The translations under genes were made by a program, and so were the position numbers. From Sphingomonadales bacterium (lineage in GTDB: Bacteria > Pseudomonadota > Alphaproteobacteria > Sphingomonadales > Sphingomonadaceae), in the NCBI GenBank assembly GCA_017309275.1, contig JAFKLT010000034.1, positions 47,891 through 111,890 of the forward strand: 64,000 nucleotides of DNA, read 5' to 3'. Shown here in pieces: positions 1 through 64,000 of this stretch (within the stretch, counting starts at the first letter, position 1; each line of letters begins with the position of its first letter). The notes under the pieces were generated by a model. It was not told the DNA's origin and made no database searches. It saw only the letters and a program-made list of their open reading frames with translations.

Positions 1-1715
1 ACCGGATCTTCGAAGGGGGCCACAGTCCCATTGAGGTTTCCGGAACGGAAGCTGCCGCGCTGGCTGAAATACACCATGTGGCTGGGATCGATCTGGTACT
101 GTAGGCTGGCAGTCCAGGCAGGTGCCGACAGCTTCTTGCGCTGCGTTGCGGCGGGAGAGTCGGGATCGACGCCGAATACATTCCCAGGCGCCTGCGTGAT
201 GCCGACATTCACCCATGTGTAGCGGCCACCCAGAATCGCCGTGAGCTGATCGGTGACCTTATAGCTAATTTGCGCAAACACCGCCTTGGACGATTCCCGG
301 TTGCGATAGGCGTAGGAAATATCAGCTATCCCGCCGGGAACGACATCGGCGCCGATGTTGATCGGAATGATTTCATAACGCCGCTGGCGCGAAAAGAACA
401 CACCTGCGGTGTAGTCCAGCCGGTCGTCTAGCGCCGACCCCTGCACTTGAAGTTCGTTGGTGAAGATATTCGACCGGAAGGTTTGGCCGCCGGGAACGCC
501 GGTGGCATTGATGCCGTTTAGCTTGAAGAGCCAGAGGCTACCGAACGGTCCACCACCAAGGTTGCCCGAGGTTACGGAATTGCCCTTCATATAGGAGAAG
601 ATGTTCTTGATCGTCATCGTGTCGGTGACATCAAGCTCGGTCGTATTGGAGACGAAGAAATTCTCCGCGCTGTGCGGCAAATCGTACTGGAGGAAAGTCT
701 TGTACGGATTATCGTGCGAGAATTTGGTGAAGCCTTCGACTGCGCCAGGGAAAAAGCCCGGGCCCGCCGGCCCATCGTTGGCCCCATATATCGCGGCGAG
801 GGTTGAATCCCACAATACTCCGGTTGTATTGAAGAACTTGTTCGTGCCATCGCTGTTGAACTGGGTCGACGGATCGCCCGGCGTGGTCGGCACGCTGTTA
901 TAGTTGATGATATTACCGGCGCCTTCGGTCCCCTTAACGCGGTCATATTGGACGACTGTCGAGTTTCTGATCGTATCGGTCGGGGTGAGCAAGATTGTCG
1001 CGCGGCCCGAGCGGCTGTTCTTGTCGCCCAGCGTGTTGCCGGTGTTCACGTTGGTCATATAACCGTCGCCGCGGGTGATATCGCCCGCAAGGCGAATGGC
1101 GAGCTTGCCAGGGATCAGCGGCAGGTCGATCGCGGCTTGCATCTGGCCATAGTCGCGCGAAGCGCCGCGCAGAATGACAAATCCGGAAAATTCGTCGCCA
1201 GGCATTGGCGTTGAATAGAGAACTGCACCGCCCGTCGCATTGCGCCCGAACAGCGTTCCTTGGGGGCCTTTGAGGACCTGGATCGAACCGAGGTCGAAAA
1301 ACGCGGTCGCGGTATTGCCGGGATTGTAGGGCGCCTCGTTGAGGTAGGTCAGAACGGCAGGGCTGGTGCCCGAAAAGGGATCGAGCGACTGCCCGCGCAT
1401 GCTGAAGCTGAGCTGATTGGAGTTCTGGCCATTTTTTACTTGCAGGCCGGGCACGAGCGTGCCGATGTCTTGTTCGCTGGTGATCGCGCGGTCCTGAATC
1501 GTCTCGGCACCGAAGGCTACGACCGACACAGGCACTTTCGACAAGCTTTCTTCTCTGCGCTGCGCGGTGACGATGATTTCATTGGGGGCTGGGGCTTCGG
1601 CTTCAGTGGTCGTATCCGCTTCCTGCGCGAACGCAGCCGCCGGAAACGCAAAAGCTGCGGCCAAAATGGTGCCGCCGAGCAGGATATGGCTCGACCGATA
1701 TTTTGCTTTCGACAT
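1..1715 (-). CDS. TonB-dependent outer-membrane receptor, partial (C-terminus beyond window)
   Basis: The frame is open for 571 codons from an ATG at 1715 to the window edge, so the C-terminal part of the barrel is missing. The start has a GGGAGAGAG ribosome site. Residues 1-30 form a signal peptide ending AFA-QE. They are followed by a TonB-box-like EIIVTAQRREE and a plug domain (VPVSVVAFGAETI, then QVLKGPQGTLFGRNATGGAV, typical of sphingomonad receptors). Alternating aromatic beta-strand sequence follows. The protein should import a substrate across the outer membrane using TonB energy. It sits 20 bp downstream of the SnoaL-like gene and is probably cotranscribed with it, which ties it to the P450 island. 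The substrate cannot be read from the sequence; a terpenoid is inferred from the neighbours. Confidence 0.93.
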   Translation of the reverse strand, partial: MSKAKYRSSHILLGGTILAAAFAFPAAAFAQEADTTTEAEAPAPNEIIVTAQRREESLSKVPVSVVAFGAETIQDRAITSEQDIGTLVPGLQVKNGQNSNQLSFSMRGQSLDPFSGTSPAVLTYLNEAPYNPGNTATAFFDLGSIQVLKGPQGTLFGRNATGGAVLYSTPMPGDEFSGFVILRGASRDYGQMQAAIDLPLIPGKLAIRLAGDITRGDGYMTNVNTGNTLGDKNSRSGRATILLTPTDTIRNSTVVQYDRVKGTEGAGNIINYNSVPTTPGDPSTQFNSDGTNKFFNTTGVLWDSTLAAIYGANDGPAGPGFFPGAVEGFTKFSHDNPYKTFLQYDLPHSAENFFVSNTTELDVTDTMTIKNIFSYMKGNSVTSGNLGGGPFGSLWLFKLNGINATGVPGGQTFRSNIFTNELQVQGSALDDRLDYTAGVFFSRQRRYEIIPINIGADVVPGGIADISYAYRNRESSKAVFAQISYKVTDQLTAILGGRYTWVNVGITQAPGNVFGVDPDSPAATQRKKLSAPAWTASLQYQIDPSHMVYFSQRGSFRSGNLNGTVAPFEDP

Positions 1716-1735
1716 GTCTCTCTCCCTCATGATTA

Positions 1736-2299
1736 TCATTTTTTGGCGGAAGCTGCTCCCGCCGTTATCGTGTCCAAAGTCTCTCGCTTAGTGTCTTGCC
1801 GCGGGAAATCGCTTGCCTGCGGTGCGGCGCCCGGCCAGCGGATATTGAGCGGGCTCGAGAGCGATGTGCTGACGTCCGACCAGGGGCCGACATGGATCGC
1901 ACGCATCTCGCGGCGGGCGATCCGCCACTGCCCGTCTTCGCGGCGATATCGGTCGAGATAGCGGACGGCAGCGAAATAGGTCGCCTCGCCAATCCCTAGT
2001 TCAAGATGCGCCGCAACGGTTCCCGAGGCCGCGTCGGGGCCGTCGAAGCTCAGCTGCACATAATTGGGGGTGTGGACGGTCTGACCCATCCCAGACCGTG
2101 CCATTTTCAGAAATTCGGTGATCGCCGCGCGGCCCGCACTGTCGGGAAAGCCAGATGCTGCGAAGGTCGCGTCGATGGTGAAACAAAGTCCCAGCTGCGC
2201 ATAATCATCGTCGTCGGTGGCCTGAAAATAGGTCGCAACGAGATCGTGCAGTTCTGCACGATCCTCCAGCTTGCGCACTCGGTCTTCCAAAGTTGCCAC
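1736..2299 (-). CDS. SnoaL-like/NTF2-fold protein
   Basis: This 187-residue protein opens with ATLEDRVRKLEDRAELHDLVATYF, the usual beginning of SnoaL_4-type proteins (a cone-shaped alpha+beta barrel). Family members act as hydroxylase small subunits, isomerases or dehydratases, and the chemistry here is unknown. I chose the GTG at 2299 because AGGA lies 8 nt upstream and the protein then starts at the conserved ATLEDR. An ATG 12 codons further up would place the coding start next to the operator palindrome. It is the first gene of a two-gene unit with the TonB receptor and is divergent from the CMD-family gene. Its terminal 30 residues are polar and probably disordered. Confidence 0.85.
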   Translation of the reverse strand: MATLEDRVRKLEDRAELHDLVATYFQATDDDDYAQLGLCFTIDATFAASGFPDSAGRAAITEFLKMARSGMGQTVHTPNYVQLSFDGPDAASGTVAAHLELGIGEATYFAAVRYLDRYRREDGQWRIARREMRAIHVGPWSDVSTSLSSPLNIRWPGAAPQASDFPRQDTKRETLDTITAGAASAKK

Positions 2300-2339
2300 T
2301 GATTTTTTCCTATCCCAGACCGCCCGTGTAAACACATGT

Positions 2340-2365
2340 GTTGACTAGTCAACGCTAAAGTTGAC
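2340..2365. promoter_or_regulatory. Operator with three half-sites, GTTGAC-TA-GTCAAC-N6-GTTGAC
   Basis: The stretch contains a perfect 14-bp palindrome (2340-2353) overlapping a perfect inverted repeat AGTCAAC-N6-GTTGACT (2347-2366). It lies between the divergent SnoaL-like and CMD-family genes. The last half-site overlaps a plausible -35 (TTGACT) for the CMD-family gene. An adjacent palindrome AACACATGTGTT occupies 2331-2342. The same arm-N6-arm design recurs at 7823-7842 and 7881-7898. Confidence 0.7.
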
Positions 2366-2394
2366 TGAGAGCGAAAATCGGTTAAACCAGATCC

Positions 2395-3054
2395 ATGGAA
2401 ATGCTGTTTCTGCCCCACCTGCGCGATTCAACGCTGAAGGCGCTCGATGGCGTTGCGGAAGGAAGTCCCCTGGCGCCGCTGCCGCGGGCGCTGATTCAAC
2501 TCGGACTCGCGGCCTCGGTGACGTCGCTTGATCGCGGCGCATTGTCCGTCGCCGTTGCGGCCGCCTATGATCGCGGCGCGACGCCGACGCAGGTGCAAGA
2601 AGTGATTGCCCTCGTCTCCGGGCTCGGGGTGCATTCGCTGATGATCAGCGCGGTTATCGTGCTCGAAGAGGCGCAGCGGCGCGGTCTTGTGCCCGCCGAC
2701 AACATGCTCGATACCCAGCGTCAGGCGTTATGGGATGCGCGGGTTGGCGACGACCCATTCTGGGCCGATTTCGAGCGCGAGATGCCAGGCTTTTTGAAAG
2801 CGCTGCTCGTGCTGTCGCCCGACAGCTTCACTGGCTTCTTCGACTATTGCGCGATCCCCTGGAAATCGGGCACCGTGCCCGCGCGCGTCAAGGAACTGAT
2901 CGCAATGGCGAGCGACGCGACCCCCGCGCACCGCTTCGGTCCGGGCTTCCGCGTCCATTTGGGCAACGCGCTCAAATTGGGATGCGGCCGTACCGAAATT
3001 CTCGAGGCATTAGGTCTGGCGGCCGCGGCCCCTACGCATCGCGGGACGCCCTGA
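2395..3054 (+). CDS. Carboxymuconolactone decarboxylase/AhpD-family protein
   Basis: The 219-residue protein looks like a duplicated CMD-type alpha-helical fold. The first half has AAYDRGATPTQVQEVIALV and the second has VKELIAMASDATPAHRFGPGF followed by LGCGRTEILEALGLAA. The second repeat lacks the AhpD-type CxxC pair, so a peroxidase role is doubtful. A decarboxylase, lactonase-like or purely structural role remains possible. No strong ribosome site precedes the ATG. It is transcribed away from the SnoaL-like gene under the shared operator and ends 3 bp from the converging P450 gene. Confidence 0.82.
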   Translation: MEMLFLPHLRDSTLKALDGVAEGSPLAPLPRALIQLGLAASVTSLDRGALSVAVAAAYDRGATPTQVQEVIALVSGLGVHSLMISAVIVLEEAQRRGLVPADNMLDTQRQALWDARVGDDPFWADFEREMPGFLKALLVLSPDSFTGFFDYCAIPWKSGTVPARVKELIAMASDATPAHRFGPGFRVHLGNALKLGCGRTEILEALGLAAAAPTHRGTP

Positions 3055-3057
3055 ACT

Positions 3058-4335
3058 TCAGGCCACGTCCCACACGAACGGCACATCCTCGACCGCCGCG
3101 ATGATACCCGACCGATAGATCGGATTCGCGCCTTCGGCCAAACGGAAGGTGGGAATACGCTTTAACCATTCCTGCAACGTCACCGTCGCCTCCATGCGGG
3201 CGAGATGCATCCCGACGCAGCGGTGCGGGCCGCCGCCAAAAGTAGTGTGCTTAGGCCCCTTGCGGTCCCATTGGACGTCCATCGGGCAGGCGTTTTCGTT
3301 GGCATCGAGCCCGTGCAGCACGGTCGGCAGCAAGATCATGTCGCCATGCTTGAGCTCGACCCCATGGAAGACCTGATCCTTGGCGACCATGCGCGCTTCG
3401 GACACGACGGCGAAACGTCGGAACAACTCTTCGACGCCGCGCAGCAGTTTCAGGTCGTTGCCCTGCAGTTCGGCGACCTTGTCCGGATTGCGCGCCAGGT
3501 AGATCATCATGAAGCTGAGGAAATTGACGACGGTATCGAGCCCGCCCAGCAACAGCAGCGAGATCATCCCGACCGCCTTGTCGTGAGGCAAGGGCTCGCC
3601 GTTGATCGTTCCGTTCACGACGGTCGTTATCAGATCGGTGTCGGTGCCGCCGCGCCGCGCATTGATGATCGGTTCGACATATTCGAAAAAGCCGGTGTTG
3701 GCGGCATCGAGGCACGCCGCCATCTCCTCCGGCGTGTCGCCGGTCGGGCGAGTCATGCCGACAGCAAAATGCTCGAGCTTGGGCGCATCTTCCATCGGAA
3801 GGCCGGCCATTGCCATGAACACTTTGACCGGAAATATCTTGGCGTAATCTGTCGAAAAATCGCAATGACCACGCGGTGCGATTTCATCGATCAGGTCGCT
3901 CGCGGTTTGCCGCACTTGATCCTCCACCTCGCGGATGCGAGCGAGATTTAGCCCGGTATCGAGAAGTTTGCGGTACGGTGTATGTTCCGGCGGATCCATC
4001 CGGGTCGGCACCATCAGATACTTCTCGCCCGCTTCCTTGGGGAGGAAGATGACCTCGCTCGAGAACCGCGAGGGGTCCTCATAGATTTCACGGACCATAG
4101 GCCCGTCCATCGCGATCCAGTGGCCGCCGGTCAGCGGAGTCCACACGAGCTTGGGCATGTTCTGGGCATGAAGCCCGACCCAAGCTTCGTGATAGCCTGC
4201 CTCGATGCCGTCGAGCGCGTACATGTCGATATCGCGGACCAGGTTGTCCGGCACATGGACGGGCTTAACGACGCGCGAGCGATTGTCGGCGGCTGGCGCC
4301 GGGGATTGGGTGTCGATGGACGTTGCCTTGTTCAT
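3058..4335 (-). CDS. Cytochrome P450, CYP101 (P450cam)-like
   Basis: A complete 425-residue soluble class I P450. The haem loop FGGGPHRC ends at the ligand Cys373, the ExxR of helix K is E303-R306, and the I-helix reads [13 protein letters not shown] (260-272) with the acid/alcohol pair D267-T268. The text around the I-helix, the C-terminus and the B' region matches P450cam as I remember it. In that alignment F97, Y106 and T111 fall on P450cam F87, Y96 and T101, the camphor-contact residues. V247 is replaced by Leu and D297 by Glu. It is the last gene of the LLM-LLM-ADH-P450 operon. Its electrons should come from the reductase and ferredoxin at 11639-13207. Family certain; substrate (camphor-like ketone) inferred. 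Confidence 0.95.
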
Positions 4336-4359
4336 GGAAGAGCCTCTTTCGGTTCGATG

Positions 4360-5445
4360 TCAGCTATGTTCGGGATCGATAACCGCCTTGATGACGTTGC
4401 CTGCGGCGGTCGCTGCGAGCGCCGCGCTCGCACCCGCCACGCCGAAGCGATGCGTGACCAGCGCGGCCAGCGGCACACGGTCTTGGCACCGGACTGCAAG
4501 TTGCAGCGCGTCATGGTAGTTTTTCGGCTTGGGGAAGCTGGCGCCCGCGACGGTCAGATTCTTGGTCGTCAGGTCGCGCGGGCTGATCGGCTGGGTGCCG
4601 ATCGCGCCCCACAAGCCCAAGATGATATAGCGGCCATGGTTTCCGGTGAGATCGACGCCTTCGGGGAAGGCCGACAGGACGCCTGCCGCCTCGACCACCA
4701 CATCGGGACCATTCGCGCCGCAAAGATCATAGATTTGGCGCCTTCGCTCATCAGCACTATCCTCGAGCGACACGGTCGCTGTCGCGCCAAGTGATTTCGC
4801 AACGTCGAGCCGGTTGGCATGGACATCGACCGCGATCACTTCGCGCGCGCCCATCAGCGACGCGACGAGGACCGCGGCTAGGCCGACCGGCCCTGCGCCT
4901 TGCACGACCACACTCTGGCCGATGCGTACCGGGCCGCAGCGATCAAAGCCGCGCAGCACCGTCGGCAGTGCGCAACCCAAGGCGATCACGGCATCGACAT
5001 CGGCATGGTCAGGGACGCGGAAGAAGGCGAGGCCATTGGGTAGCCAGGCAAAGTCGGCATAGCTGCCCCAGTTTGGCTTCTCCGCATGTTCGAAAAATTG
5101 GGAATTCTCGCATGGCGTTTCCTCGAGTACGGTGCAGCTGTGGCAGCGATGGCAGAGCGCGATCGGCGCCCAGTAAACCAGATCGCCGGGCTTCACCGGC
5201 ACGCCTGCGTAGTCGGTCGTCACCCCTTCGCCGAGTTTCTCGACTCGGCCGACGCCTTCATGGCCGAGGATGATAGGGAAGGGCATGATCCCGGCGCCGC
5301 CATCCGCGATATGAACATCGCTGCCGCAAACGCCGCCGACGACGATCCGCACCAGCGCACCGCCGGGTTCGGGATCGACGATCGGCACATCCCAGGTCTC
5401 AATTCGGTTGGGCTCGACGAGTACGCATGCTTTGCCGGTGGCCAT
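4360..5445 (-). CDS. Zinc-dependent alcohol dehydrogenase (hydroxycamphor-dehydrogenase-like)
   Basis: A 361-residue medium-chain dehydrogenase. Catalytic zinc ligands are C40 (GGVCGSD) and H62-E63 (LGHEG). A four-cysteine structural zinc site is formed by C98, C101, C104 and C112. The Rossmann motif GAGPVGL follows. It should oxidise a secondary alcohol to a ketone with NAD(P). It lies 24 bp upstream of the P450 gene, so it probably oxidises the alcohol the P450 makes, as 5-exo-hydroxycamphor dehydrogenase does in Pseudomonas. The start has AAGGAAA 8 nt upstream. Confidence 0.92.
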   Translation of the reverse strand: MATGKACVLVEPNRIETWDVPIVDPEPGGALVRIVVGGVCGSDVHIADGGAGIMPFPIILGHEGVGRVEKLGEGVTTDYAGVPVKPGDLVYWAPIALCHRCHSCTVLEETPCENSQFFEHAEKPNWGSYADFAWLPNGLAFFRVPDHADVDAVIALGCALPTVLRGFDRCGPVRIGQSVVVQGAGPVGLAAVLVASLMGAREVIAVDVHANRLDVAKSLGATATVSLEDSADERRRQIYDLCGANGPDVVVEAAGVLSAFPEGVDLTGNHGRYIILGLWGAIGTQPISPRDLTTKNLTVAGASFPKPKNYHDALQLAVRCQDRVPLAALVTHRFGVAGASAALAATAAGNVIKAVIDPEHS

Positions 5446-5505
5446 ATGCTGTTTCCTTCCCGCGGTTCGGTCTTGCGCCGGATCTCGCTGATATTGATCA
5501 TCGCC

Positions 5506-6606
5506 CTAATTGGGCATTTTGACTTTCGGACAGACCTCGGTCGCCAGTCGGCGCAGCGATTCTTCCCAGGGTTTCGGGTCGTCGAGGCTGTCATGCTGGT
5601 TGGCGACAATCTGGCCCCAGCCGCCGCAGGCGTCGGCCAGTCTCTCCAGCTTCTCGATTACCGTTTCAGGCGACCCGCACAGAATGACATGATTGATCAG
5701 GAAGTCATCGTCGATGTCGGCGGGCGAAATGTCCTGGCCGCTGTCGGCGATGATGCCGTCGAAGAGGCCGAATTTGACGTAAATTTCTTTCAGATATTCA
5801 TGCCAGGTTCGCATCATCCCGGTCTTGAGCACCATCCGTTTGGCCTCAGCGTCGGTGTCGGCGATGAAAACGTCGCGGCAGACGCGATAGCGGCTGCGGT
5901 CGGCGGTGCGGCGTTTGGAAGCCATCGCCGTTTCCCACGTGTCCCAATGCGCCTTCATCTGCGGTGTACCGCCAAAAAAGGAAATCGGGCTGTAATCGCG
6001 CTCGCCCGCAAACTTCATCGATGAGCTGTTCATTGACAGCCCGGTGACCGCGATCTCAAGCTTGTCGCGCCCGCCATAGGGACTGTTGTCGGCGATCAGC
6101 ACATTATATTCGGGCATCGTTTCCGAGCCTGGAAAGCCTGCCTGGAAATACTCACCCTTCTCGACGAAGGGTTTGCGCTCCCACACCCGCTCCATGAGAT
6201 GCAACGCCTCAAGCTGGCGCGGCGGCAGGCTCGAAATATTCTCATAGCCATGGAGGATGGCGTCGGTGTGATGTCCGCCGGGCGCAACACCGAGGAAATA
6301 GCGCCCTTCCATTACCTGGCTGAGCCAGCCGATGCGGATCGCGAGCGTCGCCGGGTCGTGGTAGGGCAGCAAATGCGCCATGGGAGCAAAGCGGATATTT
6401 TTGGTCGTCTGCGCGCAGGCGGCAATGATCGCCTCGGGCATCGGGATATTTTCCCAGCCCAGCGTATAATGTTCGCCGATCATATAATCGGTGTAGCCCG
6501 CCTCGTCGGCGATCCGCGCGATGTCGAGCGCCCAGTCGAACACTTGCCGCGGGGTGCGGTTCGGCGGATTATAGGGGGTCATAAAGATCCCGCACTGCAT
6601 CGGCAT
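5506..6606 (-). CDS. LLM-class flavin monooxygenase, diketocamphane-monooxygenase-like (type II Baeyer-Villiger)
   Basis: A 366-residue bacterial-luciferase-fold enzyme. Conserved stretches include IGEHYTLGWENIP, NIRFAPMAHLLPYHDP, GRYFLGVAPGGHHTDAILHG, FQAGFPGSETMPEY and NSSSMKFAGERDYSPISFFGG. From memory these follow 2,5-diketocamphane monooxygenase closely. Such enzymes use FMNH2 supplied by a separate flavin reductase to turn a cyclic ketone into a lactone. No flavin reductase gene is seen here. I chose the ATG at 6606, with GGGAG about 8 nt upstream; a TTG five codons earlier would lie inside that ribosome site. Function: oxidation of the ketone made by the P450 and dehydrogenase. Confidence 0.9.
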   Translation of the reverse strand: MPMQCGIFMTPYNPPNRTPRQVFDWALDIARIADEAGYTDYMIGEHYTLGWENIPMPEAIIAACAQTTKNIRFAPMAHLLPYHDPATLAIRIGWLSQVMEGRYFLGVAPGGHHTDAILHGYENISSLPPRQLEALHLMERVWERKPFVEKGEYFQAGFPGSETMPEYNVLIADNSPYGGRDKLEIAVTGLSMNSSSMKFAGERDYSPISFFGGTPQMKAHWDTWETAMASKRRTADRSRYRVCRDVFIADTDAEAKRMVLKTGMMRTWHEYLKEIYVKFGLFDGIIADSGQDISPADIDDDFLINHVILCGSPETVIEKLERLADACGGWGQIVANQHDSLDDPKPWEESLRRLATEVCPKVKMPN

Positions 6607-6642
6607 TGACGTCTCTCCCAATCTTGTTCTTATGGCATCGGC

Positions 6643-7797
6643 TTAGACATAGGTTCCGTCGGCCGCCTTCGTCGAAAAGCGCGGTGCGACCTTTGCGATG
6701 AATTCTTCGAGCTCGGCGTGGTTTTCGTCAGGCTCGAGATGGCCCTGCCCGAACATCAGGAACAGTTCGTCAAAGCCTAGCTTGTCATGCGCCTTGCCGA
6801 TCTGGTCGGCGATCTCGTCGGCCGAGCCGATCAGGACATTGGGCGGGCGCTGGCCGAGCGGAATGAACCATTCGTCCCAGAACCACATATGCTCTTCCAT
6901 CAGCTTCTTGGCGCGTTCTTTATCGCTGGTGAGCATCAAGAAGCCGCCCCACGCCGAAGCATCGGTGCTGGTGACTTCCCGACCGTGCTTGGCGGCATGG
7001 CCGATGTAGCGTTGGTTGAGCGAGTCGCAGAAATCGAGATTGTCCGAGAGGACAATCAGCTTGCCGCCTTCCTCCGCCCAGAAATCGATCGTGCGTCCCG
7101 ACGCGGCAAAGCCGCCATAGATCGGCGGATGCGGATCTTGGTAACAGCGCGGCGCGATGCCAATCTGGCGGACGATACCGTCGGCATCCTGGCCTTTGCC
7201 ATATTTGGCATAAGCGGGGTGTCCGCCGGATCCGCCCTCGGGCGGGAACTGCCAATTATCGCCCTTGTGGTCGAATACGTCGTTGGTCCACGCCTTCTTG
7301 ATGACGCGCACGCCTTCCTCGAACAACGATCGGTTTCGGGCGTCCTGCTGGTCGCGCGCCTTCACATTGTCGGGCGTCGTCGCGCCGACGCCTTCCTTAA
7401 TGCCATAGGCGTCGACCCAGCGCGCATGATAGCCGCGGGTGAAACCGCAAAACAGCCGACCCTGCAGCATATGGTCGAGAGTTGCGATTTCCTCGGCAAC
7501 CCGCACCGGATTGTGGGTGGTCATGGTATAACCCATGATCCCCGCTTTCATCCGCTTGCTGTGCTGTCCGACGAACAGGCTGAACATGCCGGGGTGGTTA
7601 TTTACCTCGAAACCCTCGATCTGGAGATGATGTTCAGGCTGGCAGTAGCCATAGAACCCGAGTTCGTCGGCATGCTGCACATATCCGCGCACTTCTTCGA
7701 GAAAGCGCTGGTACAGTTCGGGGCGCTGGCCGGCCATTCCCTGTTCGATCTCGTGGCGCCGCCCGACGACCCCGGTCTGCATCAAATGGAATTTCAT
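6643..7797 (-). CDS. LLM-class flavin-dependent oxidoreductase
   Basis: A 384-residue luciferase-like monooxygenase, first gene of the four-gene minus-strand operon. Motifs include GFYGYCQPEHHLQIEGFEVNN near the N-terminus, TLDHMLQGRLFCGFTRGYHARWVDAYG, and a C-terminal VLIGSADEIADQIGK typical of the family. It differs clearly from the neighbouring diketocamphane-type enzyme, so the operon probably carries two separate flavin monooxygenation steps. The start at 7797 has GAGGAG a few bases upstream. The promoter region holds the palindrome at 7823-7842, only 26 bp from the start. Substrate unknown. Confidence 0.9.
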   Translation of the reverse strand: MKFHLMQTGVVGRRHEIEQGMAGQRPELYQRFLEEVRGYVQHADELGFYGYCQPEHHLQIEGFEVNNHPGMFSLFVGQHSKRMKAGIMGYTMTTHNPVRVAEEIATLDHMLQGRLFCGFTRGYHARWVDAYGIKEGVGATTPDNVKARDQQDARNRSLFEEGVRVIKKAWTNDVFDHKGDNWQFPPEGGSGGHPAYAKYGKGQDADGIVRQIGIAPRCYQDPHPPIYGGFAASGRTIDFWAEEGGKLIVLSDNLDFCDSLNQRYIGHAAKHGREVTSTDASAWGGFLMLTSDKERAKKLMEEHMWFWDEWFIPLGQRPPNVLIGSADEIADQIGKAHDKLGFDELFLMFGQGHLEPDENHAELEEFIAKVAPRFSTKAADGTYV

Positions 7798-7822
7798 AGC
7801 CCGCTCCTCACCCGATAGTTTT

Positions 7823-7842
7823 TATCAACACTCGCGTTGATA
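7823..7842. promoter_or_regulatory. Operator TATCAAC-N6-GTTGATA
   Basis: A perfect 7-6-7 inverted repeat between the divergent LLM operon and acyl-CoA ligase gene. The central bases ACTCGC share the NNTNGC pattern with the other copies when those are read in the same orientation. It sits where a repressor would block the LLM-operon promoter. Confidence 0.65.
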
Positions 7843-7880
7843 GGAAGGATGTGGGGCTTCTGTCAATGGGCAATCGGACA

Positions 7881-7898
7881 GTCAACAATAGCGTTGAC
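7881..7898. promoter_or_regulatory. Operator GTCAAC-N6-GTTGAC
   Basis: A second inverted repeat in the same divergent region, 75 bp before the acyl-CoA ligase start. The right arm with the next base (TTGACA) is also a consensus -35 hexamer, so binding could occlude RNA polymerase. Centre AATAGC. Confidence 0.65.
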
Positions 7899-7955
7899 AG
7901 ATTGCTTGCGACTACGCATGGATGGCGACGCGCACAAATAGATGCGGGAGAGGAT

Positions 7956-9587
7956 ATGAGTTTCGACAGTTGGTCAGCCACGGCGACGCTTGGCGACCTG
8001 CTGGTGCAAAGCGCCAGCCGGTTTCCGGAGCGCAAGGCTATTGTGTTCCCCGAGAGCGCCATCACTTATGCTGCGCTGCTGGACGGGGCAGTGGCGGTCG
8101 CTCGCGGTATTGTCGGCTTGGGGATTGCGCCGCGGTCGAACATCGGCTTGCTCGCCAATAACGGTCACGAACTCGTCACCGGGTTATTCGGGGCATGGCT
8201 TGCCAATTGCGTGGCAGTCCCGCTCAACGCGCGGCACAAGGAGCATGAGCTCGGCTACATCATCAACAACGCACAAATCACATTATTGCTAACGGCGGCC
8301 AGCGACACCAGTCACGTTGATTTTCGCGACAGCATCGCGAGTGCGCTACCCTCGCTGGCGGGCGCAGCCGCGGGCATTCTCGCGCTACGCGAGGCACCGA
8401 TGCTCCGTCATATCGTTCTTCTTTCGGGTGACGCCCCGGCAGCTTTTACCGATGCCGCAGTCTTTGCCGCAGCCGGGAGCACGGTGGAGGCAGGCGAAGT
8501 CGATCACCGGCGTCGCTGCACGCGCCTGCGCGACGTCGCGACGATCATTTACACGTCGGGCACGACCGCCAACCCCAAAGGATGCATGCTGACGCATGAG
8601 GCAATGTCGCGCGGTCCCGTCGAGCGCGCTGACAAGCGCTTCCGCTCGGGGGACTGCGACGTCACCTGGGGCGGAGGGCCGCTGTTTCATATCGGCTCGC
8701 TCGCTCCCTTTATAGGCTCGATCGGCGCATCGGGCACCTATCTGACCGACACCTTCTTCAACCCGGCCCGCGCCGTCGCATTGATGAAACGCGAAGGGGT
8801 CACCGCGATGTGGCCCTGGTTTCCGGCGATCCTCCAGCCTCTGCTCGACGAGCCCGACTTTCTCGCTGCGGCAGAAAAGGTGCGGTCGATGCTGCTGATC
8901 GGACCCGAAGCACTCGTCGACCGGGTCCAGAAATTGATTCCCAGGGCCGAGATCATGCAAGCCTGCGGCATGACCGAGACTTCGGGCATCTTTGCACTCA
9001 GCGATCCGGACGAAACGGCCGAACAACGTGCAACCAGTAATGGTAAGGCGGTCCCGGGCATCGAGCTGCGCATCGTGAATGACGATGGCGCGGACGTTCC
9101 GCCGGGTGCGGTCGGCGAAATCTTGGTCCGCGGCTATTGCGTGATGGAGGGCTATTATCGCGATCCGGTCAAAAGTGCCGAAGCACTCGATGCCGACGGC
9201 TGGCTCCATACCGGCGACCTCTACACCCGTAGCGCCGACGGCCGCCTGATCTTCAATGGCCGCGCGAAGGATATGCTCAAGGTCGGCGGCGAGAATGTTG
9301 CCGCGATCGAGGTGGAGGCCTATCTTTGCAGCCATCCCGCGGTGCGAATTGCCGAAGTTGTTGGTCGGCCCGATCCCCGACTTGACGAAGTTCCTGTCGC
9401 CTTCGTTGAACTGATGCCCGGCATTGAGGCGAGCGCCGACGATCTGATCGCGCACTGCAAGGGACGGATCGCGGGCTATAAGGTGCCGCGCGCGGTACAT
9501 TTCATCAAGGCCGAGGACTGGCCAATGTCAGCGACCAAGGTCAACAAGCGGGAATTGCGTGCCTGGCTCGCCAAGCTCGAGCCATGA
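7956..9587 (+). CDS. AMP-forming acyl-CoA ligase
   Basis: A 543-residue ANL-superfamily enzyme. The nucleotide-binding loop is TIIYTSGTTANPKGCML, the A5-like motif is MQACGMTETSG, and the hinge and lysine region is GRAKDMLKVGGENVAAIEVE. It activates a carboxylic acid as its AMP ester and then as a CoA thioester. The start at ATG 7956 is supported by GGGAGAGG immediately upstream. An in-frame GTG at 7851 would place the operator inside the coding region and is unlikely. In this setting it may activate the ring-opened acid after the Baeyer-Villiger step, the place held in camphor degradation by the oxo-trimethylcyclopentenylacetyl-CoA ligase. It ends 2 bp from the converging TetR gene. Confidence 0.92.
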   Translation: MSFDSWSATATLGDLLVQSASRFPERKAIVFPESAITYAALLDGAVAVARGIVGLGIAPRSNIGLLANNGHELVTGLFGAWLANCVAVPLNARHKEHELGYIINNAQITLLLTAASDTSHVDFRDSIASALPSLAGAAAGILALREAPMLRHIVLLSGDAPAAFTDAAVFAAAGSTVEAGEVDHRRRCTRLRDVATIIYTSGTTANPKGCMLTHEAMSRGPVERADKRFRSGDCDVTWGGGPLFHIGSLAPFIGSIGASGTYLTDTFFNPARAVALMKREGVTAMWPWFPAILQPLLDEPDFLAAAEKVRSMLLIGPEALVDRVQKLIPRAEIMQACGMTETSGIFALSDPDETAEQRATSNGKAVPGIELRIVNDDGADVPPGAVGEILVRGYCVMEGYYRDPVKSAEALDADGWLHTGDLYTRSADGRLIFNGRAKDMLKVGGENVAAIEVEAYLCSHPAVRIAEVVGRPDPRLDEVPVAFVELMPGIEASADDLIAHCKGRIAGYKVPRAVHFIKAEDWPMSATKVNKRELRAWLAKLEP

Positions 9588-9589
9588 GA

Positions 9590-10246
9590 TCAGTCCTTGC
9601 GGCGTGCCATTCCGTCGAAAAAGATATCGCTGAACCCTTCGGACACTTCGCGCGCGGGATGCGCGCCGCCCGGCTGGTACCAGCGGTGCGTCCAGTTGAG
9701 CATGCCGAATACCGCATTGGCTGCGACGGACACCGGAATGTCGGAGCGCATCTCGCCGCGCTCGATGAGTTCGGAAATGAGGCTCATCACGATCCGTTCG
9801 AACTTTCGCGTCTGGCTGACGATCTGCTGCGCCCAAGTGCTCTTTTCGCCGGCGATGCGGTTCATTTCTTCCTGGATGTAGACATACATATGCGGATAAT
9901 GCTGGTCGTAGGCGCTCATCAGCTGATTGATGACGCCGCGCAGTCTCTGGGCAGGCGAGAGGTCGGAATCGTTGGCAATCCGCTCGCACTCGTTGATATT
10001 TTCATCGACCCCAACGCGCAGGCACTCGCGGAACAATTCTTCCTTGCTGCCGAAGTAATAATAGACCGTCGCACGATCCAACCCGGCCTTGTGGCCGATC
10101 TCGGCGAGCGTCGTTGCGCGGAAGCCGTTGTTTTTAAACTGGCGTCCGGCGATCTCGACCAGCTCGGCACGCTTGGCGAGATAATCGCTGCTGCCGTCTT
10201 CAAGAGCCGATTTGCGGCGACGGGAAATGTTGCTCGATTGCGCCAT
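9590..10246 (-). CDS. TetR-family transcriptional regulator
   Basis: A 218-residue protein. The N-terminal helix-turn-helix reads TTLAEIGHKAGLDRATVYYYFGSKEELF, the TetR signature, after a basic extension of about 35 residues. The C-terminal ligand-binding half is divergent, as usual. The ATG at 10246 is preferred; an upstream TTG adds seven residues. It is divergent from the SDR gene. It is the only regulator inside the P450 island, so it is the best candidate for the protein that binds the GTCAAC-N6-GTTGAC sites, although no such site lies in its own promoter. CamR of the Pseudomonas camphor operon is also a TetR protein. Confidence 0.93.
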   Translation of the reverse strand: MAQSSNISRRRKSALEDGSSDYLAKRAELVEIAGRQFKNNGFRATTLAEIGHKAGLDRATVYYYFGSKEELFRECLRVGVDENINECERIANDSDLSPAQRLRGVINQLMSAYDQHYPHMYVYIQEEMNRIAGEKSTWAQQIVSQTRKFERIVMSLISELIERGEMRSDIPVSVAANAVFGMLNWTHRWYQPGGAHPAREVSEGFSDIFFDGMARRKD

Positions 10247-10316
10247 GGCCGTCTGCCTACCCCCCAACCCGCCGCAATTCCAGACATATTCCTACCGGCA
10301 GATCAGGAGAGAAAAA

Positions 10317-11063
10317 ATGGGTCAGCTCGATGGAAAAATAGCCATCGTCACCGGAGCATCACGCGGTATGGGTGCGTCGCACGCGCGGCGGTTCGTGGCG
10401 GAAGGGGCGCAAGTGCTCCTCACCGATTTGCGTGCCGACGTGGGTGATGCATTGGCGTCCGAGCTGGGAAGCCGGGCCGCCTTTGCCGAGCATGATGTCA
10501 CAAATGCAGCCGACTGGCAGCGCATCGTCGCGATCACGGAAGACAAGTTTGGACCGGTGACCGTATTGGTCAACAACGCTGGCATATTGGGACCGATGGC
10601 CAAGACTGCCGAGGTGACAGAAGCCGATTATATGCATGTCTGTGCCGTCAATCAGCACAGCATCTACCTCGGCATGCATGCGGTGATCCCGTCGATGCTC
10701 AAAGCCGGGCAGGGCTCGATCGTCAACATCTCTTCGATCGCAGGACTGGTCGCCAACTACGGGTTTCCGAGCCTTGCCTATGTTGCCAGCAAATTCGCAG
10801 TGCGCGGTATGACCAAGGCGGCGGCGGTCGAATATGGTCCCGACAATATCCGCGCGAACTCGGTCCATCCCGGCTTTATCATGACCCCGATGATGGTCGA
10901 GGCGACCAACGAGGAGGGCGGCGACGCCCTCGCGCAGATCCCGCTCCGCCGCATCGCTGAGCCCGAGGAGGTGTCCAACCTGGTCCTCTTCCTAGCCTCG
11001 GACCAATCTTCTTACATTACCGGGGCCGAGCATGTGATCGACGCGGGGATGACGGCGCAGTGA
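10317..11063 (+). CDS. Short-chain dehydrogenase/reductase
   Basis: A classical SDR of 248 residues: cofactor loop TGASRGMG, NNAG motif, catalytic Ser in NISSIAG, YxxxK as YVASK, and an SDR C-terminal block ending DAGMTAQ. It oxidises or reduces an alcohol/ketone with NAD(P)(H). The ATG at 10317 has AGGAGAG 6 nt upstream. It is divergent from the TetR gene and may act on an intermediate of the island. Substrate unknown. Confidence 0.92.
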   Translation: MGQLDGKIAIVTGASRGMGASHARRFVAEGAQVLLTDLRADVGDALASELGSRAAFAEHDVTNAADWQRIVAITEDKFGPVTVLVNNAGILGPMAKTAEVTEADYMHVCAVNQHSIYLGMHAVIPSMLKAGQGSIVNISSIAGLVANYGFPSLAYVASKFAVRGMTKAAAVEYGPDNIRANSVHPGFIMTPMMVEATNEEGGDALAQIPLRRIAEPEEVSNLVLFLASDQSSYITGAEHVIDAGMTAQ

Positions 11064-11072
11064 TGCTTTTAA

Positions 11073-11090
11073 GACCAACGCTAGAGAAAC
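11073..11090. promoter_or_regulatory. Possible degenerate copy of the GTCAAC-N6-GTTGAC operator
   Basis: The left half (ACCAACGCTAGA) resembles GTCAACGCTAAA of the 2348-2365 site, but the right half has lost the GTTGAC arm. It lies in the gap between the SDR and VOC genes. This is weak evidence and is listed only because the position would bring the ferredoxin genes under the same control. Confidence 0.25.
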
Positions 11091-11141
11091 AAGTTGCCCG
11101 CAATCACCGTGCGAGGTTCACTTTTTTGAGAGAGAAATGCT

Positions 11142-11558
11142 GTGGTGGCACCCTTTAAGCTAATCGGATTGGACCATGTCGTTCTGCGCGTGTCCGATTT
11201 GAACGCTGTCAAAGCTTTTTATCAGAGCGTCCTAGGGTGCGCCTTGGAGCGTGAAGAGCCTGATATCGGATTATATCAACTGCGCGCAGGTCGCTCTTTG
11301 ATCGATCTGGTCACTGTAGCTGGAAAGCTCGGCGCAGCAGGCGGCGGGCCTCCTGCATCAGATGGCCGGAACATGGACCATCTTGCCATTGCCATCGATC
11401 CTTTTGACGAGGACGCGATTCGTTCGCATTTGGCGGAATTTGCCATTGCCGTTGATGAAGCCGGGGCACGCTATGGCGCGGAAGGTGAAGGGCCTTCGAT
11501 TTATATTCGCGATCCAGAAGGTAACCGCGTCGAGCTGAAAGGACCGCCGACACGGTAG
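11142..11558 (+). CDS. VOC-family (glyoxalase/extradiol-fold) metalloprotein
   Basis: A 138-residue single VOC unit with the metal triad H12 (GLDHVVLRV), H80 (NMDHLAI) and E131 ([10 protein letters not shown]). VOC proteins act as lyases, epimerases, isomerases or dioxygenases, and this one cannot be assigned. The start is GTG-GTG at 11142/11145 with only a weak purine-rich site upstream. Its base use is less GC-rich than the SDR before it and the reductase after it, which suggests the island was assembled from several sources. Confidence 0.85.
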
Positions 11559-11638
11559 TTCAAGCGTCATCGGTGTCAGACCTGCAACTGGGCGGCGAAA
11601 TGCCGTTGGAGACAGGTGCGCCAGCAGGAAACAAAATA

Positions 11639-12877
11639 ATGCATTTCGACGTGGTGATTGTGGGAGCCGGACACGGCGGCGCGCAGGTGGCGATCATGCT
11701 GCGCACCCAGAAATTCACCGGCAGCATCGCGATCATCGGTGACGAGCCTGAGCTTCCCTATGAGCGCCCGCCGCTGTCGAAGGAATATTTCGCGGGCGAG
11801 AAAGAATTCGAACGCATCCAGCTGCGCCCCGCCAAATATTGGGACGAACGCGAGGTGACCATGCTGCTTGGCACGCGCGTCGTGTCGGTCGATCCTGTGG
11901 GCCACAGCGTCACGACCAATGGCGGCGAGATGATCGGTTATGGCAAGCTCGTCTGGGCCACCGGCGGCTCGCCACGGATGCTGCCGATCCCCGGCGGCGA
12001 CCTCCCGGGTGTGCAGGGGGTGCGCACGCGCGCCGATGCCGATGCGATGAAGGCGGCGTCGGAGACGGCCAATCAGATCGTCGTCATCGGCGGCGGCTAC
12101 ATCGGACTCGAAGCGGCAGCAGTGCTGCGCAAGGCGGGCAAGAAGGTTGTGCTGCTCGAAGCGCTCGACCGGGTGCTGGCGCGCGTCGCGGGGACCGAGC
12201 TGTCGCGCTTCTACGAACGCGAGCACCGCGAGCATGGCGTTGACCTGCGGCTGGGCGTTGCGGTCGAAGCGATCGAGGGCGAGGGGCACGTCACCGGGGT
12301 GCGCCTCGCCGACGGCGAAGTCATTGCCGCCGATCTTGTCATCGTCGGCATCGGCATCGTCCCCGCAGTCGAGCCGTTGATCGCGGCGGGGGCCGAGGGT
12401 GGCAATGGCGTGCTCGTCGACCGCCTCTGCAAGACCAGCCTGCCCGACATCTATGCAATTGGCGACTGCGCCGCGCATGAGAATGACTATGCCGAAGGCG
12501 TGGTCATCCGGCTGGAATCAGTCCAGAACGCCAATGATCAGGCGAATGTCGTCGCCAAGGGCATCGTCGGCGACGAAGCGCCCTATCATGCCATCCCCTG
12601 GTTCTGGTCGAACCAATATGACCTCAAGCTCCAGACCGCGGGGCTATCGACCGGGCACGACCGCGCCGTCATGCGCGGCGACCCCGCGACGCGCAGCTTT
12701 TCGGTGGTCTATCTGAAGGCGGACAAGGTGATCGCGATCGACTGTGTCAACGCGACCAAGGATTATGTGCAGGGTCGGATGATCGTCACCGCCGGACTGG
12801 CCGCGACCGCCGAGCAACTTGCCGACACCGAAACCCCGCTGAAGGCGCTGCTTTCACTAAACTCAAATTCAACTTGA
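11639..12877 (+). CDS. Ferredoxin reductase, putidaredoxin-reductase-like
   Basis: A 412-residue FAD/NAD(P)H reductase. The FAD loop is [13 protein letters not shown] near the N-terminus, [12 protein letters not shown] is characteristic of the group, the NAD loop is [13 protein letters not shown], and the second FAD contact is [10 protein letters not shown]. The C-terminal [15 protein letters not shown] is typical of putidaredoxin/rhodocoxin reductases. It should pass electrons from NADH to the ferredoxin 12 bp downstream and then to the P450. The ATG at 11639 has AGGA upstream; an in-frame GTG at 11573 is less likely because it adds an unusual leader. Confidence 0.93.
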
Positions 12878-12889
12878 TGGAGCAATTAT

Positions 12890-13207
12890 ATGCCAAGCCT
12901 GACAATTGTTGATCGGAAAGGGACGGCGCATCCGCTCAAAGCGGACGCAGGCCTCAATCTGATGGAGATAATCCGCGAACACGGATTCGACGAGTTGCTC
13001 GCGCTATGTGGCGGATGTTGTTCATGTGCGACCTGCCACGTCCATGTAGCTCAGGGATTTCTGGGCAAGATCCCAACCATGTGTGAGGATGAAAACGATC
13101 TACTAAACAGTTCGTCTGATCGCAACGAGACGTCACGACTTGCTTGTCAGATTCCCTTTAGTGATCACCTCGACGGAATTAGCGTGACCATCGCGCGCGA
13201 TGATTAG
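12890..13207 (+). CDS. 2Fe-2S ferredoxin, putidaredoxin/adrenodoxin type
   Basis: A 105-residue ferredoxin with cluster ligands C40, C46, C49 and C86 in the C-x5-C-x2-C...C spacing of putidaredoxin. Three extra cysteines (C43, C44, C65) are present; two of them sit inside the cluster loop, which is unusual. It shuttles electrons from the adjacent reductase to the P450 at 3058-4335 and completes a class I P450 chain, although it lies about 9 kb from the P450 gene. Its codon use is less GC-biased than that of the reductase. Confidence 0.93.
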   Translation: MPSLTIVDRKGTAHPLKADAGLNLMEIIREHGFDELLALCGGCCSCATCHVHVAQGFLGKIPTMCEDENDLLNSSSDRNETSRLACQIPFSDHLDGISVTIARDD

Positions 13208-13625
13208 CATCACTCGTGAGCCTGGACGCGGCGGGACGACACAGACCGCTTTTTGCATTTCATGCCCGAGAGCAGAACGGCTGCCATAGGGAAAGTTCGA
13301 TTGTGAATGCCCGGAGGTATAGCTGGTCAGGCATTCTAAGGATTATTAGCTCGGGTCATTCTCGCCCGATTTGGAACTCGAACCGCTACAGTGAATTTCC
13401 TCATGGGTCACCAACTGGGTCATATAAGAACCGAATCTAGATAACGAATTTTTATCAATTACTTAAATGAGGAGAGTGAGTCCTCTTCTGGCACCATTTC
13501 TTTCTCCCGCAAATATCCCGAAATTTCTGAAGAATTGCGGGAGATTTGCTGCCCGGCTTCCGGCGGCATGAATTGCGGTATCGGCAAACTTGCAATCGCC
13601 GCGCCGACGCTCGACATAGGGCGTC
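13208..13625 (+). other. Non-coding stretch with lower GC and two hairpins
   Basis: No convincing gene is present in these 418 bp. The sequence becomes clearly AT-richer around 13400-13475. Two hairpins can be drawn: GAGGA-N7-TCCTC (13469-13485) and a 10-bp perfect repeat TCTCCCGCAA/TTGCGGGAGA (13503-13512 with 13535-13544, 22-nt loop). The second could end transcription from the ferredoxin side or regulate selO. The stretch marks the border between the catabolic island and housekeeping genes. Confidence 0.5.
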
Positions 13626-15086
13626 ATGGATTTCGCGTTCGACAACAGCTTTCACGACAGCATGGAGGGGTTTTACGCCCCCGCCGAGGCGGCGAAGCCC
13701 TCGGCGCCCAAGCTGCTGATCTTCAATCATGCGCTCGCCGAGCGGCTGGGGATGGAGGTCGCGGGTGCGACCGACGAGCAGCTCGCGCGGATATTCTCGG
13801 GTGAGGAGATGCCCGGCGGCGCGAACCCGCTCGCGCTTGCCTATGCCGGGCACCAGTTCGGCCATTTCTCGCCGCAGCTCGGCGATGGCCGCGCGCTGCT
13901 GCTCGGTGAACTGGTCGCGCCCGACGGCGCGCGCTTCGACGTCCAGCTCAAGGGATCGGGACCGACGCCCTTCTCGCGCAACGGCGATGGCAAGGCGGCG
14001 ATCGGCCCGGTGCTGCGCGAATATCTGATGTCGGAGGCGATGGCGGCGCTGGGCGTCCCGACGACGCGCTCGCTCGCGGCGGTCGCGACCGGCGACCGTG
14101 TCCAGCGCGAACAGGCGCATCCGGGCGCGGTCCTGACGCGGATCGCGAGCAGCCATATCCGCGTCGGCACCTTTCAGTTCTTCGCCGCGCATTTCGGCGC
14201 CGATCATGTGATCCAGCTTTCGGACTATGTGATCCGCCGCCATTTTCCTGATCTGGCGGACACCAACAATCCGCATCTGGCGCTGCTGAACCGCGTGATC
14301 GGGCTGCAGTGCGACTTGGTCGCGGGATGGCTGGCGGTCGGTTTCATCCACGGCGTGATGAACACCGACAATGTGGCGATCAGCGGCGAGACGATCGACT
14401 ATGGTCCGTGCGCCTTCATGGATCGCTTTGCCGTGAATACGGTATTCAGTTCGATCGATGCCAACGGCCGCTATGCCTATGGCCGTCAGCCGCAGATATT
14501 GCACTGGAACATGGCGCGCTTCGCCGAGGCGCTTTTGCCCGCGATTCACGCCGCCGATCCCGACGGGGTCGAAACCGCCAAGGACCTGGTCAACGAAATC
14601 CCCGAACGTTTCCGCAAGACATGGCACGCACGCGTGCGCGCCAAGCTCGGGCTCGACCAGGACGAGACCGATGCCGCGCTGATCGACGACCTGTTCGCCG
14701 CGCTGGAGGACAATGGCGTCGACTTCACCTCCTTCTTCCGCGCGCTCGCGACGCTGCTGCGCGGCGACGGGAGCATGCTTGAGAAGCTGTTGCCCGCGCC
14801 CGACGCGATGGCGCCGTGGATCGCCCAATGGTGGGAGCATATCGAGCGCGAGGAGATCAGCCCGCTCGACATCGCCGACGCGATGGATGCGGTGAACCCG
14901 ATGTATATCCCCCGCAATCACCTGGTCGAAGCGGCGCTGGGTGCGGCGGAAACGGGCGACCTTGCGCCGTGGCTCGAACTGGTCGAGGTCGTGCGCAATC
15001 CCTATGCGCCGCGGCCCGCCTGGGCCCTGTTCGCGGGCCCCGCGCCGGTCGAATTCGGCCCGTACAAGACCTTTTGCGGCACCTGA
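13626..15086 (+). CDS. selO: Protein adenylyltransferase SelO (UPF0061/YdiU)
   Basis: A 486-residue pseudokinase-fold enzyme with the diagnostic sequence YAGHQFGHFSPQLGDGRA, VQLKGSGPTPFSRNGDG containing K109, and HGVMNTDNVAI with D248, followed by IDYGPCAFMD. SelO transfers AMP to Ser/Thr/Tyr of proteins and is linked to redox stress responses in known members. Length is normal for bacterial SelO. The ATG at 13626 has no strong ribosome site. It lies alone between the island and the sugar-nucleotide dehydrogenase gene. Confidence 0.96.
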   Translation: MDFAFDNSFHDSMEGFYAPAEAAKPSAPKLLIFNHALAERLGMEVAGATDEQLARIFSGEEMPGGANPLALAYAGHQFGHFSPQLGDGRALLLGELVAPDGARFDVQLKGSGPTPFSRNGDGKAAIGPVLREYLMSEAMAALGVPTTRSLAAVATGDRVQREQAHPGAVLTRIASSHIRVGTFQFFAAHFGADHVIQLSDYVIRRHFPDLADTNNPHLALLNRVIGLQCDLVAGWLAVGFIHGVMNTDNVAISGETIDYGPCAFMDRFAVNTVFSSIDANGRYAYGRQPQILHWNMARFAEALLPAIHAADPDGVETAKDLVNEIPERFRKTWHARVRAKLGLDQDETDAALIDDLFAALEDNGVDFTSFFRALATLLRGDGSMLEKLLPAPDAMAPWIAQWWEHIEREEISPLDIADAMDAVNPMYIPRNHLVEAALGAAETGDLAPWLELVEVVRNPYAPRPAWALFAGPAPVEFGPYKTFCGT

Positions 15087-15146
15087 TCGGTTGAGCCCTT
15101 CTGCCGCGCTTGCTAGGGACGGCGCCGTACCTCAAGGGATAAAGCG

Positions 15147-16325
15147 TTGACCTCAGCCAAAATCACCGTCGTCGGAACCGGCTATGTCGGCATCTCGAAC
15201 GCCGTCCTGCTCGCGCAGCGCAACCAGGTCGTCGCGCTCGACATCGATGCGCGCAAGGTCGCGCTGATCAACGACAGGGTCTCGCCGATCGCCGATCCGG
15301 AGATCGAGGAGTATCTGGCGAACCGGCCGCTGAACCTGGTTGCGACGACCGATCGCGAACAGGCCTATGCCGGCGCCGATTTCGTCATCGTCGCAACGCC
15401 GACCGACTATGATCCCGAAACCAATTATTTCAACACCAGCACCGTCGAGCGCGTCATCGCCGACGCCTTGGCGCTCGCGCCGCAGGCGCTGATCGTGATC
15501 AAGTCGACGGTGCCGGTCGGGTTCACCGAGCGCATGCGCGCCGAGACGGGATCGGCCGCGATCGTCTTTTCGCCCGAGTTCCTGCGCGAAGGCCGCGCGC
15601 TGTACGACAATCTTCATCCCTCGCGCATCATCGTGGGCGACACGCACCCGCGCGCCGGCGAGTTTGCCCGGCTGCTGCTCGAAGGGTCGCTGAAGCCCGA
15701 GGCCGCGATCCTGCAGACCGGCAATACCGAGGCGGAGGCGATCAAGCTGTTCGCCAACACCTATCTCGCTATGCGCGTCGCCTTCTTCAACGAACTCGAC
15801 ACCTATGCCGCCGCGCACGGCGTGGATTCGCGCCAGGTGATCGACGGCGTGTGCCTCGATCCGCGCATCGGCAGCTTCTACAACAATCCCTCTTTCGGCT
15901 ATGGCGGCTATTGTCTGCCGAAGGACACGAAGCAGATGCTGGCGAATTATCGCGAGGTGCCGCAGAATCTGATCGCGGCGATCGTGTCGTCGAATACGAC
16001 GCGCAAGGATTTCATCGCGTCGGAGATCATCAAGCGCGGCCCGCGCGTCGTCGGCATCCACCGCCTGGCGATGAAGGCCGGTTCGGACAATTTCCGTGCC
16101 AGCAGCATTCTGGGCGTGATGAAGCGCATCAAGGCCAAGGGGATCGAGGTGATCGTCTATGAGCCCTTGCTGGAGGACGATCAGCTGTTCAATTCGCGCG
16201 TCGTTCGCGACCTTGCGGCGTTCAAGGCGGAGTCCGACGTGATCATCGTCAACCGCATGTCGGACGAACTCGCCGACGTCGCCGACAAGGTCTACAGCCG
16301 CGACCTGTTCGGCGCCGATAGCTGA
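15147..16325 (+). CDS. ugd: UDP-glucose 6-dehydrogenase (short form)
   Basis: A 392-residue nucleotide-sugar dehydrogenase: [10 protein letters not shown] at the N-terminus, [12 protein letters not shown] in the middle, and the catalytic thiol C256 in [11 protein letters not shown]. It oxidises UDP-glucose to UDP-glucuronate with two NAD+, supplying exopolysaccharide or capsule synthesis. The start is TTG at 15147, supported by AAGGGA 8 nt upstream. The length matches the short HasB/KfiD-like class rather than the 430-450-residue class. A GDP-mannose or UDP-ManNAc substrate is less likely but not excluded. Confidence 0.92.
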
Positions 16326-16525
16326 CGACGCCGGTTTTCGACTGGATTCGAACGCTCTGGCCCATTTTCACGGAACCTCATCGACCCCGCCTCGTTGATT
16401 GGTCGTGGCAGGCAACGGGCAGGGGGTTTTCGATAAAATGGCACCGTTCCGGGACTTGGTCGCGGTAGAAACCGGTTGCGTGGCCGACGCGCGCAAGTCA
16501 CAGAGGCATCAGCGGCTGCCGACTG

Positions 16526-18943
16526 ATGCAAAATATTGAACGATCCCGCGAATTTCATCGGCGCCCGTCGGGGCAGCTACGCCGTCTGTTGACCATTTCA
16601 TCGTCGCTCGCCTGCCTCGGTTGGAGTGCGGGTGCTTTTGCGCAGCAGGTAGAGCCCCCGCCGGTGGTGCGGACCGTGGAGCAAGCGCCGATCGCGGAAA
16701 TTGCGGCGCCGACGCCGCCCCCCGCCGACGCGCAATTGCCTGACGTCGCGCCGATCATATCGGATGACGAGTTTCGCGAGGCGATCCCGCCGATCAGCGC
16801 GGAGGATGACCCCGAACTCGACAAGCCGCTCGAATCGATCGCCGAGTTCGAGGCGCGCCAGGCCGCGGCAGCGAAGGCGGCCGCCGCGAAATCTGGAACG
16901 GCGACGACGACGACGACTGCGGCGGCGGCCGGCGCGGACTCGACGACGACCGGCGATGTTCCGGTCGTGGGCGGCACGCCGGTGCCTGCGCTGGCCGATG
17001 GCGACGCGGTCGAGGCCATCGGCGACGCGCCAATCCTCGACACCGAACTCGCCGCGCCGTTGCCGCCGCTGGAAAATTTCAACGTCACCCCGGTCGAATT
17101 CGCCGAACCCGACGATGCCCGCGACAATCGCGCCATTCCCTATACGGTCCAGGTGAACGGCCTTGCGAGCGCCGACGACAGCACCGACGTCGACCTGGCC
17201 GACCTGTTCGGCGACCTGTCGGCGCTTTATGACGGGGACGGCAAGGCGGATAATATAGCGATGGTCCGCGCACGGCTGTCCGCCGATGCCGAACTGATGC
17301 AGCGCATCCTCGCGTCCGAAGGCTATTATGACGGCGTCGTCGAAACGCGGATCGACCGCGGGGATCGTGGCGACCGCGACAGCGCGAACAGCAGTCAGGG
17401 CGATGGCACGGGACAGGACGGCCGGCGCCGCAGCGCCGACCAACCGATTACCGCGGTCATCGATGTGAAGCCGGGCGTTCGCTACAAATTTTCCGAGATT
17501 ACGATCAATGCTGCGCCGACGGTTCCGCCGGGGCTGATCCAGGACAATTTCCCGCTCGCGGTCGGCGAACCGATCGTCGCCCAGCGCGTGCAGGGTGCCG
17601 AGGCGGCGATCGCGCTCAAGTTGCCCGAGCAGGGCTATCCCTTTGCGACCGTCGGCCAGCGCGACATATTGCTCGACGGTGCGACGGGCGAAGGCGCCTA
17701 TACGCTTCCGGTCGAGGTCGGCCCGCGGGGACGGTTCGGCGGGATCGAGACGACGGGCAAGCTCGCTTTCGATGCCGAGCATGTCGGCGTGCTCGCACGT
17801 TTCAAGCGCGGCGACCTCTACGACAGTCGGAGGACCGACGATCTCCGCCAGGCGCTCGTCGCCACGGGGCTTTTCTCGTCGGTCGCGGTCGAACCGCAAA
17901 AGACGGGCGAGAGCGCGGGCGACGGCACCGAATATGTGACGATGCTGGTGACGCAGGAGGCCGGCCCACCGCGCACGCTGGCCGCCACCGCCGGTTATGG
18001 CACCGGCGAGGGCCTGCGGCTTGAGGCAAGCTGGACCCACCGCAACTTCTTCCCGCCCGAAGGCGCGCTGATCGCGCGGGCCGTCGCGGGGACGCAGGAA
18101 CAGGGCTTTGGCGTGACGCTGCGTCGCTCCAACGCGGGCCGTCGCGACCGTACCTTCGAACTGGTCGGCGAAGCGACGCGCAGCAATTATAACGCGTTCG
18201 AGGCGATCACCGGCCGCGTCGCGGCGAAGATCAGCTATGATTCGACGCCGATCTGGCAAAAGAAGCTGACCTATGCCGTCGGGGCCGAGCTGCTCGCGAC
18301 GAGCGAGGACGACTACAGCTTCCTCCTCGGCCAGCGTCAGCGCGATTTCTATACGATCTTTGGCCTTCTGGGCCAGGTCGGCGTGGATCGCACCAACAGC
18401 CTGCTCGATCCGACCAAGGGCTTTCGTGTCACCACGCGTGTTCAGCCCGAAGGCTCGCTTTCGGGCCATTTCTCGCCATATGCGCGCGCGCAGATCGATG
18501 TCAGCGGCTATTATCCGGTCGCCGACGCCATCGTGCTCGCGGGGCGCGTGCGGGTGGGGTCGATACTCGGCGCCGCGCGCGAACGGCTCGCGCCGTCGCG
18601 GCGTTTCTATGCCGGCGGCGGCGGCTCGGTGCGCGGCTTCGGCTATCAGCAACTCGGGCCCAAGGATCCGAACAATGATCCGATCGGCGGTCGCAGCCTG
18701 AACGAGGCGGCGTTCGAGGCGCGCTATCGTTTCGGCAATTTCGGCGTCGTCGGCTTCGTCGATGCGGGACAGGTCTATACCGGATCGACGCCGACCTTTG
18801 ACAATCTGCGATTCGGCGCGGGCATCGGCGGGCGCTTCTATACCAATTTCGGGCCGATGCGGCTCGACGTCGCGACGCCGATCAACCGCCGGCCGGGCGA
18901 GGCGCGGGTCAGCGTCTATGTCTCGATCGGACAAGCCTTCTGA
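16526..18943 (+). CDS. tamA: Omp85-family outer-membrane translocation protein TamA-like
   Basis: 805 residues with a signal peptide of about 40 residues ending GAFAQQ. A long acidic, Ala/Thr-rich, low-complexity linker (roughly 100-165) follows, then POTRA-type sequence and a C-terminal barrel. The barrel carries the Omp85 motif SVRGFGYQQLGP and ends in an aromatic residue (GQAF). It overlaps the tamB start by one base, so the pair is translationally coupled. TamA/TamB moves proteins or lipids to the outer membrane. The extended N-terminal linker is longer than in E. coli TamA. Confidence 0.92.
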   Translation: MQNIERSREFHRRPSGQLRRLLTISSSLACLGWSAGAFAQQVEPPPVVRTVEQAPIAEIAAPTPPPADAQLPDVAPIISDDEFREAIPPISAEDDPELDKPLESIAEFEARQAAAAKAAAAKSGTATTTTTAAAAGADSTTTGDVPVVGGTPVPALADGDAVEAIGDAPILDTELAAPLPPLENFNVTPVEFAEPDDARDNRAIPYTVQVNGLASADDSTDVDLADLFGDLSALYDGDGKADNIAMVRARLSADAELMQRILASEGYYDGVVETRIDRGDRGDRDSANSSQGDGTGQDGRRRSADQPITAVIDVKPGVRYKFSEITINAAPTVPPGLIQDNFPLAVGEPIVAQRVQGAEAAIALKLPEQGYPFATVGQRDILLDGATGEGAYTLPVEVGPRGRFGGIETTGKLAFDAEHVGVLARFKRGDLYDSRRTDDLRQALVATGLFSSVAVEPQKTGESAGDGTEYVTMLVTQEAGPPRTLAATAGYGTGEGLRLEASWTHRNFFPPEGALIARAVAGTQEQGFGVTLRRSNAGRRDRTFELVGEATRSNYNAFEAITGRVAAKISYDSTPIWQKKLTYAVGAELLATSEDDYSFLLGQRQRDFYTIFGLLGQVGVDRTNSLLDPTKGFRVTTRVQPEGSLSGHFSPYARAQIDVSGYYPVADAIVLAGRVRVGSILGAARERLAPSRRFYAGGGGSVRGFGYQQLGPKDPNNDPIGGRSLNEAAFEARYRFGNFGVVGFVDAGQVYTGSTPTFDNLRFGAGIGGRFYTNFGPMRLDVATPINRRPGEARVSVYVSIGQAF

Positions 18944-21900
18944 TGGCCGAAGAGGACGCCATCGTGACCGAAAGCGGGCCGCCGACGGCAAAGCCGTCCT
19001 GGCCGCTGCGGATCGCGAAGTGGGCGGCGGTCATTCTTCTCGGCCTGGTTGCGCTCGTCGGACTACTCCTCGTGGGGCTCAACAGCGACGCCGGGCGCCG
19101 TTTCGTCGCCAATCAGATCGAGAAATACCAGTTCGAAAACGGGATGAAGATCGGCATCGGCCGGCTCGACGGCTCGCTGTTCGGCGAGATGATCGTTCGC
19201 GATTTCACCCTGTCCGATCCGAAGGGCGTCTTTCTGCGCTCGCCCGAACTTCGCATCGACTGGCGGCCGTTCGCCTATCTGAACAATCATGTCGACGTGC
19301 GCTCGGCGACCGCGAAGACGATGGTGATGCAAAAGATTCCGGCGTTCAAGCCAGTGCCCGATACCGGAAAGCCGTTGCTGCCCGACATCGACATCGACGT
19401 CGGTGTCGTCCGCGTCGACCGCTTCGTGTTCGAGCCTGCCGTGGCGGGCCGGCGCCAGGTGGCGACGCTGAACGGCAAGATCGCGATCGCCGACCGCCGG
19501 GCACAGGTCACCGCCGATGCGCGGACGATCGCGGGCGGCGGCGGCGAGGGTGATACGCTGAAGCTGTTGCTCGACGCCGTTCCCGAAAAGAACCGGCTGG
19601 CGATGACGCTCGACGTGACCGCGCCAAAGGGCGGCGTGCTCGCCGCGCTGGGCGGTTTCGATCAGCCCCTGGTCGCCAAGCTCGACGGACGCGGCGACTG
19701 GAAGGCCTGGGACGGCAACCTTACCGCCACCCTTGGCGCCAGCCCGCTCGCGCGGCTTGCGCTCACGGCGCGCGACGGCAGCTTTGCGGTCAAGGGCACG
19801 ACACAGGCGTCGCGGTTGTTCACCGGCCCGGTCGCGTCGCTGCTCAGCCGCGAGACCGCGGTCGACCTGACCGCACGGCTCGATCAGCGCAAGGCCGACC
19901 TTGACGGGCGCTTTTCATCTGACGCCTTTCGCCTGGGCGTCAGCGGCGGGCTCGATCTTGGCGAGAGTCGCTATGACGGGCTCCAGCTTGCCTTCGCGTT
20001 GCTGCGACCCGACGCTCTGGCGCCGCAACTGCGGGGTAGCGGGATGCGGGCGACCGCCAGGCTCGACGGCGCGTTCGACCTGCCGACCGCGGAATATCAG
20101 GTCAATGCCAACAGCTTGATGGTCAACGACATCATCGTCGACGCGCTCAGCCTCGCGGGCAAGGCGCGCGTCGACGCCGATCAGATCGTCATCCCGGTCG
20201 CCGGGCGCGCGGCGCGCATTCGCGGGCTCGACACGGTGGCTGGCGGGACGCTGGTCCAGGTGCGGCTCGACGGCGACCTCGCCTATGCGAACGGGCGTAT
20301 TCTCAGCGACAATCTGCGCCTCCGCTCGCCGCGCATCGATGCGAAGGCGATCCTGATCGCGGACCTGAACAAGGGCTTCTACACCGGGGCCATCGACGGG
20401 CGGATCAACGATTATCGGATCGAGAGCGTCGGCATCTTCGACATCGACACCGACGCCGATCTGAAGACCGCGCCGCGCGGCGGGTTCGAGATCGTGGGCC
20501 GCGTCCGCGCGCGCTCGACCAAGCTGTTCAATTCGGGCGTTCGCGATTTCCTGGGCGGCAACGCGACCGCGTCCAGCGACGTGCGCTATGGCACCGACGG
20601 GATCATCCGCTTCGCGAACCTGCGCATGACCGCGCCCCGGCTACGCGTGACGGGCGGGCAGGGGAGCTATGCCCCGAACGGCCAGATCAACCTGACCGCG
20701 CGCGCGAACTCCACCGATTACGGCCCGGTCGGCGTGCAGCTTGCGGGGACGATCAGCGATCCGCGCGCGGTGGTGACCGCCGATCGCCCGGGGCTGGGGA
20801 TCGGGCTGGCCAACCTCGTCGCGCGGATCAACGGCGCGCCGAACGGCTATCGTCTCGCGGCGACGGGCGAGACCGACTATGGTCCGCTGTCGGCCGACGT
20901 CGTCCTGCTGACGGCGTCGGGTCCGCTGACCATCGATATCGAGCGCGGCGACCTGTCGGGCATCGGCTTCCGCGGCCGACTGGTAAAGAGTGACGCCGGA
21001 CCCTTCGTGGGCCAGCTCGACGCATCGGGGCAGGGACTGGGCGGGATCGTCCGGCTCAGCGCGGCGGGGCAGTATCAGGCGGCAGCGATCAACGTGCGCG
21101 CGAACAATGTCGTGCTGCCCGGCGCGGCCAAGCTTGCGATCGGATCGGCGATCGTCGACGCCGACGTCACGCTCTACGACCAGCCGCACATCGTTGCCGA
21201 CATCCAGCTCGCCGACACGCAGATCCGCACCTATGACATCGCGGTCGGGCGCGTGAAGATCGACTATCGCAACGGCAGCGGACAGGCGCAGGCGCTCGTC
21301 GAAGGGTCGAGCGGCGTACCCTTCCGCATCGCGGCCAACGCCGACCTCAAGCCCGACCTGTGGCGCGCATCGGTTCAGGGCCGGGCGACCGGCGTCGATT
21401 TCCGTACCACCACGCCCGCGCGGATCATTCCGGGCCGCGACGGCTATGAACTGCTTCCGACCACGGTCGACCTCGGCCGGGGCAGCAGCGCGCGGGTCGC
21501 GGGCCGCTTCGGCGAGGGCATCATGATCCAGAGCCGCCTGGATCGCGCGAACATGGCGCTCGTCAACTCGATCTATCCGGGGCTCGGCCTTGGTGGACGG
21601 GCGACGGGCAGCATCGATTTCGAACAGGCGAACCCCGATGCCTTCCCGCGCGCCGATGCGCGGTTGACGATCGACGGCTTCACCCGGACGACTGCAGCGT
21701 CGGTCAGCCAGCCGGTCGATATCAATTTCGCGGGCAAGCTGCTTAGCGACGGCGGCGAGGCACGCGCGGTGATCCGCAAGCGCGGCACGGTGATCGGCCG
21801 CATGCAGGCTTCGCTTCGCCCGCTCGGCCCCGGTGCCGGCGACTGGACGACGCGTCTGCGCGCCGCGCCGCTGGGCGGGGGCGTGCGCTATAACGGCCCC

Positions 21901-23178
21901 GCCGACACGCTTTACAGCTTTTTCGGGCCGGCCGATCAGGGTGTCTCGGGGCCGATCGCGGTCGCCGCCGATTTCAGCTGCCGCGTCAGCGACCCGTGCC
22001 TGGAGGGGGTCGTGCGCGGCAACGGCATGACCTATGAAAACCAGGCTTATGGCACGCGGCTGACCAACATGGTCGTGAACGGCCGCTTCACCGGCAACCG
22101 GCTGGAGATCGACGATCTGACCGCGACCGCCGGCGACGGTACGGTGAAGGCCAAGGGCTTCATCAGCCTGGCCGAGGCGGACGGCTATCCGATGAACATC
22201 GCGATGACGCTCGACAATGCGCGGCTCGCGCGGAGCGAGAATATCGCCGCGCGCGCCACCGGCAATCTGACCCTGGAAAAGGTCGCGGGGCAGGCCGCCT
22301 TGCTTTCGGGCGACCTTCGCCTTCCCGAGACGCGCTATCGCATCGTCCGCGAAGGTGCCGCGAGCGTGCCGGTCCTGACCGGCGTGCGGCGCAAGCCGCC
22401 GACGGGCCGGCGGCGGATCAGCGGCGACGGCCTCGAAGCGGTCGGGGGCAGCCTGTTCGACCTGATCCGGCTCAACATCCGCCTTCGCGCGGGCGACGAA
22501 ATCTATGTCAGCGGCATGGGGCTGGAGTCCGAATGGCAGGCCGACGTCACGCTGACCGGTACGACCCAGGCTCCCCGCGTCAGCGGCGAGATCGAACTGA
22601 TCCGCGGCACATTGGGTTTTGCCGGCCGTTCGTTCGACCTCGAAGAAGGGCGCGTGACTTTCCCGACGGGGGATGCGTTCGACCCCACGATCCGCTTGCT
22701 CGCGACCGACACGATCGAGACCGTGACGGTGAACATCAACGTGTCGGGCCGCGCGCAGAATCCGCAGATCACCTTCTCCAGCACTCCCGGCCTGCCGCAG
22801 GACGAGATCGTCTCGCGCATCCTGTTCGGCGATTCGGTGACGTCGCTGTCGCCGCTCCAGGCGGTGCAGCTTGCCGCCTCGCTCAACTCGCTGCGTGGCG
22901 GCAGCGGCGGGCTCAGCCCGCTCGGCGCGCTCCGCTCGGCGACGGGGATCGACCGGCTGCGCATCCTGGGCCCCGACGACACGGTCGGGCGGGGAACCGC
23001 GCTGGCGGCCGGCCAATATATCTCGAAGGACATCTATCTCGAGGTCATCACCGACGCGCGCGGCTATACCGCGACGCAGCTCGAGATCAGCCTGACGCCG
23101 GCGCTGTCGATCCTCAGCCAGACGGGCGCGGCGGGTGGTCAGTCGAACCTGTCGGTCCGGTACCGCAAGGATTATTGA
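18943..23178 (+). CDS. tamB: Translocation and assembly module subunit TamB
   Basis: A very large protein (1411 residues) with one N-terminal inner-membrane helix (about 20-50), a long repetitive beta-rich middle of AsmA/TamB type, and the conserved TamB/DUF490 domain over the last ~350 residues (GGEIELIRGTLGF-like region, LPQDEIVSRILFG, VGRGTALAAGQYISKDIYLEV). It spans the periplasm and pairs with TamA, or shuttles phospholipids in more recent models. It starts inside the tamA stop codon and its own stop overlaps the next start. Confidence 0.94.
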   Translation: MAEEDAIVTESGPPTAKPSWPLRIAKWAAVILLGLVALVGLLLVGLNSDAGRRFVANQIEKYQFENGMKIGIGRLDGSLFGEMIVRDFTLSDPKGVFLRSPELRIDWRPFAYLNNHVDVRSATAKTMVMQKIPAFKPVPDTGKPLLPDIDIDVGVVRVDRFVFEPAVAGRRQVATLNGKIAIADRRAQVTADARTIAGGGGEGDTLKLLLDAVPEKNRLAMTLDVTAPKGGVLAALGGFDQPLVAKLDGRGDWKAWDGNLTATLGASPLARLALTARDGSFAVKGTTQASRLFTGPVASLLSRETAVDLTARLDQRKADLDGRFSSDAFRLGVSGGLDLGESRYDGLQLAFALLRPDALAPQLRGSGMRATARLDGAFDLPTAEYQVNANSLMVNDIIVDALSLAGKARVDADQIVIPVAGRAARIRGLDTVAGGTLVQVRLDGDLAYANGRILSDNLRLRSPRIDAKAILIADLNKGFYTGAIDGRINDYRIESVGIFDIDTDADLKTAPRGGFEIVGRVRARSTKLFNSGVRDFLGGNATASSDVRYGTDGIIRFANLRMTAPRLRVTGGQGSYAPNGQINLTARANSTDYGPVGVQLAGTISDPRAVVTADRPGLGIGLANLVARINGAPNGYRLAATGETDYGPLSADVVLLTASGPLTIDIERGDLSGIGFRGRLVKSDAGPFVGQLDASGQGLGGIVRLSAAGQYQAAAINVRANNVVLPGAAKLAIGSAIVDADVTLYDQPHIVADIQLADTQIRTYDIAVGRVKIDYRNGSGQAQALVEGSSGVPFRIAANADLKPDLWRASVQGRATGVDFRTTTPARIIPGRDGYELLPTTVDLGRGSSARVAGRFGEGIMIQSRLDRANMALVNSIYPGLGLGGRATGSIDFEQANPDAFPRADARLTIDGFTRTTAASVSQPVDINFAGKLLSDGGEARAVIRKRGTVIGRMQASLRPLGPGAGDWTTRLRAAPLGGGVRYNGPADTLYSFFGPADQGVSGPIAVAADFSCRVSDPCLEGVVRGNGMTYENQAYGTRLTNMVVNGRFTGNRLEIDDLTATAGDGTVKAKGFISLAEADGYPMNIAMTLDNARLARSENIAARATGNLTLEKVAGQAALLSGDLRLPETRYRIVREGAASVPVLTGVRRKPPTGRRRISGDGLEAVGGSLFDLIRLNIRLRAGDEIYVSGMGLESEWQADVTLTGTTQAPRVSGEIELIRGTLGFAGRSFDLEEGRVTFPTGDAFDPTIRLLATDTIETVTVNINVSGRAQNPQITFSSTPGLPQDEIVSRILFGDSVTSLSPLQAVQLAASLNSLRGGSGGLSPLGALRSATGIDRLRILGPDDTVGRGTALAAGQYISKDIYLEVITDARGYTATQLEISLTPALSILSQTGAAGGQSNLSVRYRKDY

Positions 23179-23468
23179 TGCGCCGGCTCGCGCTCCTGCT
23201 GCCGCTGATCCTGGCCGCCTGCGACAAGGACCCCAGCTTCGACGATCGCTATGACAAGGCGGCAAAGGAGATCGAGGCCCGCGCCAAGGCGATGGACGCC
23301 GACATCGGCGAGGCCGAGAAGGCGGCGGATGTTGCTGATGGCGCAAAGGCCGCCCCGTCCGCTCCGGGATCGAAGGTCGAGCCGGGCGGAAAAATTCCGC
23401 GCACCGATCCGGTCCCCTTGCCAGACGGCGCGAGGCCGTCTACGGGACCCTCGTCATCTGGGGAGTAG
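23178..23468 (+). CDS. Small predicted lipoprotein downstream of tamB
   Basis: A 96-residue protein. Residues 1-15 are a lipoprotein signal with lipobox LAAC and modified Cys15. The rest is charged and likely helical (KEIEARAKAMDADIGEAEKAAD), with a Pro-rich tail. The ATG overlaps the tamB stop by one base, giving a tamA-tamB-lipoprotein unit. No family is recognised. Its stop codon lies inside the conserved 5' loop of the riboswitch that follows, so translation termination and riboswitch folding share bases. Confidence 0.8.
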   Translation: MRRLALLLPLILAACDKDPSFDDRYDKAAKEIEARAKAMDADIGEAEKAADVADGAKAAPSAPGSKVEPGGKIPRTDPVPLPDGARPSTGPSSSGE

Positions 23469-23565
23469 CCAGCCGTCGTTCGCGACGGGCCGCCGCGTCA
23501 ACATACTTGGCTGAGAGGTCATGGTGCGGTGGAAGCGGGAATACCGCTTGGGCGAGACCAATGGC
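23455..23565 (+). ncRNA. yybP-ykoY (manganese) riboswitch aptamer
   Basis: The conserved elements of the yybP-ykoY class are present in order: GGGGAGTAG (23460-23468), a variable GC-rich stem, CGTCAACATACTTGGCTGAGAG (in two parts: CGTCAACATACTTGG and CTGAGAG, near 23496-23517) and the 3' CGAGACC near 23556. This class binds Mn2+ and controls Mn exporters. It sits directly before a GDT1/UPF0016 exporter gene, the expected target. I recognised it by eye; stem boundaries are approximate. Confidence 0.85.
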
Positions 23566-23581
23566 ATCGAACCTTCCGTCC

Positions 23582-23632
23582 GGGCTGGGCGGCGGGGTGC
23601 GATGTCCGTTGGAATTGCCTGCCGCCCGGCCC
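23582..23632 (+). promoter_or_regulatory. Riboswitch expression platform hairpin
   Basis: GGGCTGGGCGGC (23582-23593) pairs with GCCGCCCGGCCC (23621-23632) over 12 bp with one G-U pair. The 3' arm runs to the edge of the ribosome site CTGGAG of the exporter gene. There is no T-run, so control of translation, or of Rho access, is more likely than intrinsic termination. Confidence 0.65.
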
Positions 23633-23648
23633 TGGAGTACCAAATCCC

Positions 23649-24221
23649 ATGGAAGCCATCCTGACCTCGACGGCTGTCGTCGCGCTTGCCGAAATCGGCG
23701 ACAAGACGCAGCTGCTCGCCATTCTCCTCGCCACACGGTTCAATCGCCCGACGCCGATCATCCTCGGCATATTGGTCGCGACGCTGGCAAACCATGCGCT
23801 GGCCGCGCTGCTGGGCGCGCAGGCGGCGGCGTTTCTCGACAGCCCCATCTTTCGCTACGCGATCGGCCTGTCGTTCGTCGCGATGGCCGCGTGGACGCTG
23901 ATCCCCGACAAGTTCGAGGATGATGATGCGCCGAAGCCGCGCTTCGGGGCGTTCCTGACCACCCTGATCGCCTTTTTCCTGGTCGAGATGGGCGACAAGA
24001 CGCAGGTCGCGACGATCGCGCTGGGCGCGCAATATCACAATGTTCTTGCGGTCACGACAGGCACGACCCTCGGCATGATGATCGCCAACGTCCCGGCGAT
24101 CTTCCTCGGCAATGAACTGCTGAAGCGCGTCGACCTCAAGAAGGTGCGCATGGTCGCGGCGGCGCTGTTCCTCGTGATCGGGCTGTGGGTGCTTGCACAG
24201 ACCGCCGGCCTGATCGGCTGA
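23649..24221 (+). CDS. GDT1/UPF0016 (TMEM165-type) cation exporter, probably Mn2+
   Basis: A 190-residue membrane protein with the two family signatures EIGDKTQ (E15-Q21) and EMGDKTQ (E113-Q119), each at the start of a three-helix repeat, giving about six membrane helices. Family members such as MneA export Mn2+; eukaryotic ones move Mn2+/Ca2+. The ATG at 23649 has GGAG upstream and begins directly at the first helix. The riboswitch in its leader supports a manganese role. Confidence 0.93.
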   Translation: MEAILTSTAVVALAEIGDKTQLLAILLATRFNRPTPIILGILVATLANHALAALLGAQAAAFLDSPIFRYAIGLSFVAMAAWTLIPDKFEDDDAPKPRFGAFLTTLIAFFLVEMGDKTQVATIALGAQYHNVLAVTTGTTLGMMIANVPAIFLGNELLKRVDLKKVRMVAAALFLVIGLWVLAQTAGLIG

Positions 24222-24237
24222 CACGGCCTTGCGGATG

Positions 24238-24259
24238 CCCCGGGCGGCGACGCCCGGGG
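24238..24259. terminator. GC-rich convergent terminator-like hairpin
   Basis: CCCCGGGCG-GCGA-CGCCCGGGG is a perfect 9-bp stem with a GNRA tetraloop between the converging exporter and ATPase genes. No T-run follows on either strand, so it may act as an mRNA 3' end stabiliser or a Rho-assisted stop. Confidence 0.6.
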
Positions 24260-24269
24260 TGACGCGCGC

Positions 24270-25730
24270 CTATTCGGCTTCGGTGCTCAGGCCGAGTTCG
24301 GGAATACCGATCGACCGCCTGCCGCCGAAGTCGGACCGCACGACGACCGCGCCCTGCTTTTCCATATATTCGACCAGGCGGCGGATGCGGCCGGGCGATC
24401 GGGTGCCGTACGCGCGGCCCAGCGCGTCGTCGTCGGGGCAGGGATTGCCCTCCATCGCCGCGCGCGCGATGCAGACGAAGGGCGCGAGCATGTCGTCGGG
24501 CAGCCGGCCCGCGGCGTCGAGCAATTCGCGCCATTTCTCGTCGGCAGGGTCGAAGATACCGCCTTTGGCCAGCGCAAAGCGCCGGCGGAACTGTGCCAGG
24601 TCCAGCGGGACGCGCCCCAGTCGCTGCATCCGGCAACGCACCGAGAAATCCTGATAAAGAAAGGATTCGGGGTGAAAGGCGCAGTCGGTGTCGGCCAGCA
24701 TTTCCTCCAGCGCGGCGATGATCGCGGGCTCGGTATCGGGCGCCTCGACCTCGGGCGCCGGATCGCGCGCCGGATCGGACGCATCCTCGCCGGCTTCCTG
24801 CTCGGCGAACTGGCGGATCAACTCCTGGGCCGCGACGGGCTTCGGCACGGACGGCGGCGGCGGCGCGGCCTGCGTTTCCAGTTCGGCGAACAGCATCGTG
24901 CGCATGTCCTGCGGTTCGGCGTTCGGCAGCGGGAGCAGGCCGTGCGTGCCCGCTCGCGTCGCGGTTTCGGTCGACCCGATCTTCACCGCGACCGGACGGC
25001 GCGAGATGGCGGGGCCCAGCCCCAGGAAATGGCCGCGCTCCAGGTCGCGGATCGCCTCGGCCTGGCGCCGCTCCATGCCCAGCAGGTCGGCGGCGCGCGC
25101 CATGTCGATATCCAGAAAGGTTCGCCCCATCAGGAAATTGCTCGCCTCGGCGGCGACATTCTTTGCAAGCTTGGCCAGCCGCTGCGTTGCGATGGCGCCC
25201 GCCAGGCCGCGCTTGCGGCCGCGGCACATCAGGTTGGTCATCGCCGACAGGCTGGCGCGGCGGACGGTATCCGATACGTCGCCCGATGCGCTCGGCGCGA
25301 ACATCTGCGCCTCGTCGACCACGACCAGCGCGGGAAACCAATGTTCGCGGGGCGCGTCGAACAGCGCGTTCAGGAACACCGCGGCGCAGCTCATCTGCGC
25401 CTCGATATCCAGCGTATCGAGCGCGACGATGACCGAGGCGCGATGCTCGCGGATACGCGCGCCCATCGCCGCGATCTCGCGCTCGCTATAGTCGCCGGCG
25501 TTGACGACGACATGACTGTACCGATCGGCCAGGGTGACGAAATCGCCCTCCGGGTCGATCACGACCTGTTGGACCAGCCCCGCGCTCTCTTCCAGCAGGC
25601 GGCGCAGCAGGTGCGATTTGCCCGATCCCGAATTGCCCTGAACAAGCAGGCGGGTGGCGAGGAGCTCCTGCACATTGACGTGAACGGCTGCGCCCCGGTC
25701 GTCGGTTCCAATTTCAATGCTGCTGTTCAC
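24270..25730 (-). CDS. HerA-like ATP-binding protein
   Basis: A 486-residue FtsK/HerA-type P-loop ATPase. Walker A is GNSGSGKS (residues 32-39 from the chosen start) and Walker B is VVVDEAQ (D139-E140). The middle has ASLSAMTNLMCRGRKRGLAGAIATQRLAKL, typical of bacterial DUF87/HerA proteins, which couple ATP hydrolysis to DNA movement. The C-terminal half has a low-complexity acidic linker and a probable winged-helix-like end (SPGRIRRLVEYMEKQGAVVV). I chose GTG at 25730, with AGGTG upstream. The NurA nuclease partner is not adjacent, so a DNA-repair role is uncertain. Confidence 0.85.
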   Translation of the reverse strand: MNSSIEIGTDDRGAAVHVNVQELLATRLLVQGNSGSGKSHLLRRLLEESAGLVQQVVIDPEGDFVTLADRYSHVVVNAGDYSEREIAAMGARIREHRASVIVALDTLDIEAQMSCAAVFLNALFDAPREHWFPALVVVDEAQMFAPSASGDVSDTVRRASLSAMTNLMCRGRKRGLAGAIATQRLAKLAKNVAAEASNFLMGRTFLDIDMARAADLLGMERRQAEAIRDLERGHFLGLGPAISRRPVAVKIGSTETATRAGTHGLLPLPNAEPQDMRTMLFAELETQAAPPPPSVPKPVAAQELIRQFAEQEAGEDASDPARDPAPEVEAPDTEPAIIAALEEMLADTDCAFHPESFLYQDFSVRCRMQRLGRVPLDLAQFRRRFALAKGGIFDPADEKWRELLDAAGRLPDDMLAPFVCIARAAMEGNPCPDDDALGRAYGTRSPGRIRRLVEYMEKQGAVVVRSDFGGRRSIGIPELGLSTEAE

Positions 25731-25863
25731 TGCATAGGCACCTATCGGCGCACCCGATTCGGGGCAACCGACGATGCTGATGCGGCAAAGAAATTCGCGG
25801 GCATGCGGCTGTCCTACAATATTCGGGCGCGACAATAGCGACCCCTGTCCGCAGTTTCGTCTC

Positions 25864-25933
25864 GCCCGGCTAAAGCGACAAAGGAGACAGTCTAGACCCG
25901 CACATGCGTATATTTTGTCGCTTTACGCCGGGC
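25864..25933. repeat. Long inverted repeat with 19-bp arms (one bulge)
   Basis: GCCCGGC-TAAAGCGACAAA (25864-25882) is the reverse complement of TTTGTCGCTTTA-c-GCCGGGC (25914-25933), with a one-base bulge and a 31-bp spacer containing an AGGAG-like stretch. It lies between the HerA-like and mobA genes, both on the minus strand, in a ~300-bp gap without other genes. No flanking target duplication is visible. It could be an RNA hairpin, a protein-binding site or a remnant of a small mobile element. Confidence 0.75.
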
Positions 25934-26026
25934 CGCGATATGTCGTTTCAGTGTGAAGTCGCGCAGTTTTCCGGGGTTTTCGCTCTCCGAGCCGATCGCC
26001 GCCCGCACGGCTCGTCCGGACTGCGA

Positions 26027-26557
26027 TTATGCCGCGTCCATGTCCCCGACATGGTTGATATTCAGGATGGGCGCCGCGTCGATCGCGGCATATCGGCGGT
26101 CCTCGGCCCACGCGCGCACCGACTTCGATCGGCCTGCCGCCAGCCATTGCTCGAGCCGTTCGCCGTCGTCGGTCGGCCAGAGGCCGATCACCGGGCATCC
26201 GGCGACGATCGCGCCGTCGGATCGGCACAATTGGCTCAGCAACGCGCCGGGCACTTCGGGCGTGTCGCAGGGGAGCGACAGGATATGGGTGAAGCCCGCG
26301 GCGCGGGCGGTCTGCATCGCGCCCGCCAATCCGCCCAGCGGCCCCAGGCCGGCCGTGGGGCGGTCGGAGGTACGGGGGTGGTCCGCATGATCGTGGCCCG
26401 CCACCAACAGGGCCTCGCAATGCGGCTCCAGCGCCGCGATCGACCAGTCGATCAGCTTGCGGCCGCGATAGAGGGCGACCGCCTTGTCGCTGCCGAACCG
26501 TTCGGAACGGCCGCCGGCAAGCACGACGCCGGCGATCCGTTTTGCGGCGTCAGTCAA
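26027..26557 (-). CDS. mobA: Molybdenum cofactor guanylyltransferase MobA
   Basis: A 176-residue nucleotidyltransferase with the N-terminal signature GVVLAGGRSERFGSDKA, a GPLGGLAGAM loop and the SLPCDTPEV acidic metal site. It attaches GMP to molybdopterin to form the bis-MGD cofactor of DMSO-reductase-type enzymes. The start is TTG at 26557, overlapping the end of the upstream transporter gene by 8 bp, so it is probably translated by coupling. No molybdoenzyme gene is seen nearby. Confidence 0.88.
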   Translation of the reverse strand: MTDAAKRIAGVVLAGGRSERFGSDKAVALYRGRKLIDWSIAALEPHCEALLVAGHDHADHPRTSDRPTAGLGPLGGLAGAMQTARAAGFTHILSLPCDTPEVPGALLSQLCRSDGAIVAGCPVIGLWPTDDGERLEQWLAAGRSKSVRAWAEDRRYAAIDAAPILNINHVGDMDAA

Positions 26558-27890
26558 TCGTTCGCGCCAGTTCGCGGTTCAGCCACAGCGCGACGAGCGT
26601 ACAGATCGCCCCCGACAGCAGATAGGCACCGGCGGCGAGCAGGCCGAACTCGCTCGACAGCCACAGCGCGACCATCGGCGCGAAGCCCGCGCCGAACAGC
26701 CACGCCAGATCGGTGGTCAGCGCCGATCCGGTATAACGGTGACGCGGCGAGAAGTTCGACGACAGCGCCCCCGACGACTGGCCGAAGGACAGGCCGAGGA
26801 TCAGGAAGCCCAGGATCATGAAGACCGCTTCGCCGGTCTCGCCCGCCGCCAGAAGCTGCGGTGCAAAGCCGCTGAACGCCGCGATCGCGGCGGCGGTCAC
26901 GCCCAGCAGGGTGCGGCGTCCGACGCGGTCGGCGAAATATCCGGAGGCGATGATGGCGATGACGCCGACCATCGCGGCGATCGCCTCGATCATCAGGAAG
27001 CGTACCGGCGTTTCCTCGGTGAACAGGAACACCCATGACAGCGGGAAGACGGTCACCATATGGAACATCGCAAAGCTGGCGAGCGGCGCAAAGGCGCCCA
27101 TGATGATGACCCTCCACTCCGAACGCAGCGTCTCGGTCAGCGGCGCGGGCTGAAGGTCGCGGTTCTCGAACAGGCGGGCATATTCGGGCGTCACCACGAT
27201 GCGTAGCCGCGCGAAAAGCGCGACGACGTTGATCGCGAACGCGACGAAGAAGGGATAGCGCCAGCCCCAGTCGAGGAAATCTTCGGCGGGCAGGGCGGCG
27301 ATCAGGAACATGAAGAGCAGGCTGGCGACGATCAGGCCGAGCGGGGCGCCGAGTTGCGGCACCATGGCGTACCAGCCGCGCTTGCCTTCCGGCGCGTTGA
27401 TCGCAAGCAGCGAGGCGAGCCCGTCCCACGAGCCGCCGAGCGCGACGCCCTGGCCCATGCGGAACAGCGCGAGCAGCAGCGCGGCGCCGATGCCTGCCGA
27501 CTGATAGCTGGGAAGAAAGGCGATCGCCGCGGTCGATCCGCCGAGCAGGAACAGCGCGATCGTGAGCTTCGCCCCGCGGCCATAGGCGCGGTCGATCGAG
27601 GAAAAGATCAGCGTCCCGACCGGCCGCGCGGCAAAGGCGAGCGAGAATATGGCAAAGGACCACAGCGTGCCTTGAAGCGGGTCGAGGTGCGGAAAGACCA
27701 GCTTTGGAAAGACCAGGACCGACGCGATGGCATAGACGAAAAAGTCGAAAAACTCGGACGTTCGCCCTATGATGACGCCGATGGCGATTTCGGCGGGGTC
27801 GATGCGATGGCCCCCGTCTTCGGAATCGGCACCGTGAAGGGCGCGGGCGTCGCGTTCGGCCTCGGTCGTGGGCACGGTGTCGGCAGACAT
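26550..27890 (-). CDS. MFS transporter, metabolite:H+ symporter (MHS) type
   Basis: A 446-residue membrane protein with about 12 helices. The first helix follows IGVIIGRTSEFFDFFVYAIAS, the MHS hallmark (compare ShiA, KgtP, ProP). The loop-2/3 region reads RPVGTLIFSSIDRAYGRG and the RxGRR motif appears as DRVGRRTLLG after helix 8. It should take up an organic acid or similar metabolite with protons. I chose the ATG at 27890, since the 38 upstream in-frame residues look non-coding. It is divergent from cyoA and overlaps mobA. Confidence 0.9.
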   Translation of the reverse strand: MSADTVPTTEAERDARALHGADSEDGGHRIDPAEIAIGVIIGRTSEFFDFFVYAIASVLVFPKLVFPHLDPLQGTLWSFAIFSLAFAARPVGTLIFSSIDRAYGRGAKLTIALFLLGGSTAAIAFLPSYQSAGIGAALLLALFRMGQGVALGGSWDGLASLLAINAPEGKRGWYAMVPQLGAPLGLIVASLLFMFLIAALPAEDFLDWGWRYPFFVAFAINVVALFARLRIVVTPEYARLFENRDLQPAPLTETLRSEWRVIIMGAFAPLASFAMFHMVTVFPLSWVFLFTEETPVRFLMIEAIAAMVGVIAIIASGYFADRVGRRTLLGVTAAAIAAFSGFAPQLLAAGETGEAVFMILGFLILGLSFGQSSGALSSNFSPRHRYTGSALTTDLAWLFGAGFAPMVALWLSSEFGLLAAGAYLLSGAICTLVALWLNRELARTID

Positions 27891-27998
27891 TCGGTTACAG
27901 TCCTGCAGCTGGCGTCGCTGGCGCGGCGCGAGTCGATCATAGGGCAAAAGCCCCCGGAATGAAAATGCCCCTGCGCCATAAGGACGGGTCGCGGGATT

Positions 27999-28011
27999 GG
28001 ACAAAATGTCC
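27999..28011. promoter_or_regulatory. Possible operator GGACA-N3-TGTCC
   Basis: A perfect 5-3-5 inverted repeat in the 158-bp region between the divergent transporter and cyoA genes, about 38 bp before the cyoA start. It is short, so it may be chance. cyoA itself has an ideal AAAGGAGG site but 14 nt from the ATG, which is longer than usual. Confidence 0.3.
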
Positions 28012-28048
28012 TATGTGCACTGCAACAAAGGAGGCCTAGGCGCGCACC

Positions 28049-29230
28049 ATGCCAAGCAATCTCCCCCGTTCCGTCGCCCGGTTGCGGCTGTTGCCGCTGC
28101 TTGCCGCCCTGCCGTTGCTTTCGGGCTGCGGGATGGTCGTGCTCGATCCCGCCGGCGACGTGGCGCGCCAGCAGGGCGACCTGATCGTCATATCGACCGT
28201 GCTGATGCTGTTGATCATCGTACCGGTGATGGCGCTGACGATCTTTTTCGCATGGCGCTATCGCGCCGCGAACAAGGACGCGACCTACAAGCCCGACTGG
28301 GACCATTCGACGCAGCTCGAACTGGTCATTTGGTCGGCGCCGCTGTTGATCATCATCTGCCTGGGGGCGGTGACCTGGGTCGCGACGCACCTGCTCGATC
28401 CCTATCGCCCGCTGGCGCGCACCGCGCCCGGCAAGCCCGTCGCGGCGCATGTGAAGCCGCTTGAGGTCAATGTCGTCGCGCTCGACTGGAAATGGCTGTT
28501 CATCTACCCCGAACAGGGCGTCGCCACGGTCAACGAACTTGCCGTTCCGGTCGACCGGCCGCTGCGTTTCCGCATTTCGTCTTCCTCGGTGATGAACAGC
28601 TTTTACGTCCCGGCGCTGGCGGGACAGATTTATGCGATGCCGGGCATGGAAACGAAGCTGCACGGCGTGTTCGACAAGACCGGCAGTTTCGAAGGTTTTT
28701 CGGCCAATTATTCGGGCGCGGGCTTTTCGAACATGCGCTTCGCGGTGAAGAGCCTTCCGGCCGGCGAGTTCGACAAATGGGTCGCCGAAGCCAAGGCGTC
28801 GACCGAGGGCGACCTCGACCGCCTGACCTATCTCAAGCTCGAAAAGCCGAGCGAGAAGGAGCCCGTTCGTCGCTTCGCCGCGGTCGATCCGCAGCTTTTC
28901 GACGCCGTCGTCAACATGTGCGTCGAGCCCGGCAAGATGTGCATGCACGACATGATGTCGATCGACGCAAAGGGCGGCGCGGGCATCGCCGGCATCCACA
29001 ATGTCCGCTCGGTCACCTATGACAAGTTCGCCGCGCGCGGCACGGGCGGCATCGCCGGCTGGAACATCCGCTATGTCGCGGCGCTGTGCAGCGCGGCAAT
29101 GACGTCGGCCGATCGGCCCGACGCAAAGCCGGTGAACCCCGCGCCGCTGAAAGGCGAGGGGCTTCCGTCCCCGAACCAGCCGCCGGAGCGCACCGCGCTC
29201 AACGGCTCCGCTCCCCCTCCGATGTCCTGA
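28049..29230 (+). CDS. cyoA: Cytochrome bo3 ubiquinol oxidase subunit II
   Basis: A 393-residue lipoprotein: signal with lipobox LSGC (Cys27), two membrane helices (about 43-65 and 92-110) and a periplasmic cupredoxin domain with [22 protein letters not shown], the quinol-oxidase form that lacks CuA ligands. The C-terminal 60 residues are Pro/Ala-rich and longer than in E. coli CyoA. First gene of the cyoABCD-SURF1-regBA run. Confidence 0.95.
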
Positions 29231-29247
29231 CCGCAGGCGATACACGC

Positions 29248-31254
29248 ATGACTCCGCACCCCGCACCCGAAGCCGGCCCGTTCCTCGGCAAATTGTCGCT
29301 CGACGCGCTGCCGCTGCACGAACCCATCCTCGTCGTCACCTTCGCGATCGTCGTCATCGGCGGCCTCGGCGTCCTCGCCGCGATCACCAAATATCGCCTC
29401 TGGGGCTGGTTGTGGCGGGACTGGTTCACGACCGTCGATCACAAGCGGATCGGGATCATGTACATGATCCTCGGCCTCATCATGTTCCTGCGCGGTTTCG
29501 CCGACGCGATCATGATGCGCCTGCAACAGGTGTGGGCGTTCAACGGGTCGGAAGGCTATCTGAATGCGCACCACTATGACCAGGTCTTCACCGCGCATGG
29601 CGTGATCATGATCTTCTTCGTGGCGATGCCGTTCATCACCGGCCTGATGAACTATATGGTCCCGCTGCAGATCGGCGCGCGCGACGTCAGCTTTCCCTTC
29701 CTCAACAATTTCAGTTTCTGGATGACGACCGCGGGCGCGGTGCTGTGCATGATCTCGCTGTTCATCGGCGAGTTCGCGCAGACCGGCTGGCTGGCCTATC
29801 CGCCGCTGTCGGGGATCGCGTACAGCCCGAACGTCGGCGTCGATTATTATATCTGGTCGCTCCAGATAGCGGGCGTCGGCACGACATTATCGGGGATCAA
29901 CCTGATCGTCACGATCCTGAAGCTGCGCGCGCCGGGCATGGGCCTGATGAAGATGCCGGTCTTCACCTGGACCAGCCTCTGCTCGAACATCCTGATCGTC
30001 GCGAGCTTCCCGATCCTGACCGCGACGCTCGTGCTGCTCAGCCTCGACCGTTACATCGGCACCAACTTCTTCACCAACGACCTCGGCGGTTCGCCGATGA
30101 TGTACGTGAACCTGATCTGGATCTGGGGACATCCCGAGGTCTACATCCTCATCCTGCCGCTGTTCGGCGTCTTCTCCGAAGTCACCTCGACCTTCTCGGG
30201 CAAGAAGCTATTCGGCTATACGTCGATGGTCTATGCGACGGTGGTGATCACCATCCTGTCGTACATCGTCTGGCTGCACCATTTCTTCACCATGGGGTCC
30301 GGGGCCAGCGTCAACAGCTTCTTCGGCATCACGACGATGGTGATCTCGATCCCGACCGGGGCAAAGCTCTTCAACTGGCTGTTCACCATGTACCGTGGGC
30401 GGATTCGGTTCGAATTGCCGATGATGTGGACGATCGCCTTCATGCTGACCTTCGTGGTCGGCGGCATGACCGGCGTCCTGCTCGCGGTGCCGCCTGCCGA
30501 CTTCGTGCTGCACAACTCGCTGTTCCTGATCGCGCATTTCCACAATGTGATCATCGGCGGCGTGCTGTTCGGGCTGTTCGCGGCGATCAACTATTGGTGG
30601 CCCAAGGCATTCGGTTTCAAGCTCGACGTCTTCTGGGGCAAGATCAGCTTCTGGTGCTGGGTCGTCGGCTTCTGGCTTGCCTTCATGCCGCTCTATATCC
30701 TCGGCCTTATGGGTGTGACCCGGCGAATGCGCGTGTTCGACGACCCCAGCCTGCAGATATGGTTTGCGATCGCCGCCTTCGGTGCGCTCGTGATCGCGGC
30801 AGGCATCGGCGCCATGCTCGTCCAGTTCGCGGTCAGCATCTGGAAGCGCAAGGAACTCGTCGACGAAAGCGGCGATCCCTGGAACGGTCGTACCCTCGAA
30901 TGGGCGACCAGCTCGCCGCCGCCCGACTATAATTTCGCCTTCACGCCGGTGATCCACGATCTCGACGCGTGGTACGACATGAAGAAGCGCGGGCATCAGC
31001 GTCCGGTCGGCGGTTTCCGGGATATTCATATGCCGAGCAACACCGGCGCGGGGATCATCCTTGCGGGGTTCAGCCTGGTGATGGGTTTCGCGCTCGTCTG
31101 GCACATCTGGTGGTTGGCGGCGGTCAGTTTCGCCGCGACGGTGTTCGGCGCGATCTATCAAACCTTCAACTACAAGCGCGATTTCCACATTCCGGCCGCC
31201 ACGGTGGTCGAGGTGGAGGACGCGCGCACCCGCCAACTGGCGGCCGGAGCCTGA
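29248..31254 (+). CDS. cyoB: Cytochrome bo3 ubiquinol oxidase subunit I
   Basis: A 668-residue haem-copper oxidase core subunit with about 15 helices. Haem/CuB ligand regions are visible: [30 protein letters not shown] (His-Tyr crosslink and K-channel region), the double histidine in [10 protein letters not shown], and [12 protein letters not shown]. The C-terminal [19 protein letters not shown] is characteristic of CyoB. It reduces O2 to water with ubiquinol and pumps protons. The ATG at 29248 is 17 bp after cyoA. Confidence 0.97.
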
Positions 31255-31258
31255 TGCG

Positions 31259-31888
31259 ATGAGCGCAACCACCACCACCGCCGCCGACGAGCCGGTGCAG
31301 TTCTACGACCTGGACGAGCACGCGCATCCGGAGGGGCACAGCACGATGCTGGGCTTCTGGATCTATCTGATGAGCGATTGCCTCATCTTCGCGATCCTCT
31401 TCGCCTGCTTCGGCGTGCTTGGCGGCAACTATGCCGCGGGGCCGGCGCCCAAGGATCTGTTCGACCTGAACCTCATCGCGCTCAACACCGCGATGCTGCT
31501 CTTCTCGTCGATCACCTATGGCTTCGCCGTGCTGCAGATGCAGCAGGGCAATGTCCGGGGGACGCAGATATGGCTGGCGGTCACCGGGCTGTTCGGCCTG
31601 GGCTTCCTGGGTATCGAACTCTACGAATTCCATCATCTGATCGAGATCGGCGCGACGCCGCAGCGTAGCGCCTTCCTGTCGAGCTTCTTCACGCTCGTCG
31701 GCACGCATGGCCTACACGTCACCTTCGGCGTGATCTGGCTGGTCACGCTGATGGTCCAGCTCGGCAAGCATGGGCTGATCGCCGCCAACAAGCGCCGCGT
31801 CATGTGCCTGTCGATGTTCTGGCACTTTCTGGACGTCATCTGGATCGGCGTCTTCACCATTGTCTATCTGATGGGAGTGCTGCGATGA
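31259..31888 (+). CDS. cyoC: Cytochrome bo3 ubiquinol oxidase subunit III
   Basis: A 209-residue membrane protein with five helices, beginning TMLGFWIYLMSDCLIFAILFACF and carrying LFGLGFLGIELYEFHHL and THGLHVTFGVIWL. It follows cyoB by four bases and overlaps cyoD by four. Confidence 0.96.
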   Translation: MSATTTTAADEPVQFYDLDEHAHPEGHSTMLGFWIYLMSDCLIFAILFACFGVLGGNYAAGPAPKDLFDLNLIALNTAMLLFSSITYGFAVLQMQQGNVRGTQIWLAVTGLFGLGFLGIELYEFHHLIEIGATPQRSAFLSSFFTLVGTHGLHVTFGVIWLVTLMVQLGKHGLIAANKRRVMCLSMFWHFLDVIWIGVFTIVYLMGVLR

Positions 31889-32262
31889 GCGCCGATCCCC
31901 ACCACCACGCGGCCGACGGGCATCACGAGATCGAGATGCCGCACGCGTCGATGCGCGACTATGTCATCGGCTTCGTCCTGTCGGTCATTCTGACGGCGAT
32001 CCCGTTCTGGCTGGTCATGGAGCGTCCCTTCTCGAACGGCGCGACCGCGGCGATCATCATGATCTTTGCCGCCGTCCAGATCGTCGTCCACATGGTCTTC
32101 TTCCTCCACATGACGCCAAAGGCGGAGGATGGCTGGTCGCTGACGTCGCTCGTCTTCACGGTGATCGTCGTGGTGATCATGCTCGCGGGGTCGCTGTGGG
32201 TGATGCACCACCTCAACACCAACATGATGCCGCAGGTGCACGACACGAGCCAGTTGCCGTGA
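31885..32262 (+). CDS. cyoD: Cytochrome bo3 ubiquinol oxidase subunit IV
   Basis: A 125-residue protein with a His-rich cytoplasmic start and three membrane helices, including FVLSVILTAIPFWLVM and VVHMVFFLHM, the CyoD signature. The ATG overlaps the cyoC stop (ATGA). No haem O synthase gene (cyoE) follows; SURF1 takes its place. Confidence 0.95.
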   Translation: MSADPHHHAADGHHEIEMPHASMRDYVIGFVLSVILTAIPFWLVMERPFSNGATAAIIMIFAAVQIVVHMVFFLHMTPKAEDGWSLTSLVFTVIVVVIMLAGSLWVMHHLNTNMMPQVHDTSQLP

Positions 32263-32960
32263 CGCGCACCCGCCGCGCGGCCTTTGCCGCCGCGGCGCTG
32301 GTCGCGGCCGCCTGCCTCGCGGCGCTCGGCGTCTGGCAACTCGAACGGCGCGTCTGGAAGCATGAGCTGATCGCGGCGATCGACGCGCGCATCCACGCGG
32401 CGCCAATCGCCGCGCCGGGGCCGGACGCGTGGCCGCGCATCGATGCGAAGAAGGACGCCTATCGCCGCGTCACCGCGACCGGCCGCTTCCTGCATGATCG
32501 CGAGACGCTGGTGCAGGCGGTGACCGAACGAGGGCCGGGATACTGGGTGCTGACGCCGCTGGAGACGCCCGGCTTTCGCGTGCTGGTCAACCGCGGTTTC
32601 GTGCCGAAGGACAAAAGCGATCCGGGGTCGCGTGCGGCGGGTAATGTGGCCGGAACCGTTCAGGTGACGGGCCTCCTCCGGATCACCGAACCCGGCGGCG
32701 CCTTTCTGCGCACGAATGATCCGACCGCGAACCGCTGGTACTCGCGCGACGTAAAAGCCATCGCAAAGACGAAGGGATTGGATCGCACCGCGCCATATTT
32801 CGTCGATGCCGATGCGACGCCCAATCCCGGCGGCTATCCGATCGGCGGGCTGACCGTTGTGCGCTTTCCCGACAATCATATGGTCTATGCGCTGACCTGG
32901 TTTGCGCTTTGCGCGCTCAGCCTCTTTTTTGCGTGGCGGCTCTGGCGTATTCGGGATTGA
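32259..32960 (+). CDS. SURF1-family oxidase assembly protein
   Basis: A 233-residue protein with two membrane helices, one at each end, and a periplasmic domain between them: GVWQLERRVWKHELI, GPGYWVLTPLETPGFRVLVNRGFVP and NHMVYALTWFALC are SURF1 hallmarks. SURF1 helps insert haem a into aa3-type oxidases; here it is encoded inside a bo3 operon. The GTG start at 32259 overlaps the cyoD stop by four bases. Confidence 0.94.
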   Translation: MTRTRRAAFAAAALVAAACLAALGVWQLERRVWKHELIAAIDARIHAAPIAAPGPDAWPRIDAKKDAYRRVTATGRFLHDRETLVQAVTERGPGYWVLTPLETPGFRVLVNRGFVPKDKSDPGSRAAGNVAGTVQVTGLLRITEPGGAFLRTNDPTANRWYSRDVKAIAKTKGLDRTAPYFVDADATPNPGGYPIGGLTVVRFPDNHMVYALTWFALCALSLFFAWRLWRIRD

Positions 32961-34264
32961 TGAACCGCCCGACGATCCTGCCGACCGCACCGGCCGAAGC
33001 AAGCGCCGGTCGCCGCAACATGGCGCTGCTGATCCAGCTCCGCTGGCTGGCCGTGGGCGGGCAGCTTGCAACGATCGGGGTCGTCACCGGGCTGATGGAC
33101 ATCCGCCTCCCGCTCGCGCCGCTGATCGCAGCGGTTGCGATGCTGATCGCGATCAACTTCGCAAGCCTGGCGCTGCTCCGGCGCGGCCGCGCGGTTACCA
33201 ACGCCGAACTGACGGCGGCCTTGTTGTTCGACGTCGCGGCGCTGGCGTGGCAGCTCCATCACAGCGGGGGACTGGCCAATCCCTTCGCGTCGCTCTTTCT
33301 TTTGCAGGTGGTGATTGGCGCTATTCTGCTGACGCCGCGATCCTCGTGGGGGATCGTCGTGGCGACGCTGATCGCGATCGGCGTTCTGACCGCCGATCCG
33401 ACGCCGCTCGTCCTGCCCGCGCCCTATGCCGACGATCCGATGGGCCTTTATCTCAAGGGCAGCCTGGTCTGCTTTCTTCTCATCGCCGTGTTGCTCGTCG
33501 CCTTCGTGACCCGGATCAGCCGCAACCTTCGCGACCGTGACGCCGCCCTCGCGGCAAGCCGGCAGCGAGCGGCCGAGGAGGACCATATCGTTCGCATGGG
33601 TCTGCTCGCCTCGGGCGCCGCGCACGAGCTCGGGACGCCGCTGTCGACGCTGTCGGTGCTGATCGGCGACTGGAAGGCGGCACCGGCGATCGTCCGCAAC
33701 AGCGAATTGCAGGACGATCTGGCCGACATGGATGCCGCCGTGCGGCGCTGCAAGGCGATCGTTAGCGGAATCCTGATGTCGGCGGGCGAGGCGCGGGGGG
33801 AGGCGCCCCAGCTTACCTCGATGCGCAACTTCCTGACGGCGCTGGTCGAGGAGTCGCGTGCCGGACGCATGCCGGGGACGGTCGTGTTCAACGATCTTTT
33901 CGGGCCTGACATCGCCATCGTGTCCGATCCGGCGCTACGCCAGGTGATCGGCAATGTGCTGGACAATGCCTCCGAAGTGTCGCCCGAGTGGATCGCCGTT
34001 ACCGCATCGCGCGACGGCGGGATGGCGGTGATCGAGATTTCCGACCAGGGTCCGGGGTTCAGTGACGAGATGATCGACCGTTTTGGACAACCGTACAGCT
34101 CGACCAAGGGGCGGCCCGGCGGCGGGCTGGGCCTCTTCCTTCTCGTCAATGTCCTGCGCAAGCTGGGCGGGAGCGCCAGTGTCTCCAACCGGGATTCCGG
34201 CGGTGCGATGGTACGGATCATGCTGCCGATCGCGTCCGTCGCCGCAGAAGGAGAGCCGGCATGA
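32960..34264 (+). CDS. regB: Redox-sensing histidine kinase, RegB/PrrB/ActS type
   Basis: A 434-residue kinase with about six N-terminal membrane helices, the quinone-site heptapeptide GGLANPF (about 103-109), the phosphoacceptor H222 in GAAHELGTPLSTLSVL, and ATP-binding motifs NVLDNASE, DQGPGF and GGGLGLFL. C264 (RRCK) falls where the redox-active Cys265 of Rhodobacter RegB lies, from memory. It should sense the quinone pool and redox state and phosphorylate the regulator encoded next. Its start overlaps the SURF1 stop by one base. Confidence 0.93.
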   Translation: MNRPTILPTAPAEASAGRRNMALLIQLRWLAVGGQLATIGVVTGLMDIRLPLAPLIAAVAMLIAINFASLALLRRGRAVTNAELTAALLFDVAALAWQLHHSGGLANPFASLFLLQVVIGAILLTPRSSWGIVVATLIAIGVLTADPTPLVLPAPYADDPMGLYLKGSLVCFLLIAVLLVAFVTRISRNLRDRDAALAASRQRAAEEDHIVRMGLLASGAAHELGTPLSTLSVLIGDWKAAPAIVRNSELQDDLADMDAAVRRCKAIVSGILMSAGEARGEAPQLTSMRNFLTALVEESRAGRMPGTVVFNDLFGPDIAIVSDPALRQVIGNVLDNASEVSPEWIAVTASRDGGMAVIEISDQGPGFSDEMIDRFGQPYSSTKGRPGGGLGLFLLVNVLRKLGGSASVSNRDSGGAMVRIMLPIASVAAEGEPA

Positions 34265-34794
34265 CCGACCGACGGCAGCTGCTGATCGTCGAGGATGACG
34301 ACACCTTCGCCCGTACGCTGAAGCGGTCGTTCGAACGGCGCGACTATGATGTGCGCGTCGCCGCCAGCCCCGAGGAGGCTGAAACGCTGCTCGGCGACTG
34401 GCAGCCGGCCTATGCGGTGGTAGACCTCAAGCTGGGCAATGCGTCGGGCCTGGCGTGCGTTCAGACGCTGCGTGCGGCGGATCCGACGATGCGCATCGTC
34501 GTACTGACCGGCTTCGCCAGCATTGCGACGGCGGTCGAGGCGATCAAGCTGGGTGCCTCCTACTATCTCGCGAAGCCTTCGAACACCGATGACATAGAGG
34601 CGGCGTTCGAGCGTTCGGAAGGCAATATCGATGCGCCGCTCGACGCGCGGCCCTCGTCGATCAAGACGGTCGAATGGGAGCATATTCACCAGACACTGGT
34701 CGAGGCGAACTTCAACATTTCGGAGGCTGCGCGGCGGCTCGGCATGCATCGGCGCACGCTCGCCAGAAAGCTTGAAAAGCGGCAGGTGAAATGA
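34261..34794 (+). CDS. regA: Response regulator, RegA/PrrA/ActR type
   Basis: 177 residues: receiver domain with acidic pocket EDDD, phospho-acceptor D55 (VVDLKLG) and K in YLAKPS, then a short C-terminal Fis-like helix-turn-helix, FNISEAARRLGMHRRTLARKL, nearly invariant in RegA proteins. It is coupled to the kinase by an ATGA overlap. Known RegA proteins control oxidases, so placement behind cyoABCD suggests feedback on its own operon. Confidence 0.95.
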   Translation: MTDRRQLLIVEDDDTFARTLKRSFERRDYDVRVAASPEEAETLLGDWQPAYAVVDLKLGNASGLACVQTLRAADPTMRIVVLTGFASIATAVEAIKLGASYYLAKPSNTDDIEAAFERSEGNIDAPLDARPSSIKTVEWEHIHQTLVEANFNISEAARRLGMHRRTLARKLEKRQVK

Positions 34795-35705
34795 TGCGGC
34801 GGCTCGCGCGGTTCGACCTCAACCTGCTCCAGATTTTCGACGCGATCCATGCGAAGGGCGGGGTGTCGGCGGCCGCGCGCCATCTGAACCTGTCGCAGCC
34901 GGCGATCAGCCATGCGCTGGCCAAGCTGCGCGATGCCTTCGACGATCCGCTGTTCGTGCGACAGGGCAACCGGCTGGTACCGACGCCCGCCGCCCGCGCG
35001 ATTGCCGGACCGGTGCGCGAGGCACTGCGCGGGCTTGACGCCGCGCTCGATGCGGCGGCCTCGTTCGATCCGGCGCAATCGACGCGCGAGTTTCGCATTG
35101 GCGTGCGCCTGTCGGGCGAAATGCCTCGCTTTTCCTCGCTAGCCCTCCGCGTGCGGAGCGAGGCACCGCATGTCGCACTCGCGAGCGTGACCTTCCGTCG
35201 CCGCGATCTGGTGATGGCGCTGGCGAACGGCGATCTCGATCTGGCGCTCGACGTGGCGCTTCCTGCCGATGATCGGCTCAGCCGCCAATATCTGGGCACC
35301 GAACCGCTCGTCGTCGTGGCGCGCAAAGGGCATCCGCGCGTCGACGGAGCCCTCGACATCGAAACTTATCTCGCGCTCGATCATGTCGTCGCGAGTTCGC
35401 GTCCCTATGGGCCCGGAATCGAGGATGTGGCGCTGGAACGTATGGCGCTTGGGCGGCGTGTCGGCGTTCGTTGCCAGCACGCGATCACCGCATGGCAGAT
35501 CATTGCATCGTCGGATATGCTCTTCACACTGCCGCGTTCGCATGCGGAAGTACTCGATGCGATCTGGCCGATGCAACTCGTCGAGTTGCCGCTGGCGGTC
35601 GAACGGAGCGGGAATTATCTCTATTGGCATCAAGCCGCTCAAGCCGATCCGGGGCTCGCCTGGCTGCGCGCGATCATCGTCGATCAGCTCGGCGGAAGCG
35701 ATTAG
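34791..35705 (+). CDS. LysR-family transcriptional regulator
   Basis: A 304-residue regulator. The N-terminal winged helix contains FDLNLLQIFDAIHAKGGVSAAARHLNLSQPAISHALAKLR, a NodD/SyrM-like subgroup pattern, and the rest is a periplasmic-binding-protein-like effector domain. ATGATG offers two starts; the first overlaps the regA stop. It probably controls the acyl-CoA dehydrogenase gene 95 bp downstream through the LysR-type boxes in between. Confidence 0.94.
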   Translation: MMRRLARFDLNLLQIFDAIHAKGGVSAAARHLNLSQPAISHALAKLRDAFDDPLFVRQGNRLVPTPAARAIAGPVREALRGLDAALDAAASFDPAQSTREFRIGVRLSGEMPRFSSLALRVRSEAPHVALASVTFRRRDLVMALANGDLDLALDVALPADDRLSRQYLGTEPLVVVARKGHPRVDGALDIETYLALDHVVASSRPYGPGIEDVALERMALGRRVGVRCQHAITAWQIIASSDMLFTLPRSHAEVLDAIWPMQLVELPLAVERSGNYLYWHQAAQADPGLAWLRAIIVDQLGGSD

Positions 35706-35707
35706 TC

Positions 35708-35732
35708 ATTCGTAGTACGAATATCGAATATT
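35708..35732. promoter_or_regulatory. LysR-type boxes upstream of acyl-CoA dehydrogenase
   Basis: ATTCGTA-G-TACGAAT (35708-35722) is a perfect inverted repeat of the T-N11-A form typical of LysR binding sites. It is followed directly by AATAT-CGA-ATATT (35720-35732), a possible second (activation) site. Both lie 70-90 bp before the start of the next gene. Confidence 0.65.
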
Positions 35733-35800
35733 ACGACCTATCATTTTCATAAATGGTTGGATGGGGCTAGTCTCGCGGAAAATCCAGAGGAGACCCGTCA

Positions 35801-37045
35801 ATGACCGAGATCGAACTCGAAGCAGAACTCAACGACCTGCGCATGTCGAAGGGCGCGCAGCCGCTTTTCGATGCGGTGAAGCGCCATATTGCCGAGAATG
35901 TCGATCCGATCACCGAGGAGTTCTTTCGCCTGGGCGAGGGCAGGGCCGATCGCTGGAGCTGGGCTCCCGGCCAGCTCGAGCTGCTGGAAGGCGCGAAGCA
36001 GAAGGCGAAGGCCGCCGGCCTGTGGAACTTCTTTCTGCCGCACGGCGACACGGGAACGCCGCTCAGCAACCTCGACTATGCCTATATCGCCGCCGAACTG
36101 GGCAAGTCGCCGCTCGCGTCCGAATCGCTCAACTGCTCGGCGCCCGATACGGGCAATATGGAAGTGCTCGAAATGGTCGGCACGCCCGAGCAGAAGGAGC
36201 GCTGGCTGAAGCCGCTGCTCAACGGCGAAATCCGGTCGGCTTATGTCATGACCGAGCCGGGCGTCGCGTCGTCGGATGCGAGCAACCTTGAGACCAGCGC
36301 GGTGCTCGACGGCGACGAATGGGTCATCAACGGTGAGAAATATTTCATCAGCGGTGCCGGCGATCCGCGCTGCAAAATCCTGATCTGCATGCTGCGCACC
36401 AACCCCGAAGCCGCGCGCAAGGGACAGCATTCCCAGATTCTGGTGCCGATGGAAACGCCGGGCGTGCAGGTGCTCGGGCCCATGCGGGTTTTCGGCGCAG
36501 ACCATGCGCCGCAGGGCCATATGCACATGCGCTTCGACAATGTCCGTGTTCCGCGTGAGAATATTCTGCTCGGCGAAGGGCGCGGGTTCGAGATTTCGCA
36601 GATGCGCCTCGGGCCGGGCCGCATCCACCACTGCATGCGCACGATCGGCAAGGCCGAACTCGCGCTCGACCTGATGGTGAAGCGCGGCAATTCGCGCACC
36701 GCCTTTGGCCGTCCGCTGTCGCAGCTGGGCAAGAATCTGGAAGTCATCGCGCGGGCGCGCTGCGATATCGAGGCGTTGCGCCTGATCGTGCTCAAGGCCG
36801 CGAAGGCGATGGATCTGCTCGGAAACCGCCAGGCGCGTGTCTGGGTCAGCATGGCAAAGGCGATGGTGCCAGAGCGCGTGTGCCAGATCATCGACCAGGC
36901 GATCCAGATTCACGGCGCGACCGGCATCTCGCATTGGACCCCGCTTGCGGAGCTTTATGCCGACGTGCGCCATCTGCGCTTCGCCGACGGACCGGATGAG
37001 GTTCATTACATGGTCGTCGGTCGCGACGAACTGGGGCGGCACTAA
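35801..37045 (+). CDS. Acyl-CoA dehydrogenase, ACAD10/11-like
   Basis: A 414-residue FAD enzyme. Motifs: VMTEPGVASSDASN (flavin/substrate loop), EYFISGAG-like region (GEKYFISGAG), FGRPLSQLG and, near the end, LRFADGPDEVHYMV, where the Asp replaces the usual Glu base as in ACAD10/11. It introduces a 2,3-double bond into an acyl-CoA. Ribosome site GAGGAGA 8 nt upstream. It converges with a second, unrelated acyl-CoA dehydrogenase 18 bp away. Confidence 0.93.
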   Translation: MTEIELEAELNDLRMSKGAQPLFDAVKRHIAENVDPITEEFFRLGEGRADRWSWAPGQLELLEGAKQKAKAAGLWNFFLPHGDTGTPLSNLDYAYIAAELGKSPLASESLNCSAPDTGNMEVLEMVGTPEQKERWLKPLLNGEIRSAYVMTEPGVASSDASNLETSAVLDGDEWVINGEKYFISGAGDPRCKILICMLRTNPEAARKGQHSQILVPMETPGVQVLGPMRVFGADHAPQGHMHMRFDNVRVPRENILLGEGRGFEISQMRLGPGRIHHCMRTIGKAELALDLMVKRGNSRTAFGRPLSQLGKNLEVIARARCDIEALRLIVLKAAKAMDLLGNRQARVWVSMAKAMVPERVCQIIDQAIQIHGATGISHWTPLAELYADVRHLRFADGPDEVHYMVVGRDELGRH

Positions 37046-37063
37046 GCCGCCCCCCGACGGGCG

Positions 37064-38218
37064 TCAGAAGCTTTTCGGCAGCTTCAGGACGTGCGTCGCG
37101 ACATGGCTCAATATCAGGTTCGTGCTGATCGGCGCGACCTGATAGAGCCGCGTCTCGCGGAACTTGCGCTCAATGTCATATTCCTCGGCAAAGCCGAAGC
37201 CGCCGTGCGTCTGGATGCACATGTCGGCGGCGTACCAGCTCGCTTCCGACGCCAGCATCTTCGACATATTGGCCTCGGTTCCGCAGGGCTCGCCTGCCTC
37301 GAACATCGCGGCGGCCTGATCGACCATCGCCGCGGCGGCGGAAATCTGAACATGCGCGCGGGCGATCGGGAACTGAATGCCCTGGTTCTCGCCGATCGGT
37401 CGGCCGAACACCTCGCGTTCCGATGCATAGGCCGCGGCGCGGTCGATGAAGAAGCGTCCGTCGCCGATGCATTCGCTGGCGATCAGGATGCGCTCGGCAT
37501 TCATGCCGTCGAGAATATATCTGAAACCCTTGCCTTCCTCGCCGATCAGGTTCGCGGCCGGAACGCGGAGGTCATCGAAGAACATCTCCGTCGTCGCATG
37601 GTTCAACATCGTGCGGACCGGGCGGATGGTCAGGCCGTTGCCGACTGCCTCGCGCATGTCGACCAGCAGGACGCTCATCCCGTCGGATGACTTCGCTACC
37701 GCGTCGCGCGGCGTGGTGCGGACGAGGAGGACCATCAGGTCGCTATGCTCGGCGCGGCTGATCCATATCTTCTGGCCCGAGACGACATAGTCGTCGCCGT
37801 CGCGGCGGGCGAAGGTCTTGATACGCGTCGTGTCGGTGCCGCTCGTCGGCTCGGTCACGCCGAAGGCCTGCAGGCGGAGCGCTCCGCTGGCGATGCCAGG
37901 CAGGTACCGCTGCTTTTGCTCGGGCGATCCATGTTTCAGGATTGTGCCCATCGTGTACATCTGCGCGTGGCAGGCGCCGCCGTTGCAGCCCGACCGATGG
38001 ATTTCCTCAAGGATCGCGGTTGCCGCCGACAGGCCGAGCCCGGCGCCGCCGAACTCCTCGGGAACCAGCACCGACAGAAAGCCGGCCTCGGTCAGGGTGC
38101 GGACGAATTCGGTGGGATAGGTTCGGCTTCGGTCCAGTTCCTGCCAATAGCTGCCGGGGAATTCGGCGCAAAGGCGGCGGACGGATTCGCGGATTTCGGG
38201 ATGGGATTGGTCGGGCAT
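37064..38218 (-). CDS. Acyl-CoA dehydrogenase
   Basis: A 384-residue enzyme of the classic group: PEEFGGAGLGLSAATAILEEI, FGVTEPTSGTDTTRIKT, KIWISRAEHSDLM, REVFGRPIGENQGIQFPIA and the C-terminal IQTHGGFGFAEEYDIERKFRE. The catalytic-base region EEYDIERKFRE matches the common Y-x-(V/I)-E-R-x-(Y/F)-R-(D/E) form. Substrate unknown. It lies downstream of the MarR gene on the same strand, with an 81-bp gap. Confidence 0.93.
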   Translation of the reverse strand: MPDQSHPEIRESVRRLCAEFPGSYWQELDRSRTYPTEFVRTLTEAGFLSVLVPEEFGGAGLGLSAATAILEEIHRSGCNGGACHAQMYTMGTILKHGSPEQKQRYLPGIASGALRLQAFGVTEPTSGTDTTRIKTFARRDGDDYVVSGQKIWISRAEHSDLMVLLVRTTPRDAVAKSSDGMSVLLVDMREAVGNGLTIRPVRTMLNHATTEMFFDDLRVPAANLIGEEGKGFRYILDGMNAERILIASECIGDGRFFIDRAAAYASEREVFGRPIGENQGIQFPIARAHVQISAAAAMVDQAAAMFEAGEPCGTEANMSKMLASEASWYAADMCIQTHGGFGFAEEYDIERKFRETRLYQVAPISTNLILSHVATHVLKLPKSF

Positions 38219-38299
38219 CGCTATCCTGACTGTTAGTTCGCAATCTATCGATTCCGAATTCCCATAGCGACGATGCCGCGCGCTGCAATCGCGAAAGCG

Positions 38300-38737
38300 T
38301 TAGCAGGGCTCTTCCGGTTCGAGGCCCAGCCCGGCCTCCGCGATCTGTCGCTGAAGACGATCGCGCAGATACAGTTCCATTTCCGCGCGACCATTCGCCG
38401 TCAGTTGGACATGAATCACGCGGTTATCCTGGGCCGAAGGCCGGCGGCTTACCAAGCCCGCATCGACCAGCTTGCCGATCCGGCGCAGCGCGGTCGTCGG
38501 CGGAACCGCCGCAGCTATGCACAGGCTATGCGTGCTCACGGCGCGGCCCTGATGCTCCTGAATGAACAAGTCCAGCAGCATGTCCCAGGCAGGTTCGGCA
38601 AAGATTCCCGGGCAGAATATCCGATCGCGCCGTCGTCGGCTTGCATATTCGGCCTCGGCAATCGCGGCGAGCAGAGCGCTGTCGCTGACCACGCCCGCGG
38701 CATGCGGCGCGCGGGGAAGGGGGCGTTGCACGGTCAT
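38300..38737 (-). CDS. MarR-like winged-helix regulator
   Basis: A 145-residue protein with a winged-helix core: GRAVSTHSLCIAAAVPPTTALRRIGKLVDAGLVSRRPSAQDNRVIHVQLTANG-type MarR layout (recognition helix PPTTALRRIGKLV, wing PSAQDNRVIHVQLT). The ATG at 38737 is chosen; 40 upstream in-frame residues overlap the neighbouring membrane-protein gene and look non-coding. It may control the acyl-CoA dehydrogenase that follows on the same strand. Confidence 0.85.
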   Translation of the reverse strand: MTVQRPLPRAPHAAGVVSDSALLAAIAEAEYASRRRRDRIFCPGIFAEPAWDMLLDLFIQEHQGRAVSTHSLCIAAAVPPTTALRRIGKLVDAGLVSRRPSAQDNRVIHVQLTANGRAEMELYLRDRLQRQIAEAGLGLEPEEPC

Positions 38738-38753
38738 CGTGCCATCGCCTTCT

Positions 38754-39257
38754 TCATATCGGTCGGTCGGTCGGCGTCGGTTCGGGGAACGGCACCGAAC
38801 GCGCGGGGTCGCTTCGCCACGATCGATAGGGGCCGTAGCGTTTTGCCCGCCGTGCATGCGCCCAGATGCCGCCCGTCAGGATCAGCAGTATGAAATAATA
38901 AAGCGCATAGTTCAGCAGGCCGTAGGCCAGGATAGTGAGTTGCTCGTCCACCCGGCGCACGAAGTGTGCGACGATGGACACGAGTTGGAAAGCCGAAAGC
39001 CATAGCGGATATATCCGGTTCGCCTGCAGCGCCACGCCGATGAAGAGCGCGGCGGCAGCCAGGTCGAGAATGAGGTGACCGGTGTCGACCGTGTCGTAGA
39101 TCGTGTCGCTTCCGATCAGCAGATGATAGGCGCGGTCGCCCAGGTTCATGGCGACGACGGTCGCGGCGCATATGCGCTCGGGACCGGCTCCCCACCGGAG
39201 CGCTGCTACGAAAAGCAGCGCCATCGTCACCAGGTTGAAGGTCCAAAGCCACCCCAT
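38754..39257 (-). CDS. Conserved hypothetical membrane protein
   Basis: 167 residues with about four to five hydrophobic helices (1-20, 28-45, 65-80, 85-102, 113-132) and an Arg/Pro-rich cytoplasmic tail. No family is recognised beyond similarity in style to small sphingomonad membrane proteins. It lies 16 bp upstream of the MarR gene and 143 bp downstream of the LuxR-type gene on the same strand. Confidence 0.75.
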   Translation of the reverse strand: MGWLWTFNLVTMALLFVAALRWGAGPERICAATVVAMNLGDRAYHLLIGSDTIYDTVDTGHLILDLAAAALFIGVALQANRIYPLWLSAFQLVSIVAHFVRRVDEQLTILAYGLLNYALYYFILLILTGGIWAHARRAKRYGPYRSWRSDPARSVPFPEPTPTDRPI

Positions 39258-39400
39258 GACAAAAGAGGTTGGCGCCGCGCTGCGTGGCCGTCAATCGGCC
39301 GGCGCAGCCATCCAGGCAGCAATTGGCGTTATCTTTGTCATGTCCGTCCCCCGTCCACGGCGCTCGTTGCCGCAGCTTTGTTATTGCTTTGTCAGGGCGG

Positions 39401-39910
39401 CTAGTTGCCGAGAGCTTCCGTAAGGGCTTCTGCTGCGGCAAGGCCGAGCACCAGACTGGCGATGATCCCTGCAAGGATGATCGCTATCGCAGCCCCACGG
39501 GTCAGCGCGGCATTCTCACCGTCGAGTACCCTGGGGACGAACCGCGGCTCGTCGGCACCGCTGGGCAGGGGGGCGATCGGCTTTGCGATCGGGCCTGCGG
39601 AAATCGGCACCGCGTCGCGGCCGTCCTGTACATCGTCCTGCTTTGGAAGGGCTGTCGGGGCGAGGCGAAGACTTTGCCTGTCAGTTTCTACACCTGCCGC
39701 CCAGTCGCGATAACGGCGCGCAAGTTCCAGCCGCGTGATCCCGCCGAAGCGTGAGCGGAGCAATTCGATGCGGCGATTGACGGCGGATTCCGAAAGGTCG
39801 AGCGTGGTCGCGATTTCCTTGGACGTCCGACCATTGGCCAGCAGTGTAAGAACCGCCGTCTGTTTGTCTGTCAGCGAAACGAAATCGCTATTATCTGCGC
39901 CCGACGCCAT
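39401..39910 (-). CDS. LuxR-type HTH regulator with C-terminal membrane anchor
   Basis: 169 residues. Residues 10-66 form a LuxR/GerE helix-turn-helix (LTDKQTAVLTLLANGRTSKEIATTLDLSESAVNRRIELL). A Pro/Asp-rich linker follows, and residues 138-162 are one membrane helix (AAIAIILAGIIASLVLGLAAAEAL). DNA binding at the N-terminus with a C-terminal membrane anchor suggests membrane-tethered control, perhaps with the downstream membrane protein. A perfect inverted repeat lies just upstream of its start. Confidence 0.87.
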   Translation of the reverse strand: MASGADNSDFVSLTDKQTAVLTLLANGRTSKEIATTLDLSESAVNRRIELLRSRFGGITRLELARRYRDWAAGVETDRQSLRLAPTALPKQDDVQDGRDAVPISAGPIAKPIAPLPSGADEPRFVPRVLDGENAALTRGAAIAIILAGIIASLVLGLAAAEALTEALGN

Positions 39911-39921
39911 CGATATGACTA

Positions 39922-39936
39922 ATCATGTTTCATGAT
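39922..39936. promoter_or_regulatory. Inverted repeat ATCATG-TTT-CATGAT upstream of LuxR-type gene
   Basis: A perfect 6-3-6 palindrome 12 bp before the start of the LuxR-type gene (minus strand). The position fits an autoregulatory operator overlapping the leader; no second copy was found. Confidence 0.4.
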
Positions 39937-40049
39937 GCGGAAACAAGAGGGAATGTTGCGCGAACCGGCATGGCGCGCGCCCTTCCAGGATCGACTGCCG
40001 GCCGGTCCCGCCATTCTCAGCTTGCTGTCATATGCCGGCGTCACGAACA

Positions 40050-41072
40050 TCAACGCGGACGCTGTCGGTAATTCATCGGTGACATTCCGAGCCACCGCTT
40101 GAACGCTCTTGAGAAGCTTGCGGTTTCGGCAAAGCCAAGCATCTCGCCAATCTGTTCTATCGACAGGTTGGAGCGGTCCAGCAAATAGCTGGCGCGTTGC
40201 TGTCTTACCTGATTGAGCATGTCGCCGAAACTCAGGCCCTGTTGCGCGAGCCGGCGATTCAAGGTTCGTTCCGACATCGATAGCTGTGCCGCGGCTTCCT
40301 TCGCATTGGGATATGGACGGTTTACCCGGACAAGCAGAGCGAAAAGGCTGCCGACGAGATCGTCGCTCGTCTGTGCTTCATCGATCAGGCGTTCGCATAG
40401 TTGCTGGTACGTTTGCTCCAACAGCGGGCTGGCCATCGGCAGGACCATATCGGCGGCGTCGGGCGCGAATACCCAGCGTGAATTGGTCGCGCCAAAGACG
40501 ACTGGAACGCCCAGCGCGGATGCGAAGTCCATACCGTAGTTGCGGTTGGCGAGCCGCGTTTCGATGCGGAGCAGCGGAAAAGGCTGTCGCATATCGCGGA
40601 GGAACATCGTCGCCGATCCCAGCGCGCGGACCAGGCAGAAATCCCGCAGATCGGTCTGGATCATCGCATCGTCGGCCTCGAGTGCGACCAGCACTCCATC
40701 CTCTTCGTGCAGCCGATATTGCAAGAGCGAATAAGTCAGCGCCTGAAAGGCGACCAGTACCTTCAGCCCTTGGTGGATGGTCCCCGCCGACAGCACGGCG
40801 AGACCCAACGGGCCATAGGTCATCAAACGATAGCGCAGGCCTAGTCGGAACCACAGGGCCGGCTGATCGGCCGTGGCCTTCGCAAATTCTTCCTGAAAAT
40901 GCAGTTCCTGCAGGCCGGATACTTCACCCTGCGGATCGTCGACCACGTTGGACGGGATATTGGCCGCCGCCAGTAATGGTTGCGGGTCGATTCCGTGCTC
41001 GTCGAGCATCGCCGCCATCAGGCGCACGCTCTGATTGGGCATGCGCATGGAGGAGATGAGTTCGAGCTTCAT
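40050..41072 (-). CDS. AraC-family regulator with Arabinose_bd-like (OruR-type) N-terminus
   Basis: 340 residues. The N-terminal ~200 residues match the PF12625-type domain (SVRLMAAMLDEHGIDPQPLLAAANIP, RYRLMTYGPLGLAVLSAGT). The C-terminus is an AraC double HTH (AAAQLSMSERTLNRRLAQQG and IEQIGEMLGFAETASFSRAFKRWLGMSP). The start at 41072 is set by the conserved N-terminus. It is divergent from the acyl-CoA dehydrogenase/thiolase/ligase cluster and probably activates it in response to a pathway acid or CoA ester. Confidence 0.93.
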   Translation of the reverse strand: MKLELISSMRMPNQSVRLMAAMLDEHGIDPQPLLAAANIPSNVVDDPQGEVSGLQELHFQEEFAKATADQPALWFRLGLRYRLMTYGPLGLAVLSAGTIHQGLKVLVAFQALTYSLLQYRLHEEDGVLVALEADDAMIQTDLRDFCLVRALGSATMFLRDMRQPFPLLRIETRLANRNYGMDFASALGVPVVFGATNSRWVFAPDAADMVLPMASPLLEQTYQQLCERLIDEAQTSDDLVGSLFALLVRVNRPYPNAKEAAAQLSMSERTLNRRLAQQGLSFGDMLNQVRQQRASYLLDRSNLSIEQIGEMLGFAETASFSRAFKRWLGMSPMNYRQRPR

Positions 41073-41091
41073 GGATATCGAAATAGTCGAT

Positions 41092-41122
41092 TGGCGGAAA
41101 AAGTCAAAAACATGGCGAGAAA
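41092..41122. promoter_or_regulatory. Direct repeats TGGCGGAAAA / TGGCGAGAAA
   Basis: Two similar 10-bp direct repeats (41092-41101 and 41113-41122) spaced 21 bp start to start, two helical turns, in the divergent promoter between the AraC-type gene and the catabolic cluster. This is the layout AraC proteins bind. Confidence 0.45.
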
Positions 41123-41198
41123 CGACATTCCTTTTCCAGTGTGAATGGCGATGATCAAAACTGCGCAATCGCAAAATGTGATGCGGCAGGAGGATGTC

Positions 41199-42521
41199 TT
41201 GAACCAGCATAGTCCCATCGACGCCGACGCCGTGCCCGTCACCGACGGTCCGCTTCCTTTCGCTGCCTGGCCGACGGCACCTCGTGTCACGCTTGGCGAC
41301 CTTGGTGCCGAGCCTCCGCTGCCCGGTATTGTCGGCGACCTGCAGCAATCGCTTCATGGCTTCGCGCAAAAGGTGATGCGCCCGATCGGCATCGAACTCG
41401 ACCGACTGACCGCCGAAGAGGTGATCGACGAAGGATCTCGCCTTTGGGAGTTTCGTCGCGGTTTCGCCGAACTGGGTATCGATATGGCGACGCTCGCCTC
41501 ATTCGGCCCGTCTGAGCTTCCTTATGTCTTTTCGGTATTGTTCGAAGAACTGGGCTGGGGTGACTCGGGCCTTGCCATTTCCGCCGGGGTCGCGATGTTC
41601 CCGCACTATATGGCCGCGAAATTCGGCAACGACTTCGTCGCGCGGACCTATCCCGAAAGCCTGATCGGCTGCTGGGGAATTACCGAGCCCGATCGCGGAA
41701 GCGATTCGATCGATCCAACGCGAGCGGCGGCCCACGGTCTCGGCAGTCCGAACAAGCCCAATTGCGTCGCCCGGATCGGCGACGGCAAGGTCGTGATCAA
41801 TGGCCAGAAGTCCGCATGGGTTTCGAACGGCCCGATCGCCGAACTCTGCATCCTTTATTGCGCGGCGGAGACCGGGTCCGGCTTCGATCCGGCGCGCGGC
41901 GCCGTGGTCGTCGTACCATTGAACGCGCCGGGCGTGTCGAAGGGCAAGCCGCTGGAAAAGATCGGGCAGCGGCCGTTGCCGCAGGGTGAGATTTTCTTCA
42001 ACGATGTCACCTTGGACATCGACCATCTGCTCGTCGCGCCCGAAGATTATGTGAAGGGCGTCTACGCCATTCACAGCGAGGCCAACGCGCTGATGGGGTC
42101 CGTTTTCGCCGGTTGCGGTCGTGCCGCTTATGAACTGGCGCTCGATTATGCGCACGAACGCAAGCAGGGCGGTGTGCCGATCATCCGGCATCAGGATGTT
42201 CAGCGCCGCTTGTTCCATATGGCGCGGCGGGTCGAAATATCGCGGGCGCTGGCGCGGCGAGTGACGGCGTTCAATATGAACAATCCGATCCCTGCGCTGC
42301 AGGCCGCGATGTTCTCCAAGACGACATCGACGCAAAATGCATTCGATGTGGCCAGCGACGCCTTGCAGATGTTCGGCGGTAACGGTCTGACGCGCGAATA
42401 TCCCATCGAGAAGATACTTCGCGATGCGCGAGCGTCGCTGATCGAGGACGGCTGCAACGAAATCATAGCGATAAAGGGGGGCGGAATGCTCGCCGATCTA
42501 GACCGGCTGCCCAGTCTCTAG
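41199..42521 (+). CDS. Acyl-CoA dehydrogenase
   Basis: A 440-residue enzyme: LGWGDSGLAISAGVAMFPHY, CWGITEPDRGSDSID, INGQKSAWVSNGPIA, and a C-terminal DALQMFGGNGLTREYPIEKILRDARASLIEDGCNEI with the usual Glu base region. It is longer than usual at the N-terminus (LHGFAQKVMRPIG begins around residue 50). I chose TTG at 41199 because AGGAGG lies 5 nt upstream; ATG at 41145 has no ribosome site and would bring coding sequence close to the AraC repeats. First gene of the cluster. Confidence 0.88.
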   Translation: MNQHSPIDADAVPVTDGPLPFAAWPTAPRVTLGDLGAEPPLPGIVGDLQQSLHGFAQKVMRPIGIELDRLTAEEVIDEGSRLWEFRRGFAELGIDMATLASFGPSELPYVFSVLFEELGWGDSGLAISAGVAMFPHYMAAKFGNDFVARTYPESLIGCWGITEPDRGSDSIDPTRAAAHGLGSPNKPNCVARIGDGKVVINGQKSAWVSNGPIAELCILYCAAETGSGFDPARGAVVVVPLNAPGVSKGKPLEKIGQRPLPQGEIFFNDVTLDIDHLLVAPEDYVKGVYAIHSEANALMGSVFAGCGRAAYELALDYAHERKQGGVPIIRHQDVQRRLFHMARRVEISRALARRVTAFNMNNPIPALQAAMFSKTTSTQNAFDVASDALQMFGGNGLTREYPIEKILRDARASLIEDGCNEIIAIKGGGMLADLDRLPSL

Positions 42522-42602
42522 GGGCCTCGCCCCAGACAGGCAGTTCTCTCCTCAAATTATCATGGACGGCCGGGGCAACTCGGACGGCGGAGAAGTAATG
42601 TC

Positions 42603-43814
42603 ATGAAGCAGAGTGCGCTGATCGCAGGCGTTGGGATGACTCAATTCGGCAAGCATCTGGACCGGAGCTTGTCCAGCCTGGCCCATGAGGCGATTGCCGC
42701 GGCACTGAAGGATTCCGGATTGGAATCGACCGATATTCAGGCGGCCTGGGCGGGCGCTGCCGGCGCGCCGATCATGACTGGGCAGACGCTTGTGGCGGGC
42801 CAGGTCATCCTTCGCGCGATGGGCCTCGGCCGTATTCCAGTCATCAATGTCGAAAACGCCTGTGCGACCGCGTCGACGGCGTTTCAGCAGGCGTGCTCGA
42901 TGGTCAGTTTCGGCGCCTATGACGTAGTTCTGGCGTTCGGCGTCGAGAAGCTGTTTCATCCCGAAAAGGAGCGGACCTTCGCCGTGCTGGGCGGCGCTGT
43001 GGATGTCGAGCGTCCGGAGGAACTGCAGGCTTATGTCGCCGAAGGTCAGCCTGAGGAATATCAGGCCCGCAAGCGGTCGCTGTTCATGGATATCTATGCG
43101 CGCATGGCTCGCGATTACTCGGCCTCCAGCGGGGCGACCAGCCGCCACTATGCCAAGGTTTCGGCCAAGAACAGCCTGCATGGCAGCCTCAACCCGCTCG
43201 CCCAGTTCCAGGATCGGCTGACCGAGGAGGATGTATTGGCGGCGCCGATGATTTCGGCTCCGCTGACCCTGCCGATGTGTTCGCCCATTGGCGATGGGGC
43301 GGCAGCGGCGGTGATCGTCTCGCCGCGCTTTGCCAGGGAACGCGGCCTCGATGCGCCGATCCGCGTGATGAGCGCTCGGCTTGCCAGCAGTTTCGATCCG
43401 GAACCGGGGGAGCCAGGGATCACCGCCTGGGCGGCGGCGCAGGCTTATGGCGACGCGGGCATCGAACCCCGTGACATCGATCTTGTCGAGCTTCATGATG
43501 CGACGACCCCGGCCGAATTGATCTGTTGCGAAGCGCTCGGCCTTTGTGCGGCGGGCGAGGGCCCTGAGCTGCTGGAAAGCGGTGCGACGACGCTGGGCGG
43601 ACGGGTGCCGGTCAATGTGTCGGGCGGGCTGGTCCGCAAGGGGCATCCGATCAGCGCGACCGGCTTGGCCCAGATATACGAGCTGACGCTGCAACTGCGC
43701 GGTCGCGCGGGCAGGCGGCAGGTCGAAGGCGCCCGCATTGGCGTCGCGGAAAATGGCGGTGGCTTTCTGGGCCGTGACGCGGCGGTGGTCGCGATGACGG
43801 TGTTGTCGCAATGA
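42603..43814 (+). CDS. Thiolase, SCPx/lipid-transfer-protein type
   Basis: A 403-residue thiolase-fold enzyme with nucleophile C87 (VENACATAS), ELHDATTPAELI and the C-terminal GGLVRKGHPISATG active-site histidine. The second cysteine of classical thiolases is not seen in the usual place, as in SCPx-like thiolases that act on branched or sterol-side-chain ketoacyl-CoA. It probably removes acetyl- or propionyl-CoA from the product of the dehydrogenase before it. It overlaps the ligase start by four bases. Confidence 0.9.
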   Translation: MKQSALIAGVGMTQFGKHLDRSLSSLAHEAIAAALKDSGLESTDIQAAWAGAAGAPIMTGQTLVAGQVILRAMGLGRIPVINVENACATASTAFQQACSMVSFGAYDVVLAFGVEKLFHPEKERTFAVLGGAVDVERPEELQAYVAEGQPEEYQARKRSLFMDIYARMARDYSASSGATSRHYAKVSAKNSLHGSLNPLAQFQDRLTEEDVLAAPMISAPLTLPMCSPIGDGAAAAVIVSPRFARERGLDAPIRVMSARLASSFDPEPGEPGITAWAAAQAYGDAGIEPRDIDLVELHDATTPAELICCEALGLCAAGEGPELLESGATTLGGRVPVNVSGGLVRKGHPISATGLAQIYELTLQLRGRAGRRQVEGARIGVAENGGGFLGRDAAVVAMTVLSQ

Positions 43815-45433
43815 GCGTAGTTCGCACCCCCGCTGCGCTCGTCATGGCCGGGATCGACCGCGATCCTGACACCAGGCTGCTGACCTTCGTCGAGATCGCC
43901 CCGGACGGCAGCTTTTTGGAGGAGACGCGCAGTTATCGCGATCTGCTCGATAACGGAACCGCCATCGCGGCCGCGCTGGCCGGCGAGCAGATGGCGGCGG
44001 GCGACAGCTTCGCGCTGCTGATGCCCAATCATCCCGAATTCGTCGATGCGATGATCGGATCCGAGCTGGCCGGGACGATATTCGTGCCCATCGATCCGCG
44101 AACGCGCGGTGACCGGCTTGCCTATATGATGCGTTTCACCGATTGCCGCGGTGTCATTGTCAGCCCCTCCGCCATTTCCGCGGTTGTCGAGGTGGCTGAT
44201 CAGATGCCCAAGCTGGAATGGGTGTGGGTGATTGGCGATGGCGAGCTACCGGCAATTCCGGGCGTCCGGATCCGTCGCCACCGCGATGCGCTGGCCGAGG
44301 GCGGGGCTTCTCCGGCATGGGCGGGCCCCGATCTCGACCGGCCGATGCAGTTTCTTTTCACGTCGGGTACAACCGGCGAGCCCAAGGCGATGCTTGCCCC
44401 TTTCGCAAGGTTTGCGACGGTCGCCAGTTACGGCCCGATGATCGGTATGGCGTCGGAGGATCGGCTTTATACCGGCCTGTCTCTTACCCACGCGAACGCG
44501 CAGCTTATCACCCTGGGCAATGCGCTGGCGATGGGGTTGCCTTTGGTCATCAGCCGACGCTTCACCAAATCGCGGCTGTGGGACATCCTGGCCCATTATC
44601 GATGCACCTATTTCAATTTGCTGGGCGGCATGACGGTCGCGATCTTCGCCGAACCGCCCGGTCCCATGGATCGTGCGCACAATGTACGCACGGTGCTGAG
44701 CGCAGGAATGCCCGCTGTCATGTGGACGGCGTTCGAGGAACGCTTTGGCGTGCGTCTGCTGGAAATCTATGCCGCTGCCGAGGGAGGGCTGACGCTGAAC
44801 TTGCCCGACACCGGACCGATCGGGTCGGTCGGCAAGCCACCGGAATCGTTCATCTGCGCCATATTGGATGCCGACGATCGCGAATTGGCGGCGGGCGAGC
44901 GGGGCGAAATTTGCTTCCGTCCGCGCGAGGGGACGATCGCGCCGGTCGTCTATTACCGTAACCCGGAAGCGTCGGCCGCCAAGACGCGCGGGGGATGGTT
45001 CCGATCGGGCGACATCGGCTATCTGGATGCGGACGGATGGCTTTTCTTTTCGCACCGCGACGGCTCCGCGATCCGGCGGAACGGGGACTTCATCAATCCG
45101 GGCGAGATCGAAACGGAGATCGCCGGAATAGACGGCGTCGCCGACGTATATGTCTATGGCGTCGCGACCGCCGACAACACGCCCGGGGAACGTGAAATCC
45201 TTGCTGCGATCGTGCCGGCCGGTCCCGACTTCGACCCTCTTGCGCCTTTTGCCCGCTGCCGGGCCAAGCTTGGTCCGACGGCCGTTCCATCCTTTGTCCA
45301 GATCGCGGACGACATTCCCAAGACGGCCTCGGAAAAGCCCATCGACAGACGTCTGATCGAAATGCTCAAAGCGGACGATGCCAGGATATTCGGTCCTTCG
45401 GGCCCCACAACAATAAGATTTGAAGGAGAGTGA
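43811..45433 (+). CDS. AMP-forming acyl-CoA ligase
   Basis: A 540-residue ANL enzyme: FTSGTTGEPKAMLAPFARF (nucleotide loop), YAAAEGGLTLNLP, GWFRSGDIGYLDADGW and RRNGDFINPGEIETEI. The C-terminal catalytic lysine region reads KTASEKPIDRRL. The crotonobetaine/carnitine-CoA-ligase-like (CaiC) group fits best. It would activate the acid that enters this cluster. ATGA-type overlap with the thiolase gene. Confidence 0.92.
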   Translation: MSVVRTPAALVMAGIDRDPDTRLLTFVEIAPDGSFLEETRSYRDLLDNGTAIAAALAGEQMAAGDSFALLMPNHPEFVDAMIGSELAGTIFVPIDPRTRGDRLAYMMRFTDCRGVIVSPSAISAVVEVADQMPKLEWVWVIGDGELPAIPGVRIRRHRDALAEGGASPAWAGPDLDRPMQFLFTSGTTGEPKAMLAPFARFATVASYGPMIGMASEDRLYTGLSLTHANAQLITLGNALAMGLPLVISRRFTKSRLWDILAHYRCTYFNLLGGMTVAIFAEPPGPMDRAHNVRTVLSAGMPAVMWTAFEERFGVRLLEIYAAAEGGLTLNLPDTGPIGSVGKPPESFICAILDADDRELAAGERGEICFRPREGTIAPVVYYRNPEASAAKTRGGWFRSGDIGYLDADGWLFFSHRDGSAIRRNGDFINPGEIETEIAGIDGVADVYVYGVATADNTPGEREILAAIVPAGPDFDPLAPFARCRAKLGPTAVPSFVQIADDIPKTASEKPIDRRLIEMLKADDARIFGPSGPTTIRFEGE

Positions 45434-45434
45434 C

Positions 45435-46544
45435 ATGACTGCACCCGTCATCATCTACGGCGCGAGCGGCTACACCGGGAAACTGATTGCGTGGCATCTC
45501 GCGGAGGCTGGCATCCCGTTCATTGCCGCCGGGCGCAGTCTGGCGAGACTTGAAGAGCAAATGGCTCTCGTGCCGGAACTGAAGGGGGCGGCTTTCGAAT
45601 GCCGCGAAGTGGCGCACGATGTTGCGTCGTTGACGGCTCTCTTCGAGGGTGCGCGGGTCGTCTACAATGTCACGGGTCCGTTTTCGGAACTCGGTCGTCC
45701 GGTGGTGGAGGCCGCGCTGGCGACGGGTTGCCACTATCTCGACACCACCGGCGAAGCCGACTGGATGCGGACCGCGCGCGATGATTTCGGAACCCAGTTT
45801 GCGGCAAAGAAGCTGCTGCTCGCTCCGGCCTCGTCGTACATGTGGGCAGCAGGTAATCTTGCGGCCGAAATCGCGCTGGAGACCCCCGGCATCGACTCGC
45901 TCGATATCCTTTATCTGGCCGATTCCGCGACCAGCGTCGCGTCGACCAAATCCTTCCTGCGCATGTGCACGCAGCAGCAATATTATCTGGAGAACGGCAA
46001 GCCAGCCCCCTGGCCGATGGCGACCTCCTATCCCGTTATTTCTCCCGACGCGCATCGCATGTATCGCGCCGTCCCCTGGTCGGGCGGCGGCGAGCCGATC
46101 TGGTATGAGCATGACGATCGCGTTCGCAATTGCGCAACGATGGTCGCCTTCAAAAATCCGGTGATGTTCGACGCGGTCATCAAGACGCTGGAAGAGTTTG
46201 AAGAGAAATACAGCCATCTGCCGGACGACGAACAGGTCCGCATTTGCAATCAGCTCGGCGGCGAAATGACTCAGGTCGAACCGGGGCGGGAAGACCCCGA
46301 CGTCAACCGTTCGGTCATCTCCTGCATCGGCCGCGGCAACGTGTCGGGCGTGAAGGTCGTGCTGCGTGGCAACTCGCCGTACATCCAGACCGGCCTGCTC
46401 GCCGCCGAAGCGTGCCGGCGCATTCTCGCCGGGCAGTTGCTCGCGACCGGATTTCAATCGCCCGCCAAGGCGATCGGAGCCCGACAAATTCTGAATGTCT
46501 GGGCCGAGCATGGTTACCACAGCTGGAGCGCCGAACCGAACTGA
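45435..46544 (+). CDS. Saccharopine-dehydrogenase-like NAD(P)-binding protein
   Basis: 369 residues with an N-terminal Rossmann fold IIYGASGYTGKLIAWHLAEAG, RSLARLE after the second strand, and VVYNVTGPFSELGRPVVEAA with CHYLDTTGEADWM, the saccharopine-dehydrogenase/trans-acting-enoyl-reductase pattern. The C-terminal part is specific to a less known subgroup (possibly the one named DUF5938). It is likely an oxidoreductase on a pathway CoA ester or alcohol. AAGGAGAG precedes the ATG by 5 nt; the ligase stop is 1 bp upstream. Confidence 0.85.
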   Translation: MTAPVIIYGASGYTGKLIAWHLAEAGIPFIAAGRSLARLEEQMALVPELKGAAFECREVAHDVASLTALFEGARVVYNVTGPFSELGRPVVEAALATGCHYLDTTGEADWMRTARDDFGTQFAAKKLLLAPASSYMWAAGNLAAEIALETPGIDSLDILYLADSATSVASTKSFLRMCTQQQYYLENGKPAPWPMATSYPVISPDAHRMYRAVPWSGGGEPIWYEHDDRVRNCATMVAFKNPVMFDAVIKTLEEFEEKYSHLPDDEQVRICNQLGGEMTQVEPGREDPDVNRSVISCIGRGNVSGVKVVLRGNSPYIQTGLLAAEACRRILAGQLLATGFQSPAKAIGARQILNVWAEHGYHSWSAEPN

Positions 46545-46676
46545 CCGAATTCCCCTCATCAAGGGGCGCAACGACAACGACGACTAAAACAAGGCCGGAG
46601 AAATCGAGGCTCGGCGCGACCTGTGTGCCGGGCACCGGGATCCTCTGCGCCATCGAAAGGGAGAAGGAGTATGTCC

Positions 46677-49271
46677 ATGAACCGCAGATTTAGTGCACGC
46701 CATGTCACTTTGCTGACGGCAGCATCGGCCCTGGCGTTTATGCCCCGGATAGCGAACGCACAGGACGTGTCTTCGTCCGGCGAGACCACGAGCGGCGGTA
46801 TCGCCGAGATCGTCGTGACCGCCCAGAAGCGCGCTCAGAATCTCCAGGATGTCCCGGTTGCAGTGTCGGCGCTTGCCGGCGAAGAGCTGCAATCGCGCGG
46901 GATCAGCGAGACCTCGGACCTGCAGGGCTTTGTCCCCAGCCTTCAGATCACGACTCCCTATGGCCGCACCCAGCCCAACTTCTCGCTGCGTGGTGTGTCC
47001 GTCGCCAACGAATTTTCTGCGTCCACGGCATCGCCCGTCGGTGTCTATGTGGACGAAGTCTACCAAAGCTTCCGCGCGAGCCACGGGCAGCAGCTTTATG
47101 ATTTGGAACGCGTCGAGGTGCTGCGCGGGCCGCAGGGAACACTCTATGGTCGCAACACCACCGGCGGTGCGATCAGCTTCTTCAGCAACAAGCCCCAGCT
47201 CGGTGCCAGCAACGGCACGCTGACCGTCGGTTACGGCAATTATGATACCAAGACGGTCGAAGGCGCGGTCGAGGCGACCCTGGTGCCCGACAAGCTCGGC
47301 ATCCGCTTCGCCGGGACCTTCGCCAAGGGTGACGGCTGGCAATATAATCCGGTGCAGGACCGCCATGTCGGCACGACCAACAGCATCGGTGGCCGCGTGT
47401 CGCTGCGCTGGAAGCCGTCGGACACGGTCGACATCAACCTGAAGGGCTATTTCGCGCGCGACAACCCGCTCGCGCCCAATCCCTATGCGCTCGGCCAACT
47501 TGCCGATGGGCGCGACGTGCTTGGCTATTCTCGCTTCGATCCGGCGCAGAACGGTGGCCGCGCGTTGAACCGGAATGAGGTCGCCGCCGACACGGGTGGA
47601 CGCTATTTCACCTCGTCGAACGGCTTTGCCCTCAATGTCGCGGTCGACCTCAGCGATACCATATCGGTGACCTCGATCACCGGGTACGACACGGGCAAAT
47701 ATCGCAACTCGCCCTTCGACTGCGATGGGTCGCCGAACAGCGTGTGCGCGCTGCGCTACAATTCGGTCAGCAAGAATTTCAACCAGGACCTTCGCTTCAA
47801 CTACAAGGGCGATCGGCTCAACCTCGTCGCCGGCCTCTATTATGGCGTCGACAAGATCGACACGCGCAACGAGATCGATTTCTTCGGAGTGTTGAAACCG
47901 ATCCTGCAGGGTGCGGGGGTACCGAACAGCTTCTTCAACGCCCCCGTGTCGGCGCCGCAGGCCGCGGCTTTCGTGCCTGCCTTCGCGGTCAATCCGGCGC
48001 TCGATCCGACCAACCCCGCGAACTGCTCGGCCGTGCCGACCGGCAACCCCAACGGCTTTCTCGATGCGCGTTCGCTGATCGCGCTGCTGACCGATATCCA
48101 GGTCAACAATTCGGGCGGCGGCGGTTTTGGCGGAGCGATTTCGGCCGCGTGCCGCGCGGCGGGCGCGCCGCCCTTCGGACCGATCAGCGGCGAACAGAAA
48201 TACACGATCAAGCGTCCCTCAGCGGCGATCTATTTCGATGGCAGCTACGATATCACCGACGCGCTGACGCTTAGCGTGGGGCTTCGCTACACGATGGACA
48301 AGGTCAAATATCTGAACGGCCGGACCGTGCTTTACGATCTGGGCGGAACGATCCGCGCCAGCACCATCCCCTACACCTTCCCCTACGATCCGAACGCTCC
48401 CGCGCTGGAGCAGAAGGAGAAGGCGAACCGCCTGACCGGCCGCGTCAACCTGAGCTACGACTTCGCCGATGATATGATGGCGTATCTCAACTATAGCCGC
48501 GGTTATCGCAGCGGCAGCTTCAACGGCCTCGCCTATCAGGGCACCAATCAGGTCTATTATATCCATCCCGAGCAGATCAATGCGTACGAAGGCGGGCTCA
48601 AGATGCGCTTCTTCGACCGGCGCGTGCAGCTAAACCTCGCTGGCTTCTATTACGACTACAAGAACCATCAGGTGACGCAGGTCATCGGCGCGACGACCTT
48701 CACCCGTAGCGCCAACGGCCGCCTTTACGGGGGCGAGGCCGAACTCACGGTGCAGGCGGCGGACAATCTGCGGTTCGATGCGTCGATGAGCCTGCTGCGC
48801 AGCAAATATAAAGGCAATGTGATCGATCCGTCGGATCCGTCGAGCCCGACGCGCAACGTCAATGGCAACCCCTTCCCGAATGCGCCGCGAACGACATTCT
48901 CGGCCGGGTTCGACTGGGACGTCTTCGACAGCGGCGACAACAAGCTGACGCTGCGCGGCGATGCTGCCTACACCGGAAAATATTATTTCGACCCCTTCGG
49001 CGACTATGGCCAGAGCCCGTGCGATCGCCCCGGCGCGCCCGGCAACGTCCGCCCCGCCGGTCCGGCAATCACCTGCGGCAACCCCGGCTACTGGTTGATG
49101 AACAGCCGCCTCACTTTCGAGCATGGCAATTATGCGGCCAGTCTGTGGGTCAAGAATCTGACCAACAAATATTACTACAGCTACGGGCTCAACATCGACA
49201 TCTTTGGGCTCGACTATCTGAACCGCGGCACGCCGCGCACCTATGGCGTCGAACTGACGGCGAAATTCTGA
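46677..49271 (+). CDS. TonB-dependent outer-membrane receptor
   Basis: A full-length receptor of 864 residues. Signal peptide of about 29 residues (ending ANAQD), EIVVTAQKRAQNLQDVPVAVSAL as TonB box/plug entry, VEVLRGPQGTLYGRNTTGGAI in the plug, and a barrel ending in RGTPRTYGVELTAKF with the terminal Phe. Two ATGs are possible, 46671 and 46677; AGGAG sits 7 nt before the second. It probably imports the substrate of the surrounding CoA-dependent cluster; substrate not readable. Confidence 0.95.
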   Translation: MNRRFSARHVTLLTAASALAFMPRIANAQDVSSSGETTSGGIAEIVVTAQKRAQNLQDVPVAVSALAGEELQSRGISETSDLQGFVPSLQITTPYGRTQPNFSLRGVSVANEFSASTASPVGVYVDEVYQSFRASHGQQLYDLERVEVLRGPQGTLYGRNTTGGAISFFSNKPQLGASNGTLTVGYGNYDTKTVEGAVEATLVPDKLGIRFAGTFAKGDGWQYNPVQDRHVGTTNSIGGRVSLRWKPSDTVDINLKGYFARDNPLAPNPYALGQLADGRDVLGYSRFDPAQNGGRALNRNEVAADTGGRYFTSSNGFALNVAVDLSDTISVTSITGYDTGKYRNSPFDCDGSPNSVCALRYNSVSKNFNQDLRFNYKGDRLNLVAGLYYGVDKIDTRNEIDFFGVLKPILQGAGVPNSFFNAPVSAPQAAAFVPAFAVNPALDPTNPANCSAVPTGNPNGFLDARSLIALLTDIQVNNSGGGGFGGAISAACRAAGAPPFGPISGEQKYTIKRPSAAIYFDGSYDITDALTLSVGLRYTMDKVKYLNGRTVLYDLGGTIRASTIPYTFPYDPNAPALEQKEKANRLTGRVNLSYDFADDMMAYLNYSRGYRSGSFNGLAYQGTNQVYYIHPEQINAYEGGLKMRFFDRRVQLNLAGFYYDYKNHQVTQVIGATTFTRSANGRLYGGEAELTVQAADNLRFDASMSLLRSKYKGNVIDPSDPSSPTRNVNGNPFPNAPRTTFSAGFDWDVFDSGDNKLTLRGDAAYTGKYYFDPFGDYGQSPCDRPGAPGNVRPAGPAITCGNPGYWLMNSRLTFEHGNYAASLWVKNLTNKYYYSYGLNIDIFGLDYLNRGTPRTYGVELTAKF

Positions 49272-49305
49272 TCGCCCTGGTGTTGCGCAAATCGGAGGTA
49301 AGAGG

Positions 49306-50079
49306 ATGAAGGGACTGGCTGACAAGGTTGTCGTGGTAACGGGGGCGGCGCGCGGGATAGGGCGCGCCACCGTCGCCGCCTTTGCGCGTGGGGGGAGTGC
49401 GGTTGTTGCGACCGATTTGTTGTCCGACGAACTGTCCGAACTCGTCGCCGAGTTGCGGGCGGAAGGCGGCAAGGTGGAGGGCGTTTATCAGGACGTTACC
49501 GACGCCGCCGCCTGGCCCCGGCTGCTGGCAGACGTCGTCGCGCGCCATGGCCGCCTCGACGTCCTGGTGAACAACGCGGGCATCGCGATCATCGGCAATA
49601 TCGAGGAACAGACGCTGGAGGACTGGCGGCTGACGTCGAAGGTCAATGTCGAGAGCGTGTTCCTGGGCACGCAGGCCGCGATCGCGGTGATGCGGCAAAA
49701 TGGCGGCGCGATCGTCAATGTCGCGTCGATCGCGGGCAATGTCGGCGAGCCGAACCTGGCGGCGTATAATGCGTCGAAGGGGGCGGTGAAGCTGTTGACG
49801 ATCAACGCCGCCCTGCATTGCGCGCGCCACGGCTATCCGATCCGGGTGAATTCGATCCACCCCGGCTATACGGATACCCCGCTGGTCAGCAACGCGATCG
49901 GCACCATGCCCGAGGAAGAGGGCGGCAAGTTCACCGCGGAGATATTGTCGCACATCCCGGTCGGACGCCTCGCCCTTCCGGAAGAGATTGCGGAACCCAT
50001 CCTGTTCCTCGCCAGCGATTCAGCGAGCTATATGACCGGCAGCGCGCTGATCGTCGACGGCGGATATACCGCCGCCTGA
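49306..50079 (+). CDS. Short-chain dehydrogenase/reductase
   Basis: A 257-residue classical SDR: VTGAARGIGRATVAAFARGG cofactor loop, NNAG, catalytic Ser in NVASIAGNVG, and Tyr/Lys in YNASKGAVK, ending LIVDGGYTAA. It fits oxidation of a hydroxyacyl or hydroxy intermediate in this cluster. GGAGG lies about 9 nt before the ATG. Confidence 0.93.
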   Translation: MKGLADKVVVVTGAARGIGRATVAAFARGGSAVVATDLLSDELSELVAELRAEGGKVEGVYQDVTDAAAWPRLLADVVARHGRLDVLVNNAGIAIIGNIEEQTLEDWRLTSKVNVESVFLGTQAAIAVMRQNGGAIVNVASIAGNVGEPNLAAYNASKGAVKLLTINAALHCARHGYPIRVNSIHPGYTDTPLVSNAIGTMPEEEGGKFTAEILSHIPVGRLALPEEIAEPILFLASDSASYMTGSALIVDGGYTAA

Positions 50080-50130
50080 ACCAGGCTCTCCCCTTCGTTC
50101 AACCAGCCAATCAACCAAAGGAAATTCCCC

Positions 50131-51117
50131 TTGTTCAACGCCATCCTGATCGACCGCGAGGCGGACCGAAATATCGCGCGGCTGCGCGAGGTCGACGATG
50201 CGGCGCTGCCCGCCGGCGATGTCACCATCAGGGTCGAATATTCGACGATGAACTATAAGGACGGGCTGTTGATCGCGAGCGATCTGCCGCTGATCGCGAG
50301 CTTTCCGATGGTGCCCGGCATCGATATCGCCGGCGTCGTCGAGCAGAGCGACGATCCGCGGTGGCAGGCCGGCGACCGCGTCGTCCTCAACGGCTATGGA
50401 CTGGGCGAGCGGCATTGGGGCGGCCTTGCCCAGCGCGCGCGGGTCGATGGCGACTGGCTCGTGCGCCTGCCCGACGCCTTCACGACGCGGCAGGCGGCCG
50501 CGATCGGGACGGCGGGATATACCGCGATGCTGTGCGTGCTGCGGCTGGAGGCGCACGGCGTCCGCCCCGGCGACGGCGATATTCTGGTGACGGGCGCCAG
50601 CGGCGGCGTCGGCAGCGTCGCCATCTCGCTGCTCGGCAAACTGGGCTATCGCGTCGTCGCATCGACCGGGCGGCCGCACGAGGCGGATTATCTGAAAGCC
50701 CTGGGCGCCGCCGAACTGATCGACCGCGCGACGCTGTCCGAAGCGGGGCCGCCGATGCAGGCCGAACGCTGGGCGGCCGCCATCGACACGGCGGGAAGCC
50801 ACACGCTGGTCAACGTCGTCGCCGGCATCCGCTATGGCGGCATCGTCGCCGCGACCGGACTGGCGCAGGGCATCGACTTGCCCGCCACGCTGTACCCTTT
50901 CATTCTTCGCAACATCACCCTGTCGGGCGTCGACAGCGTGATGCAGCCGATCGCGGTCCGCGAAGAAGCCTGGTCGCGCCTCGCCGCCGACCTTGATGTC
51001 GCAAAGCTGGAAGCGATGGTCGAAGAGATCGGCATGGGCGACGTGATCGAACGCGCCCCCCGGCTCCTGGCCGGACAAATTCGCGGCCGCACCGTGGTCG
51101 ACGTCAACCGGACCTAG
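50131..51117 (+). CDS. MDR-family reductase, AcuI/YhdH (acrylyl-CoA reductase)-like
   Basis: A 328-residue zinc-free medium-chain reductase: STMNYKDGL, MVPGIDIAGVVEQS, YGLGERHWGGLAQRARV, TGASGGVGSVAISLLGKLGY and ILRNITLSGVDSVMQP are all YhdH/AcuI hallmarks. Known members reduce acrylyl-CoA to propionyl-CoA with NADPH. Here it may reduce an enoyl-CoA produced by the dehydrogenases. The start is TTG at 50131 with AAAGGAAA 7 nt upstream. Confidence 0.92.
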   Translation: MFNAILIDREADRNIARLREVDDAALPAGDVTIRVEYSTMNYKDGLLIASDLPLIASFPMVPGIDIAGVVEQSDDPRWQAGDRVVLNGYGLGERHWGGLAQRARVDGDWLVRLPDAFTTRQAAAIGTAGYTAMLCVLRLEAHGVRPGDGDILVTGASGGVGSVAISLLGKLGYRVVASTGRPHEADYLKALGAAELIDRATLSEAGPPMQAERWAAAIDTAGSHTLVNVVAGIRYGGIVAATGLAQGIDLPATLYPFILRNITLSGVDSVMQPIAVREEAWSRLAADLDVAKLEAMVEEIGMGDVIERAPRLLAGQIRGRTVVDVNRT

Positions 51118-51201
51118 GCGCCGGGGGAGGGGACGCCTTCCCGAAAGCCGGTCGGACGGGCGCGCCTACTGACCCGCACGACCCCACGATGTTGGCGATC
51201 G

Positions 51202-52620
51202 TCAGGGAGTCTCGTCGAGCAAATCTTCGAGTTCGCGGCGCGCCTTTATCCGGTCTATTCGCGATTTGGTCGCGGAGAGACGTGCTTCGTCGATGGATGT
51301 CGCCGCCTCCGCGCCCGCGTTCATCACGCCCGCGAGGTCGCCGCTGATGCTGCCGCGTTCGTAGCTTAACATCAGCGGCTCACCGAAACCGCCAAACTCG
51401 GCCGACACTGCGCGGCTGCCAAAAATGCCGCCGCCGCCGGTCGGAAGCGAATAGAGGCGAGAGAGCTGGGGAAGCTTCACGCTCTGGCTCGCCGCCACAT
51501 CCTTGCCTTCGATCCAATTGTCATCGGGATCGGCGCAAGGCGCCGAAGCGCATGGCTGATCCAGCGCGATCAGCTTGACCGACGCTGGCACGGGGCGCCT
51601 GTAATAGAGGTCGCGCGATCTTATTGCGTCCGCATTTGCATCGATCGCGGTGCAGAGGGTCTGCCCGGCCGCGTTGCCGCAACCCAGCCAATTTTGCATC
51701 CGTGCGTCGGGCGTGATCTGAAGCTGATAGCCATATTGACCGACGAGAAAGGGCGTGCGGTTTTGTGCCGTCAGATAGGATGCGATCGCCTGTTCAAGCG
51801 AGGGTTTGGCGGGGACCGGAAACAGGGGCGAGACCCTGTCTTCCACGGGGGCGACCTCAAACCATTCGGCGAATGTCGTCGGGTCCGATTTGGTGACGAG
51901 ATTGGTCGCAGCGCCGTTCAAGGTCGACGGGCTCAACACGAGCTCCACCGGCAATGTCAGTTGATCGGCGAGTGCGAGCGCTTCCTTTTTCCGTTGCGCG
52001 AGCAGGGCGTCGGACGATGGCGAATTGAGCCCTTGAGCGATAAGCGTTTCGAGGTCTGCGATATCGGCGTCGACCGCCGCAAGCTTCGCCACCAGCTTTT
52101 GCACATCGGCTTTGCAGGTCAGGCGGTACGCCACAATTTTCCGGACCTTGCCGTCGCCCTTGAACGGGGCGGTATAGTCCTTCATTCCGTCAGGCCGCGC
52201 TGCGCCAGGAAGCGCGGGCGCTCCGAGCCCGTAAGCGGTCGCCGCAACCTTGATGAGCGATGCCAGAAACGGACCGCCTTGGCCCTCCGACGCGCCATTG
52301 AAACTCTTGAGCGTCCCGTCTTCGGCGAGAGTGATCTTCGTCTTGCGATCGACAAGAAAGCCGCCTGTCCCGTCAAGGACCACCTGCCTGTCGGCAGAGG
52401 CTTTCGGCACGATCTGCAGATCATAGGCGATTTCGAGTCCCGCGGATGGCGAGGCGTCCGCCCCATCCGCCGCGGGGCAGCTTACAAGCGTCTGCGACAC
52501 CGAAGACGCGACCTTGACCTTGGGAAGGAAATAAATGAGCTCAGCGGTTGTTCGAGCATGTGCTGAAGGCGCGGCAAATAATCCCAACGCAAATAGCGCT
52601 CCGAAGCCTCGGATCATCAT
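51202..52620 (-). CDS. Secreted hypothetical protein
   Basis: 472 residues with a clear signal peptide (MMIRGFGALFALGLFAAPSAHA) and no recognised domain. The middle has a short helical charged stretch (LIAQGLNSPSSDALLAQRKKEALALADQL), and four or more cysteines (SCP, LTCK, WLGCGN, PCASAPCAD) suggest disulfides in the periplasm or outside. GGGGAG lies upstream of the ATGATG start. It is divergent from the zincin-type gene, and the two could be a secreted substrate/inhibitor and a protease, but this is only a guess. Confidence 0.75.
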   Translation of the reverse strand: MMIRGFGALFALGLFAAPSAHARTTAELIYFLPKVKVASSVSQTLVSCPAADGADASPSAGLEIAYDLQIVPKASADRQVVLDGTGGFLVDRKTKITLAEDGTLKSFNGASEGQGGPFLASLIKVAATAYGLGAPALPGAARPDGMKDYTAPFKGDGKVRKIVAYRLTCKADVQKLVAKLAAVDADIADLETLIAQGLNSPSSDALLAQRKKEALALADQLTLPVELVLSPSTLNGAATNLVTKSDPTTFAEWFEVAPVEDRVSPLFPVPAKPSLEQAIASYLTAQNRTPFLVGQYGYQLQITPDARMQNWLGCGNAAGQTLCTAIDANADAIRSRDLYYRRPVPASVKLIALDQPCASAPCADPDDNWIEGKDVAASQSVKLPQLSRLYSLPTGGGGIFGSRAVSAEFGGFGEPLMLSYERGSISGDLAGVMNAGAEAATSIDEARLSATKSRIDRIKARRELEDLLDETP

Positions 52621-52828
52621 GGCTGGATACTCCCCCCATAGAGCTATTCTGGTATTCTATAGTGAGAACTGCGCACCTGGTGTGATCTGTTCGGTCCATT
52701 TTGGGGCTTTCTAGAGAGCCGGTCGGTCCGCAAGTTGCGCTATGCAGCGTTGCTCTCTCCCGATTCGAACCCGCCGTTAGCCTGCGACGTCCCGTGTCTG
52801 CGGCTCTCGCCGAGAAGGAGATGACCGC

Positions 52829-53647
52829 ATGAACAGATCAGTTGATCGAGGCAGGGCCGTCTTTACGCCGCCACCGGCAATGGTCGAGACCGGAGATATG
52901 GCGACGGTGCGCGCCTTGCTTCGTCCAGCCGAGCAAGGCGCGGCGGAGCGTGTCGAGACGATGGTTCACCTTATTCGCCCAGGTGTGCGTTGCGCGACGG
53001 AGAACAGAGCGCGGCACGTTTCGCACGGCGATAACCTGTTCGAGATCGTTGTCGGCACTGAGGGCTTCATCCCCCTATGGGCCGACGGCGTGACGCTCCG
53101 GTGGAGATTCCAGGAAGCGTCGTTTCAACTCTACGCCGATCCCGTGGGCTTGAAGGCCGCTGTCCAAACCTTTTTTGCCAAGGCGATCCTGGCATGGGGT
53201 GATGCCGCCCCAATCAAATTCGTGTATCAGCCCGACGGGTGGGATTTCGAAATCGTCATGCGTAACGTCGACGATTGTGACCCGGCGGGCTGCGTGTTGG
53301 CGAGCGCATTCTTCCCCGATGCCGGCCAGCATCAGCTCGTCCTTTACCCGAAACTGTTCGACCAGGATGAAGCAGAGGTTGTCGAAACGCTGATCCACGA
53401 AACCGGGCATATCTTCGGACTTCGCCATTTCTTCGCGCTCGAACGCGAAACCGCCTGGCCCGCCGAGGTGTATGGCGAACATGAAGCCTTTTCGATCATG
53501 AACTACGGCGACGCGAGCAAGCTGACCGACGCCGATAAGAGGGATTTGGCGACGCTCTATCGCGAGGCACGCGCGGGGCGATTGAAAAAGATCAACGCTA
53601 CGCCGATCCGGCTTGTAAAGCCGTTCCACATCAGTGGCCACAGTTGA
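52829..53647 (+). CDS. Metzincin-type zinc metalloprotease homologue
   Basis: 272 residues. The zinc-binding consensus HExxHxxGxxH is complete: H190, E191, H194, G197, H200 (HETGHIFGLRH), followed by a Met-turn at M224 (SIMNYGD). This is the matrixin/serralysin layout. No signal peptide is visible, and the ~185 residues before the site have no recognised prodomain cysteine switch, although LYADP, QPDGWDFEI and DDCDPAG resemble a compact catalytic domain. Ribosome site AAGGAG 9 nt upstream. It may be an intracellular or unconventionally exported protease. Confidence 0.82.
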   Translation: MNRSVDRGRAVFTPPPAMVETGDMATVRALLRPAEQGAAERVETMVHLIRPGVRCATENRARHVSHGDNLFEIVVGTEGFIPLWADGVTLRWRFQEASFQLYADPVGLKAAVQTFFAKAILAWGDAAPIKFVYQPDGWDFEIVMRNVDDCDPAGCVLASAFFPDAGQHQLVLYPKLFDQDEAEVVETLIHETGHIFGLRHFFALERETAWPAEVYGEHEAFSIMNYGDASKLTDADKRDLATLYREARAGRLKKINATPIRLVKPFHISGHS

Positions 53648-53722
53648 CCGGATGAGGCGGCGGTTCAGTCGGCGCTGCCCGCTCTATCGATCAGGGCATT
53701 GGAAGCCCGATCGCATCCCATG

Positions 53723-53757
53723 AAAAAGCCGCCGGAGCCATGGTCCGGCGGCTTTTT
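53723..53757. terminator. Bidirectional intrinsic terminator
   Basis: AAAAAGCCGCCGGA (53723-53736) and TCCGGCGGCTTTTT (53744-53757) pair perfectly around a 7-nt loop, with an A-run on one side and a T-run on the other. It serves the zincin-type gene (plus) and the converging VOC gene (minus). Confidence 0.93.
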
Positions 53758-53774
53758 GCGTGCGGAGGTGGGGG

Positions 53775-54221
53775 TCAGGCGGCCGGGGGGACGCCCTTGA
53801 AGCTGTCGGTTCCGGCCCAGCCGCGCTCGGATACGTCGACCATCACATTTTCGGGGCCGGCCATCTTGTACTCGGCATTGTCCTTTGCGGGATTCTTGCC
53901 CAGGCCCTGCGCCAGGTTGACGTCGTGGCGGGGGGCGTAGCCTGAATTTTCGAACCGTTCGACGACGTCGTTGATGTCGTCGCACTGGAAGCCGATGTGG
54001 TGGAGGCCGGTATAGCCCTCGGGAAATTCCATTCCCGCGGCGGGCCGGTTCTTGAAGCAGAGCAGGGCGATATTGATGTGGCCGTCGGTCACATAATAGC
54101 CGCGCGCGTTGCGGCTATCGATCTTGCCGGCGACGGTCCAGCCGAGGACGTCGGTGAAGAAGCCGACCGAATTGTCCGGGTCGGCGGAAGCGATCGCGAC
54201 GTGGCGCAGGCGGGTGGTCAT
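53775..54221 (-). CDS. VOC-family protein
   Basis: A 148-residue VOC unit: H7 (LRHVAIAS), H74/H75 (GLHHIGFQ) and, in the position of the usual Glu, an altered end GPENVMVDVSERGW where D129 or E132 could take its place. This may be a lyase/isomerase-like member with a modified metal site. It follows the aspartate-dehydrogenase-like gene by 26 bp on the same strand and probably belongs to the aminoaromatic cluster. Confidence 0.85.
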   Translation of the reverse strand: MTTRLRHVAIASADPDNSVGFFTDVLGWTVAGKIDSRNARGYYVTDGHINIALLCFKNRPAAGMEFPEGYTGLHHIGFQCDDINDVVERFENSGYAPRHDVNLAQGLGKNPAKDNAEYKMAGPENVMVDVSERGWAGTDSFKGVPPAA

Positions 54222-54247
54222 GATTGGGCCTTTCTGGTTGCGGGAAA

Positions 54248-55051
54248 TCAGGTGCCGATGCGGATCGGGCTGACCAGGTCGTTCAGCGCCGCGACGATGC
54301 TCTGCGCGGTGATCCGGCCGGTTCCGGGATTTTCGATCGTCGGAATATTCTCGATCGCCAGCTCGAAGCGGGCGCTGTCGGAATCGACGACGATGCGATG
54401 CGTGTTGCGTTCGAGCGCGGGGTCGGCCCAGATCTCGAGCCGCGTTCGCGCCGGACCGACGCCCGCCATCCCGAGCGCGGCGGCGACATTGACGTTGGCC
54501 GGAAAGGCGATGGCGCCTTCGAGCGCGCTGCCTTCGAATATCTTCAGCGGTTCCGCGAGATTCGTGAGGTCGATGTTGTTGCGCACGACATGCTCGGCCT
54601 TGACCAGCGACTTGACCGGCTTGCGCGTCACCATCGTCACCGAATGGATCGTCCCGACCGCCGCCGCGCGCACGGCGTCGAGGCCGAGCAGGGCGCCCGT
54701 CGCCAGGACGATGCGCCCGCCATGGTCGCGCGCGATGTCGACGGCCTCGGGCCATTGCATCAGCGCCGCGCCGCTGACGGTCACCAGCGTCTTGCCCGCG
54801 CGCAGCGTCGCGGTTGCGATCTCGCGAAAAGCCGCGGTCGGCGCGCTGTCGACGATGATGTCGGACAGGGCGACGAGCTCGGCGGTATCGACGATCGGAA
54901 CGGGCCTTTGCAGCCCGGCCATCGCCCCCTCCGCCCGCGTGCGGTCGCCGGCCGATACGGCGGCGAGCGTCAGCGGCAGGTCGCTTGCTTCGATATGGCG
55001 CGCGACGACGCGGCCGATGGTGCCGAACCCGGCAATGCCCACTTGTGTCAT
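54248..55051 (-). CDS. L-aspartate dehydrogenase-like NAD(P)-dependent enzyme
   Basis: 267 residues with Rossmann loop VGIAGFGTIGRVVARHI, VDSAPTAAFREIA, a SGAALM turn, TRKP, and C-terminal FPANVNVAAALGMAGVGPARTRLEIWADP with NTHRIVVDS, the aspartate dehydrogenase (NadX/AspDH) signature. Known members interconvert aspartate and iminoaspartate/oxaloacetate. Here it may deaminate an amino acid intermediate, or make one, in the 3-hydroxyanthranilate pathway. Divergent from the plus-strand operon across the repeat-rich promoter. Confidence 0.87.
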   Translation of the reverse strand: MTQVGIAGFGTIGRVVARHIEASDLPLTLAAVSAGDRTRAEGAMAGLQRPVPIVDTAELVALSDIIVDSAPTAAFREIATATLRAGKTLVTVSGAALMQWPEAVDIARDHGGRIVLATGALLGLDAVRAAAVGTIHSVTMVTRKPVKSLVKAEHVVRNNIDLTNLAEPLKIFEGSALEGAIAFPANVNVAAALGMAGVGPARTRLEIWADPALERNTHRIVVDSDSARFELAIENIPTIENPGTGRITAQSIVAALNDLVSPIRIGT

Positions 55052-55097
55052 GCCTGACGCGCTACGGCGTCCGACATATATAAGATAATATCCTTTG

Positions 55098-55185
55098 GCC
55101 GGTCTTCTATCTTGAAAAGCATATAGGGGCGGCGTTGGGCGTACTATATATATTTGAATATAGATAAGCCGGTTTTCTATCTTTG
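55098..55185. promoter_or_regulatory. Duplicated operator-like motif GCCGGTYTTCTATCTT
   Basis: GCCGGTCTTCTATCTTG (55098 on) and GCCGGTTTTCTATCTTTG (55168 on) are near-identical direct repeats 70 bp apart, in an otherwise very AT-rich 196-bp divergent promoter with several GATA/TATC blocks. They flank the start of both transcripts and probably bind a regulator encoded outside the window. Confidence 0.55.
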
Positions 55186-55247
55186 ACGAGCTATGCGTCG
55201 CGGCACACAAGTCGGGCTGACCTTTGCTGACCTTTTGGGGGAAGTCG

Positions 55248-56075
55248 ATGCCGGATGGGCTGAACGGAGATATGCTGACGCTCGCGGCGATGATGCTGGT
55301 GACGGGCGCGGTCGGCGGCGTGATCGCCGGCATGCTCGGCGTCGGCGGCGGCATCGTGATCGTTCCGGTGCTCGACCTCGTCCTCGCGACGCTGGGCGTC
55401 GATGCCGATGTGCGAATGCACGTCACCGTCGCCACCTCGCTCGCGACGATCATTCCCACCGCCATCTCCTCCTCGCGGGCGCATGAAGCGAAGGGCGCCG
55501 TCGATCATGCGCAGCTGAGGCGCTGGGGCATCGCGATCTTCCTGGGCGCGATCGCGGGAGTCGTGCTTGCCAGCCGCGTGTCGGGCGACGTGCTTTCGGC
55601 GGTCTTCGGGATCGTCGCGCTGCTCGTCGCGATCAAGATGCTCCTGCCGCTCGAGGGGCGGCACATCGCCGACGCGATCCCCGGCGGCGCGGCGGGGCAG
55701 CTCATTCCGTTCGCGATCGGCGGCGTCTCCAGCATGATGGGGATCGGCGGCGGCACGCTCAGCGTTCCCGTGATGACGCTTTTCAACGTTCCGATCCACC
55801 GCGCGGTCGGGACGGCGGCGCTGTTCGGCCTGTTGATCAGCGCGCCCGCCACCGTCGCCTTCGTCATCACCGGCTGGAATGTCGAGGACCTGCCGCCCGG
55901 CAGCCTGGGTTATGTCAACCTGATCGGCTTCGCGATCATCGCGCCGGTTTCCTATCTGACGGCGCCGTGGGGCGCGCGGATCGCGCATGCGCTGTCGAAG
56001 CGGAAGCTGAGCCTGATTTTCGGCCTGTTCCTGACCGTCGTGTCGGTACGGATGCTGCTGCGGGCCTTTGGGTGA
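55248..56075 (+). CDS. TauE/SafE-family permease
   Basis: A 275-residue membrane protein with about eight helices and the duplicated glycine-rich loop GMLGVGGGIVIVPVL and SSMMGIGGGTLSVPVM, the TauE/SafE signature. Members export sulfite, sulfoacetate or other organic anions. The ATG at 55248 is chosen because GGGGGAAG lies 5 nt upstream; a TTG eight codons earlier is possible. First gene of the plus-strand aminoaromatic operon, so it may export or import a pathway acid. Confidence 0.92.
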   Translation: MPDGLNGDMLTLAAMMLVTGAVGGVIAGMLGVGGGIVIVPVLDLVLATLGVDADVRMHVTVATSLATIIPTAISSSRAHEAKGAVDHAQLRRWGIAIFLGAIAGVVLASRVSGDVLSAVFGIVALLVAIKMLLPLEGRHIADAIPGGAAGQLIPFAIGGVSSMMGIGGGTLSVPVMTLFNVPIHRAVGTAALFGLLISAPATVAFVITGWNVEDLPPGSLGYVNLIGFAIIAPVSYLTAPWGARIAHALSKRKLSLIFGLFLTVVSVRMLLRAFG

Positions 56076-56243
56076 GATGCGATGGCCGACGTCCTCAAAA
56101 ACGCCCCCTATAAGAAATTCGGCTCGCTCTATGCGCAACGCATATTGGATCGCCGCGCGGCGCTCGCGCAGATCGGAGGCGCCTTGGCGCTCGGCTGCGC
56201 AACCCCGGTGCACGCCCGTCCCACACGAAGGAAAGAACGACGC

Positions 56244-57158
56244 ATGACCCGCTTTGCCCTTGCCACCCGCGCCGCAGCCGAGGGCTTGCGCCCGACGATC
56301 CAGGTCGGCGACGCCTTTCACGACCTGCACGATGCCGCAGCCGCGCATGGCTTTTCCGCGATAGCCGGCGACGTCACCGCGATCATTCGCGACTGGGACG
56401 CACGGCGCGAGGGGCTGTTCGCGCTGGCCGCCGCGCTTGACGGCGCTTCGGGTGCGATCGCGGCGCCCCGGCTTGGCGCTCCGTTCGAACCGCGCCGGAT
56501 TTTCGCCGCCGCGTCGAACTTCATCGAACATGCCGAAGAGATGAAGACCAAGCTGGCCGCGAAGGCGGAGAGCGAACCCTATATCTTCCTCAAGACGATC
56601 GAGAGCGTCGTCGGGCCGAATGCCACGGTCGTGGTGCCGCCGCAGGTGTCGCGCCCCGACTGGGAGGTCGAACTGGGCGTCGTGCTCGGCCGGTCGGGCA
56701 AGAATGTCGCGGTCGATGCGGCGCACGATCTGATCGCCGGCTATACGATCGTCAACGATGTGTCGGCGCGCGACCGCACGCGGCGGACCGACTTTCCCTT
56801 CTCGCACGACTGGTTCCGCGGCAAGAGCTTCGACAGCTTCACGCCGCTGGGTCCCGTGTTCGTGCCGCGCGATTGCCTGGGCGATCCGCACGACATCCGC
56901 CTTGGCCTCAAGGTCAATGGCGAGGCGATGCAGGACGGCAACACCGCCGAGATGATCTTCAACATCTATGAGCAGATCGCCTATCTTTCGACGGTGCTGG
57001 AACTGCGGCCCGGCGACCTGATCGCATCGGGCACGCCCGCCGGGGTCGGCATGGGGCGCGGCGTCTTCCTGAAGGACGGCGACGTCATGGACGCGTGGGT
57101 CGAGGGGATCGGCGAGCTTCGCAATCCCGTTTCGGCGCCGCACCTGCCGCGCGCATGA
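56244..57158 (+). CDS. Fumarylacetoacetate hydrolase-family enzyme
   Basis: 304 residues with an FAH core: FAAASNFIEHAEEM, YIFLKTIESVVGPN, DWEVELGVVLGRSGKNV (metal-binding Glu pair), YTIVNDVSARD and IASGTPAGVGMG. Members hydrolyse or hydrate/decarboxylate 2-oxo acids. Here it may be the 2-oxopent-4-enoate hydratase step or a related C-C cleavage. The ATG at 56244 has AAGGAAAG upstream. The frame stays open 54 codons further up to ATG 56082, encoding a Tat-signal-like leader. Confidence 0.9.
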   Translation: MTRFALATRAAAEGLRPTIQVGDAFHDLHDAAAAHGFSAIAGDVTAIIRDWDARREGLFALAAALDGASGAIAAPRLGAPFEPRRIFAAASNFIEHAEEMKTKLAAKAESEPYIFLKTIESVVGPNATVVVPPQVSRPDWEVELGVVLGRSGKNVAVDAAHDLIAGYTIVNDVSARDRTRRTDFPFSHDWFRGKSFDSFTPLGPVFVPRDCLGDPHDIRLGLKVNGEAMQDGNTAEMIFNIYEQIAYLSTVLELRPGDLIASGTPAGVGMGRGVFLKDGDVMDAWVEGIGELRNPVSAPHLPRA

Positions 57159-58204
57159 CGCCGGGAGTCGCCTTTTCGCGCCGGGCGCTCGCGCTGCCGC
57201 TGCTGGTCGTCGCGGCGATCGCGGCGCTGACGCTGTGGAGCGCGTTCGGCGGGAACTCGCCGCGCGCCGCGCAGGCCGAGGGCGCGCGCACCGTGCGCTT
57301 CAACATGGCGTGGCTGCCGCAGGGCAGCATGGCGGGCATCTTCGTCGCGATCGACAAGGGCTATTTCGCCGACGCGGGGCTGAACGTCGAGCCGGTGCGC
57401 GGCTTTGGCGGGATGCGCACGGCGAACGAGCTCGACCAGGGGATGTTCGAGTTCGCCTATATCGACCCGCTGTCGGTCGCGCTCAACCGGTCGAAGGGCG
57501 GCAAGGTGCGGATGGTCGGCGGCATCAACATGCGGCTTCCGGCCGGTGCCTGCTTCGTCAAGGAACGGCACAGGATCGAAAAGCCCGCCGACCTGGCCGG
57601 CCTGCGCTTCGGCGCCGGGCAAAGCTCGATGATTCAGGCGCTTCTTCCGGCGTGGCTCAAGGGCAATGGCGTCGATCCGGCGCGCGTCGAACAGATTCAG
57701 CTCGACCCCGCGATCGTCGTTTCGTCGCTGGTCGAGGGGCGGATCGACGCCGCCGAATGCTGGCTCGGCAATTCGCTCGCGCTGTTCGACAAGGCGGCGA
57801 AGGCGAAGGGCGTGACGATCGGGCGCATCGGCTATGCCGATTTCGGGCTCGACGTTTACGGCAGCGGTTTTGCGACGCAGGACGCGTTGATCGAAAAGCA
57901 GCCCGATCTGGTGCGCGCTTTCCTGAAGGCGGCGTATCGCGGTTATGCCGACGCGGCGCGCGATCCGAAGGCGGCGCTGGCGATCATCCGCAAATCCTAT
58001 CCGCTGCTCGACGAGGCGGTGACCGAACGGCAGATCCGCGAAACCGCCGCGCTGATGGCGGCAGAGGGCGGGTCGCATCGGCTGACGCCCGAAAAGGTCG
58101 AGCGCACCGTCACCTATCTGCAGGCGAGCGGCCAGCTTCAGGGTTTCGACCAGGCGCCGCAGCTCTTCACCAACGCCTTTCTTCCGATGGGGGCTCAGCC
58201 ATGA
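57155..58204 (+). CDS. ABC transporter substrate-binding protein, NitT/TauT type
   Basis: 349 residues: N-terminal membrane/signal segment (ALALPLLVVAAIAALTLWSAF), then NMT1/THI5-like binding domain (VRFNMAWLPQGSMAGIFVAIDKGYFADAGLNVEPV, GMRTANELDQGMFEFAYID). SBPs of this group bind nitrate, taurine, aromatic sulfonates, pyrimidine precursors or aromatic acids. ATGA overlap with the FAH gene. It supplies the specificity of the importer encoded downstream. Confidence 0.92.
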   Translation: MTPGVAFSRRALALPLLVVAAIAALTLWSAFGGNSPRAAQAEGARTVRFNMAWLPQGSMAGIFVAIDKGYFADAGLNVEPVRGFGGMRTANELDQGMFEFAYIDPLSVALNRSKGGKVRMVGGINMRLPAGACFVKERHRIEKPADLAGLRFGAGQSSMIQALLPAWLKGNGVDPARVEQIQLDPAIVVSSLVEGRIDAAECWLGNSLALFDKAAKAKGVTIGRIGYADFGLDVYGSGFATQDALIEKQPDLVRAFLKAAYRGYADAARDPKAALAIIRKSYPLLDEAVTERQIRETAALMAAEGGSHRLTPEKVERTVTYLQASGQLQGFDQAPQLFTNAFLPMGAQP

Positions 58205-58758
58205 CCGATCCCGCTTCCTACCGCCCGCGCCCGACGCGGCTGGGCCACCTCGTGCTCAAGGTGCGCGACATCGACCGCAGTCTCGCTTTCTATACCGAGG
58301 TGATTGGGCTCGAGGTGTCCGACTGGATCGACCACACCATGGTCTTCCTGCGTGCAGGGCAGGATCATCACGACCTTGCGCTGCTTCAGCTTCCGCCCGG
58401 GCATACGGGCATTCCGGACGGCCATTTCCCGTCGGTCGAGCATTTCTCCTATCGCCTCGAAACGATCGAGGAGATGGAAAAGGTCGCGGCGATGCTCGAC
58501 GCGCGCGGCATCACGATCGACCGCGGCATCGGCAAGCATGGGCCCGGTGCGAACAGCTTCCTCGTCTTCCGCGATCCCGACGGCAACAATGTCGAATTCT
58601 ACACCGACATGACCCAGATCACCGCCGACGATCCCTATGAGCCGTCGGTGTGGGACGGAAAGGACCTGGAAACCTTCGATCGCTGGCATCTTGAGCGCTT
58701 TCTGGTTCCGCCGCCCGCGCGCATCCAGGCGCTGTTGCCGAAGGAGGAAGGCGCGTGA
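58201..58758 (+). CDS. VOC-family dioxygenase/lyase-like protein
   Basis: 185 residues with a complete metal triad H16 (LGHLVLKV), H81 (VEHFSYRL) and E132 (NNVEFYTD), and HHDLALLQLPPG, the pattern of extradiol-dioxygenase-like VOC proteins. The 45-residue C-terminal tail (VWDGKDLETFDRWHLERFL) resembles biphenyl-diol-dioxygenase-related proteins. It sits between the SBP and permease genes of one ABC transporter, coupled on both sides by 4-bp overlaps, so it acts in the same pathway. Confidence 0.9.
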   Translation: MTDPASYRPRPTRLGHLVLKVRDIDRSLAFYTEVIGLEVSDWIDHTMVFLRAGQDHHDLALLQLPPGHTGIPDGHFPSVEHFSYRLETIEEMEKVAAMLDARGITIDRGIGKHGPGANSFLVFRDPDGNNVEFYTDMTQITADDPYEPSVWDGKDLETFDRWHLERFLVPPPARIQALLPKEEGA

Positions 58759-59507
58759 GCAAATTGCTCAATCGCGACGCCGCGATCAGCGCGGGCTTCT
58801 TTCTGCTGATTGGCCTCGCCTGGGAATATGGCGTCCGCTGGTCGGGCGTCCAATCCTATCTGCTGCCGCCGCCGAGCGCGATCCTGGCCGAGCTGTGGCA
58901 GTCGCGTGGACCGATCCTGTCGCAGAGCCTCGTCACGCTGACCGAAGTCTTCTGGGGCTTTCTGATCGCGGTCGCGCTCGGCGTGCCGATCGCGGCGTTC
59001 ATCTATTTCTCGCGTACGGCAAAGCACACCGTTTACCCGCTTTTCGTGGCGCTTCAGAGCATTCCGAAGATTGGGCTCGCACCGCTGATCGTCGTCTGGT
59101 GCGGCTATGGCCTCGCGTCGAAGCTGATCATGGCGTTCCTCTTCGCCTTTTTCCCGATCATCATCGCGACGCTGGGCGGGCTGGCGAGCACGCCGGCACA
59201 TCTTGAGGAACATTTCCGCGCGCTCCGCGCCAGCCCGATGCAGAGTTTCTGGCGGCTGCGCGTGCCTGCCGCGCTGCCCAGCTTTCTCGATGGCTGCAAG
59301 GTCGCGATGCCGCTGGCGGTGATCGGCGCGGTCGTGGGCGAGTTCGTCGGGTCGAATGACGGGCTGGGCAACCTGATCCTGACCGCGTCGGGTTCGGGCC
59401 ACACGACGCTGACCTTTGCGGCGCTGATCGCGGTGACGATCCTGTCGCTCCTTCTCTTCTACGGCGTGGCCTATTGGGAACGCTTCATCTGGTGGCGCGC
59501 AGCATGA
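58755..59507 (+). CDS. ABC transporter permease, NitT/TauT type
   Basis: 250 residues with about six helices and the BPD permease loop EEHFRALRASPMQSFWRLRVPAALPSFLDG. GTG at 58755 overlaps the VOC stop codon (GTGA); this is the only start consistent with the domain. Confidence 0.94.
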   Translation: MSKLLNRDAAISAGFFLLIGLAWEYGVRWSGVQSYLLPPPSAILAELWQSRGPILSQSLVTLTEVFWGFLIAVALGVPIAAFIYFSRTAKHTVYPLFVALQSIPKIGLAPLIVVWCGYGLASKLIMAFLFAFFPIIIATLGGLASTPAHLEEHFRALRASPMQSFWRLRVPAALPSFLDGCKVAMPLAVIGAVVGEFVGSNDGLGNLILTASGSGHTTLTFAALIAVTILSLLLFYGVAYWERFIWWRAA

Positions 59508-60253
59508 AATCGGTGATCTCTCTTTCCGGCACGGGCAAGCTGTTCGGCGGCCGCCAGGTGCTGCAGGATGTCAGCGCAGAGATCGGCGCGGCCGAATTCG
59601 TCTCGATCCTCGGTCCTTCGGGCTGCGGCAAGAGCACGCTGCTTCGCCTGATTGCCGGTCTCGTGGCCTTCGAACAGGGCAGCATCAGCTTCGGCGGGGT
59701 CGAGGTGACGGCGCCGTCGCCGGAGATGGGTTTCGTCTTCCAGACCTCGAACCTGCTGCCGTGGCTGAACGTCCGCGACAATCTGTTGCTCGGGGTCGAC
59801 CTCGACCCGCAGGCGCAGCGTCCCGATGAAGCGACGCTGGCGGCGCTCGTCGAAACGCTGGGTCTCACGGGTTTCGAGGCGAGCTATCCGGCGGAACTGT
59901 CGGGCGGGATGCGTCACCGTGTCGCGATCGGCCAGGCGCTCGCGCGCGGGCCGCAGGTGTTGCTGATGGACGAACCGTTCGGCGCGCTCGATGCGTTGAC
60001 GCGCGACCGGCTCAACATGGAACTGCTCCGGATATGGCAGCGCGACCGCAAGACGGTGTTGCTCGTCACGCACAGCATATCGGAGGCGGTGCTCCTCTCC
60101 GACCGCGTGCTGGTGATGTCCGAACGGCCGGGGACGATCGTCGAGGATGTCCGTATCGACCTGCCGCGTCCGCGCGATCCCAGCACGACGCGCGAGGATC
60201 CGGCGTTCGGCGACTATGTCGTGCGGCTCAGCAAATTGATGGGAGTATCGTGA
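59504..60253 (+). CDS. ABC transporter ATP-binding protein, NitT/TauT type
   Basis: 249 residues with Walker A GPSGCGKST, Q-loop MGFVFQTSNLLPWLNVRDN, signature LSGGMRHRVAIGQAL, Walker B VLLMDEPFGALD and H-loop VTHSISEAVLLSDR. It energises the importer. ATGA overlap with the permease gene. Confidence 0.96.
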   Translation: MKSVISLSGTGKLFGGRQVLQDVSAEIGAAEFVSILGPSGCGKSTLLRLIAGLVAFEQGSISFGGVEVTAPSPEMGFVFQTSNLLPWLNVRDNLLLGVDLDPQAQRPDEATLAALVETLGLTGFEASYPAELSGGMRHRVAIGQALARGPQVLLMDEPFGALDALTRDRLNMELLRIWQRDRKTVLLVTHSISEAVLLSDRVLVMSERPGTIVEDVRIDLPRPRDPSTTREDPAFGDYVVRLSKLMGVS

Positions 60254-61080
60254 TGAACAGCGGTGTGCTGGCGACCGCGGGCGCCGAAATCTATTGGCAG
60301 ACGCATGGCGAAGGGCCCGCCGTCGTGCTCGCGCACGGCATCGGCGGCAATCATGCGATCTGGTATCGGCAGATCGACGCGCTCGCACGGTCGAACCGCG
60401 TCATCACCTTCGACCATCGCGGCTTCGGCCTGTCGCGCGATCTTGACGGGCGCGGGCGCGATGCCTTCGTCGACGACCTCGCGGCATTGCTCGATCATCT
60501 CGGCGAAACCAGGGTCGCGCTGGTCGGCCAGTCGATGGGGGCGGGCACCTGTATCGGTTTCGCGCACCGTGCGCCCGATCGCGTCGCGGCGCTGGCGATC
60601 TGCGACAGCCTGCACGGCATAGCCGAAAACGCCGCGGTGAAGGCGATCATGGATACCGCGCGGCAGAGCGCGGGAGCGCTGTCGCAGATCGAACGCGTCC
60701 TAGGCGCAGGCGCGCCGCGCGACGTTGCGACGCTTTACAGCCAGATCGCGAGTTTCAACGCGGTCGACCGCCACAGCCTGTCGGGACGTTTCGAGGCGCG
60801 TCCGGCCGCCGAGCTTGGCGGCAGGGGGTTTCCGATCCTCTTCCTCTGTGGTGTCGACGACGTGATTTTCCCGATCGAGGCGGTCCGACTGGTGCAGTCG
60901 GAGGTTGCCGGTTCCTTCCTGGTCGAGGTGAACGATGCGGGCCATTCGGCCTTTCTCGAGGCGCCGGTCCAGTTCAACGACACGATCCTGTCGCTGCTCC
61001 AGATGGCTGGCCATGTCGGCAAGGCGGGCGCGGCGCACAGCAACGCCGCCGGCTATGTGCCGGTGGGGGGCGCCGCATGA
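60253..61080 (+). CDS. Alpha/beta hydrolase, enol-lactonase/meta-cleavage hydrolase-like
   Basis: 275 residues: oxyanion region VVLAHGIGGNHAIWYRQ, FDHRGFGLS, nucleophile S94 in VGQSMGAG, acid in LCGVDDVIFPIE and His in NDAGHSAFLE. It resembles 3-oxoadipate enol-lactonases and 2-hydroxymuconate-semialdehyde hydrolases. In this operon it may clear a side product or a hydrolysable intermediate. The start overlaps the ATPase stop by one base. Confidence 0.9.
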   Translation: MNSGVLATAGAEIYWQTHGEGPAVVLAHGIGGNHAIWYRQIDALARSNRVITFDHRGFGLSRDLDGRGRDAFVDDLAALLDHLGETRVALVGQSMGAGTCIGFAHRAPDRVAALAICDSLHGIAENAAVKAIMDTARQSAGALSQIERVLGAGAPRDVATLYSQIASFNAVDRHSLSGRFEARPAAELGGRGFPILFLCGVDDVIFPIEAVRLVQSEVAGSFLVEVNDAGHSAFLEAPVQFNDTILSLLQMAGHVGKAGAAHSNAAGYVPVGGAA

Positions 61081-62555
61081 CGAGCACGGCCTATCCGTTC
61101 GCCGATCGGCCGGTGCTGAACTATGTGGATGGCGCCTTCGTCGAGGGCGAACGTTGGTTCGACAATGTGAATCCCGTCGACTGCCGCGTCGCGGGCCGAG
61201 TGTCGCAAGCGAGCCGCGATCTGGTCGATCGCGCCGTCGCGGCGGGGCGTGCGGCGCTGAAGGGGCCGTGGGGCAAGATGTCGCAGGCCGAGCGGTGCAA
61301 GCTGCTCGTCCGTATCGCCGAGGGGATCGAGGCGCGTTTCGACGAGTTCGCGGCGGCCGAAATCGCCGACACGGGCAAGTCGCTGCAGCAGGCGCGCATG
61401 ATCGACATCCCGCGCGGTGCCGCCAACTTCCGCGCCTTTGCCGCGATCGCCGAGGCACGTGCGATGCCCAGCTTTCGTACTGACCTTGCCGACGGGCGTA
61501 GCGCGATCAACTACGCGATCGCGCGTCCGCTCGGCGTCGTCGCCATCGTCTCACCCTGGAACCTGCCGTTGCTGCTGATGACGTGGAAGGTCGCGCCCGC
61601 GCTCGCCTGCGGCAATGTCGTGGTGGTGAAGCCCAGCGAGGAAACGCCCTCGACTGCAACCCTGCTGGCCGAGGTGATGGATGAAGCGGGGGTGCCCCCT
61701 GGGGTCTTCAACCTTGTTCACGGCTTCGGCGCGGATTCGACAGGCGAATGGCTGACGGCGAACCCCGACATCGATGCGATTACCTTTACCGGGGAGTCGG
61801 CGACGGGCGGCGCGATCATGCGCGTGGCGGCGGCGGGGGTTAAGCCCGTTTCGTTCGAGCTGGGCGGAAAGAATGCGGCGCTGGTCTTTGCCGACTGCGA
61901 TTTCGACGAAGCGGTCGCCGGAACCGTGCGGTCGGTGTTCTCCAATTGCGGGCAAGTATGCCTTTGCACCGAGCGCATCTATGTCGAGCGGCCGATTTTC
62001 GACCGCTTCGTGGAGGCGCTGGCCGAGCGAGCCCGGGCGCTATCGGTTGGGGATCCGTGGTCGGGGGCCGACATGGGGCCGCTGATCTCGCACGGCCACC
62101 GCGACAAGGTGCTGTCATATTATGCGCTCGCGCGGGAGGAAGGCGCGACGATCGTCACCGGCGGCGGCGTGCCTGACCTTGATGGCGCGCTGGCGGGCGG
62201 GGCGTTCGTGCAGCCGACGATCCTGACCGGTCTCGGGCAGGATGCCCGCTGCGTGCGCGAGGAAATCTTCGGTCCCGTCTGTCATATCGCCCCCTTCGAT
62301 GACGAAGAAGAAGCGATCGAACTCGCCAACGACACCGACTATGGTCTTGCCGCCGCGATCTGGACGCGCGACGTCGGCCGGGCGCACCGCGTCGCGGCGC
62401 AGATGGAAACGGGTATCGTCTGGGTCAACGAATGGTTCCTGCGCGATCTTCGTACCCCGTTCGGCGGCATGAAGCTGTCGGGTATCGGCCGCGAGGGCGG
62501 CGAACATTCGCTGGGCTTCTATTCGGAGCCGACCAATATCTGCGTGAAGCTTTAA
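61077..62555 (+). CDS. 2-aminomuconate (2-hydroxymuconate) semialdehyde dehydrogenase
   Basis: A 492-residue ALDH: SPWNLPLLLMTWKVAPALACGN, FTGES, FELGGKNAALV (general base Glu), catalytic C295 in GQVCLC, EEIFGPV and C-terminal GGMKLSGIGREGGEHSLGFYSEPTNICVKL pattern shared with XylG/DmpC/AmnC. It oxidises the muconate semialdehyde with NAD+. With the deaminase and 3-hydroxyanthranilate dioxygenase next to it, 2-aminomuconate semialdehyde is the likely substrate. Confidence 0.92.
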   Translation: MTSTAYPFADRPVLNYVDGAFVEGERWFDNVNPVDCRVAGRVSQASRDLVDRAVAAGRAALKGPWGKMSQAERCKLLVRIAEGIEARFDEFAAAEIADTGKSLQQARMIDIPRGAANFRAFAAIAEARAMPSFRTDLADGRSAINYAIARPLGVVAIVSPWNLPLLLMTWKVAPALACGNVVVVKPSEETPSTATLLAEVMDEAGVPPGVFNLVHGFGADSTGEWLTANPDIDAITFTGESATGGAIMRVAAAGVKPVSFELGGKNAALVFADCDFDEAVAGTVRSVFSNCGQVCLCTERIYVERPIFDRFVEALAERARALSVGDPWSGADMGPLISHGHRDKVLSYYALAREEGATIVTGGGVPDLDGALAGGAFVQPTILTGLGQDARCVREEIFGPVCHIAPFDDEEEAIELANDTDYGLAAAIWTRDVGRAHRVAAQMETGIVWVNEWFLRDLRTPFGGMKLSGIGREGGEHSLGFYSEPTNICVKL

Positions 62556-62564
62556 GAGGGAATT

Positions 62565-63340
62565 ATGGCAGACATCGCCGCTATCGCCGCAAAGCTCGAC
62601 GAAGCCGCACTGGGCGCCCGCGCGATCCCGCAAATCACGGGGCAGGAGGGTGAGCTGTCGCTGGCCGAGGCCTATGACATCCAGCGCGCGGCGATCGACC
62701 ATCGCATCGCGCGCGGCGCGGCGCTCGTCGGTGTGAAGATGGGTTTCACCAGCGAGGCCAAGATGGTGCAAATGGGGCTGAAGGACCAGATTTGGGGCCG
62801 CCTGACCTCTGACATGGTGGTGCCCAACGGCGGCGCGATCGACCGCGCGCGTTTCATCCACCCGCGCGTCGAGCCCGAGGTCGCGGTGCGCCTGAAGGCG
62901 CCGCTTTCCGGTGAGGTGACGCGAGAGGAAGCGTTCGCGGCGGTCGATGCCGTCGCTGCGGCGCTCGAGATCATCGACAGCCGCTACCTGAATTTTCGTT
63001 TCGCGCTTGGCGATGTGATCGCCGACAACGCCTCGTCCTCGGCGTTCGTCACCGGCCCGTGGCTCGCCGCCGACACCGACATTTCGGACGTCGCGATGAC
63101 GATGCGCGTCGATGACGGCATCGCCGAAACGGGGACGAGCGCGGCGATCCTCGGCGATCCGATCCGTTCGCTGGTGGCGGCCGCCCGGCTTGCAGGTTCG
63201 GCGGGGCTGGTGCTTCAACCCGGCTGGACGATCATGCTCGGCGGTGCGACCGCTGCTGCAGCTATCGGGGCCGCCCGTACGGTATCGCTGGACGCCGGCC
63301 ATCTCGGCCGCGTGGGCTTCACGATCGAGGGAGGTGCGGC

Positions 63341-63344
<4 letters not shown>
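62565..63344 (+). CDS. 4-oxalocrotonate decarboxylase (2-oxo-3-hexenedioate decarboxylase)
   Basis: 259 residues. The sequence [23 protein letters not shown] and [15 protein letters not shown] matches the DmpH/XylI/NbaG group, sister to the 2-oxopent-4-enoate hydratases. It removes CO2 from 4-oxalocrotonate to give 2-oxopent-4-enoate. A hydratase assignment is the alternative. AGAGGGA is 6 nt before the ATG. Confidence 0.9.

Positions 63345-64000
<656 letters not shown>

What the first reader, a model, noticed from the sequence alone, without database searches (positions are those of the whole stretch)
3058..13207. A camphor-pathway-like P450 island in a sphingomonad
P450cam-like P450, zinc alcohol dehydrogenase, diketocamphane-monooxygenase-like LLM enzyme, CoA ligase, putidaredoxin reductase/putidaredoxin pair and TetR regulator all occur within 10 kb, as in Pseudomonas camphor degradation, but rearranged (redox partners ~7 kb from the P450, ADH-P450 fused to two LLM genes). 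Extra SnoaL, CMD, VOC and SDR genes suggest a different or extended route.
Basis: partly seen in the sequence, partly recalled or inferred. Interest (0 to 1): 0.8.

Follow-up and report, generated by a model that had tools for sequence, protein, structure and literature searches.

The report
Camphor-type catabolic island in a sphingomonad
This stretch of a sphingomonad genome, together with about 7 kb just left of the window, looks like a transferable gene set for eating camphor-like plant terpenes; it shares a regulatory DNA signature with relatives in other bacteria and seems to lack one enzyme of the textbook pathway.

Summary
The genes are real and form the right two thirds of a camphor-type catabolic island of about 20 kb. 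The P450 is a CYP101D enzyme (66% to CYP101D2) with the camphor-type B/C loop. The true diketocamphane monooxygenase ortholog (LLM3, 77% to P. putida 3,6-DKCMO) lies 5.7 kb left of the window, as do a flavin reductase and RibBA. The window's LLM1 is 45% to 3,6-DKCMO, the identity published for 2,5- versus 3,6-DKCMO. In N. aromaticivorans, CYP101D1 and CYP101D2 each sit in such an island with an OTEMO ortholog. A palindrome RTCAAC-N6-GTTGAY occurs exactly 3 times in the window, only at island promoters, and 84 times in 26 of 26 related loci, against 0 to 2 for other spacers. It also recurs in two Pseudomonas islands and before OTEMO genes of relatives. So the island is a coherent regulon tied to camphor chemistry. 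It departs from the textbook pathway: this genome shows no OTEMO ortholog (best 45%), and a conserved FMN enzyme of unknown role (LLM2) leads the operon. Substrate, and LLM2 as an OTEMO substitute, are inferred; no growth data were found.

The parts
1..1715 (-). TonB-dependent receptor, N-terminal part (its 3' part lies left of the window)
   Evidence: Pfam Plug and beta-barrel; TBDR match of 30% or more in 20 of 26 island loci
1736..2335 (-). SnoaL_4-like protein
   Evidence: Pfam PF13577; 12 of 26 loci
2348..2365 (.). Operator-like palindrome RTCAAC-N6-GTTGAY between SnoaL and CMD (a 1-mismatch copy at 2328-2345)
   Evidence: conserved between CMD and SnoaL in relatives
2395..3054 (+). CMD-domain protein (C-terminal CMD domain)
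   Evidence: Pfam PF02627; 22 of 26 loci
3058..4335 (-). CYP101D-type cytochrome P450, predicted camphor 5-exo-hydroxylase
   Evidence: 66.3% to 3nv5 (CYP101D2, label recalled), 61.3% to CYP101D1; camphor-type loop residues F/Y/M/T
4360..5445 (-). Zinc alcohol dehydrogenase, predicted hydroxycamphor dehydrogenase (CamD role)
   Evidence: Pfam; beside the P450 or LLM1 in many loci; 23 of 26 loci
5506..6621 (-). LLM1, DKCMO-family FMN monooxygenase, predicted 2,5-DKCMO-type ketolactonase (start probably 6606)
   Evidence: 45% to 3,6-DKCMO 4uwm; H46 and E52 kept, H10 and S44 changed
6643..7797 (-). LLM2, conserved luciferase-like FMN monooxygenase of unknown role
   Evidence: 23 of 26 loci; 72-91% in the 16 relatives aligned, 72-75% in two Pseudomonas
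7824..7841 (.). Operator-like palindrome, LLM2/CoA-ligase divergent promoter
   Evidence: conserved
7881..7898 (.). Second operator-like palindrome of the same promoter
7851..9587 (+). Acyl-CoA ligase, predicted to activate the ring-opened keto acid (palindrome at 7881 suggests the true start is later, near 7956)
   Evidence: Pfam AMP-binding; 21 of 26 loci; directly after OTEMO in four relatives
9590..10267 (-). TetR regulator, best candidate to bind the palindrome
   Evidence: Pfam TetR_N and TetR_C_24; 21 of 26 loci; best match only 23% in the seven stretches without the palindrome
10317..11063 (+). SDR, possibly a borneol-type alcohol dehydrogenase
   Evidence: best PDB matches Rv2002 and 3alpha,20beta-HSD; at least 60% identical in 10 of 26 loci
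11142..11558 (+). VOC/glyoxalase-family protein
   Evidence: Pfam
11573..12877 (+). NADH-ferredoxin reductase (CamA role)
   Evidence: Pfam Pyr_redox_2 and Reductase_C; NCBIfam HcaD/AndAa relatives
12890..13207 (+). 2Fe-2S ferredoxin (CamB role)
   Evidence: best PDB match 3lxf 117 bits, putidaredoxin 64 bits

Best explanation
The window holds most of a horizontally acquired catabolic island for camphor or a close bicyclic terpenoid ketone. Proposed route: reductase and ferredoxin drive the CYP101D P450, which hydroxylates camphor at C5; the zinc ADH makes diketocamphane; LLM3 (left of the window) and LLM1, fed with FMNH2 by the island's flavin reductase, insert oxygen to give a lactone that opens to a cyclopentenone acid; the CoA ligase activates it; LLM2 or an unidentified enzyme does the second ring opening; hydratases and beta-oxidation finish. 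A TetR repressor acting on RTCAAC-N6-GTTGAY controls the genes, and RibBA raises flavin supply. Shown by sequence: gene identities, the 77% DKCMO ortholog, loop residues, the shared palindrome, OTEMO orthologs beside it in relatives, no OTEMO ortholog found here. Inferred: substrate, every reaction, TetR-operator binding, LLM2's role.
For: P450 nearest to the camphor hydroxylases CYP101D2 and D1, whose published substrate is camphor (PMC8197338 passages, PMC9655578 section 2). B/C loop: Tyr96 kept in 24 of 24 P450s aligned. LLM3 77.5% to P. putida 3,6-DKCMO. N. aromaticivorans (genome G304, genes 100% identical to both CYP101D1 and 3nv5) has each P450 in such an island with an OTEMO ortholog; the ES2-1 ortholog scores 945 bits to OTEMO against 444 for the next enzyme. 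Palindrome: 84 sites in 26 of 26 loci, other spacers 0-2, first of 1024 half-sites; it directly precedes OTEMO in four fetched stretches and in the N. aromaticivorans CYP101D2 island, and CYP101D5 in S. echinoides. Flavin reductase next to RibBA in the own island. Related islands in two genomes taken to be Pseudomonas.
Against: No growth, induction or enzyme data. CYP101D5, in the same kind of island and also preceded by the palindrome, is reported to hydroxylate ionones and flavonoids rather than camphor although it keeps the tyrosine (PMC9655578). No OTEMO ortholog found in this genome (best 45%, no palindrome in the 11 kb around it). A sphingomonad LLM acts on progesterone (PMC12239570). 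TetR as the binder is not clean: in 8 of the 33 stretches with sites no TetR ortholog lies in the stretch, though for three of these it was found elsewhere in the genome.
Confidence: 0.72

Rival explanations
1. The island degrades a different bulky cyclic ketone or terpenoid (ionone, damascone, cineole, fenchone) with the same chemistry: hydroxylation, ketone formation, FMN Baeyer-Villiger cleavage and CoA activation.
For: CYP101D5 lies in the S. echinoides island and is reported to take ionones, not camphor. A DKCMO homolog (44% to 3,6-DKCMO) sits in a flavodoxin/P450 cluster of Rhodococcus that resembles a cineole cluster (recalled). Many LLM1 loci lack LLM3 within the fetched stretch (18 of 26), and 15 of 26 genomes lack an OTEMO ortholog of 70% or more.
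Against: The F/W-Y-M-T loop residues of CYP101D1 and D2 are kept in the window P450 and in 21 of the 23 other P450s aligned; L028 and L058 each differ at one position. A 77% 3,6-DKCMO ortholog. OTEMO orthologs carry the same palindrome in relatives.
Confidence: 0.2
2. It is a steroid side-chain cluster, with the LLMs acting on progesterone-like ketones.
For: An LLM and a type I BVMO convert progesterone to testosterone acetate in Caenibius tardaugens (PMC12239570, abstract and passages); the SDR's best PDB matches include 3alpha,20beta-HSD; one relative locus is titled Chol11.
Against: The described pdc cluster is BVMO, two regulators (TetR, LuxR) and LLM; no CYP101D P450, ADH or ferredoxin is named in it in the passages seen. 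CYP101D5 did not take steroids (PMC9655578). P450 and LLM3 are nearest to camphor enzymes. The progesterone LLM was not compared by sequence here.
Confidence: 0.05
3. LLM1 and LLM2 form one LuxAB-like heterodimer rather than two separate enzymes.
For: They are neighbours wherever both occur in the 26 loci and share one promoter.
Against: A Pseudomonas island has LLM2 (72%) with an 80% DKCMO and no LLM1 in the 60 kb fetched; three LLM1 loci lack LLM2; the ketolactonase is called homodimeric in print (PMC6352141 passage).
Confidence: 0.07

Closest known systems
[quoted passage not shown]
   Same: CYP101 P450 with ferredoxin and reductase, ADH, DKCMO-family monooxygenases, acyl-CoA activation, TetR-type regulators, mobile setting
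   Different: No OTEMO (camG) ortholog found in this genome; redox genes transcribed apart from the P450; RibBA, flavin reductase, two hydratases, CMD and SnoaL proteins included; a palindrome unlike the CamR operator (no match in the window within 3 mismatches); AMP-forming ligase of unknown relation to camF1/F2
CYP101D1 and CYP101D2 islands of Novosphingobium aromaticivorans
   Same: Same P450, ADH, LLM3 (D1 island) or LLM1 and LLM2 (D2 island), ligase, RibBA, flavin reductase, TonB receptor
   Different: There the two types are separate and each has an OTEMO ortholog; here LLM3, LLM1 and LLM2 are in one island and no OTEMO ortholog was found
Orf23 luciferase-like monooxygenase of the CAM plasmid
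   Same: An LLM numbered next to camE25-2 (orf22), involvement called unrecognised (PMC6352141 passage), as LLM2 sits next to LLM1
pdc progesterone cluster of Caenibius tardaugens
   Same: LLM doing a Baeyer-Villiger step in a sphingomonad
   Different: Paired with a type I BVMO; no P450/ADH/ferredoxin set named in the passages seen

Membership tests
CAM camphor pathway | CYP101 P450 of camphor-hydroxylase type | tested here: met
   66% to 3nv5 (CYP101D2, label recalled); loop residues kept
CAM camphor pathway | NADH-ferredoxin reductase and 2Fe-2S ferredoxin | tested here: met
CAM camphor pathway | Hydroxycamphor dehydrogenase (CamD) | tested here: inconclusive
   Zn-ADH beside the P450; CamD sequence not available
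CAM camphor pathway | 3,6-DKCMO (CamE36) | tested here: met
   LLM3, 77.5% to 4uwm, left of the window
CAM camphor pathway | 2,5-DKCMO (CamE25) | tested here: inconclusive
   LLM1 45% to 3,6-DKCMO, as published for CamE25; active-site pattern fits; CamE25 sequence not available
CAM camphor pathway | OTEMO (CamG) | tested here: not met
   best match in own genome 45%, no palindrome in the 11 kb around it
CAM camphor pathway | OTE-CoA synthetase (CamF1/F2) | tested here: inconclusive
   AMP-binding ligase, directly downstream of OTEMO in relatives L123, L125, L126, L129; CamF sequences not compared
CAM camphor pathway | CamR operator | tested here: not met
   0 matches in the window within 3 mismatches to the core of the operator given in PMC4592980
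CAM camphor pathway | Growth on and induction by camphor | not testable with these tools
   bench only
Type II Baeyer-Villiger monooxygenase (DKCMO) family, LLM2 | Full-length sequence kinship to DKCMO | tested here: not met
   LLM2 21-26%, partial matches; superfamily member only
Progesterone pdc cluster | LLM next to type I BVMO with TetR and LuxR regulators | tested here: not met
   no type I BVMO among the island genes annotated here; the BVMO-like genes of this genome lie on other contigs

The most novel reading that the evidence does not exclude
A second, all-FMN version of the camphor pathway exists: LLM2, under a conserved RTCAAC-N6-GTTGAY regulon spanning sphingomonads and Pseudomonas, performs the second ring opening (or an equivalent step) in place of the FAD enzyme OTEMO. 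LLM2 would then also be the unexplained orf23 of the classical CAM plasmid, and the regulon would couple catabolism to dedicated flavin supply (RibBA, flavin reductase, in some relatives riboflavin kinase and dodecin).
Probability: 0.25. Interest if true: 0.75.

Novelty: new variant of a known kind. Interest (0 to 1): 0.6.

Why it matters
CYP101D1 and CYP101D2 have been structural models for years, but no title or abstract start listed by the ten literature searches made here describes their pathway setting (open-access library, capped lists). Here both fall into islands with DKCMO-family and OTEMO orthologs, which gives them a testable physiological role. The shared palindrome gives a regulon that can be searched in any genome, and LLM2 gives a candidate for the luciferase-like orf of the CAM plasmid whose role is called unrecognised (PMC6352141 passage).

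Tried and rejected
LLM2 as a clean OTEMO substitute was tested by co-occurrence in the 26 LLM1 genomes: LLM2 only 14, both 9, OTEMO only 2, neither 1 (LLM2 judged within the fetched loci, OTEMO in whole genomes, two of its matches partial). This allows substitution but does not prove it; many genomes are MAGs. A first impression that OTEMO-less CYP101D1-type islands (L096, L098, L099) carry an LLM2 relative was dropped: the match is only about 50 bits. A first impression that this island has no flavin reductase was wrong: a recheck found one between the hydratase and RibBA.

The AlphaFold model of LLM2 was poor (mean pLDDT 55) and was not used. The C61 BVMO of this genome is not OTEMO-like (steroid monooxygenase 235 bits, OTEMO 219). 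A Pfam P450 search gave 13 matches in the genome, this P450 among the weaker ones. No tRNA was found in window 1-40000. CamE25 could not be obtained: 398 genomes of a genus taken to be Pseudomonas gave one CamE36-type, one LLM1-type and two 35% hits.

The table of loop residues leaves out P450 matches shorter than 330 aligned residues or under 50% identity. P450cam residue numbers 101, 244-252, 295, 297, 395 and 396 are recalled; 87, 96 and 98 come from PMC9655578. That 3nv5 is CYP101D2 and 3lxf an N. aromaticivorans ferredoxin is recalled; and name them only as P450 and ferredoxin.
Full report
What is there. The window is C31:47891-111890 of a 5.1 Mb sphingomonad genome; the closest named locus (LLM2 99%, LLM1 98%, ADH 97%, P450 96%) is a Sphingopyxis MAG (L009). 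The order is SnoaL(-) CMD(+) P450(-) ADH(-) LLM1(-) LLM2(-) CoA ligase(+) TetR(-) SDR(+) VOC(+) reductase(+) ferredoxin(+). To the right, SelO and a UDP-glucose/GDP-mannose dehydrogenase-family gene follow at higher G+C (60.4% in window 1-13250, 64.7% in window 13600-64000).

The island is bigger. Left of the window, C31 carries LLM3 (C31:41020-42144), a second TetR, SnoaL, RibBA (DHBP synthase plus GTP cyclohydrolase II), a flavin reductase (L048:15606-16103, PF01613), two enoyl-CoA hydratases, another SnoaL and the rest of the TonB receptor. Further left lies a MobA/MobL relaxase with a helicase domain. The island is accessory: LLM2 at 70% or more is in 7 of 298 genomes of the family, own included, and one relative lies on a Sphingobium xenophagum plasmid, pSH1.

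P450. Best solved relatives are 3nv5 (recalled to be CYP101D2, 618 bits), CYP101D1 (581), CYP101D5 (537) and P450cam (416); identity is 66.3% to 3nv5 and 61.3% to CYP101D1. PMC9655578 (section 2 read) ties camphor binding to Trp89/Tyr98/Met100 in D1 and Phe87/Tyr96/Phe98 in P450cam. The window P450 has Phe, Tyr and Met there; of 24 island P450s aligned (own plus 23), Tyr is kept in 24, Met in 23 and Thr101 in 23.

Monooxygenases. LLM1 is 45% to 3,6-DKCMO, but LLM3, outside the window, is 77.5%. PMC4631483 (passages) gives 45% between 2,5- and 3,6-DKCMO, says only His46 and Glu52 of the cavity are shared, and that His10 and Ser44 are not conserved in 2,5-DKCMO. LLM1 keeps His46 and Glu52 and has Thr and Gly at 10 and 44 (alignment). 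LLM1 therefore fits the 2,5-type; the CamE25 sequence itself was not available. LLM2 is only 21-26% to the others, over partial alignments, but 72-91% to the 16 relatives aligned and 72-75% in two Pseudomonas.

The N. aromaticivorans anchor. One genome (G304) holds genes 100% identical to CYP101D1 and to 3nv5, so it is N. aromaticivorans by inference. CYP101D1 sits in island type A: ferredoxin, OTEMO ortholog, hydratase, SDR, ADH, P450, flavin reductase, ligase, RibBA, TetR2, LLM3, TonB receptor. CYP101D2 sits in type B: flavin reductase, two hydratases, CMD, LLM1, LLM2, ligase, TetR, RibBA, TonB receptor, ADH, ferredoxin, P450, OTEMO ortholog (74%). The type A OTEMO of strain ES2-1 scores 945 bits to OTEMO 3uov against 444 for phenylacetone monooxygenase. 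The window island is type B plus LLM3 with its TetR2. LLM3 orthologs (82-89%) are in 15 of 195 genomes of the genus searched.

A shared operator. RTCAAC-N6-GTTGAY occurs exactly 3 times in the 64 kb window, all at island promoters. With up to one mismatch there are 5 matches, one of them outside the island (52829), against 0.34 expected, none of 100 shuffles reaching 5. In the 26 loci L009-L034 there are 84 exact sites in 26 of 26; spacers of 0-5 and 7-15 give 0, 1 or 2; of all 1024 half-sites of this form it is first, the next giving 10 sites. The left part, L048, has none. Over 40 islands or island stretches examined, 33 have sites (114 in all; 0.14 expected by a first-order Markov estimate) and 7 have none, all of type A or A-like. 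Some of the 40 come from closely related genomes. Sites precede LLM2/ligase, CMD/SnoaL, DUF2889/TetR, LLM3, TonB receptor, riboflavin kinase (pSH1), CYP101D5 (L133) and OTEMO.

Of 15 OTEMO stretches fetched, 10 have an exact site: 4 directly before OTEMO (L121, L122, L127, L131), 4 between OTEMO and the ligase (L123, L125, L126, L129), one between OTEMO and an LLM1 relative (L128), one before LLM3 (L132); 5 have none (L118, L119, L120, L124, L130). The N. aromaticivorans type B OTEMO adds one more. The palindrome differs from the CamR operator printed in PMC4592980 (passages).

Who binds it. The TetR ortholog is absent (best 23%) in the 7 stretches without sites, and present in 25 of the 33 with sites. 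In the other 8 (L011, L016, L027, L031, L033, L091, L093 and one Pseudomonas) it is not in the stretch; for L011, L016 and L033 it was found elsewhere in the genome, next to the ligase. Binding is inference. PMC6027186 (passages) calls the individual roles of camS, camT, camU and camV uncharacterised.

What is missing. In the own genome the best match to the OTEMO ortholog is 45% (C47), with no palindrome in the 11 kb around it. Among the 26 LLM1 genomes, OTEMO at 70% or more is in 11, two of them partial, and LLM2 in 23 loci. S. echinoides, an isolate, has the full island with two CYP101D genes and no match at 1e-100. LLM2 is therefore a candidate for the second ring opening, or for another conserved step, since it is also kept in 9 genomes that have OTEMO. 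PMC6352141 (passages) mentions a luciferase-like orf23 on the CAM plasmid, whose camE25-2 is orf22, of unrecognised role; I predict it is LLM2.

Flavin supply. The own island has RibBA and a flavin reductase side by side. RibBA lies within 14 of 26 loci (13 if 200 aligned residues are asked) and a flavin reductase within 14 of 26. pSH1 adds dodecin and riboflavin kinase, the kinase with the palindrome before it. Two-component FMN enzymes need FMNH2, so a built-in flavin supply is plausible (inference).

Against. CYP101D5 is reported to take ionones and flavonoids, not camphor (PMC9655578), yet sits in the S. echinoides island beside a camphor-type CYP101D; its identity with L058 rests on matching residue numbers Phe84, Ala88, Tyr93, Ala94 and on bit score. 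A progesterone-active LLM exists in a sphingomonad (PMC12239570, abstract and passages). That the two gammaproteobacterial islands are from Pseudomonas rests on RsmY matches in their genus. Ten literature searches listed no paper whose title or abstract start describes a sphingomonad camphor gene cluster, in an open-access library with capped lists.

Noticed in passing
L133 (S. echinoides) 11801-15253: Two adjacent CYP101D genes back to back, CYP101D5 and a camphor-type one, both in the island; CYP101D5 is preceded by the palindrome and looks like a duplicate with altered specificity.
   Followed up: partly
L054 (Sphingobium xenophagum pSH1) 22591-26706: Dodecin, flavin reductase and riboflavin kinase sit in the island; the kinase has the palindrome upstream.
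   Followed up: partly
L067 (Peribacillus plasmid) 9001-12690: A 40% LLM2 relative stands beside a lactonase-family gene, a RibB and a riboflavin kinase in a catabolic cluster, the same flavin-supply theme in a Gram-positive.
   Followed up: no
L056 (Rhodococcus pyridinivorans plasmid pA): P450, FAD reductase, flavodoxin and a 44% DKCMO homolog in one cluster, resembling a cineole pathway (recalled).
   Followed up: no
L096, L098, L099 (Novosphingobium genus): CYP101D1-type islands without an OTEMO ortholog carry a different LLM gene (about 50 bits to LLM2).
   Followed up: partly
window 13626-15086 and L048 351-3185: A SelO gene begins right after the island and a MobA/MobL relaxase lies to its left, which may mark the right edge and the mobile source.
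   Followed up: partly
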